In this document: one piece after another, positions 1 through 64,000 of the stretch
How positions within the stretch are numbered: position 1 is the first letter of the stretch
How the letters are laid out: the number at the start of each line of letters is the position of its first letter
NCBI GenBank assembly: GCA_902826165.1
Contig: CADEDV010000013.1
Span: 1-64,000 of the forward strand
Length of the DNA: 64,000 nucleotides
Source: an uncultured Bacteroidota bacterium
Lineage (GTDB): Bacteria; Bacteroidota; Bacteroidia; Chitinophagales; Chitinophagaceae
Direction of reading: 5' to 3'
The notes under the pieces: model-generated
Databases searched by the model: none
Seen by the model: the letters and a program-made list of their open reading frames with translations, nothing else
Told to the model about the DNA's origin: nothing
Position numbers and translations under genes: made by a program

Positions 1-54
1 CGTCTTCAGGTGGCGGCGCCGCGAGGTGTGCTGGTTCGAATCCAGTCCCGGGCA
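1..54 (+). tRNA. tRNA 3' end (class II, probably Leu), cut by window edge
   Basis: The 3' half of a tRNA is visible. A T-arm occupies 30-46 (five-base stem around the TTCGAAT loop), followed by the acceptor strand CCCGGGC at 47-53 and discriminator A54; CCA is not encoded. The long GC-rich stretch at about 6-29 before the T-arm fits the large variable arm of a class II tRNA. An A discriminator and a GCCCGGG-type acceptor favour Leu over Ser. The anticodon lies outside the window, so the identity is an inference. Confidence 0.8.
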
Positions 55-61
55 CAACAAG

Positions 62-92
62 AAAGCGATTCATCATTGGATCGCTTTTTTTT
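62..92 (+). terminator. Rho-independent terminator after the tRNA
   Basis: An eight-base perfect stem (AAAGCGAT at 62-69 with ATCGCTTT at 80-87) and a ten-base loop run into an uninterrupted T tract to 92. It lies eight bases after the tRNA end and presumably ends that transcript. Confidence 0.85.
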
Positions 93-262
93 CTGCAGAC
101 TCTTCAGCTAAATTTCAAAAAAAGCCCAAGAACCCCTACCGAGAAGATATGTAGCAGCTTCGATAATAAGCCAGGACTTTAAAAAAGATTATAATTTTAT
201 TAAAGTGCTGCTACACATTTTAGAAAGTCAGATTTACATTCTACCTTATAATAAACCTGTTT
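93..262. other. Intergenic stretch, no gene seen
   Basis: This AT-rich spacer lies between the tRNA terminator and the small secreted protein. I found no ORF and no good TAnnTTTG box; TAATTTTA near 190-197 is the nearest match and is weak. Confidence 0.5.
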
Positions 263-763
263 ATGAAAATCATAATACCTTTTTTATTTTTCCCCTTTGC
301 GGTAGTAGCTCAAAAAAAAGAAACAGGCTATGCAAGCCTGGGGGCATCAGTCTTTTCAAATAAAAAATTTGAAACATCAGCAGGTGTTCATGTAGGTGCC
401 GGTGTTCCTTTAGGACGATCTTTCACAACAGGGTTATTAGCCGACATTTATACTTTTAATAATGAGAAAACGAAATATGCAATCGTTGCAGCAGATTTCA
501 AGGTCTTTTTTTCAGGCCGGGATAAACCAATTAGCCCTTTTATTTCTGCGCAACCCGGGCTTACTTTATATAATAAAAAAACAGGAACCGTTGTTACAAA
601 AGGAGGTTTTGCAGGCGGACTAATTGCAGGATTAAAAGCGAAACCAAAACCAAACGGCCTGGGAATAATTTTTGGGGTGGGTTTTCAAAATATATCTTTC
701 GCTGCACCTGGAAAAACAACCAGGTACAACGGGGTCAAAATCCATTTAGGAATAAGTTTTTAA
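263..763 (+). CDS. Hypothetical secreted protein, possible small outer-membrane beta-barrel
   Basis: This is a 166-residue protein of unknown function. Residues 1-16 form a short signal peptide (Lys2, a Phe/Pro-rich hydrophobic core, probable cleavage after AVVA). The mature part is rich in Gly and in alternating polar/hydrophobic stretches with aromatic residues, and it ends in ...IHLGISF; a terminal Phe is typical of proteins inserted by the BAM machinery. This suggests an eight-stranded-barrel type outer-membrane protein, but no family is recognised. It stands alone between a tRNA and the convergent uxuA, with no visible link to the xylan genes. Confidence 0.6.
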   Translation: MKIIIPFLFFPFAVVAQKKETGYASLGASVFSNKKFETSAGVHVGAGVPLGRSFTTGLLADIYTFNNEKTKYAIVAADFKVFFSGRDKPISPFISAQPGLTLYNKKTGTVVTKGGFAGGLIAGLKAKPKPNGLGIIFGVGFQNISFAAPGKTTRYNGVKIHLGISF

Positions 764-814
764 CCTCTTAATATTTCTCTTTGTACTAAGTAAGTACTTA
801 TTATATAAAAAAGG

Positions 815-1981
815 TTAGCCTAAACTTTTATATATCCCCCACTCCAATCCCCGCAATTCGGCCAGTCCTCTTAATCGTCCGATAGCAGAATAACCGGGAT
901 AGGTTTTCTTATGCAGGTCATCCAACATCTGGTGGCCATGATCAGGCCGCATGGGTATAGAGCTATTTTTACGCTTCATTAATAACACGATCTCTTTGAT
1001 AACAGTATACATATCCACATCCCCGGCCAGGTGATCTGCTTCAAAAAAATTTCCTTCGGCATCCCGTTTTGTACTGCGCAGGTGGATAAAATGAATATGG
1101 TCCCCTAATCGCTGAATGATACCGGGCAAGTCATTATCCCGACGAACTCCATAGGAACCGGTACAATAACATAAGCCATTGGCAGGGGAAGGTGCTGCTG
1201 CTATCAGTTCTTTTGCATCCTGTTCAGTGCTTACAATTCTTGGCAGACCTAAAACAGGATACGGAGGATCATCCGGGTGAATGGCCATTTTTAGTCCGAA
1301 TTCTTCTGCTACCGGAACCACCTGTCGCAAAAAATAAAACAAATGCTCTTTTAATTTCTTTGCATCAATTCCTTCGTAGGTTTTTAGAGCGGCCAAAATT
1401 TGTTCCTCGGTAAATCGTTCTTCACTTCCCGGCAAACCCAGTAATGCATTCCTGTATAAAGTTTCCTCTTCTTCATCCGTCATTGATTTCAGCCGCTGCT
1501 GCGCCTTCTTAATCTCTTCGGGAGTATAATCTTTTTCAGCCCCCGGTCTTTTCAATAAGAAAAGATCGAAAGCAACGAAAGCAAATCGTTCAAATCGTAA
1601 TGCTTTGCTTCCATCGGGCATGGTGTAATTGATATCCGTCCGCATCCAGTCCAGGATCGGCATAAAATTATACGTCACCACTTTTAAACCACAGGCAGCT
1701 ACATTCCGTAAGCTCTGCTTATAATTTTCAATATGCTGTTTATAATTGCCGGATTGTTTTTTGATATCCTCGCTGACAGGGAGGCTTTCAATAACCGTCC
1801 AGGTCATCCCGGCTGCTTCGATCTGTTCTTTTCGTTTATTGATCTCTTCAATACTCCATATTTCACCAACAGGAATATGATGCAATGCAGTCACCACCCC
1901 GGTGCAACCAGCCTGCCGTATATCTGATAAATTCACAGGATCACTCGGCCCGAACCAACGCATGGTTTGCTCCATTAACAT
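815..1981 (-). CDS. uxuA: Mannonate dehydratase
   Basis: UxuA (EC 4.2.1.8) dehydrates D-mannonate to 2-keto-3-deoxy-D-gluconate in the cytoplasmic glucuronate pathway. The N-terminal [19 protein letters not shown] segment, TALHHIP, the metal-site region HPDDPP and the C-terminal RPDHGHQM are typical, and 388 residues is the usual length. The true start is probably the third codon (Met at 1975). It is the last gene of xylB-xylA-uxuA, 45 bases after xylA. Its presence shows that glucuronic acid released from xylan by the GH67/GH115 enzymes upstream is catabolised. UxaC and the later KDG steps are not in the window. Confidence 0.95.
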
Positions 1982-2026
1982 AAACTGTTCTTTGAGATTA
2001 GAATTGAGTCTTCTGAATATTTTTAC

Positions 2027-3355
2027 TTAAATGAACCTGTTGATGACATTCTCCAGGTATTCCTGTTTGCCACTTTTAACAGCCGGTTCCCCATTTTCAA
2101 CAGCAAAGGCTCTCAGATCTTCCAGTGATAAGTTTCCTTCTTCAAAGGCTTTACCCTTTCCACTGTCGAAACTGGAATAACGTTCTGTTCTTATTTTTTT
2201 GTAATCAGATTTAGCCAGAATCGCATCCGCAGTTATCAATGCTCTTGCAAATGTGTCCATTCCTCCGATATGCGCATAGAAAAGATCAGCAGGGTCAGTG
2301 GAGTTGCGGCGGATCTTCGCATCAAAGTTGATACCACCCCCTTTGAAACCACCGGCTTCAATGATGATCAGCATCGCTTCGGTCAGTTCATTGATATCAT
2401 TCGGAAACTGGTCGGTATCCCAGCCGTTCTGGTAATCACCCCGGTTGGCATCCATGCTGCCCAGCAGGCCCGCATCAACTGCCACCTGCAATTCATGCGT
2501 GAAGGTATGCCCCGCTAATGTGGCATGATTCACTTCGATATTCAAACTAAAATCATTCAGCAGATCATACTGGCGTAAAAAGCCGATCACCGTTTCGCAA
2601 TCATAATCATATTGATGCTTGGAAGGTTCACAGGGTTTGGGCTCAATGAAGAATTTTCCTTTGAACCCATTCTTTCTTGCATAATTTTTTGCTGTATGTA
2701 AAAACTTAGCCAGATGTTCCTTCTCCCTTTTCATATTTGTGTTCAGCAAACTCATATATCCTTCTCTGCCACCCCAGAATACATAGTTCTCTCCACCGAG
2801 AGCAATTGTTGCATCTAATGCCGCTTTCACCTGTGCACCGGCATGGGCCAGCACATGAAAATCGGGATTGGTGGAAGCTCCGTTCATATAGCGGCGATTA
2901 GAAAATAAATTCGCTGTGCCCCATAATAATTTTACACCACTTGCTTTTTGTTTTTCGGCGAAATATGCAGTGATTGCCTGTAACCTTCTGTCGTTCTCGT
3001 TTACATCATTGGTATAATCCACTGCATCCACATCATGAAAACAGTAATAAGGTAAACCAAGCTTTGTTATAAATTCAAATGCCGCATCGGCTTTATCCTT
3101 TGCTCTTTCAACCGCATCTGCTTTTTCATTCCAGGGAAACAGGTGAGTGGGCTCACCAAAAGGATCTGCACCACTGCCGCAGAAGCTGTGCCAGTAAGCA
3201 CAGGCAAAACGCAGCCATTCTTTCATGGGTTTACCGGCCACCACTTTATTCTCTTCGTACCAGCGAAAAGCAAGCGGGTTATCTGATTCTCTTCCTTCGT
3301 ATTTGATTGCAGAAATACCTTTGAAGAATTCTTTTTGTCCTGTTGTAATTGCCAT
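2027..3355 (-). CDS. xylA: Xylose isomerase
   Basis: XylA (EC 5.3.1.5) interconverts D-xylose and D-xylulose in the cytoplasm. The 442-residue length and start [11 protein letters not shown] fit the long (class II) bacterial isomerases. Visible motifs include CFHDVD with the catalytic His, FWGGREGY, the metal-ligand region [29 protein letters not shown] and GSMDANRGD. The gene lies 26 bases after xylB and is presumably co-transcribed with it. Confidence 0.97.
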
Positions 3356-3381
3356 TTTGCGATGTTAAATAGGTTAAATAA

Positions 3382-4899
3382 TCATGATAAACTCAATGAC
3401 AAAGCACTCGTTTGATTAACAGTATCCAGTTGGTTTCTCAATATTTCTTTCCATTGTTCATATAACTCATCATACCGGTTGTAGTCCCCAGGCTCCACGA
3501 TTGACACCGGTTTTCTGTTCGTTGATGCAGCCGCCGCATCTGAAAAAATGCCGGCGCCAATACCAGCCCCGATGGCGGCTCCAAAACTTCCATCCCCTTC
3601 ATAAAATTCAACAGCCACATTATTGACGTTAGCAAATGACTGTGTGAATACATCACTCTGGAAGAGATTCGCTTTACCAGCCCTGACCACTGAAGGGTTT
3701 ACTCCATTCTCCCGCATGATATCTAACCCATAGCGGAAAGAGAAGGCGATCCCCTCCTGCACCGCCCGTACAAGATGGGCCGTGGTATGAATATTAAAGT
3801 CAAGATGATGAAAATGACCGCCGATGATCTGGTTATTCAGCATACGTTCTGCTCCATTGCCGAAAGGTAAAGCGAACAGGCCATTCGAACCAACCTGTAC
3901 AGTCGCCGCAGCTTCATTCAATCCTGCATAAGTATGATTGGCCCCTGCGATATTTTTTATCCAGCGATTAAAGATGCCGGTACCATTAATGCATAATAAG
4001 ATTCCAATACGCCTTCTATCCAGCGCATAGTTGACATGGGCGAAGCTGTTAATGCGGGATTGCTGGTCATAACTCAGCTCATCGCTTACCCCGTAGATAA
4101 CGCCGGAAGTCCCTGCAGTAGTTGCTACTTCGCCGGGGTTCAGTACATTTAAAGACAACGCATTGTTAGGCTGATCACCGGCTTTATACGAAATGGGAAT
4201 ACCTGGCTTCAGTGAAAGCCGGGAGGCCACTATATCCTTTAAGTAACCATGTGGCGCAAACAAAGGATGCAAGGCCGGGATCAGTGTATGATCAAAGCCA
4301 AAATAATTGAGTACGTCTTTGGATATTTTATTGTGCCGAAAATCCCAGAAGATACCTTCTGAAAGTGCAGAGATCGTTGTCGTGCAATCACCGGTCATCT
4401 TCATGGCTATAAAATCGCCGGGCAGCATGATCTTATCGATCTTTTCATATACAGCAGGTTCATTCTCTTTTACCCAGGCTAATTTGCTGGCCGTGAAATT
4501 GCCAGGGGAATTCAGTAAATGTGATAAACATTTTTCTTCTCCGATTTCATGAAAGGCTTTATTACCAATTTCAACAGCCCGGCTGTCACACCAGATAATT
4601 GAATTACGCAGTACATGTTGTTCTTTATCCACGAGCACCAGGCCATGCATCTGGTAGGCAATGCCAATAGCTCCTATGTCCTGCGGATCATAAGTGCCGG
4701 CAGAATGACATTTCAGTATGGCTTGTTTTACCTGCTCCCACCACTGATCAGGACTTTGTTCAGCCCAGCCCGGTTTTACAGCAATGATCTCCGCTTCAGT
4801 TTCCGGGTAGGATGCAGTGGCTATACTTTGCTGCGTCAAGGCATCTGCTACAGAAACCTTGACGGAAGATGTACCTATATCAATTCCAAGTAAAAGCAT
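3382..4899 (-). CDS. xylB: Xylulokinase (FGGY family)
   Basis: XylB (EC 2.7.1.17) phosphorylates D-xylulose to xylulose 5-phosphate for the pentose phosphate pathway. The N-terminal phosphate-binding loop LLGIDIGTSSVKVSV, the AGDQPNNAL and TAGTSGVIYGVSD segments of the ATP lobe and the C-terminal GDGSFGAAIGAG signature match FGGY kinases; 505 residues is normal. It is the first gene of the xylB-xylA-uxuA unit, with a possible promoter at 4950-4957. An alternative FGGY substrate is unlikely because xylA follows directly. Confidence 0.93.
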   Translation of the reverse strand: MLLLGIDIGTSSVKVSVADALTQQSIATASYPETEAEIIAVKPGWAEQSPDQWWEQVKQAILKCHSAGTYDPQDIGAIGIAYQMHGLVLVDKEQHVLRNSIIWCDSRAVEIGNKAFHEIGEEKCLSHLLNSPGNFTASKLAWVKENEPAVYEKIDKIMLPGDFIAMKMTGDCTTTISALSEGIFWDFRHNKISKDVLNYFGFDHTLIPALHPLFAPHGYLKDIVASRLSLKPGIPISYKAGDQPNNALSLNVLNPGEVATTAGTSGVIYGVSDELSYDQQSRINSFAHVNYALDRRRIGILLCINGTGIFNRWIKNIAGANHTYAGLNEAAATVQVGSNGLFALPFGNGAERMLNNQIIGGHFHHLDFNIHTTAHLVRAVQEGIAFSFRYGLDIMRENGVNPSVVRAGKANLFQSDVFTQSFANVNNVAVEFYEGDGSFGAAIGAGIGAGIFSDAAAASTNRKPVSIVEPGDYNRYDELYEQWKEILRNQLDTVNQTSALSLSLS

Positions 4900-4949
4900 T
4901 ATTTCTCAAAAATTACTTACCTATTAACATCCGTTTAATCAATTAAATG

Positions 4950-4957
4950 CAAAAATA
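4950..4957 (-). promoter_or_regulatory. Predicted -7 box for the xylB-xylA-uxuA operon
   Basis: CAAAAATA on the plus strand reads TATTTTTG on the minus strand, a perfect match to the Bacteroidota -7 consensus TAnnTTTG. It lies about 50 bases upstream of the xylB start. No clean -33 TTTG is present at the expected distance, so the call rests mainly on the -7 box. Confidence 0.4.
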
Positions 4958-5084
4958 GAAAACAGGGATGCATAATCGTCAGAAATACTATAATAATTGT
5001 ATCCTTTCCCATTATCTGCGTCTAACTATAAGCAGACATTTTACTCCTTTACCTTCTATTTTAGCCCTGCTATTCCATGATTTT

Positions 5085-6359
5085 TTACTGCTCGACAAAA
5101 GTCATTACACTTTTAGCAGGTATGATATGCTCAAAACTATTAGCCGTAATTGTAATCGCCTGGCCTTGCTCTGCATTTTTAGACGAAGTAGTTACATAGG
5201 GAATAACCGCTGTTGCCGAGCCACCCTGGAATGTAATTTTTTGCTTTACATCATAACTGCCCCTGTTAATAGCCACTACTACTTTTTTGGTGCCATTTCT
5301 ATATGCCGATATCAGTACTTCGTTCCTTGAATTGGCACCGGCACCCAGGCGTACAGCACCTGGTTTAACAAATCTCGCAAAATGTGACATCATGTAGCCT
5401 CTTTTTGTAACCTGCCCATCCTGGCCAATGAGACCATAAAACCTTTTTCCGTACCACCATATATAGGCATTAAAATTGGCTTTGGTAAAGCAATCATGTA
5501 TTTCAATAGCTGTATTGATGTTGGCGTCTAAAGTAGTAAGGGTATCCAAATGTTCGGTCATCCATACTTCCTTGCCGAGGCTTTTAGCCGTTGCATTTTC
5601 AACCAACCCTCCGCCATATAAATGGGTACCTATTATATCAAGATTAGCAACGGCACCGGGATCACTTAAAATAGTATTGACATAGGTTTGATTATTATTC
5701 ACCAGTTCAGGTGCCATTAATCGGGTAGCAGTAACCAGCCCTCCCTGGTTTTTTAAGAAGTCTCTCATTTCGGTGGCTGTCCAGACACAACTTTCATAAT
5801 TGGGATCCCAGTCCGGTTCATTCTGCACAGAAACAGCTTCTACTGGAGCACCGTTTGCTGCCATATAAAGAGCAAAATCATTTAAATACTTTGCATACGC
5901 AGCTGCGCTGTCAGGAATCAGCTTCCCCCCAATAATATTGTTATTGGTTTTCATCCTCGCAGGCGGGCTCCAGGGGCTGGCAAAAACTTTGGCACCCCGC
6001 TGAATGGCTGCTTTGGCATGATTCAATTCTGTTGCACGCCAGGCATCATCGGATGCGATCCTGATCCTCAGGAAATTTAAACCGACCTGGCCATTACCTG
6101 AACCAAAAAGCCGGTCAAATTCTTCTGTCGTCAAAACCGAAGTATTAGGCGGTGTAAAAACAGTAGCACACCCGAAACCCTGTATTACCTGGTTGTTTTC
6201 ATTAGCCTGAATAGTGACATCTGCATAAACAAGAGGTGTGGTACCTGTGCTGGTATCAGTTCCTTTTTTGGAACATGCTGCTAATAAAATAATAACCAGG
6301 AGAAATTGCTTCGATGAATTTATATACTTACTGATGCTGGCCATATATTGATCCTTCAC
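5085..6359 (-). CDS. GH30 glucuronoxylanase, lipoprotein
   Basis: This endo-xylanase most resembles GH30 subfamily 8 (XynC type), which cleaves xylan at positions set by a (methyl)glucuronic acid side chain. A lipoprotein signal (LLVIILLAAC, lipidated Cys29) implies attachment to the outer membrane. The (beta/alpha)8 domain has the acid/base Glu181 in VSVQNEPDWDP and the nucleophile Glu269 in VWMTEHLDT. WWYGKRFYGLI and KRGYMMSHFARFVKPGAVR match the XynC region that includes an Arg contacting glucuronate, and a C-terminal beta-sandwich ends the protein as in that subfamily. It lies downstream of susC/susD but beyond a terminator, so it probably has its own transcript. Met6 is an alternative start. 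Confidence 0.88.
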   Translation of the reverse strand: MKDQYMASISKYINSSKQFLLVIILLAACSKKGTDTSTGTTPLVYADVTIQANENNQVIQGFGCATVFTPPNTSVLTTEEFDRLFGSGNGQVGLNFLRIRIASDDAWRATELNHAKAAIQRGAKVFASPWSPPARMKTNNNIIGGKLIPDSAAAYAKYLNDFALYMAANGAPVEAVSVQNEPDWDPNYESCVWTATEMRDFLKNQGGLVTATRLMAPELVNNNQTYVNTILSDPGAVANLDIIGTHLYGGGLVENATAKSLGKEVWMTEHLDTLTTLDANINTAIEIHDCFTKANFNAYIWWYGKRFYGLIGQDGQVTKRGYMMSHFARFVKPGAVRLGAGANSRNEVLISAYRNGTKKVVVAINRGSYDVKQKITFQGGSATAVIPYVTTSSKNAEQGQAITITANSFEHIIPAKSVMTFVEQ

Positions 6360-6568
6360 TGTTTCCTGTGAACTATTTTATTCTTATTCCGAATATTGCA
6401 GCCTTTCTGTCGTTGACTTGAAGTGACTTTCGGTTGTAGCAAATATGACGCTGGTTGACATAGCATTATCAGTTACCTGCAATGGTTGAGTCCTTTTATC
6501 TGCCATCCATTAAATGAGTAGCTGAGTATTTATTAAAAATCGAAACTTCAAAAAAGATAATTAAAAAT
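6360..6568. other. Upstream region of the GH30 gene
   Basis: This spacer between the susD terminator and the GH30 start should contain the GH30 promoter if that gene is transcribed separately. The nearest -7 candidate is minus-strand CATATTTG (plus CAAATATG near 6441), which differs from TAnnTTTG at the first base. No copy of the LacI-type palindrome found at 12044 is present. Confidence 0.3.
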
Positions 6569-6594
6569 GAGAGAGGTGAAGAATCACCTCTCTC
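6563..6594 (-). terminator. Terminator after susC/susD pair 1
   Basis: A perfect 11-base stem (plus-strand 6569-6579 with 6584-6594) has a four-base loop. On the minus strand it is followed by ATTTTTAA. It lies 40 bases after the susD stop and separates the SusC/SusD unit from the GH30 gene. Confidence 0.8.
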
Positions 6595-6633
6595 TGTAAC
6601 GACTGCTGCTTGCTTTGCTCAATGCTTAAATTT

Positions 6634-8613
6634 TTATTGATAATTAGGGTTTTGATAAGCCGCCTTTTCTTCCGGTGTCATTTCCATCCCATCAAGCTGG
6701 CCCTGTGGGATAGGCCGGATATAATGAAACGGCTGGATAGTACGGGTAAATGTTTGCGGAGTATGGGCACCATAGGTTGCTGCACAAATTGAGTAGGAAC
6801 CTGCGAGTTCGTTCCACTTTTGGGTACGAACCAGGTCAAACCAACGATGACCTTCCCCGAAATATTCACGGGAACGTTCTGCCAAAATATAATTAATGTC
6901 GATAGTAGCTGGAGTAGCTGCTATCATGGCTGCGCTATTATCTGCAACGAATGCCGCATTGTTTTTATTTGAAAATCTCCATTTACCAGCTCTTGCACGA
7001 AGTACGTTGACCAGGTCACGGGCAGATTTACCAGCTACTGTTGTGGCACCTTTTACGGCTGCCTCAGCTGCAACAAGATAAAGCTCTGAGAATTTGGCGA
7101 TTTTAAATGGACGGGTACTTGGAGCATTGGGCTCACCCAGACCAACATTTCCGGTACGATATACTCCCATCTTCCAGAGATTGGGAAATACAATCCTGCT
7201 TATTCCACTGGGAGCGATCACAAAATCAGCACGGCCGGGTAACACACCTGCGCCGACGTTACTATACGATTTTCCCGGGAAATTTGCCCCGGCAGAATAC
7301 ACAATACCAGCAGCCTGTGAATCATACTCCAGGAAACTGAGTATAGGGTTTCCCGGAAGAACGGGCAAATCGTTAGCATTGTAAAGTGTTGCATTTGCGG
7401 TTCCGCCTTTAGGCCAGTTGCCCCTGAAAACAGTAGCAAATGTTCCATCATAGCGGGAATCAAGTGTTTTTTCAGCAAACGTGTTGGTAAATACTTCGAT
7501 AGGAGGAGCCATCCGGGTATAAGGACGTCCCAAACTTTGATCAGCTTCCCGCTGAACAGAACTAATAGCAGCACCTGTACCATCAGGATTTGCCGCACTC
7601 CTTATTACCGTGTAGTTCCAGGTCACCATCCAAACACAAGAGTTTCTGCCATTACCCAATTCACTTTGAAAACCGGTGAGAGGAGATCCGTTATAAAACT
7701 CACTTTCCTGTGTATGGTCGGCATACAGCAGCATTTCTTTGTTACGGTCATTACCTCCTACATGTACGTCATAAAAAGTATTCTCTAAGCCAAAGGATCC
7801 GGGATTATCAATGCCTTGTACAGCGATATCATAGGCAGCCTGGAAATACCATTGAGCATCATGACCATCCGGGTCTGTTCTTGGAGATGCAGGATAAGTA
7901 GGAATATTGTTCGGGTTTTGCAACCACCAGGCATATGTCAAGTAAGCTTTCGCCAGGTAAAGACGGGCCAGCGTTTTAGTGGCTCCACCAGTTACCCTTC
8001 CTGTAGCTGGTAAATCATTTACTGCTGTTAACAAGTCAGGAAAAATAGCTTTCGTATAAACTTCAGGCACTGTGTTTCGAACAGATGTTCTTGATGCAGT
8101 AGTATTGAATTTCAACTCTCCCGAACCCAGGTCCAAAGGCACACCGCCAAATGTTTGTACTAACAGGAAATAATCAAAAGCACGGAAAAATCTCGCCTCT
8201 GCGATCAGTGGTGCAGAAATACCCACAGCGGAAGCATTCTCAATAATTCCGCTGGCGGTATTAATATTAGAAAAGGCTGTTCCCCATAATGCATCAGACC
8301 GGCTACTCGCAGCTGTTATGTTTCCAACACCGGTGTTATCCATGTCCTTAAAGTTCTGGTCAGCACTTTGGGCATAGGTATATTCGTCAGTCCCGGTTTC
8401 TAATGTATTATAGTAATAAGGTTGACCAAATATGAACCGGAGGTGGGCATACTGGGATGTAATGCCACCCAATACACCTTTCTCTGTTTTGAAAAATTCA
8501 GGTGTATAAATACTGCGTGGCTGCTCATCCAGAATTTTACTGCATCCTGAAATTATCAGAATGAAAAGGGTTGATACAATGACAGATTTTATTTGTGTTT
8601 GTTTCATAATCAT
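6634..8613 (-). CDS. SusD/RagB-like surface glycan-binding lipoprotein (pair 1)
   Basis: This is an outer-membrane lipoprotein that caps the adjacent TonB-dependent channel and binds oligosaccharides. The lipobox IISGC lipidates Cys24 (Met3 is an equally good start). The N-terminal SusD-like segment SKILDEQPRSIYTPEFFKTEKG and the C-terminal ILAERSREYFGEGHRWFDLVRT are family hallmarks. At 659 residues it is longer than the other two SusD proteins here, which suggests extra loops at the glycan face. It starts five bases after the susC stop. The neighbourhood (GH30 and, divergently, the xylan enzymes) suggests xylo-oligosaccharides as ligand. Confidence 0.93.
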   Translation of the reverse strand: MIMKQTQIKSVIVSTLFILIISGCSKILDEQPRSIYTPEFFKTEKGVLGGITSQYAHLRFIFGQPYYYNTLETGTDEYTYAQSADQNFKDMDNTGVGNITAASSRSDALWGTAFSNINTASGIIENASAVGISAPLIAEARFFRAFDYFLLVQTFGGVPLDLGSGELKFNTTASRTSVRNTVPEVYTKAIFPDLLTAVNDLPATGRVTGGATKTLARLYLAKAYLTYAWWLQNPNNIPTYPASPRTDPDGHDAQWYFQAAYDIAVQGIDNPGSFGLENTFYDVHVGGNDRNKEMLLYADHTQESEFYNGSPLTGFQSELGNGRNSCVWMVTWNYTVIRSAANPDGTGAAISSVQREADQSLGRPYTRMAPPIEVFTNTFAEKTLDSRYDGTFATVFRGNWPKGGTANATLYNANDLPVLPGNPILSFLEYDSQAAGIVYSAGANFPGKSYSNVGAGVLPGRADFVIAPSGISRIVFPNLWKMGVYRTGNVGLGEPNAPSTRPFKIAKFSELYLVAAEAAVKGATTVAGKSARDLVNVLRARAGKWRFSNKNNAAFVADNSAAMIAATPATIDINYILAERSREYFGEGHRWFDLVRTQKWNELAGSYSICAATYGAHTPQTFTRTIQPFHYIRPIPQGQLDGMEMTPEEKAAYQNPNYQ

Positions 8614-8618
8614 ATTTT

Positions 8619-11600
8619 TTAGAATGTCAAATTAACACCAACAATAAAGTTGCGGGTTGAAGGGGTATTAAATCCGACAGTAAGGATGCGACTCAGATTC
8701 TGACTGAGGTTAACTGCCGCATTCTCATTACCGAACGAGTTGGTTTCAGGATCCAGACCTGACTCTTTGTGGAATGGAGAGAACATAACAAATGGGTTCT
8801 GTGCAGTGAAGTACATCCGCATTTTTATACTGGGATTTTTTATCAGGCTCCGGCTGAGATCATAGCCCAATGTTATTGTACGAATTTTCATAAACGAACC
8901 ATCAAAGTAACTCAGGGTGCTGGCATATTTTGGATTATCATTACTGATAGGACCAGCAGGGTTGGGATACTTTGCATCCGTATTATCAGGTGTCCAGTAG
9001 TCCACACTAATATTATTTCTGCGACCAGTCAGTAAATTCAGATAACCGTTTGACCCATGAATGGTGCTGAAGAGAACACCTCCGCTTCTGAATATACCCA
9101 CAACGCTCAGGTCAAATCCTTTATAACCAACACGGGTATTAAAGCCTCCCTGGAAATCTGGGTCAACATCGATAATTTCCCTGTCGGCTGGACCGATAGC
9201 TCTCACAGGCGTTCCGTCGGGGTTGAAATCGCCTTTGTATAATACTTTGATCATACCTAAAGTTCCACCTGGTTCCAGGATATTGCGATGTTCATCTTTA
9301 TCCTGCCATAATCCTATTTTTTTATAATCGTAAATAGCATTGATATTATGACCTACAAACCACCAGTTGCCTTCATCCCTTGTTTGACCTGAAGCAAGTG
9401 ATACCAGTTTGTTTTTGTTTGAATAGAAATTAACGCCTGCTTCCCAGGTCCAGCCATTTACATCGTTGATGATCGTACCATTCAAACTCAATTCAAATCC
9501 TTTGTTTTGTGTGGCTCCAATGTTTGACTGGATGTTGGAAACGCCTGATGTAGGCGGAAGACCAAGATTCAAAAGAACATCTTCAGTTTTGGTAATATAA
9601 TACTCGATGGTTCCAGACAAACGATTTTTAAGAATTGTGAAGTCAAGGCCAAAGTTTAAGGTTTTAGAATACTCCCACCCTAATCCAGGATTTGGTATTT
9701 GTGATACATAGTAACCGGTGCTATAAGTTGACGAGCCAAAGTTATATGGCCTGGTATCTAATCGTCCAAGTGTAGAATAAGGGGCAATAGCCTGGTTGGA
9801 GGTTTGTCCAAAACCAACCCGGAGTTTCAAATTGTTAATGCTGCTGATATTCTTCATAAACGATTCATTAGCGATATTCCATCCTACCGATACAGCAGGA
9901 TAGGTATGCCATTTATATCCAGGTGCCAGCCTTGATGAACCATCAGAACGTACCGTAGCAGAAATCATATAGCGGTTGTCGTAAGAGTACATAATACGAC
10001 CCATTGCTGACATCAATCCCCATAACTGGTAATCCTGGTTGGCAGGATTAACGGTTAGGTTTGTACCTCCCTGCCCAATATTATAAAACTGGAAGGCATC
10101 AGCAGGTATATCCTGAACAGACATATTTGACCTGTTATACTTGCTCTGTTCCGCAGAGTAAAGAGCCACCGCATTTACCGTATGTTTTCCGGCAAAAGTG
10201 CGGTCGTAGCTGAGAATGTTTTCCAATGTCCAGTGGTAAGTGAACCTGTTATCAACAGAAGCAGATGATATACTGGCAGGATTGGTACTGCCAACTCCTT
10301 GTCCTGTATAAGCACCATTGTTGGTTTGCACATAATCAAGACCAAGATTTACCCGGTACTTCAACCCATCGAGAAACGGTGCTTTCACTTCACCATAAAT
10401 GGCATTATAAGAGGCAAAGCCCCGGGTCTCATTCAACCACTGATCATTATCCTTTAATTGCTCCACAACATCTTTGGTAAATACAAACTGATCATCAGCA
10501 GCCATCCGTATTATTCTTTTTAAACTGCCGTCCGGGTTATATGGGGAAGAAATAGGCGACATGCTTAAGGTATTATATAAGCCCACCTGGTTTCCCTGGC
10601 TTTCATTATAATTATTATTGGTAGTGAATCCAAACCGAAAATACTTTCCTACCTGCTGATCCACTGAACCTCGAAGTGAATACCGCTTATATTGCTGAGT
10701 AGGAATAACACCCTGGTTAAGGTAATAGCCCATACCAAAATTGTAACTGCCGGTTTCAGAACCACCCGTAAGACTGACGTTGTGATCCGTTACTATGCCG
10801 GTTTTGTAAAACAAATCCTGCCAGTCGGTATTAATATCGTCAGCCTCATCCTGCCCGTTAACATATTGCCCTCTTGCTGCACGGAGTGCCACAAATTCCG
10901 GACCGTCCATCATGGGATATTTGGCAAAAATGGTTTGTGAGCCTACATAAGAACTATAATTAATCCGGGGTTTTCTATTCTTAATCCCCTTGTCTGTTGT
11001 GATAAGAATTACACCATTAGAACCGCGGGAACCGTAAATAGCAGTTGCCGAAGCATCTTTAAGCACTTCGATACTTTTAACATCGTTAGGATTGATATCG
11101 CCTAATGATCCGATAAACGGAATACCATCAAGAACAATTAAAGGATTATTGTCTCCACTCAGTGACCGTACACCCCGGATACGAATCTGCATAGTAGCTC
11201 CTGGGCGGGTTGAAGTTTGCGAAATTTCCACACCTGCCAACCGCCCTTGCAGGGCCTGTGTTACGTTAGGTGCCGGGATTTCCCGCATCACGTTACCACT
11301 AATTGAGGCAACGGAACCGGTAATAGCTTCCTTCCGTTGAGTACCGTAACCAACGACCACCACTTCACCAATATCACGGGCAGATGTTGTTAATTGTATT
11401 GACAGTTGCGCTTCATCACCCACCACTACTTCTTTATCGGCAAACCCGATATTAGAAATAACCAGTGTTGCGCCTTTGGCAGCAGTAATGGTAAACTCTC
11501 CATTGTTGTTGGTAGAAGTCCCTGTACGGGTTCCTTTTACCTGCACAGTGGCACCAGTTACAGGCACACCAGTTTCGTTCGTAATAGTTCCTTTTACAGT

Positions 11601-11726
11601 TTTTTCCTGTGCGAATGCAGTAAGCGATCCTGCAAGCAGAAAGATCAATGCCAGTGCGGCCGGTAAAATTTGTTTACCCCACAGGTACATTGATGACGGT
11701 TTTTTTTGACGGGGAGATTTTTTCAT
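8619..11726 (-). CDS. SusC/RagA-like TonB-dependent receptor (pair 1)
   Basis: This outer-membrane beta-barrel imports oligosaccharides, energised by TonB. The start is placed at 11726 (MKKSPRQKK); the frame is open to 11819, but the extra residues would precede a normal signal peptide (hydrophobic PAALALIFLLAGSLTAFA, cleavage before QEK). Domains in order are a carboxypeptidase-regulatory-like domain (VKGTITNETGVPVTGATV), a TonB-box-like segment with the plug (GEVVVVGYGTQ, TALQGRLAGVEI, LKDASATAIYGSRGSNGVI) and a 22-strand type barrel ending in VGVNLTF. It is divergent from the lacI pair, and its predicted promoter overlaps the LacI-type palindrome, so xylan-derived induction through those regulators is likely. 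Confidence 0.95.
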   Translation of the reverse strand: MKKSPRQKKPSSMYLWGKQILPAALALIFLLAGSLTAFAQEKTVKGTITNETGVPVTGATVQVKGTRTGTSTNNNGEFTITAAKGATLVISNIGFADKEVVVGDEAQLSIQLTTSARDIGEVVVVGYGTQRKEAITGSVASISGNVMREIPAPNVTQALQGRLAGVEISQTSTRPGATMQIRIRGVRSLSGDNNPLIVLDGIPFIGSLGDINPNDVKSIEVLKDASATAIYGSRGSNGVILITTDKGIKNRKPRINYSSYVGSQTIFAKYPMMDGPEFVALRAARGQYVNGQDEADDINTDWQDLFYKTGIVTDHNVSLTGGSETGSYNFGMGYYLNQGVIPTQQYKRYSLRGSVDQQVGKYFRFGFTTNNNYNESQGNQVGLYNTLSMSPISSPYNPDGSLKRIIRMAADDQFVFTKDVVEQLKDNDQWLNETRGFASYNAIYGEVKAPFLDGLKYRVNLGLDYVQTNNGAYTGQGVGSTNPASISSASVDNRFTYHWTLENILSYDRTFAGKHTVNAVALYSAEQSKYNRSNMSVQDIPADAFQFYNIGQGGTNLTVNPANQDYQLWGLMSAMGRIMYSYDNRYMISATVRSDGSSRLAPGYKWHTYPAVSVGWNIANESFMKNISSINNLKLRVGFGQTSNQAIAPYSTLGRLDTRPYNFGSSTYSTGYYVSQIPNPGLGWEYSKTLNFGLDFTILKNRLSGTIEYYITKTEDVLLNLGLPPTSGVSNIQSNIGATQNKGFELSLNGTIINDVNGWTWEAGVNFYSNKNKLVSLASGQTRDEGNWWFVGHNINAIYDYKKIGLWQDKDEHRNILEPGGTLGMIKVLYKGDFNPDGTPVRAIGPADREIIDVDPDFQGGFNTRVGYKGFDLSVVGIFRSGGVLFSTIHGSNGYLNLLTGRRNNISVDYWTPDNTDAKYPNPAGPISNDNPKYASTLSYFDGSFMKIRTITLGYDLSRSLIKNPSIKMRMYFTAQNPFVMFSPFHKESGLDPETNSFGNENAAVNLSQNLSRILTVGFNTPSTRNFIVGVNLTF

Positions 11727-12020
11727 ATTAATCGTTTTGGCAGTTAACAGTTTCAGATTGTATGAATAGAAATAAGTGACAAAAAGAAAGAGACATGAAG
11801 CAGTAATGAAAGGCCGCAATGATGGGCTTTACTGCAATGAGAAATGAAGACCAGTGAAATAAAGTATATGAATAAACAGGAGATGTGGTTGATAAAGGTG
11901 CCCGGGAATACCCGTTTATCTGTTCAAGGCATTTAGATAGTCTCATTTTTTTCATATAGCAGTTGGCAGCAAAAGCAGTTTTCGGTATGGCAATCGTCTC
12001 AAAAAAGTTGCTTCGCAGAA

Positions 12021-12051
12021 CGAATATAGGAAAAAAAACAAAAATTGCAAC
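12021..12051 (-). promoter_or_regulatory. Predicted promoter of susC pair 1
   Basis: Read on the minus strand, GTTG (12051-12048) is followed after exactly 19 bases by TATATTCG (12028-12021). This fits the Bacteroidota TTTG-N19-TAnnTTTG arrangement with one mismatch in each box. The -33 element lies inside the palindrome at 12044-12061. Initiation near 12015 would give a leader of about 290 bases before the susC ATG. The 11727-12020 leader contains no gene I can support. Confidence 0.4.
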
Positions 12052-12061
12052 CGATTGCAAT
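12044..12061. promoter_or_regulatory. LacI-family operator O1 (CG-centred palindrome)
   Basis: ATTGCAACCGATTGCAAT is an 18-base inverted repeat, perfect except at the pair flanking the central CG; a central CG is characteristic of LacI-family operators. Its 14-base core TGCAACCGATTGCA recurs identically at 13173-13186, in front of the second lacI gene. It sits between divergent susC and lacI 1 and overlaps the predicted susC -33 box, so bound regulator should repress susC and probably lacI 1. Confidence 0.72.
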
Positions 12062-12108
12062 TTTTTTTAAAAAATTTTCCCCCGTTCTTTGTAACTGAAT
12101 GATTATCC

Positions 12109-13149
12109 ATGGCTGAGGAGAAAGAAATAACGATCTATGATATTGCCAGGCACCTGAATATATCAGCCACCACGGTCAGCCGGGGGCTTAAAGATCACCC
12201 GGCTATTAATAAAAACACCCGGAAGAAAATAGCCGAAGCTGCTAAAAAATTAGGCTACCGGACCAACACATTTGCCAGCAGTTTACGGAGCAAAAAGACT
12301 TATACCCTGGGCATTATAGTACACCGGCTCAACAGTTATTTTGTCGCCACTGTATTGGCTGGTATGGAAGATGCAGCTAATAAGGAGGGCTACAACCTTA
12401 TTATAAGCCATTCCCTGGAAAGTGCTTCCAAAGAAGTGCTGAATGCGCAAACTATGTTCGCAAAAAGGGTGGATGGACTACTCGTTTCCCTGGCCTACAA
12501 TACCGAGAATATTGACCACCTCCAGCCCTTTTTTGATAAAGGCATCCCTGTTGTTTTCTTTGACCGGGTCTTCCTCCATAACGATAGTACCAATGTAATA
12601 ATAGATAACTATACAGCCGCTTACGAAATCACCAAACACTTGCTGGAACAGGGTTGCAGGCGGATCATGCACCTGGGCGGCAATATGCTCCGCAATGTTT
12701 ATACAGAACGACTGAGAGGTTACAAACAGGCCCTTAAAGACTATAAGGTCAGTTTTAATGAGCAGCTCGTTTATATCAGTACCCTTAATGAACAATCAGG
12801 TACCGAGGCAGCTGAGCACATATTAAAAATGAAAGCTGCGAACAGGCCCGATGCTGTCTTCGCCTCCAACGATACGGCAGCTGTTCATTGCATGATCAGG
12901 CTCAAAGCGGCTAGTATCAGGATACCTGGCGATATTGCTTTTGCCGGCTTCAACAATGACCCCATCAGTAAGGTAATAGAGCCCAACCTGACCACTGTTA
13001 ACTATTCGGGTTACCATATCGGAGAGGCTGCCGTAACAAGTCTTATCAATCACCTGAATGGCATCTCCAGTACAAAAACGACCAACACTATCGTATTAAG
13101 ATCTGACCTGGTTATCCGTGAATCGTCACTTAAAAACAAATCTTTGTAA
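12109..13149 (+). CDS. LacI-family transcriptional regulator 1
   Basis: This is a cytoplasmic DNA-binding regulator of 346 residues. The N-terminal helix-turn-helix and hinge (ITIYDIARHLNISATTVSRG, residues 7-26, then NKNTRKKIAEAAKKLGYR) are followed by a periplasmic-binding-protein-like effector domain (GIIVHRLNSYFVATVLAGME; DGLLVSLA; PVVFFDRVF; ASNDTAAVHCM; IRIPGDIAFAGFNNDPIS). It is closely related to the next gene, so the pair arose by tandem duplication. With operator O1 upstream and xylan catabolic genes on both sides, a xylo-oligosaccharide or pentose-responsive repressor role is the simplest inference; the effector is not known. Confidence 0.92.
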   Translation: MAEEKEITIYDIARHLNISATTVSRGLKDHPAINKNTRKKIAEAAKKLGYRTNTFASSLRSKKTYTLGIIVHRLNSYFVATVLAGMEDAANKEGYNLIISHSLESASKEVLNAQTMFAKRVDGLLVSLAYNTENIDHLQPFFDKGIPVVFFDRVFLHNDSTNVIIDNYTAAYEITKHLLEQGCRRIMHLGGNMLRNVYTERLRGYKQALKDYKVSFNEQLVYISTLNEQSGTEAAEHILKMKAANRPDAVFASNDTAAVHCMIRLKAASIRIPGDIAFAGFNNDPISKVIEPNLTTVNYSGYHIGEAAVTSLINHLNGISSTKTTNTIVLRSDLVIRESSLKNKSL

Positions 13150-13172
13150 TTAGATTTTTTTTGCGATTTTTA

Positions 13173-13186
13173 TGCAACCGATTGCA
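13173..13186. promoter_or_regulatory. LacI-family operator O2, abutting the second lacI start codon
   Basis: TGCAACCGATTGCA is identical to the core of O1. It ends two bases before the ATG at 13189, inside the 39-base gap between the lacI genes. Bound protein here would act as a roadblock to transcription coming through lacI 1, or would repress a promoter just upstream. I saw no clear TAnnTTTG box for a separate promoter. Confidence 0.7.
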
Positions 13187-13188
13187 AC

Positions 13189-14214
13189 ATGAAACCTAAA
13201 AAAGACATTACAATCTATGATATTGCCCAGAAACTGGACCTGTCATCTGCTACTGTAAGCCGTGCATTGCAAGATCACCCTGCTATTAATAAGAATACAC
13301 GAAAAAAGATACAGGATGCTGCCAAAGAATTAGGCTACCGTCATAATAATTTTGCCAGCAGCCTTCGTAAACAGAAGACCAATACGATTGGTGTGATCGT
13401 TCATGAATTGAACAGTAACTTCATTACTTCGGTATTAGCCGGTATTGAAAAAGTAACTACACAAGCCGGTTATGATCTCATCATCGCCCACTCCTCTGAA
13501 AGTTTTGAGAAAGAAGCCGCGAATGCACTGAACCTTTTTCATAAACGGGTGGATGGCCTGATTGCTTCCTTAGCTTTTGATACCAAAGGACTGGATCATT
13601 ATAAACAATACGAGGAAAAAGGTATCCCTGTCATCTTCTTTGACCGGGTCGAAGAAAAAAGCGACAGCACTAAAGTAATTATTGATAATTATAAATGCGG
13701 TTACCAGGCTACGCAACACCTCATCGAACAAGGATGCAAAAGAATTGTCTTGGTAACAGCCAACCTGAAAAGAAACGTATATGCCCAGCGTCATAAAGGC
13801 TATACAGATGCTTTGTTTGACAATGGCATCGCCTATAATAAAGAATATGTACTTATAAAGGACCTGAGTGAGCAGTGTGGTGTTGAAGCAGCTTTACAAA
13901 TATTAAAGATGAAACCCCTGCCTGATGGCGCCTTTATCACTAATGATTTCTCCGCTGCTGTATGTATGCAGACCTTAAAGGAACATGGTGTCCGTATCCC
14001 TGAAGATATTGCCGTGGTTGGCTTTAATAACGATGCGATCAGTAAGATCATTGAACCGCAGTTAACCACTGTTCATTATCCTGGTATTGACATGGGAGAG
14101 ATCGCAGCCCGCAACCTGATCAACCATTTGAAAGGAATTTCCAATATCAATCATACTAATACGATTGTAGTGCGTTCAGAGCTGATCATCCGGAAATCCT
14201 CCCTAAAAAAATAA
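13189..14214 (+). CDS. LacI-family transcriptional regulator 2
   Basis: This 341-residue protein is a paralogue of the preceding regulator with the same architecture. The HTH is ITIYDIAQKLDLSSATVSRA, and the effector domain includes GVIVHELNSNFITSVLAGIE, DGLIASLAFD, PVIFFDRV and VVGFNNDAISKIIEPQLTTV. The HTH recognition helices of the two proteins are nearly the same (TTVSRG versus ATVSRA), which agrees with their upstream operators being identical and suggests shared DNA sites, or heterodimers, with possibly different effectors. It heads the long plus-strand run; GH67 starts only 27 bases after its stop. The start is fixed by alignment with regulator 1. Confidence 0.92.
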   Translation: MKPKKDITIYDIAQKLDLSSATVSRALQDHPAINKNTRKKIQDAAKELGYRHNNFASSLRKQKTNTIGVIVHELNSNFITSVLAGIEKVTTQAGYDLIIAHSSESFEKEAANALNLFHKRVDGLIASLAFDTKGLDHYKQYEEKGIPVIFFDRVEEKSDSTKVIIDNYKCGYQATQHLIEQGCKRIVLVTANLKRNVYAQRHKGYTDALFDNGIAYNKEYVLIKDLSEQCGVEAALQILKMKPLPDGAFITNDFSAAVCMQTLKEHGVRIPEDIAVVGFNNDAISKIIEPQLTTVHYPGIDMGEIAARNLINHLKGISNINHTNTIVVRSELIIRKSSLKK

Positions 14215-14241
14215 AATTGTTTAAAAGAGACCTGGGCCAGT

Positions 14242-16392
14242 ATGAAAAAAACAGTATTCACTCTCCTGGTTGTATTAGCTGCTTCAAGACTTTGGGCAGA
14301 AGACGGGTATGACCTTTGGCTCAGGTACAAGCCCATTGAAAACAAAACCCGGTTAGCTTCTTACCGGCAGCTGATGACAGCAATACAAGTAAATGGTAAT
14401 ACAGCAACACTACAGGCTGCAAAAGAAGAATTATTACTTGCCTTGAAAGGATTAACCGGTTATACCATCCCGGTTACAACTATTACAACCAAAAACGGGA
14501 CGATCCTCCTCAGTAACTCTTCCTCGTTGCCTGGAAGTTTAAGATCATTGATTCAAAAGGATCTTGACAAAGCCGGGACAGAAGGTTTTCTTATCAGTTC
14601 TCAAAAGATCAATGGTAAAAATAGCCTGCTGATCACCGGGAATTCAGATGTCGCTGTATTATACGGAGTATTTCATTTTTTGCGATTATTACAAACAGAA
14701 CAACCCATCAATTCTATACATATTGTCTCCTCACCACGACTTAAATTAAGATTACTCAATCATTGGGATAACCTTACCCGCACTGTAGAAAGAGGCTACG
14801 CAGGTTTTTCTATCTGGAACTGGCATACACTTCCCGGCTATATTGACAAACGATACGTTGATTATGCCAGGGCCAACGCTTCAATTGGCATTAATGGCAC
14901 CGTGCTAACCAACGTAAATGCGAATGCAGTTATTTTATCAGCAGACTATTTAAAAAAGGTAGCTGCATTAGCCAATGTATTTCGTACTTATGGTATAAAA
15001 GTTTACCTGACAGCCAGGTTTAGTGCACCAGTTGAAACCGGTGGATTAAAAACAGCCGACCCACTTGACCCGGCAGTACAGCAATGGTGGAATACTAAAG
15101 TAAAAGAGATTTACCAACTCATACCCGACTTTGGCGGTTTCCTGGTAAAAGCCAACAGCGAAGGTCAGCCGGGACCACAAGATTACAAACGGACGCATGC
15201 TGATGGTGCCAATATGCTGGCAGATGCTGTTGCTCCCTACAACGGGATCATAATGTGGAGAGCTTTTGTTTATAGTGCTGAAGTGCCTGATGACAGGCAT
15301 AAACAGGCCTATAATGAATTTGTTCCCCTAGATGGAAAATTTCGCAGCAATGTTATGGTACAGGTGAAAAATGGTGCTATAGATTTTATGCCCCGTGAGC
15401 CATTTCATCCCTTGTTTGGAGCTATGCCAAAGACACCATTGATGATGGAATTCCAGGTAACACAGGAATACTTAGGGCAGGGAACTAACTTGGTTTACCT
15501 GGCACCACTGTTTAAAGAAGTATTACAAAGTGATACGTATTATAAAGGCAAAGGAAGCACAGTGGCGAAAGTAATTGATGGCAGCCTGGATCATCATTCA
15601 TTAAATGGCATGGCAGGTGTGGCTAATATCGGTACTGATATTAACTGGTGCGGTCATCCTTTTGCACAGGCCAACTGGTATGCAATTGGAAGATTAAGCT
15701 GGGATTACAACCTCTCCAGCGAACAAATTGCGGAAGAATGGTTGCGGATGACCTATAGTAATAAGGGTTCTTTTCTTGCCAACGCCAGCAAAATTATGTT
15801 GCAAAGCCGGGATATCATGGTACAATATTCTAACCCGATAGGCTTGCATCATATCATGGGCACCGGTCATCATTATGGTCCGGCGCCATGGGTCAATAAC
15901 CTGAATCGCCCCGAGTGGAATCCTGTTTATTATCATAAAGCTGATAGTATTGGAATTGGCTTTAACAGAACAGGTTCTGGTAGTAGCGCTATTGCACAAT
16001 ACTTTCCGGAAGCCAGGAAACTTTGGGAAGATATCAATACCTGTGAAGAAAAAAACTTGTTATGGTTTCATCATGTTCCCTGGGATTTTACAATGAAAAG
16101 CGGCAGAACATTGTGGGAGGAACTTTGCTATCACTATTATACAGGTGCTGAGAAAGTAAAACAAATGCAGCAAACCTGGAAAGGGTTACACTCATTTGTA
16201 GATAAAGACAGGTTTGAACAGGTCAGGCAGTTACTGACTGTACAATATGATGAAGCGGTATGGTGGCGGAATGCCTGCCTGTTGTATTTTCAGACCTTTA
16301 GCAAAAAACCGATACCTGCAGTTTATGAACAGCCGGATAAAACGCTGGAGTATTATAAGAAACTCCGCTTTCTATATGCCCCCGGTAATTAA
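14242..16392 (+). CDS. GH67 alpha-glucuronidase
   Basis: The enzyme releases (4-O-methyl)-D-glucuronic acid from the non-reducing-end xylose of xylo-oligosaccharides (EC 3.2.1.139). A signal peptide (cleavage after Ala19, before EDGYD) places it in the periplasm. The N-terminal beta-sandwich domain is followed by the (beta/alpha)8 domain: HWDNLTRTVERGYAG, general acid Glu307 in KANSEGQPGP, and the paired inverting-base candidates Asp381 (DFMPREPFHP) and Glu403 (MMEFQVTQEYLGQ). The C-terminal helical domain and the 716-residue total are normal for GH67. It starts 27 bases after lacI 2 and is the first structural gene of the run. Confidence 0.96.
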   Translation: MKKTVFTLLVVLAASRLWAEDGYDLWLRYKPIENKTRLASYRQLMTAIQVNGNTATLQAAKEELLLALKGLTGYTIPVTTITTKNGTILLSNSSSLPGSLRSLIQKDLDKAGTEGFLISSQKINGKNSLLITGNSDVAVLYGVFHFLRLLQTEQPINSIHIVSSPRLKLRLLNHWDNLTRTVERGYAGFSIWNWHTLPGYIDKRYVDYARANASIGINGTVLTNVNANAVILSADYLKKVAALANVFRTYGIKVYLTARFSAPVETGGLKTADPLDPAVQQWWNTKVKEIYQLIPDFGGFLVKANSEGQPGPQDYKRTHADGANMLADAVAPYNGIIMWRAFVYSAEVPDDRHKQAYNEFVPLDGKFRSNVMVQVKNGAIDFMPREPFHPLFGAMPKTPLMMEFQVTQEYLGQGTNLVYLAPLFKEVLQSDTYYKGKGSTVAKVIDGSLDHHSLNGMAGVANIGTDINWCGHPFAQANWYAIGRLSWDYNLSSEQIAEEWLRMTYSNKGSFLANASKIMLQSRDIMVQYSNPIGLHHIMGTGHHYGPAPWVNNLNRPEWNPVYYHKADSIGIGFNRTGSGSSAIAQYFPEARKLWEDINTCEEKNLLWFHHVPWDFTMKSGRTLWEELCYHYYTGAEKVKQMQQTWKGLHSFVDKDRFEQVRQLLTVQYDEAVWWRNACLLYFQTFSKKPIPAVYEQPDKTLEYYKKLRFLYAPGN

Positions 16393-16424
16393 ATTAATAA
16401 ACGATTAGCAGATAAATATATAAT

Positions 16425-17162
16425 ATGAAAAAAGTAGCGATAGTAACAGGAGGTGGTTCTGGACTTGGATACGCCATTGCAGAACGATTTATTCAAAATG
16501 GTATTATCACCGTTATTGCCGGCAGGGACAAAGAGAAACTGGACAAAGCCAAACAAACTTTGGGGGATCTCTGTCATGTACAGACCTGTGACGTAAGTGA
16601 TCTTGCCTCCATTCCCGCATTTGTTAATAAAGTCATTGAGCAATTCGGTCAAATAGATATACTGGTGAACAATGCGGGCATCAACCAGAAAAAAGAATTC
16701 ACGGAAGTAACCGATGAAGAGTTTAACAGGGTCATCACCACCAATCTCAGTGCTGTATTTTCTATGAGCCGCGAAGTGGTGAAACATATGTTGACAAGAA
16801 ATACGGGCTGTATTATCAACATAAGTTCCATGGCAGCACAATATGGATTACCAAAAGTAATTGCCTACAGTGCCAGCAAAACAGCGATAGATGGATTAAC
16901 AAGAGCGATGGCTGTTGAATTATCTCCCAAAGGTATCCGTGTAAATGCCATTGCGCCAGGATTCATCTATTCAGAAATGACTGCCAAAGCCCTGGACAGT
17001 GACCCGGAAAGAAAAGCAAAGGTATTCGGACGTACACCAATGGGTATCATGGGCCAGCCCGGCGACATTGGTGATGCTGCTTATTTCCTGGCCAGCGATG
17101 CTGCCAAATATATAACCGGTGTTATACTCCCGGTGGATGGAGGAAACAGTATTGGCTTTTAA
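16425..17162 (+). CDS. SDR-family NAD(P)-dependent oxidoreductase, candidate fructuronate reductase
   Basis: This 245-residue classical short-chain dehydrogenase has the cofactor loop TGGGSGLGYAIA (residues 8-19), NNAG, the catalytic Ser of INISSMA, YSASK with catalytic Tyr and Lys, and the C-terminal GVILPVDGG. It resembles FabG/KduD-like sugar-acid dehydrogenases. Position is the best clue: it lies between the two alpha-glucuronidase genes, and a uxuA but no classical uxuB is present, so reduction of D-fructuronate to D-mannonate is the favoured role. Oxidation of a 2-keto-3-deoxy acid is the main alternative. The family is certain; the substrate is inferred. Confidence 0.85.
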   Translation: MKKVAIVTGGGSGLGYAIAERFIQNGIITVIAGRDKEKLDKAKQTLGDLCHVQTCDVSDLASIPAFVNKVIEQFGQIDILVNNAGINQKKEFTEVTDEEFNRVITTNLSAVFSMSREVVKHMLTRNTGCIINISSMAAQYGLPKVIAYSASKTAIDGLTRAMAVELSPKGIRVNAIAPGFIYSEMTAKALDSDPERKAKVFGRTPMGIMGQPGDIGDAAYFLASDAAKYITGVILPVDGGNSIGF

Positions 17163-17171
17163 AAAACCAGC

Positions 17172-19730
17172 ATGAAAAAATCACTAACGATCATCGCTTG
17201 CCTGTTGCTGTTTGTTGTTTCAAACAGCCAATCGACTATTGAAACAAAAGCCTCGGAAAATTCATTTTTGCTTGGCAATACGATCATATGTGTAACTCCT
17301 GAAGATCATGCCCTGGTTCAATTGGCAGCAGGATTTCTGCAAAAAGATATCGAAGCGGTAACCGGAAAATTACCCGCCTTATCCGCAACAATACCTTCAA
17401 CTGCAACTACCGTTATCATTATTGGTTCGTTGGAAAAATCAGCACTCATACAGTCCCTCGCCAGGAGTAATAAGCTTAAATCCTCTTTTATAAAAAATAA
17501 ATGGGAGGCTTATACTATACAAACGATCAGTAACCCGTTTAAAGGAATTTCAAATGCGATAGTTATTGCCGGCAGCGACAGAAGGGGAACTGCTTATGGT
17601 GTTTTTGAATTGTCTAAACAACTGGGTGTATCACCCTGGTATTGGTGGGCCGATGTGCCGGTGAAAAAGAAAGAAGCTGTTTATATAAAGAAAAATGCTG
17701 TTGTCAGCGATTTGCCGAAAGTAAAATACCGGGGCATTTTTATCAATGATGAAGCTCCTGCCCTTTCCAACTGGAGCAGGGAGAAATTTGGCGGTTTCAA
17801 TCATAAATTCTACGAAAAGGTTTTTGAACTCATCCTGCGGTTGAAAGGCAACTATATATGGCCTGCCATGTGGGGCAATGCCTTCTATTACGATGACTCC
17901 TTAAATATCAAATCGGCAGATGAGTATGGAATTGTCATCGGAACATCGCACCACGAACCATTAATGCGGGCACACGAAGAATGGAAATACTACGGGAAGG
18001 GGCGCAAATGGAACTATGATAGTACAGAAGCAGGATTGAAAGAATTCTGGAAAGGCGGAATGGAAAGGGCCTGGAATGAAAAAATTGTGAGTGTGGGGAT
18101 GAGAGGTGATGGCGATGAGCCGATGTCAAGAGAAACAGCAACCGCTTTGCTGGAAAGAATTGTAAAAGACCAGCGGCAGATCATTGAAGAAGTGACACAG
18201 CAACCCGCCAGCAAAACACCCCAGCTCTGGGCCTTATACAAAGAAGTACAGGACTACTATGATAAAGGCATGCGGGTACCCGACGATATCACCCTGCTTT
18301 TATGCGATGATAACTGGGGTAATATCCGAAAACTGCCAAAGCTTACTGATCCACCCAGGAAAGGCGGGTATGGTATTTATTATCATTTTGATTATGTGGG
18401 TGGCCCCCGTAATTATAAATGGCTCAACACAAACCCCATTCCCCGGATATGGGAGCAAATGCACCTGGCCTGGGAATACCATGCAAGGCAGATATGGATC
18501 GTGAATGTAGGAGATATCAAGCCCATGGAATTCCCGATCTCTTTTTTCTTAGACTATGCCTGGAACCCGGAGAAAATCAGTGCTGAACAGCTACAGAAAT
18601 ATACCGAACAATGGGCTGCTGCACAATTTGGAAGCACCCACTCCAAAGAAATTGCAGGTATCCTTGCAAACTATGCAAAATATAATGGAAGAAGAAAACC
18701 TGAACTCCTTGATGCAAATACCTACAGCTTTAATTACAATGAATGGGCCACCGTCGTAAAAGAATATAATGAGCTGTTCAAAAAAGCGGAGGAGATAAAC
18801 AACCTTTTACCGGCTGAATACAAGGATGCTTACTTCCAGTTGGTATTACATCCCGTGAAAGCCTGTGCCAACCTGAATGAAATGTATTATCATGTTGCCC
18901 TGAACAAAGAAGCTTATAAAAATAAGTATGCCGAAGCAAATGTCTATGCGGACAAGGTGAAACAGCTTTACGCAAATGATTCGTTGATCACCCTTGCATA
19001 TCATCAACTGAATAATGGAAAATGGAACCACATGATGAGCCAGACGCATATTGGTTATACCTACTGGCAACAGCCTTCCAGGCAACGGGTGCCTGAAGCG
19101 AAATATGTACCGGCAGATTCGATCATACAAAAGAAGAATTTTGGATTGACGGATGTTATGCGGGTAAAAATGTCCGAACACATTACAGGGAATGCCTTTT
19201 ACCAGGATGAAGAAAGAGGTGTCTCCATCGAAGCAGATCACTTTACTAAAGCCATTAACACGAATGGCATCACCTGGAAAGTTCTTCCCGATCATGGAAG
19301 AACGGGATCAGCTGTTACTCCTTTCCCGGTTACAATCAAAGAGCAACAACCCGGCAGGAATGCTCCGCATCTTGAATATGAAATTTACACGTACAGTGCA
19401 GGGGAATTTACAATCAATGCCTACTTCTCCCCTACCCTGAACTTTCATAATAACACAGAGGGGCTGCGATATGCCATATCTGTGGACGATGAAACTCCAC
19501 AGATCATTAGTATTAATAAAGAAGATAAGAACAGCATAAGTGGTATCTGGAATAAATGGGTAGCTGAAAGTATTATCATTAAATCAAGCAAACATAATAT
19601 CCTGCAACCGGGAAAACACACGGTAAAATACTGGGTGGTGAGTCCTGCTGTGGTATTACAAAAAATAGTGTTGGACTTTGGCGGCAATAAGCCAAGTTAT
19701 CTCGGGCCACCGGAGACAATTAAGGAATAG
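17172..19730 (+). CDS. GH115 alpha-glucuronidase
   Basis: GH115 enzymes remove (4-O-methyl)glucuronic acid from internal as well as terminal xylose residues, complementing GH67. A signal peptide ends near VVSNSQS. The 852 residues show the family's N-terminal domain, then the catalytic barrel with KYRGIFINDEAPALSNW, NYIWPAMWGNAFYYDD, GMRGDGDEPMS, LLCDDNWGNIRKLP and GGYGIYYHFDYVGGPRNYKW, a helical bundle, and a C-terminal beta-sandwich (about residues 670-850). It starts nine bases after the SDR gene. Having both GH67 and GH115 in one operon implies attack on both intact glucuronoxylan chains and short oligomers. Confidence 0.95.
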   Translation: MKKSLTIIACLLLFVVSNSQSTIETKASENSFLLGNTIICVTPEDHALVQLAAGFLQKDIEAVTGKLPALSATIPSTATTVIIIGSLEKSALIQSLARSNKLKSSFIKNKWEAYTIQTISNPFKGISNAIVIAGSDRRGTAYGVFELSKQLGVSPWYWWADVPVKKKEAVYIKKNAVVSDLPKVKYRGIFINDEAPALSNWSREKFGGFNHKFYEKVFELILRLKGNYIWPAMWGNAFYYDDSLNIKSADEYGIVIGTSHHEPLMRAHEEWKYYGKGRKWNYDSTEAGLKEFWKGGMERAWNEKIVSVGMRGDGDEPMSRETATALLERIVKDQRQIIEEVTQQPASKTPQLWALYKEVQDYYDKGMRVPDDITLLLCDDNWGNIRKLPKLTDPPRKGGYGIYYHFDYVGGPRNYKWLNTNPIPRIWEQMHLAWEYHARQIWIVNVGDIKPMEFPISFFLDYAWNPEKISAEQLQKYTEQWAAAQFGSTHSKEIAGILANYAKYNGRRKPELLDANTYSFNYNEWATVVKEYNELFKKAEEINNLLPAEYKDAYFQLVLHPVKACANLNEMYYHVALNKEAYKNKYAEANVYADKVKQLYANDSLITLAYHQLNNGKWNHMMSQTHIGYTYWQQPSRQRVPEAKYVPADSIIQKKNFGLTDVMRVKMSEHITGNAFYQDEERGVSIEADHFTKAINTNGITWKVLPDHGRTGSAVTPFPVTIKEQQPGRNAPHLEYEIYTYSAGEFTINAYFSPTLNFHNNTEGLRYAISVDDETPQIISINKEDKNSISGIWNKWVAESIIIKSSKHNILQPGKHTVKYWVVSPAVVLQKIVLDFGGNKPSYLGPPETIKE

Positions 19731-19743
19731 AAAAAATAAAATT

Positions 19744-20886
19744 ATGATACGAAAAACATTTGTACCGGTAGTATGTGCCATTAGTTTACTGGTAGCAGCT
19801 TGTTCCGGCAGTCAAAAGAATTCGGCATCACCGGATATGCCGTCCCTAAAAACCGTGTTTAAAGATGATTTTGCAATTGGCACGGCTTTAAATGCAGAAC
19901 AGATCGAAGAAAAGGATCCTAAAGCAGCCGTACTGGTTCCTCAACAATTCAATATGGCAACGCCGGAAAACATCATGAAGGCCGAGGTCATTCACCCGCA
20001 ATGGGGTACTTATAATTTCGACCTGGCTGATAAAATGATCGAATACGGGAAGAAACATAATATAAAGATCAACGGGCACACATTGATCTGGCATAGCCAG
20101 TTGCCAGCTTTTGCCCGCCAAATTCAAAGCGTTGACTCCTTCAAAACTTTCTTCACTGATCATATTAATACTGTAGCCGGCCGCTACAGCGGAAAGATAT
20201 TCTCCTGGGATGTGGTGAATGAAGCATTGAATGAAGATGGCACTATGCGTAAATCAGTTTTCCTGAATAAAATGGGTGATAATTTTGTAACGGAAGCATT
20301 CCGGCTGGCAGCTGCGGCCTCTCCCAACACAGAATTATATTATAATGATTATAACAATGAACAACCGGCTAAACGGGCAGGCTGCATTGCACTGATCAAA
20401 AAAGTACAGGCTGCTGGTGTTCGTATTGACGGCGTGGGCATACAGGGTCACTGGCATGTGGGTAAAGTACCGTTGAAAGATATTGAAGAAAGTATTCTTC
20501 AATATTCCGCATTGGGTTTAAAAGTAATGTTCACCGAACTGGATATTGAAGTGTTGCCCCGTAATTTCCAGGGCGCCGATGTAAATCAGCGGATGAAAAG
20601 TGACCCATCGTTAAACCCCTACGTAAATGGATTGCCGGATAGTGTTCAACAACAATTAGCTAAAGACTACCAGGCCTTGTTCAATCTTTTTTTAAAGCAT
20701 AAGGATAAAATCACCCGGGTAACTTTCTGGGGAGTGAATGACGGACAAAGCTGGTTGAATGGCTGGCCGGTAAGAGGCAGAACAAACTATCCTTTATTAT
20801 TTGACCGGCAGTTTATGCCAAAACCGGCCTTCTATAAAGTAATAGAAGCCAAGAAGGATTTTGCTAATACCAAAAAAGGGTTCTGA
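19744..20886 (+). CDS. GH10 endo-1,4-beta-xylanase, lipoprotein (1)
   Basis: This enzyme cleaves internal beta-1,4-xylosidic bonds (EC 3.2.1.8). The start is set at 19744 (MIRKTFVPVV), where a lipoprotein signal begins (ISLLVAAC); the upstream in-frame extension overlaps the GH115 stop. The single GH10 barrel carries the acid/base Glu160 in WDVVNEALNED and the nucleophile Glu265 in MFTELDIEVLP, with NGHTLIWHSQLP and VTFWGVNDGQSWLN also diagnostic. No carbohydrate-binding module is present, so it probably acts on oligomers already at the cell. A second GH10 lies at 39280. Confidence 0.96.
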   Translation: MIRKTFVPVVCAISLLVAACSGSQKNSASPDMPSLKTVFKDDFAIGTALNAEQIEEKDPKAAVLVPQQFNMATPENIMKAEVIHPQWGTYNFDLADKMIEYGKKHNIKINGHTLIWHSQLPAFARQIQSVDSFKTFFTDHINTVAGRYSGKIFSWDVVNEALNEDGTMRKSVFLNKMGDNFVTEAFRLAAAASPNTELYYNDYNNEQPAKRAGCIALIKKVQAAGVRIDGVGIQGHWHVGKVPLKDIEESILQYSALGLKVMFTELDIEVLPRNFQGADVNQRMKSDPSLNPYVNGLPDSVQQQLAKDYQALFNLFLKHKDKITRVTFWGVNDGQSWLNGWPVRGRTNYPLLFDRQFMPKPAFYKVIEAKKDFANTKKGF

Positions 20887-20908
20887 TATATTTTAAACTA
20901 ATAGCAAC

Positions 20909-22363
20909 ATGAGCAACAGCACATCCCAGAAATTGTCGGTACTTGAAAAAACTGGTTATAGTTTGGGCGATCTTGCAGCTAACCTCGTATTTCAAACGCT
21001 TGTTACCTACCTGGCTTACTTCTATACAGATATTTATGGATTGAAGACGAGTGACGCTTCTGCCATCATATTAACGGTAGGTCTTATTGCTGCATTTGGC
21101 TTCAATCCTATCATCGGAGCTATTGCAGACAGAACAGTTTCAAGATGGGGAAAATTCAGGCCCTGGATATTATTCACAGCAATTCCGCTAGGAGTTATTG
21201 CCCTGTTGGCATTCACCACTCCTGATTTTTCTTACAAAGGAAAAATGATCTATGCAGTGGTTACATACACCCTGCTCCTGTTGCTTTATGCGGCAAACAA
21301 CCTCCCATATTCTGCACTAAGCGGTGTGTTAACCGGTGATATGAAAGAACGCAATAGTATGTCATCATATCGTTTTGTTGCAGTTATGTTTGCTCAGTTC
21401 TTCGTACAGGTATTCATGTATGCAATAATAAAATCGGCTGGAGGTGGCAGCAAGCCCGAACAAATGTCTGTCGGAATGGAAAAGGTTTTTACCTGGCTAT
21501 CTATTATAGGCACAATTATGCTGATCATTACATTCCTGACCACCAAAGAACGGATCGTTCCAAAACCAGAACAAAAATCTACTATAGGACAGGACTTAAA
21601 GGATCTTGGAAAGAACAAGCCCTGGGTCATTATGCTGGTGCTAACGCTCCTGGTTTTTATAACATTGGCCATGAAGGGCGGATCTTATGTTTATTATTTT
21701 GAAAATTATGTTGATAAGGAAAGTCTCGCTAAACTGATCAGCCCTGTACTGAACGGGTTTTCCAATGCAGGCATTAATTTTTTTGGTGAAGATCCTGTAT
21801 CCGCAGGCTTAGGCTTATTTAATGCCGGCGGAATTATTTGTATGATCATCGGTATTACACTTTCCAAGCCCCTTGCTGATAAATATGGGAAGAGAGATGT
21901 GTTTAGAATAGCGTTAGTAATTTCAACACTATTTATTATTCTATTTTATTTTTTCCCTCCTCAGTCAGTAGGATTAATGTTCATCTCACAAATCTTACAC
22001 GGATTCTTCTATGGTATTACTATACCCCTGTTATGGGCAATGATTGCTGATGTGGCTGATTACAGTGAGTGGAGAAATAACCGTCGTGCAACAGCTATCA
22101 TTTTTTCTGCCATGATGGTAGGATTAAAAGCAGGTTTAACGATCGGGAGTTCTTTGCTGACCTGGCTACTGGGATTGTATAACTATATCCCTAATAATAC
22201 AATGGGCCAAACAGCAACTGCTATACAGGGTACAAAAATGCTGGTAAGCATTTACCCCGCCGTCCCTTTCCTGGTTGGCGCCGGTTTATTGTTCTTTTAT
22301 GAGATCAATAAAAAAATGGAAGCCCAGATTGAAAGTGATTTAAATGCGAGACGTACAAAATAA
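20909..22363 (+). CDS. GPH-family sugar:cation symporter (xyloside transporter type)
   Basis: This 484-residue inner-membrane transporter of the glycoside-pentoside-hexuronide family has about 12 hydrophobic segments. It begins KTGYSLGDLAANLVFQTLVTYLAYFYTDIYG and contains DRTVSRWGKFRPWILF, the family signature after helix 2, and DVADYSEWRNNRRATAIIFSA in the second half. Its place between xylanase and GH43 genes suggests uptake of xylose or short xylo-oligosaccharides (XynT/XylP-like); hexuronide uptake is the alternative. It is followed after 23 bases by a GH43 without signal peptide, which would act on the imported product. Confidence 0.9.
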   Translation: MSNSTSQKLSVLEKTGYSLGDLAANLVFQTLVTYLAYFYTDIYGLKTSDASAIILTVGLIAAFGFNPIIGAIADRTVSRWGKFRPWILFTAIPLGVIALLAFTTPDFSYKGKMIYAVVTYTLLLLLYAANNLPYSALSGVLTGDMKERNSMSSYRFVAVMFAQFFVQVFMYAIIKSAGGGSKPEQMSVGMEKVFTWLSIIGTIMLIITFLTTKERIVPKPEQKSTIGQDLKDLGKNKPWVIMLVLTLLVFITLAMKGGSYVYYFENYVDKESLAKLISPVLNGFSNAGINFFGEDPVSAGLGLFNAGGIICMIIGITLSKPLADKYGKRDVFRIALVISTLFIILFYFFPPQSVGLMFISQILHGFFYGITIPLLWAMIADVADYSEWRNNRRATAIIFSAMMVGLKAGLTIGSSLLTWLLGLYNYIPNNTMGQTATAIQGTKMLVSIYPAVPFLVGAGLLFFYEINKKMEAQIESDLNARRTK

Positions 22364-22386
22364 TAGTATCACATAATAAGTAACAG

Positions 22387-23424
22387 ATGCCCGAAGAGAA
22401 TATAGCCCATATCAATTTCGACGATCTGAACAATCGAGCCATTTCCACACCATTGGTAAAACACATCTATACTGCCGATCCATCAGCACATGTGTTTAAT
22501 GGAAAAATCTATATCTATCCCTCACACGATATAGATGCTGGCGACGCCTTTGATGACCTGGGAAGCCATTTTGCGATGGAAGATTATCATGTCATTTCCA
22601 TGGACTCCCCGCAAAGCGAAGCCGTTGATCATGGCATAGCCCTGCATGTGAATGATGTCCCCTGGGCCGAAAAACAGATGTGGGCACCCGATGCTGCAGA
22701 AAAAGATGGCACTTATTATTTATTCTTTCCCGCAAAAGGACATGATGGTATCTTTCGGATTGGCGTGGCCACCAGTGCTTCTCCTGTTGGCCCTTTTACC
22801 CCACAGCCGGATGCAATTAAAAACAGTTTTTCGATAGATCCTGCCGTTTTTAAAGATGATGACGGTAGTTATTATATGTATTTCGGCGGCATCTGGGGCG
22901 GCCAGTTACAGCGATGGAGAACCGGAATATTTAATGCAGAGCAACCAGAAAGTCCCTTTGCCTTCTTGCCGGGAGCAAGTGAACCGGCCTTGTGTGCAAA
23001 GGTTGCCAAACTGAGTAACGACTTATCAGCGTTTGCAGAAGAACCGAAAGACATAGTAATACTTGATGAAAACGATCAACCTCTTTTACAGGGAGATACT
23101 GACAGAAGATTCTTTGAAGCCAGCTGGATGCATACATACAAGGACAAATATTATTTCTCCTACTCCACCGGTGATACTCATTTTCTCTGCTATGCAATTG
23201 GTGATAATCCTTGCGGGCCTTTCCGATATGCAGGAAGAATTTTAGAGCCGGTGGTCGGCTGGACATCGCATCATTCGATTTGTGAATTTGAAGGCAAGTG
23301 GTACTTATTTTACCACGACAGCAGTATGAGTAAAGGAGTAACTCATTTACGGAGTATCAAGGTTACGGAACTGACCTACGATGAAAATGGTCATATACAA
23401 ACAATCAAACCATACAAAGACTAA
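22387..23424 (+). CDS. GH43 beta-xylosidase/arabinofuranosidase, cytoplasmic
   Basis: This 345-residue five-bladed beta-propeller hydrolase has no signal peptide. The three invariant acids are visible: base Asp31 (YTADPSAHVF), modulator Asp151 (SIDPAVF) and acid Glu244 (FFEASWMH). Other markers are KQMWAPDAAEKDGTYYLFFPA and the terminal SKGVTHLRSIKV. The sequence type resembles single-domain GH43 subfamily 1 enzymes that act on xylo-oligosaccharides, some with arabinosidase activity. Being cytoplasmic and next to the symporter, it probably completes the breakdown of imported oligomers. Confidence 0.9.
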   Translation: MPEENIAHINFDDLNNRAISTPLVKHIYTADPSAHVFNGKIYIYPSHDIDAGDAFDDLGSHFAMEDYHVISMDSPQSEAVDHGIALHVNDVPWAEKQMWAPDAAEKDGTYYLFFPAKGHDGIFRIGVATSASPVGPFTPQPDAIKNSFSIDPAVFKDDDGSYYMYFGGIWGGQLQRWRTGIFNAEQPESPFAFLPGASEPALCAKVAKLSNDLSAFAEEPKDIVILDENDQPLLQGDTDRRFFEASWMHTYKDKYYFSYSTGDTHFLCYAIGDNPCGPFRYAGRILEPVVGWTSHHSICEFEGKWYLFYHDSSMSKGVTHLRSIKVTELTYDENGHIQTIKPYKD

Positions 23425-23442
23425 CCGGTTAAAACGAAAGGC

Positions 23443-25092
23443 ATGGCAAAGAAATTTTTTTTCTTTTTACTGGTATCTTCATTATTGATCACTGCCAGGT
23501 CACAATCATTTCAAAACCCCATATTAGCGGGCTATTATCCTGACCCCAGCATTTGCCGTGCTGGAGATGACTATTATATCATCAACTCCTCCTTTGCTCA
23601 CTATCCCGGGATTCCAGTCTTTCATAGTAAAGACCTGCTTAACTGGCAACTGATCAGCTATGCCATGAACCGGCCTTCACAACTGGCTCTTGAAGGTTCC
23701 GGAATATCAAGGGGTTTATTTGCCCCTGCGATCAGTTATCATAACGGCACTTTTTATATTGTTTGCACAGAAGTAAGTAAACTGGGTAATTTTATTATTA
23801 CTGCCAAAGACCCTAAAGGCCCCTGGAGCGACCCGGTAAAACTTCCGCAGGTAAATGGCATTGATCCTTCTTTGTTTTTTGACGATAACGGTAAAGCCTA
23901 TGTTGTCTATAACAGTATACCACCTGATAATAAAACATTGTGGAACGGACACCGTACCATCCGTATGTATGAACTTGATCCCGTCAACCTGAAAGTGATA
24001 GGTGAAGAAAAACTACTGGTAAATGGAGGTACAGATATTTCGAAAAAACCTGTCTGGATCGAAGGACCACATATTTATAAAAAAGATGGCTGGTATATTC
24101 TTATGTGTGCGGAAGGCGGAACAGGGTATAACCATTCCGAAGTGGTATTCAGAAGCAAATCAATAGAAGGTCCTTATATCCCGTATGATAAAAACCCGAT
24201 ACTGACACAACGCCACCTGGATTCAAACAGGAAGAATCCAATTACCACCACCGGTCATGCTGATATTGTTGAGGATAAGGATGGTAACTGGTGGGGCATC
24301 TTCCTGGGCTGCAGACCCTATGAAGGCGATTATTATAATACGGGCAGGGAAACCTTCATGGCACCTGTCAAATGGGTGGATGGCTGGCCCGTATTTGACC
24401 TCGGAGGTGATGAAGTAAAATACAGTTACCCGATCAATGCCACAGGAAATAAAACGGCTGAAAAATTCAATGGCAATTATTTGTTCAAGGACAATTTCAA
24501 TAACAGTAATCTTAATCTTCGTTACCAGTTCCTGAGAACAGTAACAGAAGACTGGTATGATCTTTCGGTTAATAAAGGGAAGCTGACCATCAACCTGCGG
24601 AAGGAAACCTGTAGCGGACGCTCCAACCCTTCTTTTATCGGGTTCCACCAACCTCATTTAAAAGGGTATGCAGCTACAGCTATGCAATTCAATCCAGCAG
24701 CTGAAAACGAAAAAGCAGGACTCATTGTTTTTCAAAATGAACGTCACTTTTATTACTTGTGTCAATCTGTTGCTGATGGCAAACCGGTTGTGCAACTGTA
24801 TAAAGACAGTATCCTGGTAACAAGTATCCCGGTAAATATAAAGAAGAATAAAAATATTTGTTTCAAGATTGAAGCCAGCAATGATAAATATTCTTTTTAC
24901 TACTCCATCCAAAAAAACAAATGGAATGCTGTACTGGAAAATATGGATGGAAAGTTTCTGAGTACGAAAGAGGCGGGTGGATTTGTAGGCTGCCTGTATG
25001 CATTGTATGCTACTTCAAATGGAATTGGCTCTGCTAATAAAGCAAGCTATGAGTGGTTTGAAGTAAAGAATGCCGACGACGTTTATAAGTAA
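23443..25092 (+). CDS. GH43 beta-xylosidase with C-terminal beta-sandwich, secreted
   Basis: This is a 549-residue periplasmic or surface hydrolase; the signal peptide ends around TARSQS. The GH43 propeller (about residues 23-330) has Asp34 (YYPDPSI), Asp141 (GIDPSLF) and Glu207 (WIEGPHIY). Residues about 345-545 form the beta-sandwich domain common in GH43 subfamily 12-like xylosidases and arabinofuranosidases (DNFNNSNLNLRYQFLRT opening). It differs from the upstream GH43 in location and architecture, so the two work in different compartments. Xylosidase versus arabinofuranosidase activity cannot be decided from sequence alone. Confidence 0.9.
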   Translation: MAKKFFFFLLVSSLLITARSQSFQNPILAGYYPDPSICRAGDDYYIINSSFAHYPGIPVFHSKDLLNWQLISYAMNRPSQLALEGSGISRGLFAPAISYHNGTFYIVCTEVSKLGNFIITAKDPKGPWSDPVKLPQVNGIDPSLFFDDNGKAYVVYNSIPPDNKTLWNGHRTIRMYELDPVNLKVIGEEKLLVNGGTDISKKPVWIEGPHIYKKDGWYILMCAEGGTGYNHSEVVFRSKSIEGPYIPYDKNPILTQRHLDSNRKNPITTTGHADIVEDKDGNWWGIFLGCRPYEGDYYNTGRETFMAPVKWVDGWPVFDLGGDEVKYSYPINATGNKTAEKFNGNYLFKDNFNNSNLNLRYQFLRTVTEDWYDLSVNKGKLTINLRKETCSGRSNPSFIGFHQPHLKGYAATAMQFNPAAENEKAGLIVFQNERHFYYLCQSVADGKPVVQLYKDSILVTSIPVNIKKNKNICFKIEASNDKYSFYYSIQKNKWNAVLENMDGKFLSTKEAGGFVGCLYALYATSNGIGSANKASYEWFEVKNADDVYK

Positions 25093-25109
25093 CTCTTATC
25101 AATAACAGT

Positions 25110-27725
25110 ATGAGAAAGACAATAACGATTGCCTTATTGGTTGCCTCTATGTCCGGCAATACCCAGGAATACAAATCATTTCCGATGTGGAATCATCAAC
25201 TGCCGGTTGACCAACGGGTAAACGATGTGGTGAGCCGTCTTACCCTGGAGGAGAAAGTTGCACAAATGCTGAATGCAACACCCGCCATTCCCCGGCTCGG
25301 AATTCCTGCGTATGACTGGTGGAATGAAGTGTTGCATGGCGTGGCAAGAACACCATTTAAGGTGACCGTATTCCCGCAAGCAATCGGAATGGCCGCCACC
25401 TGGGATACAAATTCCTTATACAGGATGGCCGATTATTCTGCGCTGGAAGGAAGAGCCATTTATAATAAAGCAATAGAACAGGGAAGAACCAATGAACGAT
25501 ACCTGGGATTAACCTACTGGACACCGAATATTAATATCTTCCGTGACCCCCGCTGGGGACGTGGGCAGGAAACCTATGGTGAAGATCCTTTTCTGACAGC
25601 GATGCTTGGAAAAGCATTTGTAAGAGGATTACAGGGTGAAGATCCCAAGTATTTAAAAGCAGCAGCCTGTGCCAAACATTTTGCCGTACACAGCGGTCCT
25701 GAACCCACCCGGCATTCAGATAATTTTAATCCAAGCACCTATGATTTATGGGATACTTACCTGCCTGCCTTCAGAGAATTGATCACCAAAGCGAATGTAG
25801 CCGGTGTGATGTGTGCTTACAATGCCGTGGATACACAACCCTGTTGTGCCAATGACCAGTTGATGAATGACATTTTACGAAAGCAATGGAATTTCACAGG
25901 CTATGTTACCAGTGATTGCTGGGCAGTAGATGATTTTTATAAATACCACAAAACACATAAAGATGCCACTGCTTCCGCAATTGATGCCGTGATCCATGGG
26001 ACAGATGTTGAATGTGGCGTTTCCGTTTACAAAACATTGGTGGATGCAGTGAAGAATGGATTGATAAAAGAAGAACAGCTTGATATTTCATTGAAACGCC
26101 TGTTTACGATCCGTTACCGACTGGGTATGTTCGACCCTGTGTCTATGGTAAAATATGCGCAAACGCCTTCTTCTGTTCTGGAAAGTGCAGCACACAAAGC
26201 CCATGCGCTAAAGATGGCACAGCAATCAATCGTATTGCTGCGGAATGAGAACAACACACTCCCCATCTCTAAAAGCATAAAAAAAATTGCCGTTATTGGT
26301 CCTAATGCCAATAACAGTATTTCAGTATTGGGTAATTACAACGGTATTCCTTCCCGCATTGTAACCATCCTGGACGGTATTAAAGAAAAGCTTGGTAAGG
26401 GAACAGAAGTCGTGTATGAAAAAGTAATCAATTTCACGAATGATACCATTCTCAGCTATACAGATATTAACCACCGGTACAGCTGGGATGGCAAACAAGG
26501 TTTCCTGGCCGAATATTACAATAACAGGGATTTAAATGGAAGCCCAGTTGTCACAAAAACTGAAAATAAAATTGATCATGCCTGGCAACGTGGTGATGTG
26601 ATCGGTGATAACCTAACTGCCGTTAATTTTTCAGCCCGCTACACGACCTGGTATATCCCTGAAGAAACCGGCACTACAACCTTTGAAGTAGAAGCTAACG
26701 ACGGGTACAGGTTGCTGATAAATGGCAAAGAGGTACTGAATGCCTGGCTGCGCAACCGCTGGGGAGCCAAAACATATCAGCTTGAAACAAAAAAAGACAC
26801 CGCTTATAAAATTGAGCTCGAATACTGGCAGGGCGACGAAGAAGCCAATGTGGCTTTACGTACCGGTACTTTTGGACGTACTGATTTTACCGCCCTCGCC
26901 AACAAGCTTAAAGATGCTGATGTAATTCTGTTTGCAGGCGGCATTTCTCCCCAGTTGGAAGGAGAAGAAATGCCGGTGAATGCACCGGGCTTTAACGGTG
27001 GTGACAGGACCAGTATTCTATTGCCCGCTGTTCAGACAAAATTATTAAAAGCACTCAAAGCAACTGGAAAGCCGGTAGTATTTGTAATGATGACAGGCAG
27101 TGCAATTGCAACGCCCTGGGAAAGTGAAAATATCCCCGCCATTATTAATGCGTGGTATGGTGGCCAAAGCGCAGGAACCGCTATTGCAGATGTTTTATTT
27201 GGCGATTATAATCCTGCAGGCCGCTTACCGGTTACCTTTTATAAAAGTGACAGTGACTTACCGAGTTTTAGTGACTACAGTATGAATGGAAGGACCTATC
27301 GTTACTTTAAAGGTGAAGTTTTATATCCCTTCGGTTTTGGGTTAAGCTATACAAATTTTAAATATTCCAGGCTCACTTTTCCAGCGATTACAAAAAGCGG
27401 GAAAGGAATAATTGTATCAGTAAACGTTACAAATAACGGGGGTATCAATGGCGAGGAGGTAGTCCAGTTATATATTTCAAGCCAGGACCAAAGTACTTAT
27501 ACCCCGTTAAAATCATTGAAAGGGTTTAAAAGAATTACATTGAAAGCCGGAGAGAGCAAGCTGGTACAATTTCAACTGACAGCGCAGGATTTATCTATTG
27601 TTGATAATAACGGAAATCTGAAACCATTGAAAGGCAAGGTCGCTATCAGTATAGGTGGCGGGCAACCTGGTGTAACCAATAGAACCACTTCTAATGTTTT
27701 AACCAAAATAACAATAGTACAATAA
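25110..27725 (+). CDS. GH3 beta-xylosidase with PA14 insertion, secreted
   Basis: This 871-residue periplasmic exo-hydrolase begins with a short signal peptide (about residues 1-18) and is probably a xylan 1,4-beta-xylosidase. The N-terminal barrel has YDWWNEVLHGVAR, NIFRDPRWGRGQETYGEDP and AKHFAVHSGPE, and the nucleophile is Asp269 in VTSDCWAVDDF. A PA14 domain (about residues 465-600, GFLAEYYNNRDLNG onwards) is inserted in the alpha/beta sandwich domain, and a fibronectin-III-like domain closes the protein. The WNE and SDCWAV motifs are those of GH3 xylosidases rather than typical beta-glucosidases. The stop codon overlaps the next start (TAATG). Confidence 0.92.
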   Translation: MRKTITIALLVASMSGNTQEYKSFPMWNHQLPVDQRVNDVVSRLTLEEKVAQMLNATPAIPRLGIPAYDWWNEVLHGVARTPFKVTVFPQAIGMAATWDTNSLYRMADYSALEGRAIYNKAIEQGRTNERYLGLTYWTPNINIFRDPRWGRGQETYGEDPFLTAMLGKAFVRGLQGEDPKYLKAAACAKHFAVHSGPEPTRHSDNFNPSTYDLWDTYLPAFRELITKANVAGVMCAYNAVDTQPCCANDQLMNDILRKQWNFTGYVTSDCWAVDDFYKYHKTHKDATASAIDAVIHGTDVECGVSVYKTLVDAVKNGLIKEEQLDISLKRLFTIRYRLGMFDPVSMVKYAQTPSSVLESAAHKAHALKMAQQSIVLLRNENNTLPISKSIKKIAVIGPNANNSISVLGNYNGIPSRIVTILDGIKEKLGKGTEVVYEKVINFTNDTILSYTDINHRYSWDGKQGFLAEYYNNRDLNGSPVVTKTENKIDHAWQRGDVIGDNLTAVNFSARYTTWYIPEETGTTTFEVEANDGYRLLINGKEVLNAWLRNRWGAKTYQLETKKDTAYKIELEYWQGDEEANVALRTGTFGRTDFTALANKLKDADVILFAGGISPQLEGEEMPVNAPGFNGGDRTSILLPAVQTKLLKALKATGKPVVFVMMTGSAIATPWESENIPAIINAWYGGQSAGTAIADVLFGDYNPAGRLPVTFYKSDSDLPSFSDYSMNGRTYRYFKGEVLYPFGFGLSYTNFKYSRLTFPAITKSGKGIIVSVNVTNNGGINGEEVVQLYISSQDQSTYTPLKSLKGFKRITLKAGESKLVQFQLTAQDLSIVDNNGNLKPLKGKVAISIGGGQPGVTNRTTSNVLTKITIVQ

Positions 27726-28807
27726 TGAAAAAATTATTGCTGATATCGTTTATTGTTACGGTTGTAAACGGCTATGCCCAGTTCCCGAAGGTGGATATCC
27801 CTGGCTCTGAAATAAGAACAATAACTTCTTCCATTGTTACGGGTCAGGAGTATGAATTACAGATACTTCTCCCCGGCGGATATAAAAACAGCACAAAAAA
27901 TTACCCGGTAGTTTACCTGATGGATTCACAGTGGGATTTCCCGTTGGTAAAATCGCTTTACGGGCAGCACTATTATGATGGATTTATACCGGAACTGATC
28001 ATTGTCGGTGTCACTTGGGGTGGAACAAAGCCAAATCCTGACAGCCTGAGAGCAAGGGATTATACACCAACAAATGAAGCAAGAATTCCGCAAAGCGGTG
28101 GTGCTGGCAAATTCCTATCCTTCTTAAAAAATGAATTATTCCCTTTTATTGAAACGAATTATAAAGCAGACAGCAGTAACAGAACATTAATGGGTTGCTC
28201 ACTCGGCGGGCTATTTACACTGTATACTTTATTTACCCAGCCGGACTTATTCTCCGGCTATGCCGCGGCCAGCCCTGCGATTGGCTGGGATAAAGAAGTT
28301 GTATATACATACGAAAAAGAATTTCGTTCAAAAAAAATGGCAAAGCCTGTAAGAGTTTATATAACAACAGGCGATGTAGAGAGAAGCAGACCTGCATTTG
28401 AAAAATTTGTCGTCAGGATGAGTGATAGTAAAGATTTCTTAGTAAGTCTCCTGTCAAAAGTATTAGAAAATACAGGGCACTCGGGTACCAAAAGTGAAAC
28501 CTATAGTCGTGGAATGCAGTATATATTTGAACGGCCAAGGCTTAACCTGGCTACAAATATCCTGGATAAATATACAGGGTTCTACACAACCGTAAATGGT
28601 AATAAAATCGAGCTAAGGAACGAAAATGGCAACCTTGTCCTGTACTTTTCGCCTGCTAATAGGTATGTTCTTTATGCAGCCGGTGAAATGATTTTTTATT
28701 CCACGTCAGAATTCCTCAATATACAATTCAAGCTTAACAATGCCAGTATCGAGGGTTTTCAGTTGAACAGGTATGGGGAATCACAATTTATTAAAAAACA
28801 ATTATGA
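27725..28807 (+). CDS. Secreted alpha/beta-hydrolase esterase (CE1/esterase D-like)
   Basis: This 360-residue protein has a signal peptide (cleavage near NGYA) and an alpha/beta-hydrolase fold of the esterase D/Fes type. PVVYLMDSQWDF precedes the oxyanion region, the nucleophile elbow is GCSLGG with Ser159, and the acid and His (GHSGTKSETYSRG) follow. Residues after about 280 form a small extra domain. Feruloyl or acetyl esters on xylan are the likely substrates given the context. It overlaps the GH3 stop by one base and the next start by four, indicating translational coupling. Confidence 0.8.
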   Translation: MKKLLLISFIVTVVNGYAQFPKVDIPGSEIRTITSSIVTGQEYELQILLPGGYKNSTKNYPVVYLMDSQWDFPLVKSLYGQHYYDGFIPELIIVGVTWGGTKPNPDSLRARDYTPTNEARIPQSGGAGKFLSFLKNELFPFIETNYKADSSNRTLMGCSLGGLFTLYTLFTQPDLFSGYAAASPAIGWDKEVVYTYEKEFRSKKMAKPVRVYITTGDVERSRPAFEKFVVRMSDSKDFLVSLLSKVLENTGHSGTKSETYSRGMQYIFERPRLNLATNILDKYTGFYTTVNGNKIELRNENGNLVLYFSPANRYVLYAAGEMIFYSTSEFLNIQFKLNNASIEGFQLNRYGESQFIKKQL

Positions 28808-30759
28808 TGAAAATCATTTCTATAAAGCTAACAGTTCCACTGGCTGTTTTTTTCCTGTTGTTTACTTCGCAGGATGTAACAGCACAAGTTAGACTGCCCC
28901 GGTTAGTAAGAGACAGCATGGTACTGCAACGGGATACAAAGATCAATATATGGGGATGGGCTTCAAACAATGAAAAAATTACTATCTCATTCAATAAAAA
29001 AAATTATAGCACAAAAGCAACTGCTGATGGCAAATGGAGAATTATTCTTCCTGCAATGAAAGCAGGCGGCCCTTACAAGATGATCATTTCAGGTAAAAAT
29101 AAAATAACCCTTACAGATATATTAATCGGTGATGTATGGTTTTGTAGCGGACAATCGAATATGGTACACCAAATGAATATTCATGATGTGACCTATGCCA
29201 ATGAAATAGCTGCCGCTGATTATCCTGAAATCAGGCAATTCTGGATTCCAACATTGACAAATTTGGAAGGCCCCAAAGATGATTTGCCGAATGGCAACTG
29301 GAAATCAGCAGTCGGCGATGATGTACGGCCATTTTCAGCCGTTGCTTACTTTTTCGCAAAAAAAATATATGAAAAATACCAAATCCCGATCGGCATCATC
29401 AACGCCAGTGTGGGTGGCAGCCCTATTGAGGCATGGACAAGTGAAGAAGGATTAAAAGAATTTCCCGCACTCCAAACAACGATTCAAAAAAATAAAGACA
29501 CTGCTTATATCAATGGGTTAAACCGTCGGGCATTTGCCAGCAACACAAATAGAACTCAGCAAATCATTGATAAAGGCCTGACCGAAACCCCAAAATGGTT
29601 TGAAACTACTTATAGCCCTAAAGGAGGATGGCGTACCATCAATATCCCCGGCTATTGGGAGGACCAGGGAATAAAAGATCTTAACGGGGTAGTTTGGTAC
29701 CGGAGAGAAATTGATATCCCGGCAACAATGACCGGAAAGCCGGCAAAGGTTTTCCTGGGAAGAATTGTGGATGCAGATATCTTATACATCAACGGTAAAC
29801 AGGCAGGCAACACCACTTATATGTACCCGCAAAGACGCTATAATGTTCCCGCTGATTTGCTGAAGGCCGGTAAAAACATTTTTGTTGTTAAAGTAACCAA
29901 CAATTTTGGCAAAGGTGGTTTTGTTCCTGATAAACCCTATTGCATATTTGCCGGTACTGATACCATTGATCTAAAGGGCACCTGGCAATACAAAGTTGGT
30001 GAAGTATTTGTTCCCCGTACTGGGCCTGTCGTTGCGGGGATCAATGCACAAAACCAACCGGCAGCTTTGTATAATGCAATGGTAGCACCCCTTATTAATT
30101 ATACTATCAGGGGTATTTGCTGGTACCAGGGCGAAAGTAACACCGGGAGAGCAGCAGAATATACAAAACTACAACCGGTGCAGATCGCTGACTGGAGAAA
30201 CAAGTGGCAGCAGGGAAATATCCCTTTCTTATTTGTACAGCTTCCAAATTTCATGGATGCAAATTATCTTCCATCAGAAAGTCAGTGGGCTGAACTGAGA
30301 GAAGCTCAATTAAAATCTTTATCTGCTCCCAATACAGCCATGGCAGTAGCAATTGATTTAGGCGAATGGAATGACATTCATCCTGACAATAAAAAAGATG
30401 TTGGAGAACGCCTGGCATTGGCAGCACAAAAAATGGTCTATGGCGAAAACATTGTTTACTCAGGCCCTGTTTACCAATCTTCAAAAACAGAAGAGAATAA
30501 AATTATCGTCACATTTGCTCATACCGGAACTGGTTTAATATCAAATGATGGAGAGGAACTCAATGAGTTTGCCATTGCAGGAGCAGATAAAAAATTTGTG
30601 TGGGCCAAAGCAACGATTGAAGGAGATAAAGTAATTGTGTGGAATGAGAACATAAAAAACCCCGTGTATGTCCGGTATGCCTGGGCAGACAACCCCGTCA
30701 ATCCGAATTTATATAATAAAGAAGGACTGCCGGCTTCACCATTCAGAACAGATAAATAA
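28804..30759 (+). CDS. SGNH (sialate O-acetylesterase-like) acetylxylan esterase
   Basis: This is a 651-residue secreted esterase of the SASA family. The signal peptide ends near DVTA. FCSGQSNM holds nucleophile Ser118, GICWYQGESN is the second SGNH block, and DIHPDNK contains the catalytic His526. Residues about 260-400 are an inserted galactose-binding-like beta-sandwich (VVWYRREIDIP, DADILYINGKQAG, GKNIFVVKV) of the sort found in GH2 enzymes. Although the family is named after sialate, the xylan locus points to deacetylation of xylan. It overlaps the previous gene by four bases, so the two esterases form a coupled pair. Confidence 0.88.
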   Translation: MMKIISIKLTVPLAVFFLLFTSQDVTAQVRLPRLVRDSMVLQRDTKINIWGWASNNEKITISFNKKNYSTKATADGKWRIILPAMKAGGPYKMIISGKNKITLTDILIGDVWFCSGQSNMVHQMNIHDVTYANEIAAADYPEIRQFWIPTLTNLEGPKDDLPNGNWKSAVGDDVRPFSAVAYFFAKKIYEKYQIPIGIINASVGGSPIEAWTSEEGLKEFPALQTTIQKNKDTAYINGLNRRAFASNTNRTQQIIDKGLTETPKWFETTYSPKGGWRTINIPGYWEDQGIKDLNGVVWYRREIDIPATMTGKPAKVFLGRIVDADILYINGKQAGNTTYMYPQRRYNVPADLLKAGKNIFVVKVTNNFGKGGFVPDKPYCIFAGTDTIDLKGTWQYKVGEVFVPRTGPVVAGINAQNQPAALYNAMVAPLINYTIRGICWYQGESNTGRAAEYTKLQPVQIADWRNKWQQGNIPFLFVQLPNFMDANYLPSESQWAELREAQLKSLSAPNTAMAVAIDLGEWNDIHPDNKKDVGERLALAAQKMVYGENIVYSGPVYQSSKTEENKIIVTFAHTGTGLISNDGEELNEFAIAGADKKFVWAKATIEGDKVIVWNENIKNPVYVRYAWADNPVNPNLYNKEGLPASPFRTDK

Positions 30760-30765
30760 CCGAAC

Positions 30766-32310
30766 ATGAAAAGACATATTATCACATTTGTTATCGCAGC
30801 ATTTTCCGGGCCGTTGCTATTTGCCCAAAACCGTATTGTACTTTTTCCTGAAAAAGCCAGGGATACCATTAACAAAAATATCTACGGTCATTTTGCTGAA
30901 CACCTGGGCCGCTGCATTTATGACGGAATTTATGTGGGAGATAATCAAAAGAAAATACCAAACAGGAATGGAATACGACTTGACATAGTGGAGGCATTAA
31001 AAAAATTAAAGACGCCGGTGCTGCGTTGGCCCGGCGGCTGCTTTGCCGACACCTATCACTGGAAAGATGCGATCGGCCCCAAAGACAAGAGAAAACAGAT
31101 AAGCAACACCTCCTGGGGAAACGTAAGGGAGGATAATAGTTTTGGCACGCATGAATTCCTCGATTTTTGTGAACTAATTGGAGCCGAACCTTATCTCGCC
31201 GTAAATATGGGTGCTGGCACAGTGCAGGAAGCGGTGGATTGGGTGCAATACGTTAACCATGCCAACGGAAGCAGTTATTTAACGGATATGCGGATGCAAA
31301 ATGGCAGAAGCAAACCCTGGAATGTAAAATATTGGGGCGTTGGTAACGAATCATGGGACTGTGGTGGCCATATGACAGCCGGTTATTACGTTAACGAATA
31401 CAGGAAGTATGCTACTATGATGACCAGCTATAGCAATACAGAAGGTTTATTCCGCATTGCTGTCGGCCCGGGCACTGAAGATTATGTCTGGACAGAGACT
31501 GTGATGAAAGAAGTACCGGCCCGCCGTATTGAAGGCCTTTCTATTCACCATTACTCAGTGATCAACTGGTCCAAAAAAGGATCAGCTACTCAATTTTCTG
31601 AAGAAGAATATTTCCGGACAATGGAACAGGCCTGGCGCATGGAAGGAATGATAAAAAAGAACGGCGAAGTGATGGATAAATATGACCCGCAAAAGAAAGT
31701 AGCGCTGATCGTGGATGAATGGGGCGGTTGGTATGATGTGGAACCGGGTACTAATGGCGCATTCTTATACCAGCAAAACAGCATGCGGGATGCCATGATT
31801 GCCGGTTTATCGCTGAATATTTTTAATAATCATTGTGACCGGGTGCGGATGGCCAACCTGGCACAGATGGTGAATGTGTTGCAGGCAATTGTACTCACCA
31901 AAGAAGAAAAGCTGGTGCTCACTCCTACATATCATGTAATGGAGATGTACAATGTGCACCAGGATGCAGTGATGATACCACTGGCTATGGTAAGCAAGGA
32001 TTATACGTTGGGCGAAAAAAAGATACAAGCCGTTTCTGCCTCCGCATCAAAAGATAAAAGTGGAATTATACATATTTCACTTGTGAACATAGATGCTAAT
32101 AATACACAGGAAATTAAAATTGACCTGGGTGATTTACCGGCAACGGCTGTAACAGGAAGGATTCTTCAGTCTGGCAAACTACAAGACCATAACAGTTTTG
32201 AAAATCCCGGTAAGATAAACCCTGCTGTTTTTAACAATACATCAATAAATGGAAACAATCTTTCGGTAAAACTACCGCCCTTCTCTGTAGTGGTACTGGC
32301 ATTGAAATAA
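30766..32310 (+). CDS. GH51 alpha-L-arabinofuranosidase
   Basis: This 514-residue secreted exo-enzyme (signal peptide ending GPLLFA) removes arabinofuranose side chains (EC 3.2.1.55). INKNIYGHFAEHLGRCIYDG and LRWPGGCFADTYHWKD are GH51 landmarks; the acid/base is Glu195 in WGVGNESWDCGG and the nucleophile Glu318 in IVDEWGGWYD. The C-terminal beta-sandwich ends PFSVVVLALK. Many GH51 enzymes are cytoplasmic, so export here fits a scheme in which debranching takes place in the periplasm. Liberated L-arabinose is a candidate substrate for the oxidative genes downstream, since no araA/araB is seen. Confidence 0.93.
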   Translation: MKRHIITFVIAAFSGPLLFAQNRIVLFPEKARDTINKNIYGHFAEHLGRCIYDGIYVGDNQKKIPNRNGIRLDIVEALKKLKTPVLRWPGGCFADTYHWKDAIGPKDKRKQISNTSWGNVREDNSFGTHEFLDFCELIGAEPYLAVNMGAGTVQEAVDWVQYVNHANGSSYLTDMRMQNGRSKPWNVKYWGVGNESWDCGGHMTAGYYVNEYRKYATMMTSYSNTEGLFRIAVGPGTEDYVWTETVMKEVPARRIEGLSIHHYSVINWSKKGSATQFSEEEYFRTMEQAWRMEGMIKKNGEVMDKYDPQKKVALIVDEWGGWYDVEPGTNGAFLYQQNSMRDAMIAGLSLNIFNNHCDRVRMANLAQMVNVLQAIVLTKEEKLVLTPTYHVMEMYNVHQDAVMIPLAMVSKDYTLGEKKIQAVSASASKDKSGIIHISLVNIDANNTQEIKIDLGDLPATAVTGRILQSGKLQDHNSFENPGKINPAVFNNTSINGNNLSVKLPPFSVVVLALK

Positions 32311-32315
32311 AAGAA

Positions 32316-34391
32316 ATGAAAAAAGTAGTATTTATAGCTGTATTATCCCATGTACTGGTAACAACACCGGGAATTACACAATTCAATCCTGCCTGGCAGG
32401 GAAAAAAAGCGGCCGTAGTGCTTACTTATGATGATGCGATTAATGAGCATTTGGATAATGCTGTTCCGCTGCTTGATTCGCTCGGGCTGAAAGCCACGTT
32501 TTATGTTACAGCCTTTTCCAATTCAGTACAAACAAGATTGGATGACTGGAAAAAATTAGCTGCTTCCGGTCATGAATTGGGCAACCATACTTTATTTCAT
32601 CCCTGCAACGGCGGCACTGGCCGGGAATGGGTAAGTAAGCAAAACGATTTGAAGAATTTTTCTGTCAGGCGAATGGAAAACGAAATACGTATGACAAACC
32701 TGTTTTTGCAGGCATTGGATGGAAAAACAAAAAGAACCTTTGCTTTTACCTGTGGTGATATGAAAATTGAGGATTCTTTATTTATTAATGGTATGAAAAC
32801 CGATTTTGTGGCGGCAAGGGCAGTAAGAGATGAAATGCACAAAATAGGTGAAGTGGATTTGTATAATGTAGATTGTTACATGGTAAATAATCACAGTTTC
32901 GGGGAGATGAAAGTATGGGTCGACAAAGCGATTCAAACAAACTCGTTACTGGTCATTTTATTTCATGGTGTAGGTGGTGGTAATGGGCTAAACGTTTCCC
33001 TTGACAATCACAGAAAAATTCTCTCGTATATCAGGCAACAAGAAAAAGATTTGATGATAGCACCTCTGCTGGCAGTGGCTGAGCATATCAGGGATTGGCA
33101 GGCAAGAGATAAACAGGTAAAAGCCCGGCAGCAGGCCACACAGGCGGATTATAAAAATATGCTGGCGCAATTAGAAATAGGATCAACAAGACCCGGCCCT
33201 TCGGGCAATCCATCAGCACCCAATGCTGCCAATGCAGATGAATCAAAAGCATCTGCTTATACTTCATTGCCCTATGCATTACTATTGAAAAACGGGAAGA
33301 AAGTAACCACTACAAAAACATGGTGGAATAAACGAAGACCTGAGATCGTTGAAGATTTTGATAAAGAAGTGTATGGCCGTGTACCAACAAACACCCCGAA
33401 AGTGAGATGGGAAGTTATCAGCATAACAGATACAGTAATTGGAAATCAAAAAGCGATCACCAGGAACCTGTTGGGTCATGTTGACAATTCCGAATATCCA
33501 AAAATCAACGTGGATATTCAGTTGTCAGTGACTACACCGAAGAATATCAGCAAACCCGTGCCATTGATCATGGAGTTTGGATTTATTTTTTCCGCTGGCT
33601 TCCAGCCACCGTCATCGGCAGGCACACCTGTACAAAAAGGATGGCAGGAACAATTGCTGGAACAGGGCTGGGGTTTTGCCATCATCGTACCGACAAGTTA
33701 CCAGGCTGATAATGGGGCCGGACTTACACAGGGAATAATTGGTTTATGTAACAAAGGGCAGCATCGCAAACCAGATGATTGGGGCTCACTCCGTGCATGG
33801 GCCTGGGGTGCCAGCCGTGCTCTTGATTATTTTGAAACCGATACCGCTATAGATGCAAAAAGAATTGGTATTGAAGGATTGTCAAGATATGGTAAAGCGG
33901 CTATTGTAACGATGGCCTATGAGCCACGAATTGCCATTGGCTTTATCGGTTCATCTGGTGCAGGTGGTGTAAAAATCTTACGCCGTCTCTATGGCGAACA
34001 AGTCGAAAATCTTGCGTCATCGGCAGAGTATCATTGGTTCGCCGGCAATTTTATTAAATATGCTGCCGATCCCTTAACACAAAACGATCTTCCTGTAGAT
34101 GCACATCAGTTAGTTGCCTTATGTGCCCCACGACCTGTTTTTATTAGTTCTGGCTCACCCAATGTAGAAGGAAAATGGGTGGATGCAAAAGGAATGTTTT
34201 TGGGAGGAGTTCATGCCGGGTCTGTGTACAAACTACTTGGAAAAGAAGATCTCGGCACAATGGAATATCCGGCTGAACAAACAGCTTTGATTGCTGGAGA
34301 AATTGCGTTTCGCCAGCATGAAGGCGGACATACAACCGGCCCTAACTGGCCAACCTTTATAGAGTTTGCAAAAAGATATTTTAACCGGTAA
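32316..34391 (+). CDS. CE4 polysaccharide deacetylase - CE15 glucuronoyl esterase fusion
   Basis: This 691-residue secreted bifunctional esterase has two domains. Residues about 25-270 are a NodB-type deacetylase: LTYDDA with Asp39/Asp40, metal ligands His91 and His95 in NHTLFH, and ILFHGVGG. A linker of about 50 residues rich in Pro, Ala and Ser follows. Residues about 320-690 match CE15: the nucleophile is Ser523 in GLSRYGKAA, the catalytic His is probably His672 in GGHTTGPNW, and LRAWAWGASRALDY is also family-like. CE15 cleaves the ester between glucuronoxylan and lignin alcohols; CE4 probably removes acetyl groups. The gene follows GH51 by five bases. Confidence 0.88.
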   Translation: MKKVVFIAVLSHVLVTTPGITQFNPAWQGKKAAVVLTYDDAINEHLDNAVPLLDSLGLKATFYVTAFSNSVQTRLDDWKKLAASGHELGNHTLFHPCNGGTGREWVSKQNDLKNFSVRRMENEIRMTNLFLQALDGKTKRTFAFTCGDMKIEDSLFINGMKTDFVAARAVRDEMHKIGEVDLYNVDCYMVNNHSFGEMKVWVDKAIQTNSLLVILFHGVGGGNGLNVSLDNHRKILSYIRQQEKDLMIAPLLAVAEHIRDWQARDKQVKARQQATQADYKNMLAQLEIGSTRPGPSGNPSAPNAANADESKASAYTSLPYALLLKNGKKVTTTKTWWNKRRPEIVEDFDKEVYGRVPTNTPKVRWEVISITDTVIGNQKAITRNLLGHVDNSEYPKINVDIQLSVTTPKNISKPVPLIMEFGFIFSAGFQPPSSAGTPVQKGWQEQLLEQGWGFAIIVPTSYQADNGAGLTQGIIGLCNKGQHRKPDDWGSLRAWAWGASRALDYFETDTAIDAKRIGIEGLSRYGKAAIVTMAYEPRIAIGFIGSSGAGGVKILRRLYGEQVENLASSAEYHWFAGNFIKYAADPLTQNDLPVDAHQLVALCAPRPVFISSGSPNVEGKWVDAKGMFLGGVHAGSVYKLLGKEDLGTMEYPAEQTALIAGEIAFRQHEGGHTTGPNWPTFIEFAKRYFNR

Positions 34392-34400
34392 ACTTTTTTT

Positions 34401-35534
34401 ATGAAAAATGGTAATAACGGATCAAGAAGAAAATTTCTGTATGATATAGGTCTTGCGGGGTTGAGTATTCCATTTATATCTGCCGTTGGTAATTGTACCG
34501 GCGAAACTAAAAAACAAAAAACCATGTCTGCTAAGAATGGAAAATTGGGAATCGCATTAGTGGGGTTGGGTGGTTATGCCGGTGGTCAGCTGGCTCCTGC
34601 CCTTTTACAAACCGAGCATTGTTACCTCGCAGGTATTGTAACAGGTACTCCTTCAAAAATTCCGGTATGGAAAGAAAAGTATAATATCCCTGATAAGAAT
34701 ATATACAGCTACGATAACTATGATTCCATAAAAGACAATCCCGATATTGATATTATTTATGTAGTGCTGCCTAACAATATGCATGCAGAATATACCATTC
34801 GTGGTTTTGAAGCGGGTAAACATGTGATCTGTGAAAAGCCAATGGCAATTACAGTAGAAGATTGTGATAAAATGATTGCTGCCCGTAAAAAAGCAAACAA
34901 GCTTCTTTCCATTGGCTATCGTTTACATTTTGAGCCTTACAATCTCGAAATGGTTCGTTTAGGTACGCAGAAAATTTATGGCCATCTAAAAAAGATAAGT
35001 GGCGGATTTGGTTTCCGGGCTGGTCCTTCACAATGGAGGCTGACACAAAAATATGCAGGCGGCGGTCCTTTGATGGACGTGGGTATCTATGTTATACAAG
35101 CTATGTGCTATACTACCGGGATGGAACCCATTGCTGTTACGGCGCAGGAAGGAATAAAAACAGATCTGGAAAGATTCAGTGAAGTGGAACAATCGCTTAC
35201 CTGGCAAATGGAGTTCCCCAATGGACTAATAACTGAATGCAAAACAAGCTATGCCGACAATATGAATTTCTTAAAAGCAGAAGCAGAAAAAGGAATATTT
35301 GAATTAACTTCTGCTTATAATTACACCGGGCAAAAAGGTAATACCCCTGCTGGGGCAATGGATTTCCCGCATATAAATCAGCAGGCCAGGCAAATGGATG
35401 CTTTTGCTTTGACTGTAAAAAATAAGAAACAAAGCATTGTGCCGGGGGAAATGGGAAGACGGGATGTGAAATATTTACAGGCTGTTTATGAAGCAATGCG
35501 GTCGGGAAAAAGGGTTTTAATAAAAGCCGAATAG
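34401..35534 (+). CDS. Tat-exported Gfo/Idh/MocA oxidoreductase (glucose-fructose oxidoreductase-like)
   Basis: This 377-residue enzyme carries a twin-arginine signal (SRRKFLYDIG, residues 8-17, then a hydrophobic stretch), so it should be exported folded with its nicotinamide cofactor. The Rossmann loop LVGLGGYAGG is followed by CEKPMAI with catalytic Lys146 and GGGPLMDVGIY with the probable catalytic Tyr230. The QWRL segment and C-terminal PGEMGRRDVKYLQAVYEA resemble Zymomonas-type glucose-fructose oxidoreductase, which keeps NADP bound and oxidises an aldose to a lactone in the periplasm. A lactonase, a sugar-acid dehydratase and a GntP permease follow, so oxidation of xylose, arabinose or a uronate is inferred. 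What re-oxidises the cofactor is unknown. Confidence 0.85.
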   Translation: MKNGNNGSRRKFLYDIGLAGLSIPFISAVGNCTGETKKQKTMSAKNGKLGIALVGLGGYAGGQLAPALLQTEHCYLAGIVTGTPSKIPVWKEKYNIPDKNIYSYDNYDSIKDNPDIDIIYVVLPNNMHAEYTIRGFEAGKHVICEKPMAITVEDCDKMIAARKKANKLLSIGYRLHFEPYNLEMVRLGTQKIYGHLKKISGGFGFRAGPSQWRLTQKYAGGGPLMDVGIYVIQAMCYTTGMEPIAVTAQEGIKTDLERFSEVEQSLTWQMEFPNGLITECKTSYADNMNFLKAEAEKGIFELTSAYNYTGQKGNTPAGAMDFPHINQQARQMDAFALTVKNKKQSIVPGEMGRRDVKYLQAVYEAMRSGKRVLIKAE

Positions 35535-35607
35535 AAATACTACAGTACAAGAGTGCGACGCAACAGGCGATGCCATACGAACAAAAGCTAGTAACCAAAA
35601 AAAAACT

Positions 35608-37326
35608 ATGTCAAAAAAGCTACGAAGCCAGGATTGGTTTGGCAAAAAAAACAAAGATGGGATCATTTACCGCAGCTGGATGAAGAACCAGGGCATGCCC
35701 ACCGATATGTTTGATGGCAGGCCGGTGATTGGTATTTGCAATACATTCAGCGAGCTGACACCCTGCAACGCCCATTTTCGGGAACATGCAGAAATGGTAA
35801 AACGTGGCGTATTGGAAGCCGGCGGCTTTCCGGTAGAATTTCCGATCATGAGCCTGGGTGAAACTTTATTGAAACCAACTGCTATGCTTTTCCGCAACCT
35901 TGCCAGTATGGATGCGGAAGAATCCATCCGTGGCAACCCGGTTGATGGAGTGGTGTTATTGACTGGTTGCGATAAAACAACTCCTTCAACTGTAATGGGC
36001 GCAGCAAGTGTTGGCTTGCCAACAATAGTTGTACCCGGCGGGCCCATGCTGAATGGGCGATACAAAGGACAGACGATCGGCAGCGGAACACATGTGTGGA
36101 AATTTGATGAAGATATGAAGACTGGCAAGATGACGCAGGAGGAGTGTGAATTTGCAGAAAGTTGCATGAGCAGAAGTATTGGACATTGCATGACAATGGG
36201 AACAGCTTCAACGATGGCTTGCATGGTAGAATCACTTGGATTAACATTAAGTGGTGCCTCAGCCATACCTGCTGCCGACAGCCGGAAAAAACAAATGGCA
36301 CAATTGAGTGGCAGAAGAATTGTGGAAATGGTAAAAGAAAATCTGACCATTGATAAAATACTGACAAGAGAAGCTTTTGAAAATGCCATCATGGTCAACG
36401 CAGCTGTTGGCGGCTCTTCCAATTTCATCATCCATCTCACTGCTATTGCCGGGAGAATCGGTGTTGACTTAACATTAGAAGATTTTGATACCATCGGCAG
36501 CAAGATCCCATTACTGCTGAACCTGATGCCTTCTGGTAAATACCTGATGGAAGATTTTTACTATGCAGGTGGCCTGCCTGTCATATTAAATGAACTTAAA
36601 AATAAATTGCATAAAAATGTAGTGACTGTTACCAGCAAAAACCATCATGAAAATATCAACGGTAATACAGAATGCTATAACGGTGATGTGATCGCCACGT
36701 ACGAAAAACCGTTGATACCCGAAGCCGGCTGTGTTGTGGTAAAAGGAAACCTGGCACAGAATGGTGCCGTGATAAAACCCTCAGCCGCCACACCTGCCCT
36801 GATGAAACATAAAGGCCGTGCTGTTGTGTTTGAAAGCATTGAAGATTATAATGCAAGGATTGATGACCCCGAGTTGGATATTGACGAGACCTGTGTGATG
36901 GTGCTGAAATACGTAGGCCCTGTCGGTTACCCGGGTATGCCTGAAGTGGGAAATATGGCATTGCCGAAAAAAATACTGGAGAAAGGGATTAAAGATATGG
37001 TCCGCATCTCTGATGGAAGAATGAGTGGCACTGCGTATGGAACGGCAGTACTGCATGTATCGCCAGAGTCTGCGATCGGCGGCAACCTTGCATTGGTACA
37101 AAACGGTGATATGGTCGAACTTGATGTTGAACAACGATTGTTACACTTGCATGTAAGTGACGAAGAGCTGGCAAAACGAAGATCAAAATGGCTGGCCCCA
37201 AAGCCTGCCGCTGAAAGAGGCTATGTAAGTTTATATATCAAACATGTAATGGGTGCTGATAAAGGTGCTGATCTTGATTTCCTGCAGGGTAGTTCCGGTA
37301 GTGTGGTAACAAGGGATTCGCATTAA
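35608..37326 (+). CDS. IlvD/Edd-family sugar-acid dehydratase (xylonate/arabinonate type)
   Basis: This 572-residue cytoplasmic dehydratase converts an aldonate to its 2-keto-3-deoxy derivative using an Fe-S cluster. Candidate cluster cysteines are Cys44 (GICNTF), Cys121 (GCDKTTP) and Cys194 (GHCMTMGTAS); DGRMSGTAYGTAVLHVSPE is the substrate-region signature. The opening KKLRSQDWFGKKNKDGIIYR and the overall pattern fit the D-xylonate/L-arabinonate dehydratases rather than dihydroxyacid dehydratase (IlvD) or 6-phosphogluconate dehydratase. Its neighbours (GFOR-like enzyme, lactonase, FAH dehydratase, GntP) support this. Xylonate (EC 4.2.1.82) and arabinonate (EC 4.2.1.25) cannot be separated by eye. 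Confidence 0.87.
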   Translation: MSKKLRSQDWFGKKNKDGIIYRSWMKNQGMPTDMFDGRPVIGICNTFSELTPCNAHFREHAEMVKRGVLEAGGFPVEFPIMSLGETLLKPTAMLFRNLASMDAEESIRGNPVDGVVLLTGCDKTTPSTVMGAASVGLPTIVVPGGPMLNGRYKGQTIGSGTHVWKFDEDMKTGKMTQEECEFAESCMSRSIGHCMTMGTASTMACMVESLGLTLSGASAIPAADSRKKQMAQLSGRRIVEMVKENLTIDKILTREAFENAIMVNAAVGGSSNFIIHLTAIAGRIGVDLTLEDFDTIGSKIPLLLNLMPSGKYLMEDFYYAGGLPVILNELKNKLHKNVVTVTSKNHHENINGNTECYNGDVIATYEKPLIPEAGCVVVKGNLAQNGAVIKPSAATPALMKHKGRAVVFESIEDYNARIDDPELDIDETCVMVLKYVGPVGYPGMPEVGNMALPKKILEKGIKDMVRISDGRMSGTAYGTAVLHVSPESAIGGNLALVQNGDMVELDVEQRLLHLHVSDEELAKRRSKWLAPKPAAERGYVSLYIKHVMGADKGADLDFLQGSSGSVVTRDSH

Positions 37327-37351
37327 GCCCCTTATCCCCAAAAGGAGGGCT
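37326..37351. repeat. Short imperfect GC-rich hairpin after the dehydratase gene
   Basis: AGCCC (37326-37330) pairs with GGGCT (37347-37351), with further partial pairing inside, directly at the dehydratase stop. It has no T tract, so it is not an obvious terminator. The purine/pyrimidine-run style resembles the small degenerate intergenic repeats common in Bacteroidota. It may equally be an mRNA-processing stem inside the operon. Confidence 0.25.
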
Positions 37352-37395
37352 CAGGTTTGAGACTCATTTAACTACTGCAAAAAACATTAGCGCAT

Positions 37396-38412
37396 ATGAA
37401 ATACTATTTCCTTTTCTTTTCAATTGCGGGAGTAATGGCCTGTAATAACAAAGAAAATAAAAACCAGGAAGAGACTTATAAAACAACCGGCAGTATTGAA
37501 CGAGCTGGTGCTGCATTAGATACCATTATTGACAACAATACAAAAATTGAAATCATCGCAGAAGGTTTCCAATGGAGTGAAGGGCCTTTATGGGTGGAAT
37601 CACAAAAAATGTTGTTATTCTCCGATGTGCCCAGGGATACCGTTTATAAATGGACAGAAGAAAAAGGTAAAGAAGTTTACCTTACCCCTTCCGGCTATAC
37701 TGACAGTATTCCAAGAGGTGGCGAAATGGGCTCTAATGGTTTAGCTCTTGACAAAGATGATCATCTTGTTTTGTGTCAATGTGGGAATCGGCAAATTGCA
37801 ATCATGGATGCCCCGTTTGATAAGCCGGTACCAAAATATATTGGTCTTGCCAAGCAGTATAATGGGAAAAAATTCAACAGTCCTAACGATGTAATTGTAA
37901 GCCGCCAGGGAGATATATTTTTTACGGATCCTCCATATGGATTAGAAACCCAAAGCGATGATGATCCCAAAAAAGAGATCCCCTGGAACGGGGTTTATAA
38001 AGTAAAAACAAATGGAGAAGTTATATTGCTTGTTGATAGTATTCCCCGCCCTAACGGTATTGCATTTCTTCCCGGCGAAAAACAATTGATCATTGCCTGT
38101 TCTGATCCTGCAAAACCAAATTGGTATATCTATGATGTAACTGAAGATTCTCTGGCTAATGGGAGAATTTTTTACAGCACAGCCCATGAAAGAGAAGGGT
38201 TAAAAGGGTTGCCGGATGGTTTAAAGGTGGACAGCAAAGGGATCATTTTTGCCAGCGGCCCTGGTGGTATCTGGATATTTAACAGTGAAGAAAAGTTGCT
38301 GGGCAAAATAAAGCTGGATGAAGCTGCTTCGAATGTGGCGTTGTCAGCAGATGAAAAAACTTTGTATGTAACTAATGACATGCAGGTATTACGGATTAAA
38401 CTAAGAAAATAG
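37396..38412 (+). CDS. SMP-30/gluconolactonase-family sugar lactonase, lipoprotein
   Basis: This 338-residue six-bladed beta-propeller lactonase has a lipobox ending VMAC (lipidated Cys16), so it acts in the periplasm or at the outer membrane. EGFQWSEGPLW holds the metal-binding Glu, and FNSPNDVIVSRQGDIFFTDPPYGL and PNGIAF are the other family blocks. It should hydrolyse an aldonolactone made by an upstream dehydrogenase. The only candidate in the window, the GFOR-like protein, is also exported, so the two steps share a compartment. Confidence 0.88.
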   Translation: MKYYFLFFSIAGVMACNNKENKNQEETYKTTGSIERAGAALDTIIDNNTKIEIIAEGFQWSEGPLWVESQKMLLFSDVPRDTVYKWTEEKGKEVYLTPSGYTDSIPRGGEMGSNGLALDKDDHLVLCQCGNRQIAIMDAPFDKPVPKYIGLAKQYNGKKFNSPNDVIVSRQGDIFFTDPPYGLETQSDDDPKKEIPWNGVYKVKTNGEVILLVDSIPRPNGIAFLPGEKQLIIACSDPAKPNWYIYDVTEDSLANGRIFYSTAHEREGLKGLPDGLKVDSKGIIFASGPGGIWIFNSEEKLLGKIKLDEAASNVALSADEKTLYVTNDMQVLRIKLRK

Positions 38413-38416
38413 GAGC

Positions 38417-39253
38417 ATGAAAATTTATAAATTAAACTCCACTGTTGCCATTGACGACAACGGACAATATTATTCTGTCCCTGTCACGGACTGGGATAGT
38501 TTTATCAACGATGATGATCTTCTTTCCAAACTGAAGGGACTTATCCGGTCTGGTAAGGCCAGTAAAGCAACCGGTATTGAAGAATCAGCAATAGTTGCCC
38601 CGGTCGGCAGCGGGCAGGAATTATGGGCCTGCGGGGTCACCTACCTCAGGAGCAAAGTGGGAAGGCAGGAAGAAAGTAAGGCAAGTGGTGGCGCCGATTT
38701 TTATGCCAAAGTATATGAAGCAGAACGACCAGAAGTATTTTTTAAAGCCACTCCCAACCGGGTTGTTGGTCATCAGCAAAAAGTAAGGATCAGGAAAGAC
38801 AGTACCTGGGATGTACCGGAACCAGAACTTACATTGCTGGTCACTTCCTCCGGGAAAATTATTGGTTACACGATAGGTAATGATATGAGCAGTCGCAGTA
38901 TTGAGGGAGAAAACCCCTTGTACCTGCCACAGGCAAAAACATATGATGCCTGTGCTGCAATCGGGCCCTGTATTTATATCACAGATCGGCCTCTTGATAA
39001 AAGCACACTGATTTCAATGGTGATCAGCAGGGATAGCCAAAAAGTATTTGAGGGAAGTGTAGCATTGGAACAAATGAAAAGAACGCCGGAAGAGTTAGTG
39101 TCCTTTGTTTATCGTGCATGTTCCTTTCCGCAGGGATCTTTGATCATGACAGGTACCGGTATTGTACCCGGCAGTGATTTCACATTAGAAAGCGGTGATG
39201 AGATCAGGATTTCCATTGAAAATATAGGAACATTAGTAAATGTTGTCGCATAA
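38417..39253 (+). CDS. FAH-family 2-keto-3-deoxy-sugar-acid dehydratase (candidate)
   Basis: This 278-residue cytoplasmic protein has the fumarylacetoacetate-hydrolase fold. Diagnostic blocks are LWACGVTYLRSK, the metal-ligand VPEPELTLLV and the segment from GNDMSSR through GENPLYLPQA. This combination resembles the 2-keto-3-deoxy-D-arabinonate/xylonate dehydratases (Sulfolobus KdaD, Caulobacter XylX type), which produce 2-oxoglutarate semialdehyde, more than true FAH or acylpyruvases. It lies four bases after the lactonase gene. Alternatives are a 2,4-diketo acid hydrolase giving pyruvate plus glycolate, or a Dahms-like lyase. The semialdehyde dehydrogenase needed next is not in the window. 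Confidence 0.8.
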   Translation: MKIYKLNSTVAIDDNGQYYSVPVTDWDSFINDDDLLSKLKGLIRSGKASKATGIEESAIVAPVGSGQELWACGVTYLRSKVGRQEESKASGGADFYAKVYEAERPEVFFKATPNRVVGHQQKVRIRKDSTWDVPEPELTLLVTSSGKIIGYTIGNDMSSRSIEGENPLYLPQAKTYDACAAIGPCIYITDRPLDKSTLISMVISRDSQKVFEGSVALEQMKRTPEELVSFVYRACSFPQGSLIMTGTGIVPGSDFTLESGDEIRISIENIGTLVNVVA

Positions 39254-39279
39254 GGGTTAGCAATAAAAAAATCAGCAGT

Positions 39280-40455
39280 ATGAAAAAAGGGGCAGGAAAA
39301 TTATTCGTATTGATTACTATTTGCTATTGTTTTGGAGGTTGTGCAGAATTAAAGAGCATACCGAAGCCTGCAACTAACTCTTCGGTATTAAAAGATATTT
39401 ATAAGGATGCTTTTCTCATGGGAACAGCCGTCAATGATGCAATCGTTTCAGGAACAGATAAGGCTTCACAGGATATTGTACTCCGGCAGTTCAATAGTAT
39501 AACGCTTGAAAACTCAATGAAAGCTGCCCTGGTAAATCCAGAACCCGGCATTTTTAATTTTGGGCCGGCAGATGCATTTGTTGCATTTGGCGAGGCCCAT
39601 AACATGTTTATTGTCGGGCATACGCTGGTTTGGCACAACCAGGTACCTTCCTGGTTTTTTGTAAATGCGGGTGGAAAGCCCAATACAAAAGAAGAACAAA
39701 TTGAACGTCTCCGCAGTCACATTAAGGCTGTTGCAGGCCGGTATGCAGGAAGGGTGCATGCCTGGGATGTTGTAAACGAGGTGATTGATAACGATGGCAG
39801 CTACAGGCCCACCAGTTGGGTAAATGCAGTTGGTAATGGCGATACACTGGTGAAATATGCGTTCAAATTTGCCAGCGAGTTTGCACCTAACACCGAATTA
39901 TATTATAACGATTTCAATGCATGGCGGCCCCAAAAAAGAGATGGCATCGTTCGTATAGTAAAGATGCTCCAAAAAGAAGGCATCCGCATTGATGGAGTAG
40001 GTATGCAGGGGCATTGGGGGCTTAATTATCCCCAAACATCTTATATTGAAGCAGCTATTGATGCTTATGCAGCCTGCGGGGTTAAAGTAATGATTACAGA
40101 GCTGGATGTGGATGTTTTGCCTTTGACAAAAGAAGGCCAGATTATTGGCCAGGGCATGAGCGATAAACAGTTTCAGCTGGAAGAGTTTAAAAATTATTTT
40201 GATCCTTATTCCAACAGATTACCTGACAGCTTGCAAACATTATTGGCGAAAAGATATGAAGATATCTTTCACATCTTTTATAAACGGAAAGATAAAATCG
40301 CAAGGGTGACCTGCTGGGGCGTGCATGATGGAATGAGCTGGAAAAATGATTATCCTATTCCCAACCGGGCGAATTATCCATTGCTTTGGGACAGGAACCG
40401 GCAACCTAAACAGGCATTAGACGCTGTACTAAAGGTTCCCGGAATAGCGAAATAA
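39280..40455 (+). CDS. GH10 endo-1,4-beta-xylanase, lipoprotein (2)
   Basis: This is the second GH10 of the operon (391 residues), a lipoprotein with lipobox CFGGC. The acid/base is Glu167 (WDVVNEVIDND) and the nucleophile Glu274 (MITELDVDVLP); VGHTLVWHNQVPSWFF and VTCWGVHDGMSWKND are also present. It is clearly a paralogue of the GH10 at 19744 but has a longer region around residues 290-305 (LTKEGQIIGQGMSDKQ), suggesting different subsite preferences. It sits between the FAH-type and GntP genes. Confidence 0.95.
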   Translation: MKKGAGKLFVLITICYCFGGCAELKSIPKPATNSSVLKDIYKDAFLMGTAVNDAIVSGTDKASQDIVLRQFNSITLENSMKAALVNPEPGIFNFGPADAFVAFGEAHNMFIVGHTLVWHNQVPSWFFVNAGGKPNTKEEQIERLRSHIKAVAGRYAGRVHAWDVVNEVIDNDGSYRPTSWVNAVGNGDTLVKYAFKFASEFAPNTELYYNDFNAWRPQKRDGIVRIVKMLQKEGIRIDGVGMQGHWGLNYPQTSYIEAAIDAYAACGVKVMITELDVDVLPLTKEGQIIGQGMSDKQFQLEEFKNYFDPYSNRLPDSLQTLLAKRYEDIFHIFYKRKDKIARVTCWGVHDGMSWKNDYPIPNRANYPLLWDRNRQPKQALDAVLKVPGIAK

Positions 40456-40481
40456 TATTATCCCTGCATAATTAATAAACC

Positions 40482-41792
40482 ATGGAGTTGCTTGTTATTT
40501 TTTTTGCTATTTGCCTGCAAATATTCTTAACCTATAAAAAGGTAAGCCCTTTTTTATCTTTACTCGTTGTTGCCATACTGGCCGGGCTTTTTTTGGGGAT
40601 GGAACCCATGCAGGTCATTAAATCCATAGAGAAAGGAGTGGGAAATACATTAGGTGGATTGGCATTGATCATTTGCCTGGGTGCGGTGCTTGGCAAAGTG
40701 CTGGAAGCAGGTGGAGCTGCCGAAAAAATTTCCTCCACGCTGCTTACCGCCTTCGGTCAAAAAAATATTCAATGGGCTGTATTACTGACAGGCTTTTTGA
40801 TTGGCATTCCTTTATATTATAATGCAGGGTTTGTTATACTGGTGCCGCTGGTTTTTTCCATTGCCAGCAAGGCAAAACTTCCGGTATTATATGTTGCTAT
40901 CCCCATGGCAGCTTCTTTATCAACCACCCATTGCTTCCTTCCACCCCACCCCAGCCCGGCTTTTTTGGTCAATGCATTTAATGCTGATATGGGAAAAACG
41001 CTGATCTACGGGCTCATCATAACAATCCCTGTAGTCATTATTGCCGGTCCATTCTTAGGACGCCTGTTCAAAAAAACAGAACTAACTATCAAATCATTTT
41101 TTTTATCGGCAGAAGAGAAAACAGAAAAAGAGCTACCCGCTGCATTTCCAAGCTTCCTGGTTGGCCTCTTACCAGTTCTGCTAATAACAGTGGCTGTTTT
41201 GGCAGATAATTTCCTGCCTGATCAGTTGCTAAAAAAAATATTACTTTTTATTGGTGATCCTACCATTGCTTTATTGTTATCCGTGTTCCTCGCCATCTGG
41301 TATTTTGGACTGAGAGCTGGTAAGACAATGGAGACAACCATGAAATGGCTGAACGATGCCATTGCAGGCATTGCCATGATCGTACTGATCATAACAGCAG
41401 GCGGCGTTTTTAAACAGGTGCTCCAGGATAGCGGAACAGACAAATACATAGCCTCATTTAGCAGTAAATGGCAAATGCCCCCGTTGATCTTTGCCTGGGT
41501 AATTACTGCTTTATTAAGAGTTGCTATTGGCTCCGCAACAGTAGCAGGCATTACTGCGGCAGGTGTGGTAACCCCATTAGTAGCAACAGGAGTTGTATCA
41601 CCCGAGCTGATGGTACTGGCGGTGGGAACAGGCAGTGTTTTTGGTTCGCATGTAAATGATTCAGGTTTTTGGATGTTCAAGGAATTCTTCCATCTCTCTT
41701 TAAAACAAACCTTTCTTTCCTGGACAGTTATGGAAACCACTATATCAGTTTTAGGTTTACTGGGAGTATTAGTACTTGATCTGTTTATATGA
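40482..41792 (+). CDS. GntP-family sugar-acid:H+ symporter
   Basis: This 436-residue inner-membrane permease of the gluconate transporter family has about 12-14 hydrophobic segments. Markers include SPFLSLLVVAILAGLFLGM, GGAAEKIS, GIPLYYNAGFVILVPL, the loop TTHCFLPPHPSPA and the C-terminal GSVFGSHVNDSGFWMFKEFF. Known members take up gluconate and related aldonates or hexuronates. A sugar-acid importer here makes sense if the aldonate is formed outside the inner membrane by the Tat-exported oxidoreductase and the lactonase lipoprotein. It is the last gene of the plus-strand run. Confidence 0.9.
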   Translation: MELLVIFFAICLQIFLTYKKVSPFLSLLVVAILAGLFLGMEPMQVIKSIEKGVGNTLGGLALIICLGAVLGKVLEAGGAAEKISSTLLTAFGQKNIQWAVLLTGFLIGIPLYYNAGFVILVPLVFSIASKAKLPVLYVAIPMAASLSTTHCFLPPHPSPAFLVNAFNADMGKTLIYGLIITIPVVIIAGPFLGRLFKKTELTIKSFFLSAEEKTEKELPAAFPSFLVGLLPVLLITVAVLADNFLPDQLLKKILLFIGDPTIALLLSVFLAIWYFGLRAGKTMETTMKWLNDAIAGIAMIVLIITAGGVFKQVLQDSGTDKYIASFSSKWQMPPLIFAWVITALLRVAIGSATVAGITAAGVVTPLVATGVVSPELMVLAVGTGSVFGSHVNDSGFWMFKEFFHLSLKQTFLSWTVMETTISVLGLLGVLVLDLFI

Positions 41793-41810
41793 TTTTCCTT
41801 TCCTGAATAA

Positions 41811-41844
41811 AACAAAAAAGCAGGCTGACTGGAAAGCCACCTGC
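41811..41844 (-). terminator. Hairpin plus T tract for the minus-strand SusC/SusD operon
   Basis: GCAGG (41820-41824) pairs with CCTGC (41840-41844), with an inner GGCT/AGCC segment offset by a bulge. Read on the minus strand, the hairpin is followed by TTTTTTGTTTTATT. It is a likely final terminator for susC/susD pair 2. Confidence 0.55.
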
Positions 41845-42036
41845 GTTGGTCTCGTTGACCGTTCACATGAGAAAACTGTTTTATGTCTTACATCCGGTAA
41901 ATAACAGGATGTTATTTGCTGTATTAAAAGTAGGAAGGAAGAGAATGGAAGATGAGAATGAATTACCGGGACATGAAAATTAAACTCCGTGGCAAAAACA
42001 GGTACAGTATATCCTACCGGTGTGCCGTTTATCAAA

Positions 42037-42077
42037 AGGTAAGGGGACTGCACTGCTTGCAATCCCCTTGTTTTACC
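42037..42077. terminator. Bidirectional terminator-like hairpin
   Basis: AAGGGGA (42041-42047) pairs with TCCCCTT (42063-42069), with an inner TGC/GCA pairing and outer AT pairs. T-rich sequence follows on both strands (TTGTTTTA on plus, ACCTTTTG on minus). It lies about 30 bases from the susD stop and could end transcription from both sides. Confidence 0.6.
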
Positions 42078-42107
42078 AATGTAACCTCTGCTAAAAAACT
42101 ATCTTTA

Positions 42108-43583
42108 TTAATAACCTGTAGTTTGTTCCATCGCCGGGTTGGCCTGTAATTCCGGTTGAGGTATTGGGAATACCCATTCACGGGCATTGGAAGGAAGCGT
42201 ACAGAAGCTGGTACAATTCGTAAGCCTGTTGATCAATCTTGTTGTTCTTTTCAGGTCAAGGAAACGATGACCTTCACCGACCAACTCCTTACGACGCTCC
42301 TGTTCAATCGCATTCTGCAATGCAGCTCCTGCTAATACTTCAGGAACATAGCCACTAATACGGGCAGCCCTTAATGTATTCAGATCGGCAAGCCCTGTTG
42401 CTTCATTGGCACCCCCGATTCTTGCATTAGCTTCAGCTCTTATCAAATACATTTCACCAGTTCTGAAGGCTTTGAAATTAACAATACCATCGGGCCGGGA
42501 AAGATTGGCCTGCTTTGCATCATACTTGATCAGTACGGTTCTTGCCGTTCCTGTATTCCTGTTCACTCCTCTTTGCAGGCTGCGGAAATAACTGGTATAA
42601 CGGATGTCATTTACCTGGTCATATAGACCCAGCAGGTTTGTAGTAGGCCGGTACTCCGCCCTGTTACCAGCAGAATAGAACATCAGGCTACCCAAATCAC
42701 TATCCAATGATTCAAATTTTACCGACCAGATGACTTCCGCTGTTGAAGCATCAATCCATAGATTAGGGAAATTAGCACGACTGGAAAGTGGTCTTGCATT
42801 GATTACCAGCGTTGAGTATTTCACAGCACTATCCAGTGAACTGGCAGTTAAATACATCCTTGCTAAAACAGCGTTCACTACCATATCATCTACATAGGCA
42901 CGGTCAGCAGCACCGGTTCCGCTTCCTTGTATTTGTTTATCCATATTCAGCATCAATTGCTTCGCTGCTTTCAGATCTGCTTCAATCCTGTCGTATGATT
43001 CTTTTACAGAAAGCCGGGCTGGCTTTTGCTCCACATCAAATTTGTCAACATAAGCGATCCCTCTTGCAGCCGAATTCCTTGTTTCTGCTTCTCCAAAATA
43101 ACGCAGCAGGTCAAAATGCACCATAGCCCTTAACGCCATGGCCTGCGCCTTAATACGGTTAACAGCTCCGGGATCAGTAGTTGCCAGTTTATCAATTCCT
43201 CTTAATGTAATATTTGCTTGCTGAATGACGCCATACATATCCAACCACATATCGGCGATACTTGCATCATCCGCCGTGAAGGTCCAGCGGGAGAAATCCT
43301 GGAAATTACCCAGCGACTCAGGACCTTCATAAAAATTATCGCTCATTACATCCGGCAATCCTACTAATGCATTAGCCCCTGCATTAAAAGTTCCGTAATA
43401 ACCATCCTGTAATAATTTTGAATAGGTTCCACTCAATGCGAGTTCGTAATCCCTGACCGTGTTAAAGAACCCGGCTCCATCCTGTGAATGAGTGGGATCA
43501 AGCTCAATAGATTTTGAACAGGAACTCAGCCAGCCAGTTGCTACTATCGCCAATACCAGGTATATTAATTTTACTTTTTTCAT
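42108..43583 (-). CDS. SusD/RagB-like surface glycan-binding lipoprotein (pair 2)
   Basis: The start is placed at 43583 (MKKVKLIYLVLA) because a normal lipoprotein signal begins there (WLSSC lipobox); the open frame extends to 43628 and would overlap susC. The 491-residue protein has the SusD N-terminal block IELDPTHSQDGAGFFNTVRDYELAL (split by loops) and the C-terminal ELVGEGHRFLDLKRTTR with FPIPQPELQANPAMEQT. It lies 34 bases after the susC stop. The ligand is not indicated by sequence; the position at the end of the xylan locus suggests a xylan or co-occurring glycan. Confidence 0.92.
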   Translation of the reverse strand: MKKVKLIYLVLAIVATGWLSSCSKSIELDPTHSQDGAGFFNTVRDYELALSGTYSKLLQDGYYGTFNAGANALVGLPDVMSDNFYEGPESLGNFQDFSRWTFTADDASIADMWLDMYGVIQQANITLRGIDKLATTDPGAVNRIKAQAMALRAMVHFDLLRYFGEAETRNSAARGIAYVDKFDVEQKPARLSVKESYDRIEADLKAAKQLMLNMDKQIQGSGTGAADRAYVDDMVVNAVLARMYLTASSLDSAVKYSTLVINARPLSSRANFPNLWIDASTAEVIWSVKFESLDSDLGSLMFYSAGNRAEYRPTTNLLGLYDQVNDIRYTSYFRSLQRGVNRNTGTARTVLIKYDAKQANLSRPDGIVNFKAFRTGEMYLIRAEANARIGGANEATGLADLNTLRAARISGYVPEVLAGAALQNAIEQERRKELVGEGHRFLDLKRTTRLINRLTNCTSFCTLPSNAREWVFPIPQPELQANPAMEQTTGY

Positions 43584-43617
43584 TGTACTATGTTTAATGT
43601 TATCAGGCATGTTTTCA

Positions 43618-46572
43618 TTACAATCCAACGTTTATCCCAAATGTAAACGTCTTTAATTGAGGGTACTGGGAACCAGCCAGCAATCCTGACGCCACTTCCG
43701 GGTCATATCCTTTGAACTTATGCCATGTCTGCAGGTTTTGTCCCTGTATAAAAACTCTTACTGAACTGATCTTTGCCCTTTCCAGTAATTGGGTTGGTAA
43801 TTCATAGCTCAGCATCACATTGCGTAACCGGAGGAAATCTCCTTTCTCCAGGAACCTTGTAGTACCCAGTTCGAAATTGGAATAAGGACTTGGTATATTA
43901 GTGATGTCTCCGGGCTGCTGCCACTCGGTCAGTAATTCCCTGGAAACATTGGATATCACATAAGCAGGATTTTCAACATTCCCCCTGTCATTATTAAAAA
44001 TGTGATTGCCCATAATATAATTGAACTGTATACCTAATTCAATGCCTTTATAAGAAAGGGAGCTGTTCAAGGCACCAAACTGTGGAGGATCATAAGTGCC
44101 AACAATTACCCTGTCATTCGGATCATACACATTGGTTGTTGTTTTGCCATCTGCTTTATAATACAAGGCATCGCCATTTGCCGGATCAACACCGGCATAC
44201 CGGACCAGGTAAATAGAATTCGGTCTTTCTCCTACCCTGTTGATCGCAGTACCGGAAATATTCTCGTTGGTACCATCCAGTGCTATCACTTTTGCTTTGT
44301 TATACGTATGATTAACACTTACATTCCAGGTAAAATCCTTTGTTTTGATCACATCAGCACTGACAGAAAGTTCAATACCCTGGTTTCGGATCTTACCGAG
44401 GTTGGTAAGAATAGAATTAACCCCATTGGTGCCCGACAATTGCCTGTTGAGATATAAACCGGTTGTGATCGCATTATATAATTCAACTGTACCAGTGATC
44501 CTGTTTTGCAGGAACCCAAAATCAACACCAGTATTAAATGTCTTACGAACTTCCCAGGTCAGGTTGGGTTTTTCCAAATTGCTCAATACTAAACCGCCCA
44601 ATCCGTTATAAGTAGCCCCTGTAAACAATTCTCTTGCTTCATAGGAATCGCCCACTTCTTCATTACCTGCTGATCCATAGCTGGCACGGAGACGAAGCTC
44701 ACTAAGCCATTTTGTATTTTGAAGAAAAGCCTCTTCATTGATCAGCCAGGAAGCACCAATACCCGCATAGTTGACCCATTTATTGCCTTCCGCCAAGCGG
44801 GAGGAACCATCTCTTCTGAAACTGGCATTAATAAAATACCTGTTACGGAAACTATAATCTGCCAGTGCGAAATAAGACATCAGGCTTTGTTCTGTTTGCC
44901 CGTCTGTGACCGTTGGGATGAACCCGTTAGCCGGCGTTCCCGGTGTTACATCAGCCCCATTTCCGAATACACCTGTTAAGCCAAATCCTGTATAGTTGAA
45001 AGTAGTGGTGCGGCGTTTAATATATTCATTGAATAAAGAGATGCGGTAGTTATGATCGCCGGATTGCCGGGCAAAACTTAATGAAGTGGTTCCCGTGTAA
45101 CGAACTCTTTTCAGGCTTCCTCTTGAAAAAGAACCATCAGTACCTGTTTGCTGGCTGCCAAAATAGGTATCCTTGTTGATATATCGGGTAGTAGAGTTGT
45201 CGGTAAAATCAACACCCCAGTTCGTTCTTGCACTTAATCCTTTCAGGAAAGGAAATTTATATTCCAGTGACATAGCAGCAACACCTTTTAGCTGGTTATT
45301 GGTACGTGGGTTCTCCAGTAATTCCTGTAACCCATTAGGCTGCCCCTGTAACAGCATATCAGTATTATTATAACTTCCGTCAGCATTATAAGGCGTGACA
45401 TACGGGTTGGCCCAGCGGATACCATTCAGCGGGTCGCCGATCCACTGATCGTTCTCCGATGTATTGGTCAGCTTTGAAGAACCTACAAATGTCGACAGTC
45501 CGATCTTCAGGTTATTCACAGTATGGTCAATATTGATACGCCCGGTATATCTCTTCAGTGCTGTAGCAATCACTACCCCTTCCTGGTCAAATACAGAACC
45601 GGAGATAAAGAACCTCGTTTTATCGTTACCTCCCGTTAATGATAAAATATGTTGTTGTGTTTTTGCTTTACGAAACATTACTTCTTCCCAGTTAGCATTT
45701 ACTTTAGAAAGGCTATCCGCTTCTTCATCTGTCCAACCAAAGAAATTCATACCATACGGATGGTCATAAGTTCTTTCAAACATTATTTTCTCAGCAGAGT
45801 TCATCAACTTCAGCTTATTCTCCGGTAATGAACCCACACCATATTGATAGTCGTAATTGATCTTTGTTTTACTATTAGCACCTCTTTTAGTACTTACCAC
45901 AATAACACCGTTGGCACCACGGGAACCATACTGTGAGGTAGCAATTGCATCCTTTAAAACAGTATAGGTCTCAATATCAGCCGGGTTGATACTCTGGAAG
46001 TCAGCACCGGTTACCTGTATGCCATCCACAATAAACAAGGGCTGTGTAGAGGCCAGTACAGATCCTTTACCCCTAATAGTGATATTGGAGGCAGAGGCAC
46101 CCGGCTGTCCGCTTTGTGACTGGATCAGCACACCGGGAGCTTTCCCGGTCAGCATCTGGTCAAATGTGGCCACGGGCTGAAATTTTACCGATTCGCCGGA
46201 AACTTTTGATAAAGCCGCTGTTGCTTCCCTCCGGCTTTGTGTATTATACCCGGTCACCACTACTTCCTGTAAGTTTTTTTCCGCTACTTCCAATGAAACG
46301 TTGATGAGACCACCAGTAACTTTCACCTCTTTATCATTAAACCCGATACTTGAAAAAACAAGGGTGGCATTGGCCGCTACATTGATACGGAAACGTCCGT
46401 CAGGATCGGTTGATGTTCCGGTACGGGAACCTTTTGCAGTAACACTTACATTACCTAACGGAGATCCGTCCCTGGCATCCGTAACCCGGCCACTGACATC
46501 ATTTTGAGATTGGGCCTGCAGAGACAAGCCACAAATGACAAGTAGCAATACCAGCAGTCTTCTGATTTGCAT
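43618..46572 (-). CDS. SusC/RagA-like TonB-dependent receptor (pair 2)
   Basis: This 984-residue outer-membrane importer has a signal peptide ending GLSLQAQSQ. A carboxypeptidase-regulatory-like domain (VSGRVTDARDGSPLGNVSV), the TonB-box/plug region (LQEVVVTGYNTQSRREATAALSKVSG split over the junction, DQMLTGKAPGVLI, LKDAIATSQYGSRGANGVIV) and a C-terminal barrel follow. The plug differs from pair 1 (SQYGSRG versus AIYGSRG), so it is not a recent duplicate. It is transcribed from the 46573-46792 region, downstream of the pair 3 terminator. Confidence 0.94.
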   Translation of the reverse strand: MQIRRLLVLLLVICGLSLQAQSQNDVSGRVTDARDGSPLGNVSVTAKGSRTGTSTDPDGRFRINVAANATLVFSSIGFNDKEVKVTGGLINVSLEVAEKNLQEVVVTGYNTQSRREATAALSKVSGESVKFQPVATFDQMLTGKAPGVLIQSQSGQPGASASNITIRGKGSVLASTQPLFIVDGIQVTGADFQSINPADIETYTVLKDAIATSQYGSRGANGVIVVSTKRGANSKTKINYDYQYGVGSLPENKLKLMNSAEKIMFERTYDHPYGMNFFGWTDEEADSLSKVNANWEEVMFRKAKTQQHILSLTGGNDKTRFFISGSVFDQEGVVIATALKRYTGRINIDHTVNNLKIGLSTFVGSSKLTNTSENDQWIGDPLNGIRWANPYVTPYNADGSYNNTDMLLQGQPNGLQELLENPRTNNQLKGVAAMSLEYKFPFLKGLSARTNWGVDFTDNSTTRYINKDTYFGSQQTGTDGSFSRGSLKRVRYTGTTSLSFARQSGDHNYRISLFNEYIKRRTTTFNYTGFGLTGVFGNGADVTPGTPANGFIPTVTDGQTEQSLMSYFALADYSFRNRYFINASFRRDGSSRLAEGNKWVNYAGIGASWLINEEAFLQNTKWLSELRLRASYGSAGNEEVGDSYEARELFTGATYNGLGGLVLSNLEKPNLTWEVRKTFNTGVDFGFLQNRITGTVELYNAITTGLYLNRQLSGTNGVNSILTNLGKIRNQGIELSVSADVIKTKDFTWNVSVNHTYNKAKVIALDGTNENISGTAINRVGERPNSIYLVRYAGVDPANGDALYYKADGKTTTNVYDPNDRVIVGTYDPPQFGALNSSLSYKGIELGIQFNYIMGNHIFNNDRGNVENPAYVISNVSRELLTEWQQPGDITNIPSPYSNFELGTTRFLEKGDFLRLRNVMLSYELPTQLLERAKISSVRVFIQGQNLQTWHKFKGYDPEVASGLLAGSQYPQLKTFTFGINVGL

Positions 46573-46792
46573 AGATTTTTGGTTTTAGTCTTTACAAAAC
46601 ACCCAACCCTGTTTTGTGAGTAATTATAATAGCATCGAAGAAGTTGGCTTCCTATAACCGGGGACATTGCAGTTATACTCATTCAATCCCATGACAGTAA
46701 AGAACTAAGCGATGCTTCACGGCAAGTGCTGTGATTTGCTGAAACATGAATAATCCATACTGAAACATGAAAAGGCAAAGAATGTATAAATA

Positions 46793-46825
46793 AGAAAGGC
46801 ATCCGGCTGCAGCGGATGCCTTTCT
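46793..46825 (-). terminator. Terminator after susC/susD pair 3
   Basis: A perfect 13-base stem (46793-46805 with 46813-46825) has a seven-base loop. On the minus strand it is followed by TATTTAT, a weak T tract. It lies 12 bases after the susD stop at 46838 and separates the two tandem SusC/SusD units, making them independent transcripts. Confidence 0.75.
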
Positions 46826-46837
46826 CTGATTAAGACA

Positions 46838-48250
46838 TCAATAGCCTGTATTCTGGCTTATATTAGGGTTCGCATCTCTTTCATCCTGGGGGATGGGGAA
46901 AATGCGCCGGAAATTGCCGGCAGCAATAGTAACCGGTGTCACCCCAACATAGTTATTGTTGATATTAACCCTGGCCACATCACGGTCCAGCCGTTGCAGG
47001 TCCAGGTATCGCATACCTTCAAAAGCCAATTCTTTTCTTCTTTCCAGCAGAATATCATCCAGCAGTTGTGCGCCGGAAGACATGAAGCCTGTAAAAGCAG
47101 GATCTCTCCGCTGAGCTACCTGGTTAAGGTAAAGCAGTGCATTCACTTCATCGTTGGTGCGCTGGTAAGATTCCGCCAGTATCAGTAAAACTTCAGCATA
47201 GCGGATCACCTTCGTATCATCTTTATCAGCTGCAGAATTCGTGTTCGGGTATTTATTGACGATCCTAACAGTGATCCCACCTCTTGTACCGGTAATAAAA
47301 AGATTACGGCGTACATCTGTCGCTGTATATTTATTATAAAGATCATCTGCGCAAATAGCATCCCCATAGCCAGCCTGATCATAGAAATAAGACAAAGCGT
47401 TGGATCCATTATTATTAACTGCATCGCTTGTTACTTCATAGATCGTTTCCAGTTTATTCGCCACCGGTGCAGGATTACTCCAGTAAGCAACCAGGTTAGC
47501 TGAAGTCGCCAGCGTAAACCCACCATTTGTTACAACATCAAGAGCTGCGGTTTTTGCAGTGGCCCAGTCTCCTTTGAACTGCGCCACTCTTGCCTGTAAA
47601 GCCCTGGCAGCATACTTTGTTACATAGGAAGAGTTTTTTGACGTACTGGTCAGTAAGGTAAATGCACTGGTAAGGTCAGCTTCAATCTGTGCATATACTT
47701 CCGATACTTTAGCCCGGGAAGGTTTTAACAATGCATCATAGGTTAATACGAGCGGAACACCCTCTGAATTGGGATCAACCGTATAGGGTTTTGCATACCA
47801 GTTCACCAGGTTAAAATACATTAATGCCCTTATCGTTAAAGCCTCGCCTTTTAATTGATTAGAATTGGCTGACGAAACATCGGAATTGATGATATTATTG
47901 GCCCTGAGAATAGCATTATAGGCTGATGCCCATGTTGCGGAAGAGTTACCATTCGTACTGATAAAAGTATAATTAAACTCTATCAGGTACCTGTTTGAAT
48001 TCGTGGTGGAGATAAACGCATTATCTGCCATCACATCCCCATATAAAGGCAATGAGCGGCCATAAAGGTTTAAACTCCTCAATTGGGCATACATCCCGTT
48101 AACAGCTGCTGCCATACCTGCCTCATCAGTAATGGCCTGGTCCTGTGGCACCTGATCATACGGTGAAAGATCCAGGAAATCTTTCTTGCAGGATGCCAGT
48201 GACAAGCTGATACCAGCAACAAAAAATAAAACTATCTTTTTCATGTTCAT
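46838..48250 (-). CDS. SusD/RagB-like surface glycan-binding lipoprotein (pair 3)
   Basis: This 470-residue lipoprotein (lipobox LSLASC, lipidated Cys20 or nearby) begins KKDFLDLSPYDQVPQDQAITDEAGM, a SusD hallmark. The C-terminal LLERRKELAFEGMRYLDLQRLDRD and RRIFPIPQDERDANPNISQ confirm the family. It is smaller than the pair 1 protein. It lies 16 bases after the susC stop and ends at a strong hairpin. The glycan bound is not predictable from sequence. Confidence 0.93.
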   Translation of the reverse strand: MNMKKIVLFFVAGISLSLASCKKDFLDLSPYDQVPQDQAITDEAGMAAAVNGMYAQLRSLNLYGRSLPLYGDVMADNAFISTTNSNRYLIEFNYTFISTNGNSSATWASAYNAILRANNIINSDVSSANSNQLKGEALTIRALMYFNLVNWYAKPYTVDPNSEGVPLVLTYDALLKPSRAKVSEVYAQIEADLTSAFTLLTSTSKNSSYVTKYAARALQARVAQFKGDWATAKTAALDVVTNGGFTLATSANLVAYWSNPAPVANKLETIYEVTSDAVNNNGSNALSYFYDQAGYGDAICADDLYNKYTATDVRRNLFITGTRGGITVRIVNKYPNTNSAADKDDTKVIRYAEVLLILAESYQRTNDEVNALLYLNQVAQRRDPAFTGFMSSGAQLLDDILLERRKELAFEGMRYLDLQRLDRDVARVNINNNYVGVTPVTIAAGNFRRIFPIPQDERDANPNISQNTGY

Positions 48251-48266
48251 TTTTTTAAGTGATCAA

Positions 48267-51254
48267 TTAAAATCCAAGAGTAAGACCTACAGAAATAGTT
48301 CGCTGAATCAGTATCTGGAGATCATTTACGCCGGTCAGTGGTTGTTCAGGATCGAAAGTGATGTTCTCATCAAATGCCTTTGTCCATAAGTTGGTGCCCC
48401 GCACATAGAATTTTGCATTATCCAGTTTAACAGCATTCATTATCGACTTAGGCAATGAATAAGAAAGTGTCAGGTCTCTCAGGCGGATAAAATCTCCTTT
48501 ATAATACCAGCGGGAAGATTCTGCATTGGATACGTTGGCACCACCATATACATACCTGGGAACGTCGGTGAAATCACCGGGCTTTTGCCAGCGGCGGAGT
48601 TGCTTCTGAATTTTATTCAATTGAGGATTGAAACCATCACTCCAGGAAATAAAGCCCCAGTTGTCATATACCAAATTGCCATACTGGTAATTGAATTGCG
48701 CATCCAGGGAAAAGCCTTTATAGTTAACAGACGTGGAGAAACTGCCAAATCCTTTTGGAGAAGCACTTCCGATAATACCTCTTTGTACTGTTGTTACACT
48801 GGTAGTTGTCTGGCTCTTAGTAGCATCCGTGTACCACAAAGGATTTCCTGTGGCAGGATCAACACCAGCCCACAGACGGGTATAGATAGATTGGAAATCC
48901 TCGCCTACCCTGCGGATAAATGGCAATCCCAGTATATCTGCATTATTACGGAGTGATGTGATCTTATTTTTATTCAATGCAATATTGAACGTGAAATCCC
49001 AGGTCAGGTCTTTTGTTCTAACCGGTACCACATTGACCTGGAACTCTACCCCTTTATTTTCCATAGAGCCCACATTGGCTGATACACTGTTAAACCCAGA
49101 CGTTCTTGACAATGGATCATTCAGGATCAGGTTTTCTGTTTTGCGAACATAATAGTCGGCATTAACAGTCAGCCTTCCGTTCCAAACCACCACATCAAGA
49201 CCCACATTGAAAGGTTTATTGATCTCCCAGGTCAGATCAGGATTTTCCACCTGGTTGGGAGCACTGCCTGGCTGCTGGTTATAGTTCGCATTAAAAATAT
49301 AAGTACCCTTCCAGGTGTAGTTACCAATTTCTGCATTGCCATTCACACCATAAGATGATCTTACTTTTAAAGCATTGATGAACTTGATGCCTTTCATGAA
49401 ATTTTCCTGGTCAAGATTCCAGGCACCACCCACTGACCAGAAGGTTCCGTATTTATTATTAGAACCAAACCGTGATGAACCGTCACGTCTTACACTTCCT
49501 GACAGGGAGTATTTATTTTTATAACTAAGCTGTGCCATAGACAGCACAGATACAAAAGCATAATCTGTTCTTGCACCCGAAGCTACACTTGGTGAGCTGG
49601 GTACCGGAAGAGGTATAGAAGTGGTGGCAGGCACGCCTTCACCTCTTGTTGTAATATTATATTGTTTTGATTTTTGTGCTTCGTAACCAACTGTCAGATC
49701 AACACCCAGTTCTTTATTGGCCAGGAAATCATGTTTATAATTCAGCAGGTTGCTCCAAACCCAGTTGGCCAGCCTTGTATCATAATTATACATTCTTCCC
49801 CCTACCGTTCTTGAATCACCAAAGAACGGATTATCATAACGTTCTTCTTCAATATTGATAAAATCAATACCAAACTTGGTGGTATATTTCAGGTCTTTAT
49901 AGAACTGGTATTCACCGGTGAAGTTGGTAAGCACTTTTACATTATTCAGCTGTATCCTGTCATATTCAGCTATAGCTAACGGATTATACAACTGGTTAAA
50001 TGTAGTAGTGCTGATATTCAATGAACCGTCAGCATTGTAAGCATTCTGTGACGGTCTCAGCCAGTAAGCATCTGCTACCGGGTTCCTAAAACTACTGGAT
50101 TGAGCAGGCGAATTTTGATGGATATAAGAACCGGTAGCATTGATACCAACCGTTAATTTGTCACTGGCTTTATGCCGCAGGTTAAATGAGCCGGAATAAC
50201 GGCGAAAATCCGAGCTGATCACCACCGCTTTCTGATCAAAAAACCCTGCAGAGGTATAAAAAGTGGTTTTACTGTCACCACCCGAAAGTGAAACATTGAT
50301 ATTCTGGGTTGTTCCCTGGCGGGTTACATTCGATACCCAATCCTCATTAGCAGTGTTATTAAAACCCAACGTATTTAATGTAGCATCAATCTGGGCCTGC
50401 GTGGCACCGGCATTCACCAGGCCTTCTCTTGTAAGTGTAAAATACTGGTCACGGTTAAGCGGTTTGGCCAGGTCGTTAATATAAGCTGTATTGCCAAAGC
50501 CGAATTCAGAATCGACCCTGATCTTGCTTTTACCAGCTTTCCCCTTTTTAGTTGTAATCAGGATGACACCATTGGCCGCTCTTGATCCGTAAATCGAAGC
50601 TGATGCTGCATCTTTCAATACACTGATACTTTCTATATCATTGGGATTGATCCCTGCCAAAGCATTTGAAGTGTTATTCAATCTTGATACATCGCCGGAA
50701 TTAATGGGGATACCATCCACCACGTATAAAGGCGCAGCTCCTGCAGTAATAGACCCGATACCTCTTATACGTACCTGTTGAATACCACCCGGCTGTCCGG
50801 TGGGTGATGTGGACTGTAAACCGGCTACTTTACCCTGCAGCATTTGGTCAACAGATGTAAAAGGTTTGTTTTCCAGGTCGGCGCCATCCACTTTTGCGAT
50901 CGCCCCCGTTACTTTTTTCTTAACCTGTGTTCCATAAGCTACCACAACCACTTCATCCAGTGCTTTGCCCTCCTGTTTGAGGCTGGCATTGATCACCAAC
51001 TGGTTGCCGATAACGATTTCCTCGTTGGCCTTACCGACATAAGAAAAAACAAGTGTCTTGCTCCTGCTGTCAACAGGAATAGAGAAATTCCCTGTGCCAT
51101 TTGTACTGACGCCGGCTCCCGTCTCCTTCACTGTAACAGAAGCATTGACAACAGGGTTGCCATTTTCATCTGTTACCTTGCCCGTAATGACCCGCTGTGC
51201 AAAAACCAGCATTACGGACAGCATACATGTTACTGTCAACAATAACTTTTTCAT
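48267..51254 (-). CDS. SusC/RagA-like TonB-dependent receptor (pair 3)
   Basis: This 995-residue receptor has a signal peptide ending LVFAQ. The regulatory-like domain (ITGKVTDENGNPVVNASVTVKE), the plug (LDEVVVVAYGTQVKKKVTGAIAKV over the junction, DQMLQGKVAGLQS, LKDAASASIYGSRAANGVILI) and a barrel ending SVGLTLGF follow. It is divergent from the LytS/LytR-type pair across a 451-base spacer, which may indicate control by that system. Confidence 0.94.
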   Translation of the reverse strand: MKKLLLTVTCMLSVMLVFAQRVITGKVTDENGNPVVNASVTVKETGAGVSTNGTGNFSIPVDSRSKTLVFSYVGKANEEIVIGNQLVINASLKQEGKALDEVVVVAYGTQVKKKVTGAIAKVDGADLENKPFTSVDQMLQGKVAGLQSTSPTGQPGGIQQVRIRGIGSITAGAAPLYVVDGIPINSGDVSRLNNTSNALAGINPNDIESISVLKDAASASIYGSRAANGVILITTKKGKAGKSKIRVDSEFGFGNTAYINDLAKPLNRDQYFTLTREGLVNAGATQAQIDATLNTLGFNNTANEDWVSNVTRQGTTQNINVSLSGGDSKTTFYTSAGFFDQKAVVISSDFRRYSGSFNLRHKASDKLTVGINATGSYIHQNSPAQSSSFRNPVADAYWLRPSQNAYNADGSLNISTTTFNQLYNPLAIAEYDRIQLNNVKVLTNFTGEYQFYKDLKYTTKFGIDFINIEEERYDNPFFGDSRTVGGRMYNYDTRLANWVWSNLLNYKHDFLANKELGVDLTVGYEAQKSKQYNITTRGEGVPATTSIPLPVPSSPSVASGARTDYAFVSVLSMAQLSYKNKYSLSGSVRRDGSSRFGSNNKYGTFWSVGGAWNLDQENFMKGIKFINALKVRSSYGVNGNAEIGNYTWKGTYIFNANYNQQPGSAPNQVENPDLTWEINKPFNVGLDVVVWNGRLTVNADYYVRKTENLILNDPLSRTSGFNSVSANVGSMENKGVEFQVNVVPVRTKDLTWDFTFNIALNKNKITSLRNNADILGLPFIRRVGEDFQSIYTRLWAGVDPATGNPLWYTDATKSQTTTSVTTVQRGIIGSASPKGFGSFSTSVNYKGFSLDAQFNYQYGNLVYDNWGFISWSDGFNPQLNKIQKQLRRWQKPGDFTDVPRYVYGGANVSNAESSRWYYKGDFIRLRDLTLSYSLPKSIMNAVKLDNAKFYVRGTNLWTKAFDENITFDPEQPLTGVNDLQILIQRTISVGLTLGF

Positions 51255-51705
51255 AATCCCAAAGTGTTAGTTTAATAATAATGATTCGGTGAAAAAGGCA
51301 ACAATTTCTGCCAGTATGCTCCCAGATACCGGGTCATTATTACTGAAGCATGAAAGCAACTGATTAAAGCAGGAATATTCAAAACGTATTTTTTTTATCA
51401 TGAAACTGTCATGCTATGAACATCTGTTCGTATCCCAGTCATGAAATATGATGAGCAAAGCAGCGTTATGAAAAGCTGAAGTATCTATTTATTTACTGGT
51501 ATAATAATATATCACACCCCACTAACCGGCATAAAAAAATTCAGGGAGATCGTTTACCATTTATAAGTGATTTCTTCCGTGAAAAGAATTTTTGCTATTG
51601 CTTAACAGCTAAGGCAAATAGTTTTATGTCCGATTCCCGTTATGCACATGCACATGAGATAAATCGGATCAGGAAAAAGCTGTATTAACCCTAACCGCTG
51701 CTGCT
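51255..51705. other. Divergent intergenic region (susC pair 3 / histidine kinase)
   Basis: This AT-rich 451-base spacer should contain promoters in both directions. The best plus-strand candidate is AATTTTTG at 51587-51594 (one mismatch to TAnnTTTG). No minus-strand box was convincing, and no copy of the TGCAACCGATTGCA operator was found. A run of short direct and inverted ATG/CAT-rich motifs (51340-51480) could be a LytTR-type binding region, but the repeats are irregular. Confidence 0.35.
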
Positions 51706-52713
51706 ATGATCAAGGATGCTCATTTGCGTATACTATTTATTCCCCTGTTGGGTATAGGTCTTCCGTTTATTTCGGGGCTTATCAGCTATGAATTATATAC
51801 AATTCCTCAACTCCTGTTCGCCAACCTGTTCTTTATTCTTACTTCCTGGACCATATGGACCGGCAGTAACTGGACGCATGGAAAACTGAGGACCTTATTT
51901 GCAGTTTACTCCAACCCGTTTCAAAAAATAGCAATGGTTTGCTTTGCAGAAGGTCTTTATGGAGCCTGTATCGGCGGCATCTCCGGTTTTATATGGCACA
52001 AGTTTTCCAGGGAAATTTTCCAGTGGAATGTATTTGGCAAATTTATTACCCTATGTATACTTGCTGTGATCGTATTCACTCTTATCTACGAGATCTTGTT
52101 TTTGAGTAAAGAAAGAGAGCTGGATACTAAAATTGTAAAACAACTGGACCAGGAACGTTCGCAGGCTGAATTGCAGGCCCTGACGAATGAGATGGACCCT
52201 CACTTTATATTCAATTCCCTTAACACACTGAATTATCTTATCCTTAATAATCCCAAAGAAGCCCATCGTTTTAATAACAAACTGGCCCAGGTATATAAGT
52301 ATTTCCTGATCAACAGGACCAAGGAACTTATCTCCCTGAAAGATGAGCTGGAATTTATTGACAGCTATTATTTCCTGCTGCAGATCCGGCATGATAATAA
52401 ACTATCGCTGGTGTCTGACCTGGGAGAGAATTACTCCACGGTGATGATCCCTCCCTGCGCTTTGCAAATACTGTTAGAGAATGCGATCAAGCATAATGAA
52501 TTTACTGATGCCAGCCCGTTGCACATAAAGATCATTATGAACGGGAACTATCTTAAGGTTAGCAATAATGTAAAACCAAAGCCTTACTCAGTCACTTCAA
52601 CCGGTATCGGGTTGAAGAACCTGAGCTCCCGTTACAAAATAATATGCCAGAAAGATATCGTTATTGAAAATACCCGTGAAAATTATACTGTCAAATTACC
52701 CCTTATCAGATAA
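51706..52713 (+). CDS. LytS/YesM-type membrane sensor histidine kinase
   Basis: This 335-residue inner-membrane kinase has about four hydrophobic segments in residues 1-135 forming a small membrane sensor without a large periplasmic domain. A short coiled-coil-like stretch (KERELDTKIVKQLDQERSQAELQ in parts) leads to the His_kinase block with phospho-acceptor His166 in DPHFIFNSLNTL. The ATPase part has LLENAIKHNE (N box) and the reduced G box TSTGIGLKNL. The response regulator begins 17 bases after the stop. This pair type is widespread in Bacteroidota; the signal is unknown. Confidence 0.93.
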   Translation: MIKDAHLRILFIPLLGIGLPFISGLISYELYTIPQLLFANLFFILTSWTIWTGSNWTHGKLRTLFAVYSNPFQKIAMVCFAEGLYGACIGGISGFIWHKFSREIFQWNVFGKFITLCILAVIVFTLIYEILFLSKERELDTKIVKQLDQERSQAELQALTNEMDPHFIFNSLNTLNYLILNNPKEAHRFNNKLAQVYKYFLINRTKELISLKDELEFIDSYYFLLQIRHDNKLSLVSDLGENYSTVMIPPCALQILLENAIKHNEFTDASPLHIKIIMNGNYLKVSNNVKPKPYSVTSTGIGLKNLSSRYKIICQKDIVIENTRENYTVKLPLIR

Positions 52714-52729
52714 CCCTAAACCATTTGCC

Positions 52730-53488
52730 ATGTTAAACGCTATTATTATCGAAGATGAAAATCCTGCTCTTGAAAATTTAGTCAGTACTATCCATGCAGT
52801 TGCAGATGATGTACAGATCATTGCCACTCTCAGCAGTGTTAAACAAAGTATCGAATACCTTTCTTCCAACAGCAGTGCTGATCTTATTTTCAGTGATGTG
52901 CAGCTGGGAGATGGGCTGTCTTTTGATATTTTCAGCCACTCCGGGAACCGAACTCCTGTTATTTTCATCACTGGCTATGACGAATTTATGCTGAATGCAT
53001 TTGAATATAATGGTATTGATTACCTGCTGAAGCCGGTGGAGAAAGAAGGCCTCCGGAAAGCACTGATCAAATACCGGATGCTGGAAAAACATTTCTCCGG
53101 ACAGCACTCAATGAATAACCTGTTGAACTATATCGGCAATCACAAAAAGAAACGGCTGGTTGTAAAAAAAGGAATGGAGAATATCGCCCTTCGTCTAGAG
53201 GATATCGTCCTTTTCTATACAGAAAATAAGATCGTTTATGTAATCGACCGTTTTGGCAAAAAATACCTGGCTGACAGAAATCTTGGTGAATTAGAACAAT
53301 CACTGGACGATTCAATATTTTTCAGGGCCAACCGCCAGTATATTATTAATATCAATTTCATCAAAGGCTTTAAGTCGTACGAAAAAGTAAAGTTGCTGGT
53401 GGATCTTACTTTATCCGACTTAAATCACTGCATTATTGTGAGCCAGGAAACGGCACCACAGTTCCGGGACTGGATGTATAATGCCTGA
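52730..53488 (+). CDS. LytTR-family response regulator
   Basis: The start is placed at 52730 (MLNAIIIEDENPAL); the frame is open from 52664 but that would overlap the kinase and add no domain sequence. The 252-residue protein has a receiver domain (acidic pocket EDE at residues 8-10, phospho-acceptor Asp56 in FSDVQLGDG, Lys of LLKPVEKEG) and a C-terminal LytTR DNA-binding domain (LVVKKGMENIALRLEDIVLFYTENK in parts, FFRANRQYIININFIKGF). It forms a pair with the upstream kinase. The nearest possible target is the divergent susC/susD pair 3. Confidence 0.93.
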   Translation: MLNAIIIEDENPALENLVSTIHAVADDVQIIATLSSVKQSIEYLSSNSSADLIFSDVQLGDGLSFDIFSHSGNRTPVIFITGYDEFMLNAFEYNGIDYLLKPVEKEGLRKALIKYRMLEKHFSGQHSMNNLLNYIGNHKKKRLVVKKGMENIALRLEDIVLFYTENKIVYVIDRFGKKYLADRNLGELEQSLDDSIFFRANRQYIININFIKGFKSYEKVKLLVDLTLSDLNHCIIVSQETAPQFRDWMYNA

Positions 53489-53549
53489 AGAACCTGAAGT
53501 CAGAAGCAGGAAGCTGGAGCTAATTTTTACAATGACCGCTTCTATGCTA

Positions 53550-54545
53550 TTATAAAGTAAGCAGGCTGCAACCCCTGAGATCGCTGTTATCCAGCCGGCC
53601 GAGTACTTCAAAACTCCCGTCGGCGAACAAACGGCCTGCATCATCTGTAGCAATGAAACTACAGGAGTGAATATTGACCAGGTCAATAACATTAATAGCA
53701 CCCGTTATATGTTTGTCTCCCGGACAATTCCGAACATATAACGGGTCTTCTTCATCTCTCATCAATACTTTCATCCATGGAGGGTTATTGAAAATTCCAT
53801 TACCTTTTGAATAGGCCTGTGACAGTAATTCAGTCATGCCATATTCCGAATGAATAACAGGAACATGAAAGGCATGTTTCAACACATCATGCACTTCTGC
53901 CCGGATCATTTCCTTTCTTTTGCCTTTCATACCACCCGTCTCCATCAAGGTTATATACCTCAAAGGCATGGAGAATTTTTCAGCAAGATCTAATAAAGCA
54001 AAGGTTACCCCGATAAGCAATGTGGGTTGCCGTTGGCTTTCCAGTTGCTGCAACGCGGCGGCCAGTTTTTCATGTTCGTTCAAATAAAAACCACTTTGCG
54101 GGTGGTTGCTTTGCTCTACGAGTTCGTTGACCATATACACCAGCGAGGAGCTGCTTCTTTCCAGGTAAGAAGGCAACAAACCAATAATGCAAAGCTCTTT
54201 TGCTACACCATAGAATAATTCAAACCCTCTGGTAAAACTTTCTTTATACAGCGATGCATCGTTTATATAATGCCGGCTGTTAACAGTAGTGGTGGTGCCG
54301 CTGCTTTCGAATACCGCTTCGGGCTCAAAATCTCCTGACATTACCGCATGGGACTTAAAGAACCGGATCGGTAAAAAAGGTATTTGTTCAATTTCCCCAA
54401 CGCTTGCCGGGTTTACAGCCAGTGCATCCACATAGTTTTTGTAGACAGGGTTGGCCCCGTATTGATACCGGAAAATTTCCAGGGAAAGGGCTTCAAAACC
54501 CTGTTTGTCAACATTGAAAATTTTATGATTCCATTGTTCGGGCAT
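53550..54545 (-). CDS. LuxE-like acyl-protein synthetase/acyltransferase family protein
   Basis: This 331-residue protein is similar to the LuxE (acyl-protein synthetase) family, which activates fatty acids through acyl-adenylates. Visible markers are EIEQIPFLPIRFFKSH, the adenylate-forming phosphate loop ESSGTTTT and HSEYGMTELLSQAY. The protein is near the usual LuxE length, and there are no luxCD partners nearby, so bioluminescence is not implied. In Bacteroidota such proteins often occur with surface-polymer or lipid genes. Its own substrate cannot be told. A minus-strand TATTTTTG box (plus-strand 54605-54612) is a possible promoter, inside the divergent lipoprotein gene. Confidence 0.8.
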   Translation of the reverse strand: MPEQWNHKIFNVDKQGFEALSLEIFRYQYGANPVYKNYVDALAVNPASVGEIEQIPFLPIRFFKSHAVMSGDFEPEAVFESSGTTTTVNSRHYINDASLYKESFTRGFELFYGVAKELCIIGLLPSYLERSSSSLVYMVNELVEQSNHPQSGFYLNEHEKLAAALQQLESQRQPTLLIGVTFALLDLAEKFSMPLRYITLMETGGMKGKRKEMIRAEVHDVLKHAFHVPVIHSEYGMTELLSQAYSKGNGIFNNPPWMKVLMRDEEDPLYVRNCPGDKHITGAINVIDLVNIHSCSFIATDDAGRLFADGSFEVLGRLDNSDLRGCSLLTL

Positions 54546-54570
54546 AATCCTTGTGTGCTGGTAAAAAGCT

Positions 54571-54578
54571 TATATTTG
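54571..54578 (+). promoter_or_regulatory. Predicted -7 box for the small lipoprotein gene
   Basis: TATATTTG matches TAnnTTTG exactly and lies 20 bases before the ATG at 54598. CTTG begins 21 bases upstream (54550), a fair -33 element. Confidence 0.5.
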
Positions 54579-54597
54579 TTTAACCTCAATTCCTGAT

Positions 54598-55059
54598 ATG
54601 AAAGCAAAAATAGTTTTACTGATCCTGATTCTTGTCGGCATTTTTATGGCCTGTAATAAAGATAAGTTTACTACGATACCCCAGATCAAAATAAAATCAG
54701 TAACTCCTGAAACGGTAAGCCAGGGAAGTGTTATTGAAATGAGGGGGCAGTTCACCGATGAAGAAGGCGACCTTGATTCTGTTTTTGTTGTTTATAAATG
54801 GTATGACGGGGCCTCGGCAGCTATTGTTTTTGATACGATAAAATACAGCATCGACATTCTTGGTTTACCCAAAAATACAAGAGAGGGTGATCTGTTGCTG
54901 ACATTTGCTTATGGCATCCAGATTGACGGCGTAACCCAGCTTACACCAACGCCCAGTATCCGGGATACTTCTGCCACTTTTGGAATTGTCTTAAAAGATA
55001 AAGAAGCGAACAGGAGTGATTATGCAGAATCACCAAAAATGCGATTGATAAAATTCTAA
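54598..55059 (+). CDS. Hypothetical lipoprotein with Ig-like fold
   Basis: This 153-residue lipoprotein has a short signal with lipobox IFMAC (lipidated Cys19). The mature part (IKIKSVTPETVSQGSVIEMRGQFTDEEGDLDSVF in segments) has the beta-strand pattern and GDLDS acidic turn of Ig-like/PKD-type domains found in Bacteroidota surface lipoproteins. No enzymatic motif is seen. The UbiA-like gene follows within a few bases, possibly in the same transcript. Confidence 0.75.
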   Translation: MKAKIVLLILILVGIFMACNKDKFTTIPQIKIKSVTPETVSQGSVIEMRGQFTDEEGDLDSVFVVYKWYDGASAAIVFDTIKYSIDILGLPKNTREGDLLLTFAYGIQIDGVTQLTPTPSIRDTSATFGIVLKDKEANRSDYAESPKMRLIKF

Positions 55060-55064
55060 CCGCT

Positions 55065-55904
55065 TTGCCAGGGAATACAGGCCGATTTTTTATATACAGC
55101 AATATATTTATTGCTGTATGTGCTGCGCTGATGGTCAATCAAACCAGCCAGCTGTTATTAAATAGTTCTCCTGGTATTCATTTAACAGCTTTTGTATTTT
55201 TTGCCACTCTCTGTAGCTATAGTTTTCATTGGTATCTGACATCTTCTTCTGTATTACCTTCTCCCCGGATCATTTGGTTGAAAAAAAATCATGCTGTACA
55301 TCTCATCTTATTCTTTGTAGGTTTAGCAGGATCTGCTGTTTTCTTTTTCTACCTGCTTCCCATCTGGCCCTGGTTGCTGGTATCCGCTTTTGTCACCTTC
55401 CTGTACTCAGCCCCCAAAATCCCTCATAAATATTTCAGGGCTTTAAGAAAAGTAGCGATCGGCAAAACTATTTTCCTTGCTTTTGTATGGATGTATGTTA
55501 CTACGGTATTGCCGATTGTTGTTTCGGGAACTGCATGGCGTGAAGATTTTATCCTTTTTATGATCAGCCGTTTTTTTCTCATTTATGCGATCTGCATTTT
55601 ATTTGACCTGCGTGACCGGGAAGACGATAAAGCAGCAGGTATCCGGAGCCTGATCACTTACCTGAACGAAACAGCGATCAGCAATCTTTTTGTTATCTCG
55701 CTGGTGTTATTCAGTGCGGCCACATTATGGATGCTGAATTACAGCCACCACACCACCGATATTATTCTATTGCTTATTCCCGGTTTCATTACAGCAGCAC
55801 TGTTCCGGTACGCCAGCCGTCATTTCTCCGACCTGCTCTACTATTTTGTATTGGACGGGCTGATGGCACTTTCAGCCCTGTTGATGCTGGTAGCCGGCAT
55901 TTGA
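55065..55904 (+). CDS. UbiA-like membrane prenyltransferase homologue
   Basis: This is a polytopic membrane protein with about eight hydrophobic segments in 279 residues. The aspartate motif FDLRDREDDKAAGIRSL near residue 185 resembles the second Asp-rich motif of UbiA-type prenyltransferases, while the first one (NDxxD) is not evident; SAPKIPHKYFRALRKVAIGK follows the usual loop position. The sequence is degenerate relative to MenA/UbiA, so enzymatic function is doubtful. The start is uncertain: 55065 is a TTG, no in-frame ATG exists upstream, and the next Met is inside the first membrane segment; ATT at 55044 or 55053 would overlap the preceding gene. Confidence 0.65.
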   Translation: MPGNTGRFFIYSNIFIAVCAALMVNQTSQLLLNSSPGIHLTAFVFFATLCSYSFHWYLTSSSVLPSPRIIWLKKNHAVHLILFFVGLAGSAVFFFYLLPIWPWLLVSAFVTFLYSAPKIPHKYFRALRKVAIGKTIFLAFVWMYVTTVLPIVVSGTAWREDFILFMISRFFLIYAICILFDLRDREDDKAAGIRSLITYLNETAISNLFVISLVLFSAATLWMLNYSHHTTDIILLLIPGFITAALFRYASRHFSDLLYYFVLDGLMALSALLMLVAGI

Positions 55905-55905
55905 C

Positions 55906-55913
55906 TATTTTTG
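55906..55913 (+). promoter_or_regulatory. Predicted -7 box for the M42 peptidase gene
   Basis: TATTTTTG matches TAnnTTTG, 20 bases before the ATG at 55934, with GTTG at 55880 as a -33 candidate (22-base spacing). It begins within a few bases of the UbiA-like stop. Confidence 0.45.
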
Positions 55914-55933
55914 CCAAAATTTAATACTCCCGT

Positions 55934-57037
55934 ATGGCAAAAGCTGTAAAGTCCAAGAAATCACTAATTACTGAAAAATCTGCTGCATTTTTACGCAGTT
56001 ATATCAATAATGCCTCCCCGGTTGGTTTTGAAACCTGGGGCCAAAAGCTCTGGATCGAATACCTGAAACCATATGTGGATACGCATTTTGTAGATCCTTA
56101 CGGAACAGCTGTTGGCGTTATCAACCCTGATCATACCTTTAAAGTAGTGATCGAAGCCCATGCAGATGAGATCAGCTGGTTTGTGAATTACGTTACCGCA
56201 GAAGGATTGATCTACCTGAAAAGAAATGGCGGCGTAGATCACCAGACAGCACCGGCTTCCCGTGTCTTTATTCATGGCAAAAAAGGACCGGTAAAAGCTG
56301 TCTTTGGATGGCCTGCTATCCATACAAGACTTGGATCGGATAAAGAAACACAGCCCAAGACCGATAATCTATGGCTGGATTGCGGAGCCAGGAACCGCAA
56401 AGAAGTCGAATCATTAGGTATTCATATTGGCGCTGTAGTTACCTACCAGGATGGTTATGACGAACTGGCCAACGGGAACCTGATTGGCCGTGCTTTCGAT
56501 AATCGTATCGGTGGTTTTATGATCGCTGAAGTAGCCAGGCTGTTAAAAGAGAATAAAAAGAAACTGCCTTTCGGTTTATACGTGGTGAATGCGGTGCAGG
56601 AAGAAATCGGTCTCCGCGGTGCGGAAATGATTGCCCGCCGCATCAAGCCGAACGTGGCGATAGTAACTGATGTGACCCATGACACGACAACCCCGATGAT
56701 CAACAAAAATATTGAAGGGGATGTAAGTACCGGTAAAGGTCCTTCCTTATCATATGCCCCGGCTGTTCATAATAAACTGCTGGCAGTGGTTGAGAAAGTG
56801 GCAGCTGACAAAAAGATACCGGTTCAATGGCGGGCATTAAGCCGCAGCACCGGCACCGATACAGATTCTTTTGCCTATTCTAATGATGGTTGCCCCTCAG
56901 TGCTGATATCAATTCCATTGCGTTATATGCATACAACAGTAGAAATGCTGCACAAAGATGATATTGAGAACACCATCAAACTGATGTATGAGACCTTACT
57001 GACCCTGTCACCTAAAACAAACCTGAGCTATCTCTGA
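55934..57037 (+). CDS. M42-family metallo-aminopeptidase
   Basis: This 367-residue cytoplasmic dizinc peptidase is of the glutamyl-aminopeptidase/endoglucanase-M type. Zinc-ligand regions are visible as IEAHADEISWFV, the bridging Asp in GRAFDNRIGGF, the general-base VQEEIGLRGAEM, TDVTHDTTTP and the final IPLRYMHTTVEM. Length and layout are normal for M42. It is probably a housekeeping peptide-degrading enzyme without link to its neighbours. Its stop overlaps the start of a small membrane protein (TGATG). Confidence 0.93.
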   Translation: MAKAVKSKKSLITEKSAAFLRSYINNASPVGFETWGQKLWIEYLKPYVDTHFVDPYGTAVGVINPDHTFKVVIEAHADEISWFVNYVTAEGLIYLKRNGGVDHQTAPASRVFIHGKKGPVKAVFGWPAIHTRLGSDKETQPKTDNLWLDCGARNRKEVESLGIHIGAVVTYQDGYDELANGNLIGRAFDNRIGGFMIAEVARLLKENKKKLPFGLYVVNAVQEEIGLRGAEMIARRIKPNVAIVTDVTHDTTTPMINKNIEGDVSTGKGPSLSYAPAVHNKLLAVVEKVAADKKIPVQWRALSRSTGTDTDSFAYSNDGCPSVLISIPLRYMHTTVEMLHKDDIENTIKLMYETLLTLSPKTNLSYL

Positions 57038-57216
57038 TGTTACCTCATCTGCTTTATATTGACCCCGGGAGCGGCAGTTATTTTATACAGGTAATTGTGG
57101 CTGCATTATTAGGTGCTGCTTTCTGGATCAAAATGTCATGGCACCGGATCAAAGCTTTCTTTTCCGGGAATAAGTTTAAGCAGGCAGAAAAGAAGGACGA
57201 AGAAAATACCGCCTAG
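57037..57216 (+). CDS. Small membrane protein with IDPGSGS motif (59 residues)
   Basis: This short ORF begins at the ATG overlapping the M42 stop (TGATG) and ends at TAG 57214-57216, one base before the convergent next gene's stop. It encodes MLPHLLYIDPGSGSYF, then a hydrophobic helix (about residues 16-31, IQVIVAALLGAAFWIK), then a basic, Lys/Glu-rich tail. The YIDPGSGS opening followed by one helix is a pattern I associate with small conserved inner-membrane proteins in cell-envelope gene neighbourhoods, including those with alkaline-phosphatase-superfamily membrane enzymes. The function is unknown. Translational coupling and codon use support a real gene. Confidence 0.7.
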   Translation: MLPHLLYIDPGSGSYFIQVIVAALLGAAFWIKMSWHRIKAFFSGNKFKQAEKKDEENTA

Positions 57217-57217
57217 G

Positions 57218-58324
57218 TTATTTTATTTTACTTAGAACATACGCAAGTCCTGACCGGTAGGCCTCTTTACTATTATAAAAAGTCTTTTGACTTAATTCAT
57301 CGATCGTATTTGTAAAGCCGGTCTGCAGGGAAGTTAATTCATTTATTTTTTGAGGTAATTTCCCCAGTTCAGCTGGTGAAATGGCAACTCCCAGCGAAGA
57401 ACGTAAACTATTTTCAATGGGTTCAATATCCAGCTCTTTCCAATCCGGGTTCATCTGCTTATAAGTAGTATCAATAAACAATACGGGTTTTCTCATTCCA
57501 AACGCAAATTCAAAAGCAATACCGGATCTGTCAGTTATGAGTATATCGGCAGATGGCAGCCTGTCAAAAACATTGGGTAACTCATCCATTGACATCTCTG
57601 GATTCTTGGCAATGAGTTGCTGAATTTTCCTAAACTCCTTTTTCTTTCTTTTTGCATACTCCGGGTGAGAGCGGAGAATAACCTTGTAGGGTAATTTTGA
57701 TAACAGCTGCAACAATTCTTCGATGCAGGTATCCAGGATACAACCCTCAAACCAGGAAGGGGCTATAAGAATTGTGGATTGATCATTACCCGTTGTCACA
57801 CTACTATGGCTATTCAGCTCATCCAATAATGGGTAACCATAAGGAATGGCCGTCTTTTGCCTTTGTCCATATAGCTCTTCCGCTTTCCTGATCTCCCTCA
57901 ACTGGTACTCACCTATACAGAAAATTGCATCATAGTGAAAAAAAGCTTTTTTCCGGTATTGCTGGTGTGTGCTCACTGCTGCATGAAACATATATACATA
58001 AGCTCCTACACCCGGAGATCGCTTAAATAAAAAATTATCCAAGTCCGGCATGGTCATGATCATCACATCCGCCCGGATACGGGAGAATAGAAACCCCAGC
58101 ATCCATTTCACATACAGCACATTCATTCCAGCCGGTGCTTTCTCTAATAAGGAGTCATTTTTATCAGAAGTAATATAACAAATACTGATCCCCGGTTCTG
58201 ACAGGAGGTCATCAATTAATTTTTTGAAATAAATAAAATAGTGACGGCTCTCTGCATAGAAAATCACCCGTTGCTTTTGCTGCAATAGCCGGTTCACCTG
58301 TGTATATTCAGAAAAAAAACTCAT
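57218..58324 (-). CDS. CDP-glycerol glycerophosphotransferase-like protein
   Basis: This 368-residue protein resembles the TagB/TagF family, which transfers an alcohol-phosphate unit from a CDP carrier to a glycan or lipid acceptor. Markers are KQRVIFYAESRHYFIYF, the central YMFHAAVSTHQQYRKKAF with conserved His, PYGYPLLDEL, VILRSHPEY and the SADILITDRSGIAFEFAF block. It is the last gene of the phosphonate operon, three bases after the reductase gene. A cytidylyltransferase domain in the first enzyme would supply a CMP-activated phosphonate, so this enzyme is the natural candidate for putting 2-hydroxyethylphosphonate on a surface polymer (inference). Confidence 0.8.
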   Translation of the reverse strand: MSFFSEYTQVNRLLQQKQRVIFYAESRHYFIYFKKLIDDLLSEPGISICYITSDKNDSLLEKAPAGMNVLYVKWMLGFLFSRIRADVMIMTMPDLDNFLFKRSPGVGAYVYMFHAAVSTHQQYRKKAFFHYDAIFCIGEYQLREIRKAEELYGQRQKTAIPYGYPLLDELNSHSSVTTGNDQSTILIAPSWFEGCILDTCIEELLQLLSKLPYKVILRSHPEYAKRKKKEFRKIQQLIAKNPEMSMDELPNVFDRLPSADILITDRSGIAFEFAFGMRKPVLFIDTTYKQMNPDWKELDIEPIENSLRSSLGVAISPAELGKLPQKINELTSLQTGFTNTIDELSQKTFYNSKEAYRSGLAYVLSKIK

Positions 58325-58327
58325 TCC

Positions 58328-59356
58328 TTAAAGATATTGCATGATCAGCTCTCTTAGCCGCCCCCGGTCAAATGCCACCGGATTATTCGCAAACCGTTCT
58401 TCATTCACTTCATCCAGCAGCGCTTCAATGATTGCTGATTTGTTAATCCCAAGTTCAGCCAGTGTTGTTTTCAACCCTGCATCCAGCATTACCTGCTGTA
58501 TCATTTCCTTCGCCGCAGATGAATCGTTGACTCCCAATAAAGAGCATAATTCATTACCAGGGCTATTGTAAATAAAAAACAGGGGTAGGAATAAAGCGAC
58601 TGCCTGTCCGTGTGGTATACTATGATTAGCCGTTAAAAAATAAGACAGGGCATGTGGTCCGGTGGTCCGGGTAATATTAATGGCGTTGCCAGCCTTGTGC
58701 GCAGCCAGCAGCATTTTTTCCCGGTCTTCACGGGAAGGTGAATGAACAGTCTTTAAAAAACTTTCTCTCCACAGGTGAATGGCATCACTTGCATAACCTT
58801 TTGACTCAACTGTTGCATTTTTATTCCAGTATGATTCGATAGCCTGTGCCAGGACATCCATTCCCGACACCGCTGTTTGATAAACGGGTAATGAATAAGT
58901 TAATCCCGGATCAAGCAGTACTACTTGTGGCAATAATTGCTGATGTACTAACGATATTTTTTTCTTCCCCTGGTAAACTACCGCAAAATGAGTAGCCTCG
59001 CTCCCTGAACCGGCTGTAGTGGGAGACACTATAAAAAAAGGAACGGGCAAAGAAGATTGAACCCGTTTGTAAATGATCGCTTTGGCAAGATCGATCACAC
59101 TACCACCGCCAATAGCAAGTAAAGCAGAACCCGGCTCTTTGTTAAACTCAGTCAGCGCTGACAGTATCTCCTGCTCCTCCACATTGGCTCCTCTTTTCTT
59201 ATACGACCTTGCGGATAATTCCTCCAAAAAAACTGGCTGTTCATCGAGGTGAAAATGCTCACCTGTAATAACAAATACAGAAGTAAAACCTGCTTTGCGA
59301 ATGGCTTCGCCTGCTTGCAACAAACTATTTTCTCCTTGTATTACCTGCTGCATCAA
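58328..59356 (-). CDS. Phosphonoacetaldehyde reductase (iron-containing alcohol dehydrogenase family)
   Basis: This 342-residue group III alcohol dehydrogenase has the NAD-binding LLAIGGGSVIDLAKAIIYK (in parts), the SPTTAGSGSEATHFAV block and a metal-site region (GPHALSYFLTANHSIPHGQAV in parts) with conserved His residues. It sits directly after phosphonopyruvate decarboxylase, so the expected reaction is reduction of phosphonoacetaldehyde to 2-hydroxyethylphosphonate, as for PhpC-type enzymes. No aminotransferase (AepZ) is seen, so the hydroxyethyl rather than aminoethyl product is favoured. Met2 is an equally good start. Confidence 0.85.
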   Translation of the reverse strand: MMQQVIQGENSLLQAGEAIRKAGFTSVFVITGEHFHLDEQPVFLEELSARSYKKRGANVEEQEILSALTEFNKEPGSALLAIGGGSVIDLAKAIIYKRVQSSLPVPFFIVSPTTAGSGSEATHFAVVYQGKKKISLVHQQLLPQVVLLDPGLTYSLPVYQTAVSGMDVLAQAIESYWNKNATVESKGYASDAIHLWRESFLKTVHSPSREDREKMLLAAHKAGNAINITRTTGPHALSYFLTANHSIPHGQAVALFLPLFFIYNSPGNELCSLLGVNDSSAAKEMIQQVMLDAGLKTTLAELGINKSAIIEALLDEVNEERFANNPVAFDRGRLRELIMQYL

Positions 59357-59363
59357 TGAACAT

Positions 59364-60491
59364 TTAATGATCCTTTCGCAAGGCTTTCATGAAATCATTT
59401 TTCCAATCAGTAGGATTACCGGCTGGCCTGTCCAGCTCTTTCCTTGAGTACTGATTGGTTCTTATCTCTACAAACTGTAATCCCGGAACAGCTAGGTCAT
59501 TATCCAACCACCGAATTAACTCACCTTCATTTAAGATCCGCACTGTTTTTGTATATCCCGAAGCCCGTGCGATGCTGCAACAATCAGCAAAGTAAGCTGC
59601 TGTTGGCTGGCCGCCGACTGATTCATGACTTCCATTATTGATAACAACATGAATAAAATCATTCTTGACCTGTTGTGCAATGACCGGCAATGCACCCATT
59701 TGCATTAACAAGGCTCCGTCGCCATCCAGCATGATGGTCCTTTCTGTTTTATTTTTGGCCACTCCCAATGCAATATGACTGGCATGTCCCATGGCGCCGA
59801 CACTTAAAAAATAATTGCTGACCTTTTTTTGCTGCAGCTCATTTTGCTCATAAAACTCACGGCCTATCTTACCTGTAGTACAGATCACCGTTTCGTCACC
59901 TTTTAACTGTGTAATGATCTTTTTGATCACTTCTTCCCGTACTAATGAATAATGATTCTCCACAGCTTTACCTTCATAGGGCTCAAATATTTCTTCCGGC
60001 ACCAGCAAGGCCACAGGTTTTTTACACTCAACAGCTTCTTCAATGGCATCATTGATAGTACTGAAACTTCCTTCCTCATTTTCATCAAGAAGGTAAACGG
60101 GCACTTCAAGCACTTCCAGCAGGTCTTTCGTAATTCTTCCCATTTTCACATGTTGTGGTTCATCTTTGGTACCCGGTTTTCCCCTCCAGCCAATCAGTAA
60201 CAACATGGGCACGGAATACACTTCTTTATCCGCCAGCGAGGTCAGCGGGTTGATGATGTTACCAAGCCCTGAATTTTGTAAATATACCAGCGGCAATTTC
60301 CCGGTGGCGAAATGATACCCCGAAGCCAGTCCTACGGCCAATCCTTCATTTGCCGTTATGATATGTTCATCCGGGGCGGAATGGTCCTGCACATATTTCA
60401 GAAAATGTTTCAGTAAAGAATCGGGAACACCGGTAAAGAATGAAAGGCCTTTCTTCTTCAGAAAATCATATAGTCTTCCGGGGCTGATCAT
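59364..60491 (-). CDS. Phosphonopyruvate decarboxylase
   Basis: This 375-residue thiamine-diphosphate enzyme (EC 4.1.1.82) makes phosphonoacetaldehyde irreversible in phosphonate synthesis. The opening [25 protein letters not shown] is typical, [20 protein letters not shown] (around residue 50) carries the ThDP-activating Glu, and [14 protein letters not shown] with [15 protein letters not shown] is the ThDP/Mg motif. The start codon overlaps the PEP mutase stop by four bases. The length is normal for the single-chain form. Confidence 0.93.
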
Positions 60492-61792
60492 AATTGTGAT
60501 GGGATTAATTTCAGCAGTTCACTGATGGGCATTAACCTGTCTTCTGCTTCTTTGGCACGGCTGTGTTGCAGAATTGATTCAGCAGTAGTCAGCATCGAAG
60601 GATAAGCACTACGTAATAAATGATTGGCATAGATAACAATATTAAACCCGGCTTCCTCGAGTTGCTGCCAGGTAATACTGTTATAGGTAGTGGGTACCGC
60701 TACTAAGGTTACTTTATTTTCGAGTTCTTTGTATTGCCTTGCAAAATCCAGGATTTCCTTTCCATCCTGCGATTTACTATGGATCATAATTCCATCCACA
60801 CCGGCTGCGATATAGGCTCTTGCCCTTTCCATGGCATCCGCAATCGTTTTACCCAATATCAAACTTTCAATGCGGGCAATGATCATAAAATCTTTGGTCA
60901 CACAATTCTTCTTACCGGTTCTTATTTTCTCACAAAAATCTTCAATACTATCCTGCTCCTGTGATGATTGTTCTTCCAGCAATGAATTTTTTTTCAGCCC
61001 GATCTTATCTTCGATAACTATGGCTGAAATGCCCAGCCTTTCCAGCGAACGCACCGTAAAAACAAAATGTTCGATTTTTCCACCTGTATCCCCATCAAAG
61101 ATCACGGGCTTGGTGGTCACTTCCAGTATATCATTCAATGTCTGTAACCTGGATGTAACATCAACGGCTTCAATATCCGGTTTGCCTTTTGCCATTGAAT
61201 CGGTCAGGCTGCTGATCCACATGGCATCAAACTCCTGTTGTATTCCTTTTTCGTTAGTGAAAGAAGTATTCTCCACGATCAGGCCACTTAAACCGTTATG
61301 CGCTTCCAGCACCCGCATACAGGGCTTCACAGAAAGAATTCTTCGTAGTCTTTTCAACCGTATATCGGCTGTAGTTCCTGTTTCCTTCAATGCTTTTTGA
61401 ATAGCCGTTGAACTGATACCACCGGTATAAGGGACTTCCACCAGTTCACCGCCCCACTCCTCCAATGTATCAATAACCTTCTGTCTTGTTGCCTGCTGCA
61501 CACCGGTTTTCCAGTCATCCCCGTGTACTACAAAAGCAGGTCTCAGCTTTTGGAGGTTGGCAGAATAATCCAGTGTTTCCTGCGGAATAACTTCACTCAC
61601 ACCGGCAATATTTTCAACAATGATCTTCCGCTGTTCAAAACTGAGATAAGGCACCCTTTTATAGCTGGCAATAGCTTTATCAGTCAATAATCCAATTACG
61701 ACTTTGCCCAGCTTTTTGCCTGTATTGATAATGTTCAGGTGACCCGGGTGGATCAGGTCTGCACTCATACCGATGTAAACGATCTTTTCCAT
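60488..61792 (-). CDS. Cytidylyltransferase - phosphoenolpyruvate mutase fusion
   Basis: This 434-residue two-domain enzyme starts the phosphonate pathway. Residues 1-135 are a nucleotidyltransferase of the TagD/glycerol-3-phosphate cytidylyltransferase type: [12 protein letters not shown] with HPGH at 15-18 and the ISSTAIQ signature near residue 130. Residues about 150-430 are PEP mutase (EC 5.4.2.9), which forms the C-P bond: [21 protein letters not shown] with the Mg-binding Asp, and the mutase-specific [11 protein letters not shown]. The likely role is synthesis of phosphonopyruvate plus CTP-dependent activation of the final phosphonate. It is first in the operon; a minus-strand -7 box lies at 61842-61849. 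Confidence 0.92.
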
Positions 61793-61841
61793 ATATCAGG
61801 GCCGAAAATAAACTATTCCCGCCGCCGGATAAAGAACCGCT

Positions 61842-61849
61842 CAAAATTA
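61842..61849 (-). promoter_or_regulatory. Predicted -7 box for the phosphonate operon
   Basis: CAAAATTA reads TAATTTTG on the minus strand, an exact TAnnTTTG match about 50 bases upstream of the PEP mutase fusion start. No clear -33 TTTG accompanies it. Confidence 0.4.
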
Positions 61850-61874
61850 AATGCCCGGAATACCCATGCTTTTA

Positions 61875-61882
61875 TAGTTTTG
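61875..61882 (+). promoter_or_regulatory. Predicted -7 box for the membrane-anchored phosphatase-superfamily gene
   Basis: TAGTTTTG matches TAnnTTTG, 31 bases before the ATG at 61914. With the minus-strand box at 61842 it makes a compact divergent promoter region of 121 bases. Confidence 0.4.
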
Positions 61883-61913
61883 TCCCGGTTTGCTGCAAAA
61901 ACTGAGTTTTTAC

Positions 61914-63386
61914 ATGAAACGAATCTCTGCTGTTCCTTTATTCCTTTTCTTGTTGCCCGTCTTCTTTGTGCTGCACGGTTGTATGGAGAATTATGATTTT
62001 GTGCCGGTGAAAGATGCCCTTTTGCTTACCGGTCTTTATTGCGCAGTTTCAGCAATACTGGTATCATTTTTCTGGCTCTTTTACAGGAATATTCTCAAAG
62101 CAGGCCTGGTCGCTTTCAGCATCATGGCATTTCACTTTTTCTTTGGCAGTGTGCATGATAGCTTGAAGAAATATTTCCCGGAAACTTTTGCTTCCAAATA
62201 TTCTTTTATCCTTCCTGCGGCCCTGGTTCTTTTCCTGCTTGTACTGGTTATTATAAAAAAAAGAAAAAAGCCGCTGCTCAAACTCTCCTTCTACCTGAAC
62301 ACACTGTTGATGATTCTTATAGTAGTTGATTCCGTACTGCTGCTGACAAAAGTCATGGGTACTTCAAAACAGGAACAGCTAGCAATTCCGGATGGAATGA
62401 CTCCTTGTAAAGATTGCCCCAAACCTGATATCTATTTTATCATTGCGGATGAGTATGTTGGTAATACCACATTAAAAGAGAAATTCAGCTTCGACAACAG
62501 CGGTTTTATCAATGATCTTGCTACAAGAGGTTTTCATACGATTCCTTACAGCAGCAGCAATTATAATTTCACTCCTTATTCTGTTGCTTCCACGCTGAAT
62601 ATGGACTACCTGGATATACGGGTTCAAAAAAAGGCGGACCAGTCCGATCTTGCTTTATGCTACTCAACCATAAAAAATAACAGGTTTCTTAAATTTCTGC
62701 AATCCGAAGGTTATACATTTCGGAATTATTCCATCTTCGATTTCAAGGGACAGCCTGCCAGGACCGAAGTAACTTTTTTACCGGTAAAGACTAAACTGAT
62801 CACCGGGCAAACATTCCTCAGCCGTTTTAACCGGGATATCCGCTATCATCTAGTAACAAACCTGGAAACGAAAACAGAGATCAAAAGAATGGCGTATGGA
62901 TTTCTTCATAATAATGAGAATATTTATACACTGACCCAGCAGGAAGCAGTAATACCCTCTCCTGCACCAAAGCTGGTTCTGACCCACCTGCACCTGCCCC
63001 ATTATCCTTATTATTTTGATAAAGACGGAAAGGAACGGCCTCTTGAAAAATTGGTAGAAGGAAACCAGACGGATAAGGCCGCTTATGTGCAATACTTACA
63101 ATATGGAAATAAAAAATACCTTGAACTAATTGATCATATTTTAAAGGAATCCCGAACCCCGCCCATCATCATCCTGATGGGTGATCATGGCTTCCGTCAC
63201 TTCACGGAAGAAGTTGATCTCAAATACTGGTACCTGAACCAGCTGTCTTTATATACACCGGGTAAAAACTATGCTGCCTACAGCGACAGTCTTACCAATG
63301 TCAATTTTCTGCGGGCACTGCTCAATACAGAATACAAACAGCAGATTCCTTTGTTAAAAGACCAGGCCATATTCATTGAAGAATAA
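61914..63386 (+). CDS. Membrane-anchored alkaline-phosphatase-superfamily protein (sulfatase/LTA synthase-like) 1
   Basis: The start is placed at 61914 (MKRISAVPLF); the open frame reaches back to 61890. Of 490 residues, about 1-165 hold four to five hydrophobic segments, and the rest is a periplasmic domain of the alkaline phosphatase superfamily. PDIYFIIADEYVGN holds the metal-binding Asp, SSNYNFTPYSVASTLN is where the nucleophile Thr/Ser would lie, and ILMGDHGFRHF is the second metal site. Members move phosphoglycerol or phosphoethanolamine to envelope polymers, or act as sulfatases. Its place beside the phosphonate operon suggests envelope polymer modification, but the substrate is unknown. 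Confidence 0.82.
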   Translation: MKRISAVPLFLFLLPVFFVLHGCMENYDFVPVKDALLLTGLYCAVSAILVSFFWLFYRNILKAGLVAFSIMAFHFFFGSVHDSLKKYFPETFASKYSFILPAALVLFLLVLVIIKKRKKPLLKLSFYLNTLLMILIVVDSVLLLTKVMGTSKQEQLAIPDGMTPCKDCPKPDIYFIIADEYVGNTTLKEKFSFDNSGFINDLATRGFHTIPYSSSNYNFTPYSVASTLNMDYLDIRVQKKADQSDLALCYSTIKNNRFLKFLQSEGYTFRNYSIFDFKGQPARTEVTFLPVKTKLITGQTFLSRFNRDIRYHLVTNLETKTEIKRMAYGFLHNNENIYTLTQQEAVIPSPAPKLVLTHLHLPHYPYYFDKDGKERPLEKLVEGNQTDKAAYVQYLQYGNKKYLELIDHILKESRTPPIIILMGDHGFRHFTEEVDLKYWYLNQLSLYTPGKNYAAYSDSLTNVNFLRALLNTEYKQQIPLLKDQAIFIEE

Positions 63387-63414
63387 CACTACTTTTATTT
63401 AATAAATTCTTATT

Positions 63415-64000
63415 GTGCCTGTTTTAAAAAAAATACCGGTAGTCATTCAAAAATGGTTTCTCCATCTGTTCATGCTACCAGTATTCTTTGCACTAAGCAT
63501 TTATATACAGTTTGCAGGCCTCACCGGCAAGACGGATATTTTTATTGCATTCCTCGTTATTACAGCTGCACTTCTCTTAACTTTTTATCTTTTTACTCTC
63601 TTTTACAAAAACAAAAAAAAAGCTGCACTGGCTGCAACTATAACAGGGATATTGTACTTGTTTTTCGGGGATATTAAGGAATTACTTACAATATCTTCAT
63701 TACTCTCCCCGGTTGCCCATTATAAAATATTGTTGCCCCTGCTCCTTGTTCTTTATGCAGCTACCTTATTTAGGATCCGTAAGGCAGGATCAGTTAATAA
63801 TGCTACTGCTTACCTGAATATTTTATTCTTACTGTACTTATCCATCGAATTGTGGAATTTCATACAATTACCAGGTAGCAACCAAAAAAATAATAGCTTA
63901 TTTAGCCCCGGCTACAAACAATTATCCCCTGGCCCCCGACCTGATATTTACTTTATCGTTGCAGATGGCTACCCATCCACCCCCTACCAGCAAGATGTCT
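63415..64000 (+). CDS. Membrane-anchored alkaline-phosphatase-superfamily protein 2, 3' end outside window
   Basis: An open frame begins with GTG at 63415, 28 bases after the previous stop, and runs to the window edge with no stop in 195 codons. It encodes four or five hydrophobic segments and then PDIYFIVADGYPSTPYQQD, which matches PDIYFIIADEY of the preceding gene. It is therefore a tandem paralogue whose catalytic domain is cut off. The GTG start is chosen because it gives a complete first membrane segment (VIQKWFLHLFMLPVFFAL); the next ATG (63474) would cut into it. Confidence 0.75.
   Translation, partial: MPVLKKIPVVIQKWFLHLFMLPVFFALSIYIQFAGLTGKTDIFIAFLVITAALLLTFYLFTLFYKNKKKAALAATITGILYLFFGDIKELLTISSLLSPVAHYKILLPLLLVLYAATLFRIRKAGSVNNATAYLNILFLLYLSIELWNFIQLPGSNQKNNSLFSPGYKQLSPGPRPDIYFIVADGYPSTPYQQDV

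Follow-up and report, generated by a model that had tools for sequence, protein, structure and literature searches.

The 64,000-nucleotide stretch of Chitinophagaceae DNA analysed here (the window) carries a gene in which a CE4-like polysaccharide deacetylase and a CE15 glucuronoyl esterase are joined in one reading frame. The gene lies within a same-strand run comprising, in order, GH67, SDR, GH115, GH10, MFS, GH43, GH43, GH3, CE1-like, CE20-like, and GH51 genes, then the fusion itself, followed by GFO/IDH, IlvD, lactonase, FAH, GH10, and GntP genes. The GH51 gene ends 5 bases before the fusion and the GFO/IDH/MocA gene begins 9 bases after it, with two LacI-type regulators preceding the xylan run and SusC/SusD-type genes following it on the opposite strand. 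The surrounding features are as follows.

14242..20886, + strand: GH67, SDR, GH115, and GH10 (alpha-glucuronidases and xylanase; Pfam)
22387..32310, + strand: GH43, GH43, GH3, CE1-like, CE20-like (SASA), and GH51, directly upstream of the fusion (Pfam)
34401..41792, + strand: GFO/IDH/MocA, IlvD-type dehydratase, SMP-30 lactonase, FAH hydrolase, GH10, and GntP permease, directly downstream (Pfam)
42108-43628, strand opposite to the fusion: SusD-type gene (judged from sequence)
43618-46572 and 48267-51254, strand opposite to the fusion: SusC-type genes (judged from sequence)

GH67 and GH115 are alpha-glucuronidases, and glucuronoxylan is therefore the natural reading of the substrate. Three further observations concern the neighbouring genes. 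The CE20-like protein (28804-30759) contains a galactose-binding/GH2-type insert within its SASA domain, which fits the CE20 ancillary-domain layout. The oxidoreductase, IlvD-type dehydratase, SMP-30 lactonase, and FAH hydrolase at 34401-39253, whose order is retained in L139 and L160, suggest oxidative pentose or uronate catabolism within the xylan locus. The GH10 frame at 19678-20886, called from a TTG, runs over the last 53 bases of the GH115 gene, and the true GH10 start probably lies further in.

The fusion gene runs from an ATG to a stop codon over 691 codons with no internal stop. Both of its domains exceed their curated Pfam cut-offs, namely the polysaccharide deacetylase PF01522 (residues 30-149, E 2.2e-16; 62.9 bits against a cut-off of 23.1) and the glucuronyl esterase PF22244 (residues 487-642, E 1.9e-30), whereas a CE20 (SASA) domain is absent from the chain by Pfam, the CE20-like protein being a separate gene. 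The sequence-only reading of one polypeptide combining a deacetylase with a glucuronoyl esterase was thereby borne out, and the six catalytic residues that it had listed (Asp39, Asp40, His91, His95, Ser523, and His672) were all located at those positions and are kept in every aligned homologue that covers them. The parts of the protein are listed below.

32316..34391, + strand: CE4-like–CE15 fusion gene, 691 aa (open reading frame, translation, Pfam)
32316..32378, + strand: N-terminal signal-like sequence, approximately residues 1-21, without a lipobox cysteine (sequence reading)
32385..33101, + strand: polysaccharide-deacetylase domain (PF01522, CE4-like), approximately residues 24-262 (Pfam; AlphaFold pLDDT 86, CE4 fold matches)
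32430..32435, + strand: Asp39-Asp40 (TYDD), predicted catalytic base and metal ligand (invariant in 18 aligned homologues)
32586..32600, + strand: His91 and His95 (HTLFH), predicted metal ligands, motif 2 (invariant in 18 aligned homologues)
32964..32966, + strand: His217 (LFHGVGG), motif-5 histidine (invariant in 18 aligned homologues)
33102..33170, + strand: junction, approximately residues 263-285, from the CE4 end helix to the mature N-terminal CE15 helix (comparison with separate genes; predicted helix)
33141..34388, + strand: CE15 domain, residues 276-691, including a Pro/Ala-rich N-terminal segment (aligned with TtCE15A, 6hsw, from residue 276; fold matches)
33882..33887, + strand: Ser523, predicted nucleophile, and Arg524 at the oxyanion arginine position (residue check, alignment)
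34167..34178, + strand: Glu618 (probable acid, TtCE15A Glu374 position) to Trp621 (TtCE15A Trp376 position) (alignment, conservation)
34329..34331, + strand: His672, predicted CE15 catalytic histidine (TtCE15A His427) (6hsw alignment, residue check)

The N-terminal half matches CE4 deacetylases by sequence (5jp6, E 5e-6) and retains both motif 1 (TxDD, as TYDD) and motif 2 (H(S/T)xxH, as HTLFH), the four Asp and His residues of which are invariant in 18 homologues. The AlphaFold model of the isolated domain (pLDDT 86) was matched to PdaC (Foldseek E 5e-9, probability 1.00), HP0310, PgdA, and the acetylxylan esterases 7fbw and 2c71, at an identity of approximately 20% or less. Motifs 3 (RxPY) and 4 (DxxD(W/Y)) were not recognisable in the alignment, the corresponding region reading FAFTCGD and NVDCY; hence the domain is best described as CE4-like rather than as a firm CE4 member. 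Deviation in motifs 3 to 5 has also been reported for the solved CE4 protein BoPDA (PMC11713874). No named CE4 subfamily was assigned, given that the named NCBIfam deacetylases (NodB, PgdA, PdaA, PdaB, and HfsH) scored 16-28 bits against equivalog cut-offs of 237-800. With motifs 3 and 4 unrecognisable and no NCBIfam match above cut-off, the substrate of this half is not settled by sequence, and its assignment to xylan derives from the gene context.

In the C-terminal half, the sequence from residue 276 to residue 688 matches TtCE15A, a glucuronoyl esterase of known crystal structure (6hsw, E 2.5e-115), and the best 32 structure matches are all CE15 (Z 21-31), parts of the CE15 model being of low pLDDT. 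Every CE15 sequence in the alignment retains Ser523, Arg524, and His672, and the position of the fungal-type acid is occupied by Ser547. In TtCE15A, which likewise has a serine (Ser304) at the fungal-acid position, mutation identified the shifted Glu374 as the catalytic acid (PMC6484129). The acid had been left unnamed in the sequence-only reading; the alignment adds Glu618, three residues ahead of Trp621, as the probable residue, with a Glu or Asp in the homologues at this position or at the next. By this alignment Glu618 is probably the catalytic acid, in a loop modelled at pLDDT below 50, and Asp623, also conserved, would be a second candidate. The full-length AlphaFold model was left out of the catalytic-acid geometry.

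The N-terminus of the protein, MKKVVFIAVLSHVLVTTPGITQF, resembles a signal peptide without a lipobox cysteine, as read from the sequence. Similarly, no C-terminal secretion domain is visible in the sequence, and the protein stops where the CE15 domain ends. As neither a lipoprotein cysteine nor such a domain can be seen, the fusion protein is probably exported, with the periplasm as the simplest reading; the earlier description of the protein as secreted therefore holds for its signal-like N-terminus but is better worded as exported and probably periplasmic. The short Pro/Ala-rich linker proposed at the same time (approximately residues 286-306) has to be abandoned, because stand-alone CE15 genes of relatives carry a similar sequence, STRPGPSGNPQAPNAAN, shortly downstream of their signal peptides, and TtCE15A also has the segment, which thus belongs to the CE15 domain. 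At approximately residues 263-280 lies the true junction, a short charged stretch with many Gln, Lys, and Arg residues, and comparison with the separate genes revealed that CE15 signal peptides are missing from the fusions. An unbroken helix spans residues 251-285 in the full-length model, its confidence falling below 60 past approximately residue 270. With a mean pLDDT of 69, this model does not allow the position of one active site relative to the other to be interpreted.

The sequence-only reading had also suggested a search for the same domain pair, which returned the in-frame fusion in 11 other distinct sequences, giving 12 in total, nearly all from Chitinophagaceae. The fusion was present in 9 of 396 genomes of the family sample, in 6 of 398 of the order sample (one from another family, G1382), and in 2 of 395 of the phylum sample, both from the family of the source genome; the source genome's own fusion was the only one found in the class sample. 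A separate named collection added those of Ferruginibacter sp. and the isolate Terrimonas pollutisoli H1YJ31. The fusion is thus not unique and recurs in Chitinophagales, and many relatives carry CE4 and CE15 as adjacent separate genes in either order. Both halves of the fused genes are under purifying selection, with dN/dS of approximately 0.04-0.08 in the comparisons with unsaturated dS, values that are approximate since several dS were near saturation. The recurrence in frame together with the low dN/dS indicates that the fusion is neither due to chance nor to an assembly error.

The history of the fusion differs between the two halves. The CE15 tree is compatible with a single origin for 11 of the 12 fusions (p 0.43; p 0.61 with L174 added). 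For the CE15 halves, a single origin of all fusions was rejected, that of L151 being excluded from the common clade (lnL 160 worse, p ~1e-57). That CE15 was swapped into an existing fusion in L151 could explain the data equally well, as L151 possesses the common HIKDWQxRD junction. The fusions are dispersed over the CE4 tree, requiring 9 changes, at least 5 of them forced by supported branches; gain, loss, and exchange are inseparable there because the fusions do not group. In L162 (Chitinophagaceae UBA1953, 6780-6918), an intact CE4 and the fusion junction residues EWQERDRQSKAI are followed by a stop codon, just past which lies a 50-bp remnant of the CE15 end that matches the fused relative L142 at 82% of nucleotides (E 2e-7). 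L162 is a decayed fusion in which CE15 was largely deleted and CE4 kept, and the fusion was accordingly dispensable there.

CE4-like and CE15 domains also occur in other pairings, assigned by similarity to proteins of the window and by sequence reading, not each by Pfam. These include CE20-CE4 (L099-L104 and L157), CE20-CE15 (L106), CE15-GH10 (L004, L091, and L098), CE4-GH43 (L105), and CE15-SGNH (L056) fusions. A CE15 gene directly follows the CE20-CE4 fusion in L101, L103, and L157, and the commonest alternative partners (CE20-like, GH43, and GH10) are also neighbour genes of the fusion in the source locus. In L173 (G1125), a CE15-like match falls within an open frame of 1003 codons, possibly another multidomain protein.

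Taken together, we consider it rather probable that the fusion is an exported, likely periplasmic, multicatalytic esterase acting on acetylated glucuronoxylan, a reading in which both activities, the substrate of the CE4-like half, the location, and the gain from fusion are all predicted. The CE4-like domain would act as a metal-dependent deacetylase, with Asp39 as the base and Asp40, His91, and His95 binding the metal. The CE15 domain would act as a serine glucuronoyl esterase employing Ser523, His672, Glu618, and the oxyanion Arg524, and would release the 4-O-methylglucuronate carboxylate from its ester-linked alcohol. Once both esters are removed, the alpha-glucuronidases (GH67 and GH115) and the GH10 xylanases encoded by the locus would gain access to the chain. 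The fusion probably originated from neighbouring genes when the stop codon of CE4 and the signal peptide of CE15 were lost, as supported by the separate adjacent genes common in relatives and the lack of CE15 signal peptides in the fusions; both activities would consequently be exported on a single polypeptide, at a ratio of 1:1. A bolder version, that the CE4-like half represents an unrecognised xylan-specific deacetylase subfamily acting beside esterified 4-O-methylglucuronate, such that the fusion clears both ester blocks before GH67 and GH115 act, is speculative and unlikely to be correct.

The most serious alternative is that two active esterases are simply joined without cooperation, operon neighbours having been fused by a chance deletion and then retained because a single signal peptide and a single ribosome-binding site are enough. 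It has somewhat less than an even chance of being right and accords with the recurrent fusion of operon neighbours in many pairings, the persistence of stand-alone and adjacent states in close relatives, the decay in L162, and the lack of inter-domain synergy in the characterised CE15-GH8 and GH10-CE15 fusions (PMC8417218). It fits less readily with the retention of the fusion across several genera of the main lineage, with purifying selection on both halves. The alternative that xylan is not the target of the CE4-like half, which might instead act, for example, as a de-N-acetylase on peptidoglycan or on oligomers of the chitin type, is unlikely. Its closest solved folds do include the peptidoglycan deacetylases PdaC and HP0310, but the acetylxylan esterases 7fbw and 2c71 were matched structurally as well, the CE4 homologues are fused to the xylan modules CE20, CE15, and GH43, and, of 65 distinct CE4 homologues for which flanking sequence was available, 51 have at least one xylan-type gene no more than 4 kb away and 36 have a CE15 near or fused; these loci were gathered with the fusion as query and are not an unbiased sample. 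The chito-oligomers named earlier as a test substrate are likewise without support, as the gene context points toward xylan. It is more doubtful still that one domain is catalytically dead and kept as a binding or structural module. Although Ser547 replaces the fungal-type CE15 acid and CE4 motifs 3 and 4 are unrecognisable, TtCE15A shares that serine and uses a shifted acid, an acid is retained at or beside the shifted position across the alignment, the CE4 metal and base motifs are invariant, and dN/dS is low in both halves. Lastly, an assembly, annotation, or frameshift artefact, conceivable for a draft genome of 95 contigs, was rejected with near certainty since 11 more sequences, all distinct and one of them from the isolate Terrimonas pollutisoli H1YJ31, repeat the identical fusion and its junction.

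Acetyl and glucuronoyl esters are two obstacles to biomass breakdown, and if both domains are active, the fusion would constitute a single ready-made enzyme removing the acetyl and glucuronoyl (lignin-type) esters of xylan. The same two modules occurring separate, adjacent, fused, and un-fused among closely related genomes also provide a natural comparison, by which the value of the fusion becomes directly testable. The fusion family further marks a CE4-like group of xylan loci, for which no characterised member was found.

Among known systems, TtCE15A of Teredinibacter turnerae (PDB 6hsw) can be aligned over the whole CE15 half, N-terminal segment included, and shares the Ser and His, the serine at the fungal-acid position, and a shifted acid by the xylan-side tryptophan; unlike the fusion, it has a single catalytic domain without a deacetylase, and its acid-to-Trp spacing is two rather than three. 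The CE4 acetylxylan esterases 7fbw and 2c71 and the peptidoglycan deacetylase PdaC (6h8l) share the fold and the canonical TxDD and HxxxH motifs with the CE4-like half, but differ in their low identity to it (approximately 20% or less) and in its lack of recognisable motifs 3 and 4. Putative CE4, CE15, and GH10 domains in CE20 proteins were already noted in PMC12313940; the cluster II members with an additional CE4 or CE15 domain likewise combine the same module types in one chain in Bacteroidota xylan loci and are matched here by L099-L104, L106, and L157, yet CE20 is one of the partners there and a direct CE4-CE15 pairing is unmentioned in the passages on them. The earlier remark that no characterised CE4-CE15 pair is known agrees with the open-access literature searched, in which no such deacetylase-glucuronoyl esterase protein was described. 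BeCE15A-Rex8A (CE15-GH8), CkXyn10C-GE15A (GH10-CE15), and OtCE15C (CE15-GH106) are similarly multicatalytic with CE15, the partner there being a glycoside hydrolase instead of a second esterase. BoCE6-CE1, FjCE6-CE1, and Fll4 (CE6-CE1-CE1) resemble the fusion in carrying at least two xylan esterase domains per protein in Bacteroidota, but pair acetyl with feruloyl esterases and contain neither a glucuronoyl esterase nor a metal-dependent CE4. The CE4-CE15 pairing is real, yet it is one more combination in the known style of fused plant-degrading enzymes.

Follow-up and report, generated by a model that had tools for sequence, protein, structure and literature searches.

The gene at positions 57218-58324 (minus strand) of the window, as we call the whole 64,000-nucleotide stretch of uncultured Chitinophagaceae DNA analysed here, encodes a divergent PF04464 protein with a GT-B fold closest to that of TagF. 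Judged from its sequence and setting, this TagF-like enzyme probably attaches 2-hydroxyethylphosphonate (HEP) to the cell envelope. We consider it likely that the donor is CMP-HEP and not CDP-glycerol, that HEP is passed to a membrane acceptor, and that a partner protein acts outside. As far as the literature searched extends, a PF04464 enzyme as candidate phosphonyl-tailoring transferase would be new, and would represent a candidate donor-specificity switch within the teichoic-acid polymerase family. A phosphonate-transferase reading was put forward in a preliminary description of this DNA and is supported here as a hypothesis; to it may be added a recurrent EptA-like partner, which makes the finding more than a single annotation, and at least one separate recruitment of PF04464 to the same gene position.

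The TagF-like gene (368 amino acids, ATG start) is the last in a minus-strand run of four, with intergenic gaps by ORF coordinates of -4, 7 and 3 bases. It is preceded, in operon order, by a cytidylyltransferase-PEP mutase fusion (60488-61792), a phosphonopyruvate decarboxylase (59364-60491; TIGR03297, 422.7 bits against a cut-off of 312.5) and an Fe-alcohol dehydrogenase (58328-59356; PF00465, 5.6e-26) whose cassette position predicts a phosphonoacetaldehyde reductase, producing HEP. In the fused protein, a CTP_transf_like domain (residues ~1-140) is followed by a PEP mutase (~149-432; TIGR02320, 401.4 bits, cut-off 319.55) in whose translation the EDKxxxxxNS motif is present. The closest named records among the matches listed for this protein, at 93-97% identity, are Chitinophagaceae/Chitinophagales MAGs; among 298 genomes from the order, matches at E 1e-40 or better were confined to its own genome (4,128,441 bases in 95 contigs, 97.19% complete). 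Operon neighbours scanned with Pfam comprise membrane phosphatase-superfamily proteins, an M42 peptidase, a UbiA-like protein and a LuxE-like protein, and genes named by eye beyond the window end include biotin synthase and Lon protease. Genes for sugar nucleotides or glycosyltransferases were not recognised between ~53.5 and 74 kb (by Pfam to the window end, by eye beyond it); an acceptor that is a lipid or a standing glycan would fit this.

The cytidylyltransferase domain that the preliminary description had noticed upstream is of the Fom1 kind. It matches PDB entry 5x3d, deposited as PEP phosphomutase and which we take to be the Fom1 domain, at E 3.1e-59 with 86 of 135 residues identical. 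The match to the glycerol-3-phosphate cytidylyltransferase 1coz is far weaker (E 2.3e-11), and the score of 50.2 bits with TIGR01518, against a cut-off of 165.4, marks only a distant relationship to that family. For the dehydrogenase, the best NCBIfam model is TIGR03405 (Phn_Fe-ADH) at 142 bits, under its cut-off of 423.7, and the best-scoring solved relative is 6jko, an entry named methanol dehydrogenase that is presumably a sulfoacetaldehyde reductase. Across the window dehydrogenase and 70 related cassette dehydrogenases, the second expected metal-ligand position is occupied by Gln (54) or His (15), with two gaps, and Tyr is found at a further usual histidine position; the metal-ligand roles of these positions are our assumption. 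Taken together, the first three genes predict CMP-2-hydroxyethylphosphonate (CMP-HEP), in keeping with the product proposed earlier. Synthesis of CMP-HEP by the N-terminal domain of Fom1 is described by Rice et al. 2019 (PMC6697681).

As had been remarked for its surroundings, no glycerol-phosphate gene lies beside the operon, and the observation extends to the genome: no glycerol-3-phosphate cytidylyltransferase (TIGR01518) scored over cut-off anywhere in this 97%-complete assembly. A genome-wide search also yielded no LicD and no second PF04464 protein, the TagF-like protein being the only one found. A CDP-glycerol route is thus not seen in the genome as sequenced.

The assignment to the TagF family, also anticipated by the preliminary description, holds. 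The Pfam model PF04464 (Glyphos_transf) matches the 368-residue ORF with 42 bits (E 7.5e-11; cut-off 22.1). This match is confined to residues 148-284, an NCBIfam search gave no match at E 0.001 and a PDB sequence search nothing better than E 0.28, so that the protein must be considered divergent. A profile of its family aligns with canonical PF04464 members at 99.1% probability (hhalign). The AlphaFold2 model, based on a 20-row alignment, has a pLDDT of 90.2; the top Foldseek match is TagF (3l7k, E 4.8e-11) and the second a TagF-like capsule polymerase (8qoy). VIA-align likewise ranks TagF first (3l7i, Z 20.7, 328 residues aligned with an rmsd of 4.8), tied within one unit with UDP-GlcNAc 2-epimerase (Z 19.8). 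Since the epimerase comes so close, the fold alone does not settle the family, and sequence does better than fold at placing the protein.

This structural tie is one of two points in favour of the idea that the protein is a GT-B glycosyltransferase or nucleotide-sugar enzyme, HEP being moved by some other protein such as the phosphatase-superfamily partner described below. The second is a related locus, L090, where the position expected of the transferase is taken by a YidC-phosphatase fusion and a TagF-like gene was not found in the fetched DNA. We regard the idea as unlikely: PF04464 scores over its cut-off, TagF heads both the Foldseek and VIA-align lists, the operon encodes a cytidylyltransferase and not a uridylyltransferase and, as follows, both catalytic histidines of TagF are kept.

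Four residues, H114, H220, D265 and S267, are invariant in all 20 rows of the TagF-like alignment. When 61 rows were aligned in three modes, H122 and H259 of the canonical member L057 fell in the columns of H114 and H220; the two L057 residues in turn align with H444 and H584 of TagF. Histidine is present at both catalytic columns in 59 or 60 of the 61 rows. By sequence comparison, then, H114 corresponds to H444 and H220 to H584. The hhalign comparison of the two family alignments begins after H114, so that the equivalence of the first histidine rests on the multiple alignment. Like Staphylococcus epidermidis TagF (3l7i), the window protein combines a GT-B fold, two catalytic histidines and a D-x-S motif; it differs in the restricted extent of its Pfam match, in its predicted CMP-HEP donor with no CDP-glycerol supply seen in the genome, and in the segment beginning at the first histidine, where FHAAVSTH replaces the WHG-x-P-x-K of TagF and L057, the G-x-P-x-K following that histidine being absent.

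The generality of the arrangement was assessed in loci that encode a relative of the fused enzyme: of 282 such loci confirmed in a species genome collection the best 80 were taken, giving 81 with the window. PEP mutase was found in all 81 (unpruned ORFs). Named strains are represented by L023 and L059 (Flavisolibacter longurius BT320) and by L031 (Daejeonella lutea DSM 22385). As slot gene we took the longest ORF that lies on the same strand and begins no more than ~450 bases past the last of the core genes; the slot could be read in 68 loci, as 11 contigs end too soon and two are without the core. Within this sample of the best 80 plus the window, the readable slots hold 23 PF04464-type genes, 14 LicD genes, one YidC-phosphatase fusion and 22 other genes, with eight empty. 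These labels derive from local HMMs; Pfam scores over cut-off in 21 of the 23 PF04464-type and all 14 LicD genes, and the two remaining PF04464-type genes, in L018 (cut, 277 amino acids) and L059, have no Pfam match at E 0.001. Pfam was run on 19 of the 22 other genes (L070, L078 and L079 being left out). Among them, the slot gene of an Acidobacteriota MAG (L086:6361-7125) is a CDP-alcohol phosphatidyltransferase (PF01066), which suggests a phosphonolipid product there, and those of L034 and L083 are soluble sulfatases; the rest of those scanned are a mixture of genes for glycosyltransferases, sugar nucleotides and export with others that are unrelated or unnamed.

PF04464, LicD and the CDP-alcohol phosphotransferases are families with CDP-linked donors. 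One or other of PF04464, LicD and PF01066 occupies 38 of the 68 readable slots among the best 80 of 282 plus the window, and none of them the other 30. Such a mixture would be expected of a slot for CMP-HEP transferases; alone it is no proof. Adjacency is partly built into the sample, because the 80 loci were found through their PEP mutase, and the locus counts are not independent, because the loci are related. On this reading, a single recurrent gene position, at which three CDP-donor families alternate, would name the likely transferase in several phyla.

A maximum-likelihood tree was built from 61 proteins, 32 from PEP-mutase loci and 29 controls (L094-L122) drawn from a profile search of 395 genomes of the phylum; TagF-like pieces shorter than 250 amino acids (L026, L061) and L007-L011 were left out. 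The window protein falls in an 18-row clade (support 100/99), every row of which comes from a PEP-mutase locus, with members from the Bacteroidota, Cloacimonadota, Myxococcota and Thermodesulfobacteriota. The tree contains several long branches. Sixteen of the 18 members sit in the slot; the exceptions are L031, where a TylF-like gene intervenes between the core genes and the TagF-like gene, and L088, where a partner gene comes first and the TagF-like gene lies past it on the opposite strand. The group formed by L057, L089 and L093 is separate from the 18, a single joint clade being rejected (AU p 0.0002), which indicates that the PF04464 family was recruited to the slot at least twice. A third recruitment, represented by L028, L035 and L039, was considered and dropped, since their union with the 18 is acceptable (AU p 0.443) and the tree leaves their placement open.

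The separate group also bears on the possibility that the window protein is an ordinary CDP-glycerol or CDP-ribitol transferase lying beside phosphonate genes by chance. Family name and fold would be as expected for such an enzyme, and L057, L089 and L093 keep the canonical WHGxPxK in the same slot, from which it follows that the slot does not require its loss. Several observations make this possibility decidedly unlikely. The genome contains no TIGR01518 match over cut-off; three bases separate the TagF-like gene from the dehydrogenase; and the arrangement recurs in 23 of 68 readable loci, the slot being shared with LicD and PF01066. Furthermore, no close relative was found in the 394 other genomes among the 395 of the phylum searched by profile: the window protein itself scores 513 bits, matches in 37 other genomes reach at most 87 bits, and the fused PEP mutase occurs in four of those 37, in none of them near the PF04464 match. 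This counter-check of PF04464 outside PEP-mutase loci covered that one phylum.

Divergent from the operon, on the plus strand, lie two tandem genes for membrane proteins of ~500 amino acids. The first (61890-63386) encodes 498 residues; the second (63415-64000) is cut by the window end and is complete, with 502 residues, in L012:3416-4924. The complete second copy matches PF00884 with 32.4 bits (cut-off 25), and for the first no Pfam model scored over cut-off. The partner model (pLDDT 85.2) comprises five long N-terminal helices and an alkaline-phosphatase-superfamily domain, the best Foldseek matches of the latter being EptC and EptA, with a sequence identity of 11-17% in the fold matches. 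Six residues, D187, T228, H366, H371, D432 and H433, are invariant in 12 of 12 partner rows; by analogy with EptA we take them to be the nucleophile and metal ligands. The model suggests an EptA-like architecture in which the predicted nucleophile and metal ligands are kept. In VIA-align, YejM/PbgA (to our knowledge not a transferase), EptC and sulfatases score together at Z 18 to 20; hydrolase folds score alike. The partner shares its five N-terminal helices and phosphatase-superfamily domain with the EptA/EptC phosphoethanolamine transferases and LtaS, from which it is far removed in sequence, YejM/PbgA scoring equally.

Partner genes are present in 15 of the 18 clade loci in the fetched DNA, L025 being counted on a cut YidC part alone. 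Those without are L018 and L066, whose contigs end in or at the TagF-like gene, and L031, whose contig does not. Just two of the other 63 loci contain one: L016, a cut near-copy of the window locus, and L090. The association of partner and clade has a Fisher p of 1.2e-11, uncorrected for kinship. None was found in 18 LicD loci (fetched DNA, several contigs being short); the local models used, AP6, AP8 and YidC, do not reach other sulfatase-family genes near LicD. In L088 and L092, relatives of the partner adjoin the cassette in other orders.

In L017, L019, L020, L024, L025 (cut) and L077, a YidC-domain protein directly follows the TagF-like gene. Where complete these proteins are 860 to 1070 amino acids long; their C-terminal part is related to the partner (hhalign 98.0%), and some give weak or sub-threshold Pfam matches to the phosphatase superfamily. 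Fusions of YidC/Oxa1 (PF02096) with a C-terminal alkaline-phosphatase-superfamily domain are encoded at L017:14882-17923, L019:5633-8650, L020:14776-17814, L024:15038-18082, L077:4257-6839 and L090:13717-17118, the last being the one that occupies the slot itself. The fusions are in tandem in L017 and L024.

From the cassette, family, active-site residues, recurrence and partner gene, all of which are read directly from sequence, we infer the donor, the acceptor, the direction of transfer, how many HEP units are moved and what the partner does. In the pathway we favour, PEP would be converted to phosphonopyruvate by the PEP mutase, phosphonopyruvate decarboxylated, and the resulting phosphonoacetaldehyde reduced to HEP, which the N-terminal domain of the fused first enzyme would charge with CMP. 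On the cytoplasmic side, the TagF-like enzyme would then join HEP to an alcohol group carried by a membrane-bound acceptor, and the EptA-like partner would probably act on the product outside, for example by handing HEP to a surface glycan or lipid. A more specific, two-stage version is possible and is put forward tentatively: the TagF-like enzyme would load a membrane lipid with HEP from CMP-HEP, perhaps in the form of a chain, and the phosphatase-superfamily protein, in some lineages fused to YidC/Oxa1, would pass it to the outside. If true, the pathway would be the C-P counterpart of lipoteichoic-acid or phosphoethanolamine transfer. The chemistry would allow a chain to grow because HEP bears a hydroxyl; each added HEP would end in a new one, as glycerol phosphate does in teichoic acid. 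A poly(hydroxyethylphosphonate) polymer as such is nonetheless improbable.

The operon resembles the early fosfomycin pathway in its cytidylyltransferase-PEP mutase fusion making CMP-HEP (Fom1; predicted for the window), and differs in that a transferase gene follows, with no later fosfomycin-type gene recognised beside it. That CMP-HEP is here an intermediate to a small diffusible phosphonate, as in fosfomycin, the TagF-like protein having another role, is very improbable despite the Fom1-like cytidylyltransferase domain, as no small-molecule tailoring gene was recognised among the Pfam-scanned operon neighbours. Returning to envelope attachment, there is a parallel with the phosphonyl-tailoring (Pnt) pathways and their LicD-like transferases, which, according to PMC6697681, combine PEP mutase, CMP activation and a transferase of a CDP-donor family in one cluster, with a cell-surface target proposed as it is for the window operon. 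The Pnt enzymes characterised in that text act on 2-aminoethylphosphonate (AEP) and belong to PF12804, as against HEP (predicted), PF01467 and PF04464 in the window operon.

Published work thus already covers LicD-like transferases and the activation of phosphonates with CMP (PMC6697681), and the same source (Rice et al. 2019) terms the steps after C-P bond formation enigmatic. PMC9381506 names lipopolysaccharide choline phosphotransferase and arylsulfatase A near phosphonate genes. A term search of the main texts of PMC6697681, PMC8931226, PMC9381506 and PMC12723261 found neither 'TagF' nor 'CDP-glycerol'. Literature searches combining phosphoenolpyruvate mutase, CDP-glycerol and phosphonate returned no papers, and those combining pepM and glycerophosphotransferase returned papers unrelated by title; the literature covered, to which subscription papers did not belong, yielded no statement on PF04464 in phosphonate tailoring.

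Certain candidates were discarded in the course of the survey. UDP-GlcNAc 2-epimerases from L030 (13727), L036, L041, L069, L071, L082 and L091 had entered by drift of a looped HMM and were dropped, the Pfam scan among them, for L036 only, giving PF02350; the TagF-like family models were rebuilt without them. Own-genome copies L001 and L006 were excluded from the model seeds. A 772-residue protein in L037 was dropped as its PF04464 match was absent at E 0.05. In the slot gene L027:13536-14621 the order is swapped, a C-terminal PF04464 piece standing ahead of one that resembles the N-terminal part; this may be a fragment from a protein of several domains or the result of faulty assembly, and the gene is not relied upon. 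Finally, two Marinifilaceae loci each carry a pair of PF04464-type genes upstream, not downstream, of the PEP mutase (L063:8874-10004 and 6202-7236; L064:8917-10008 and 6130-7164).
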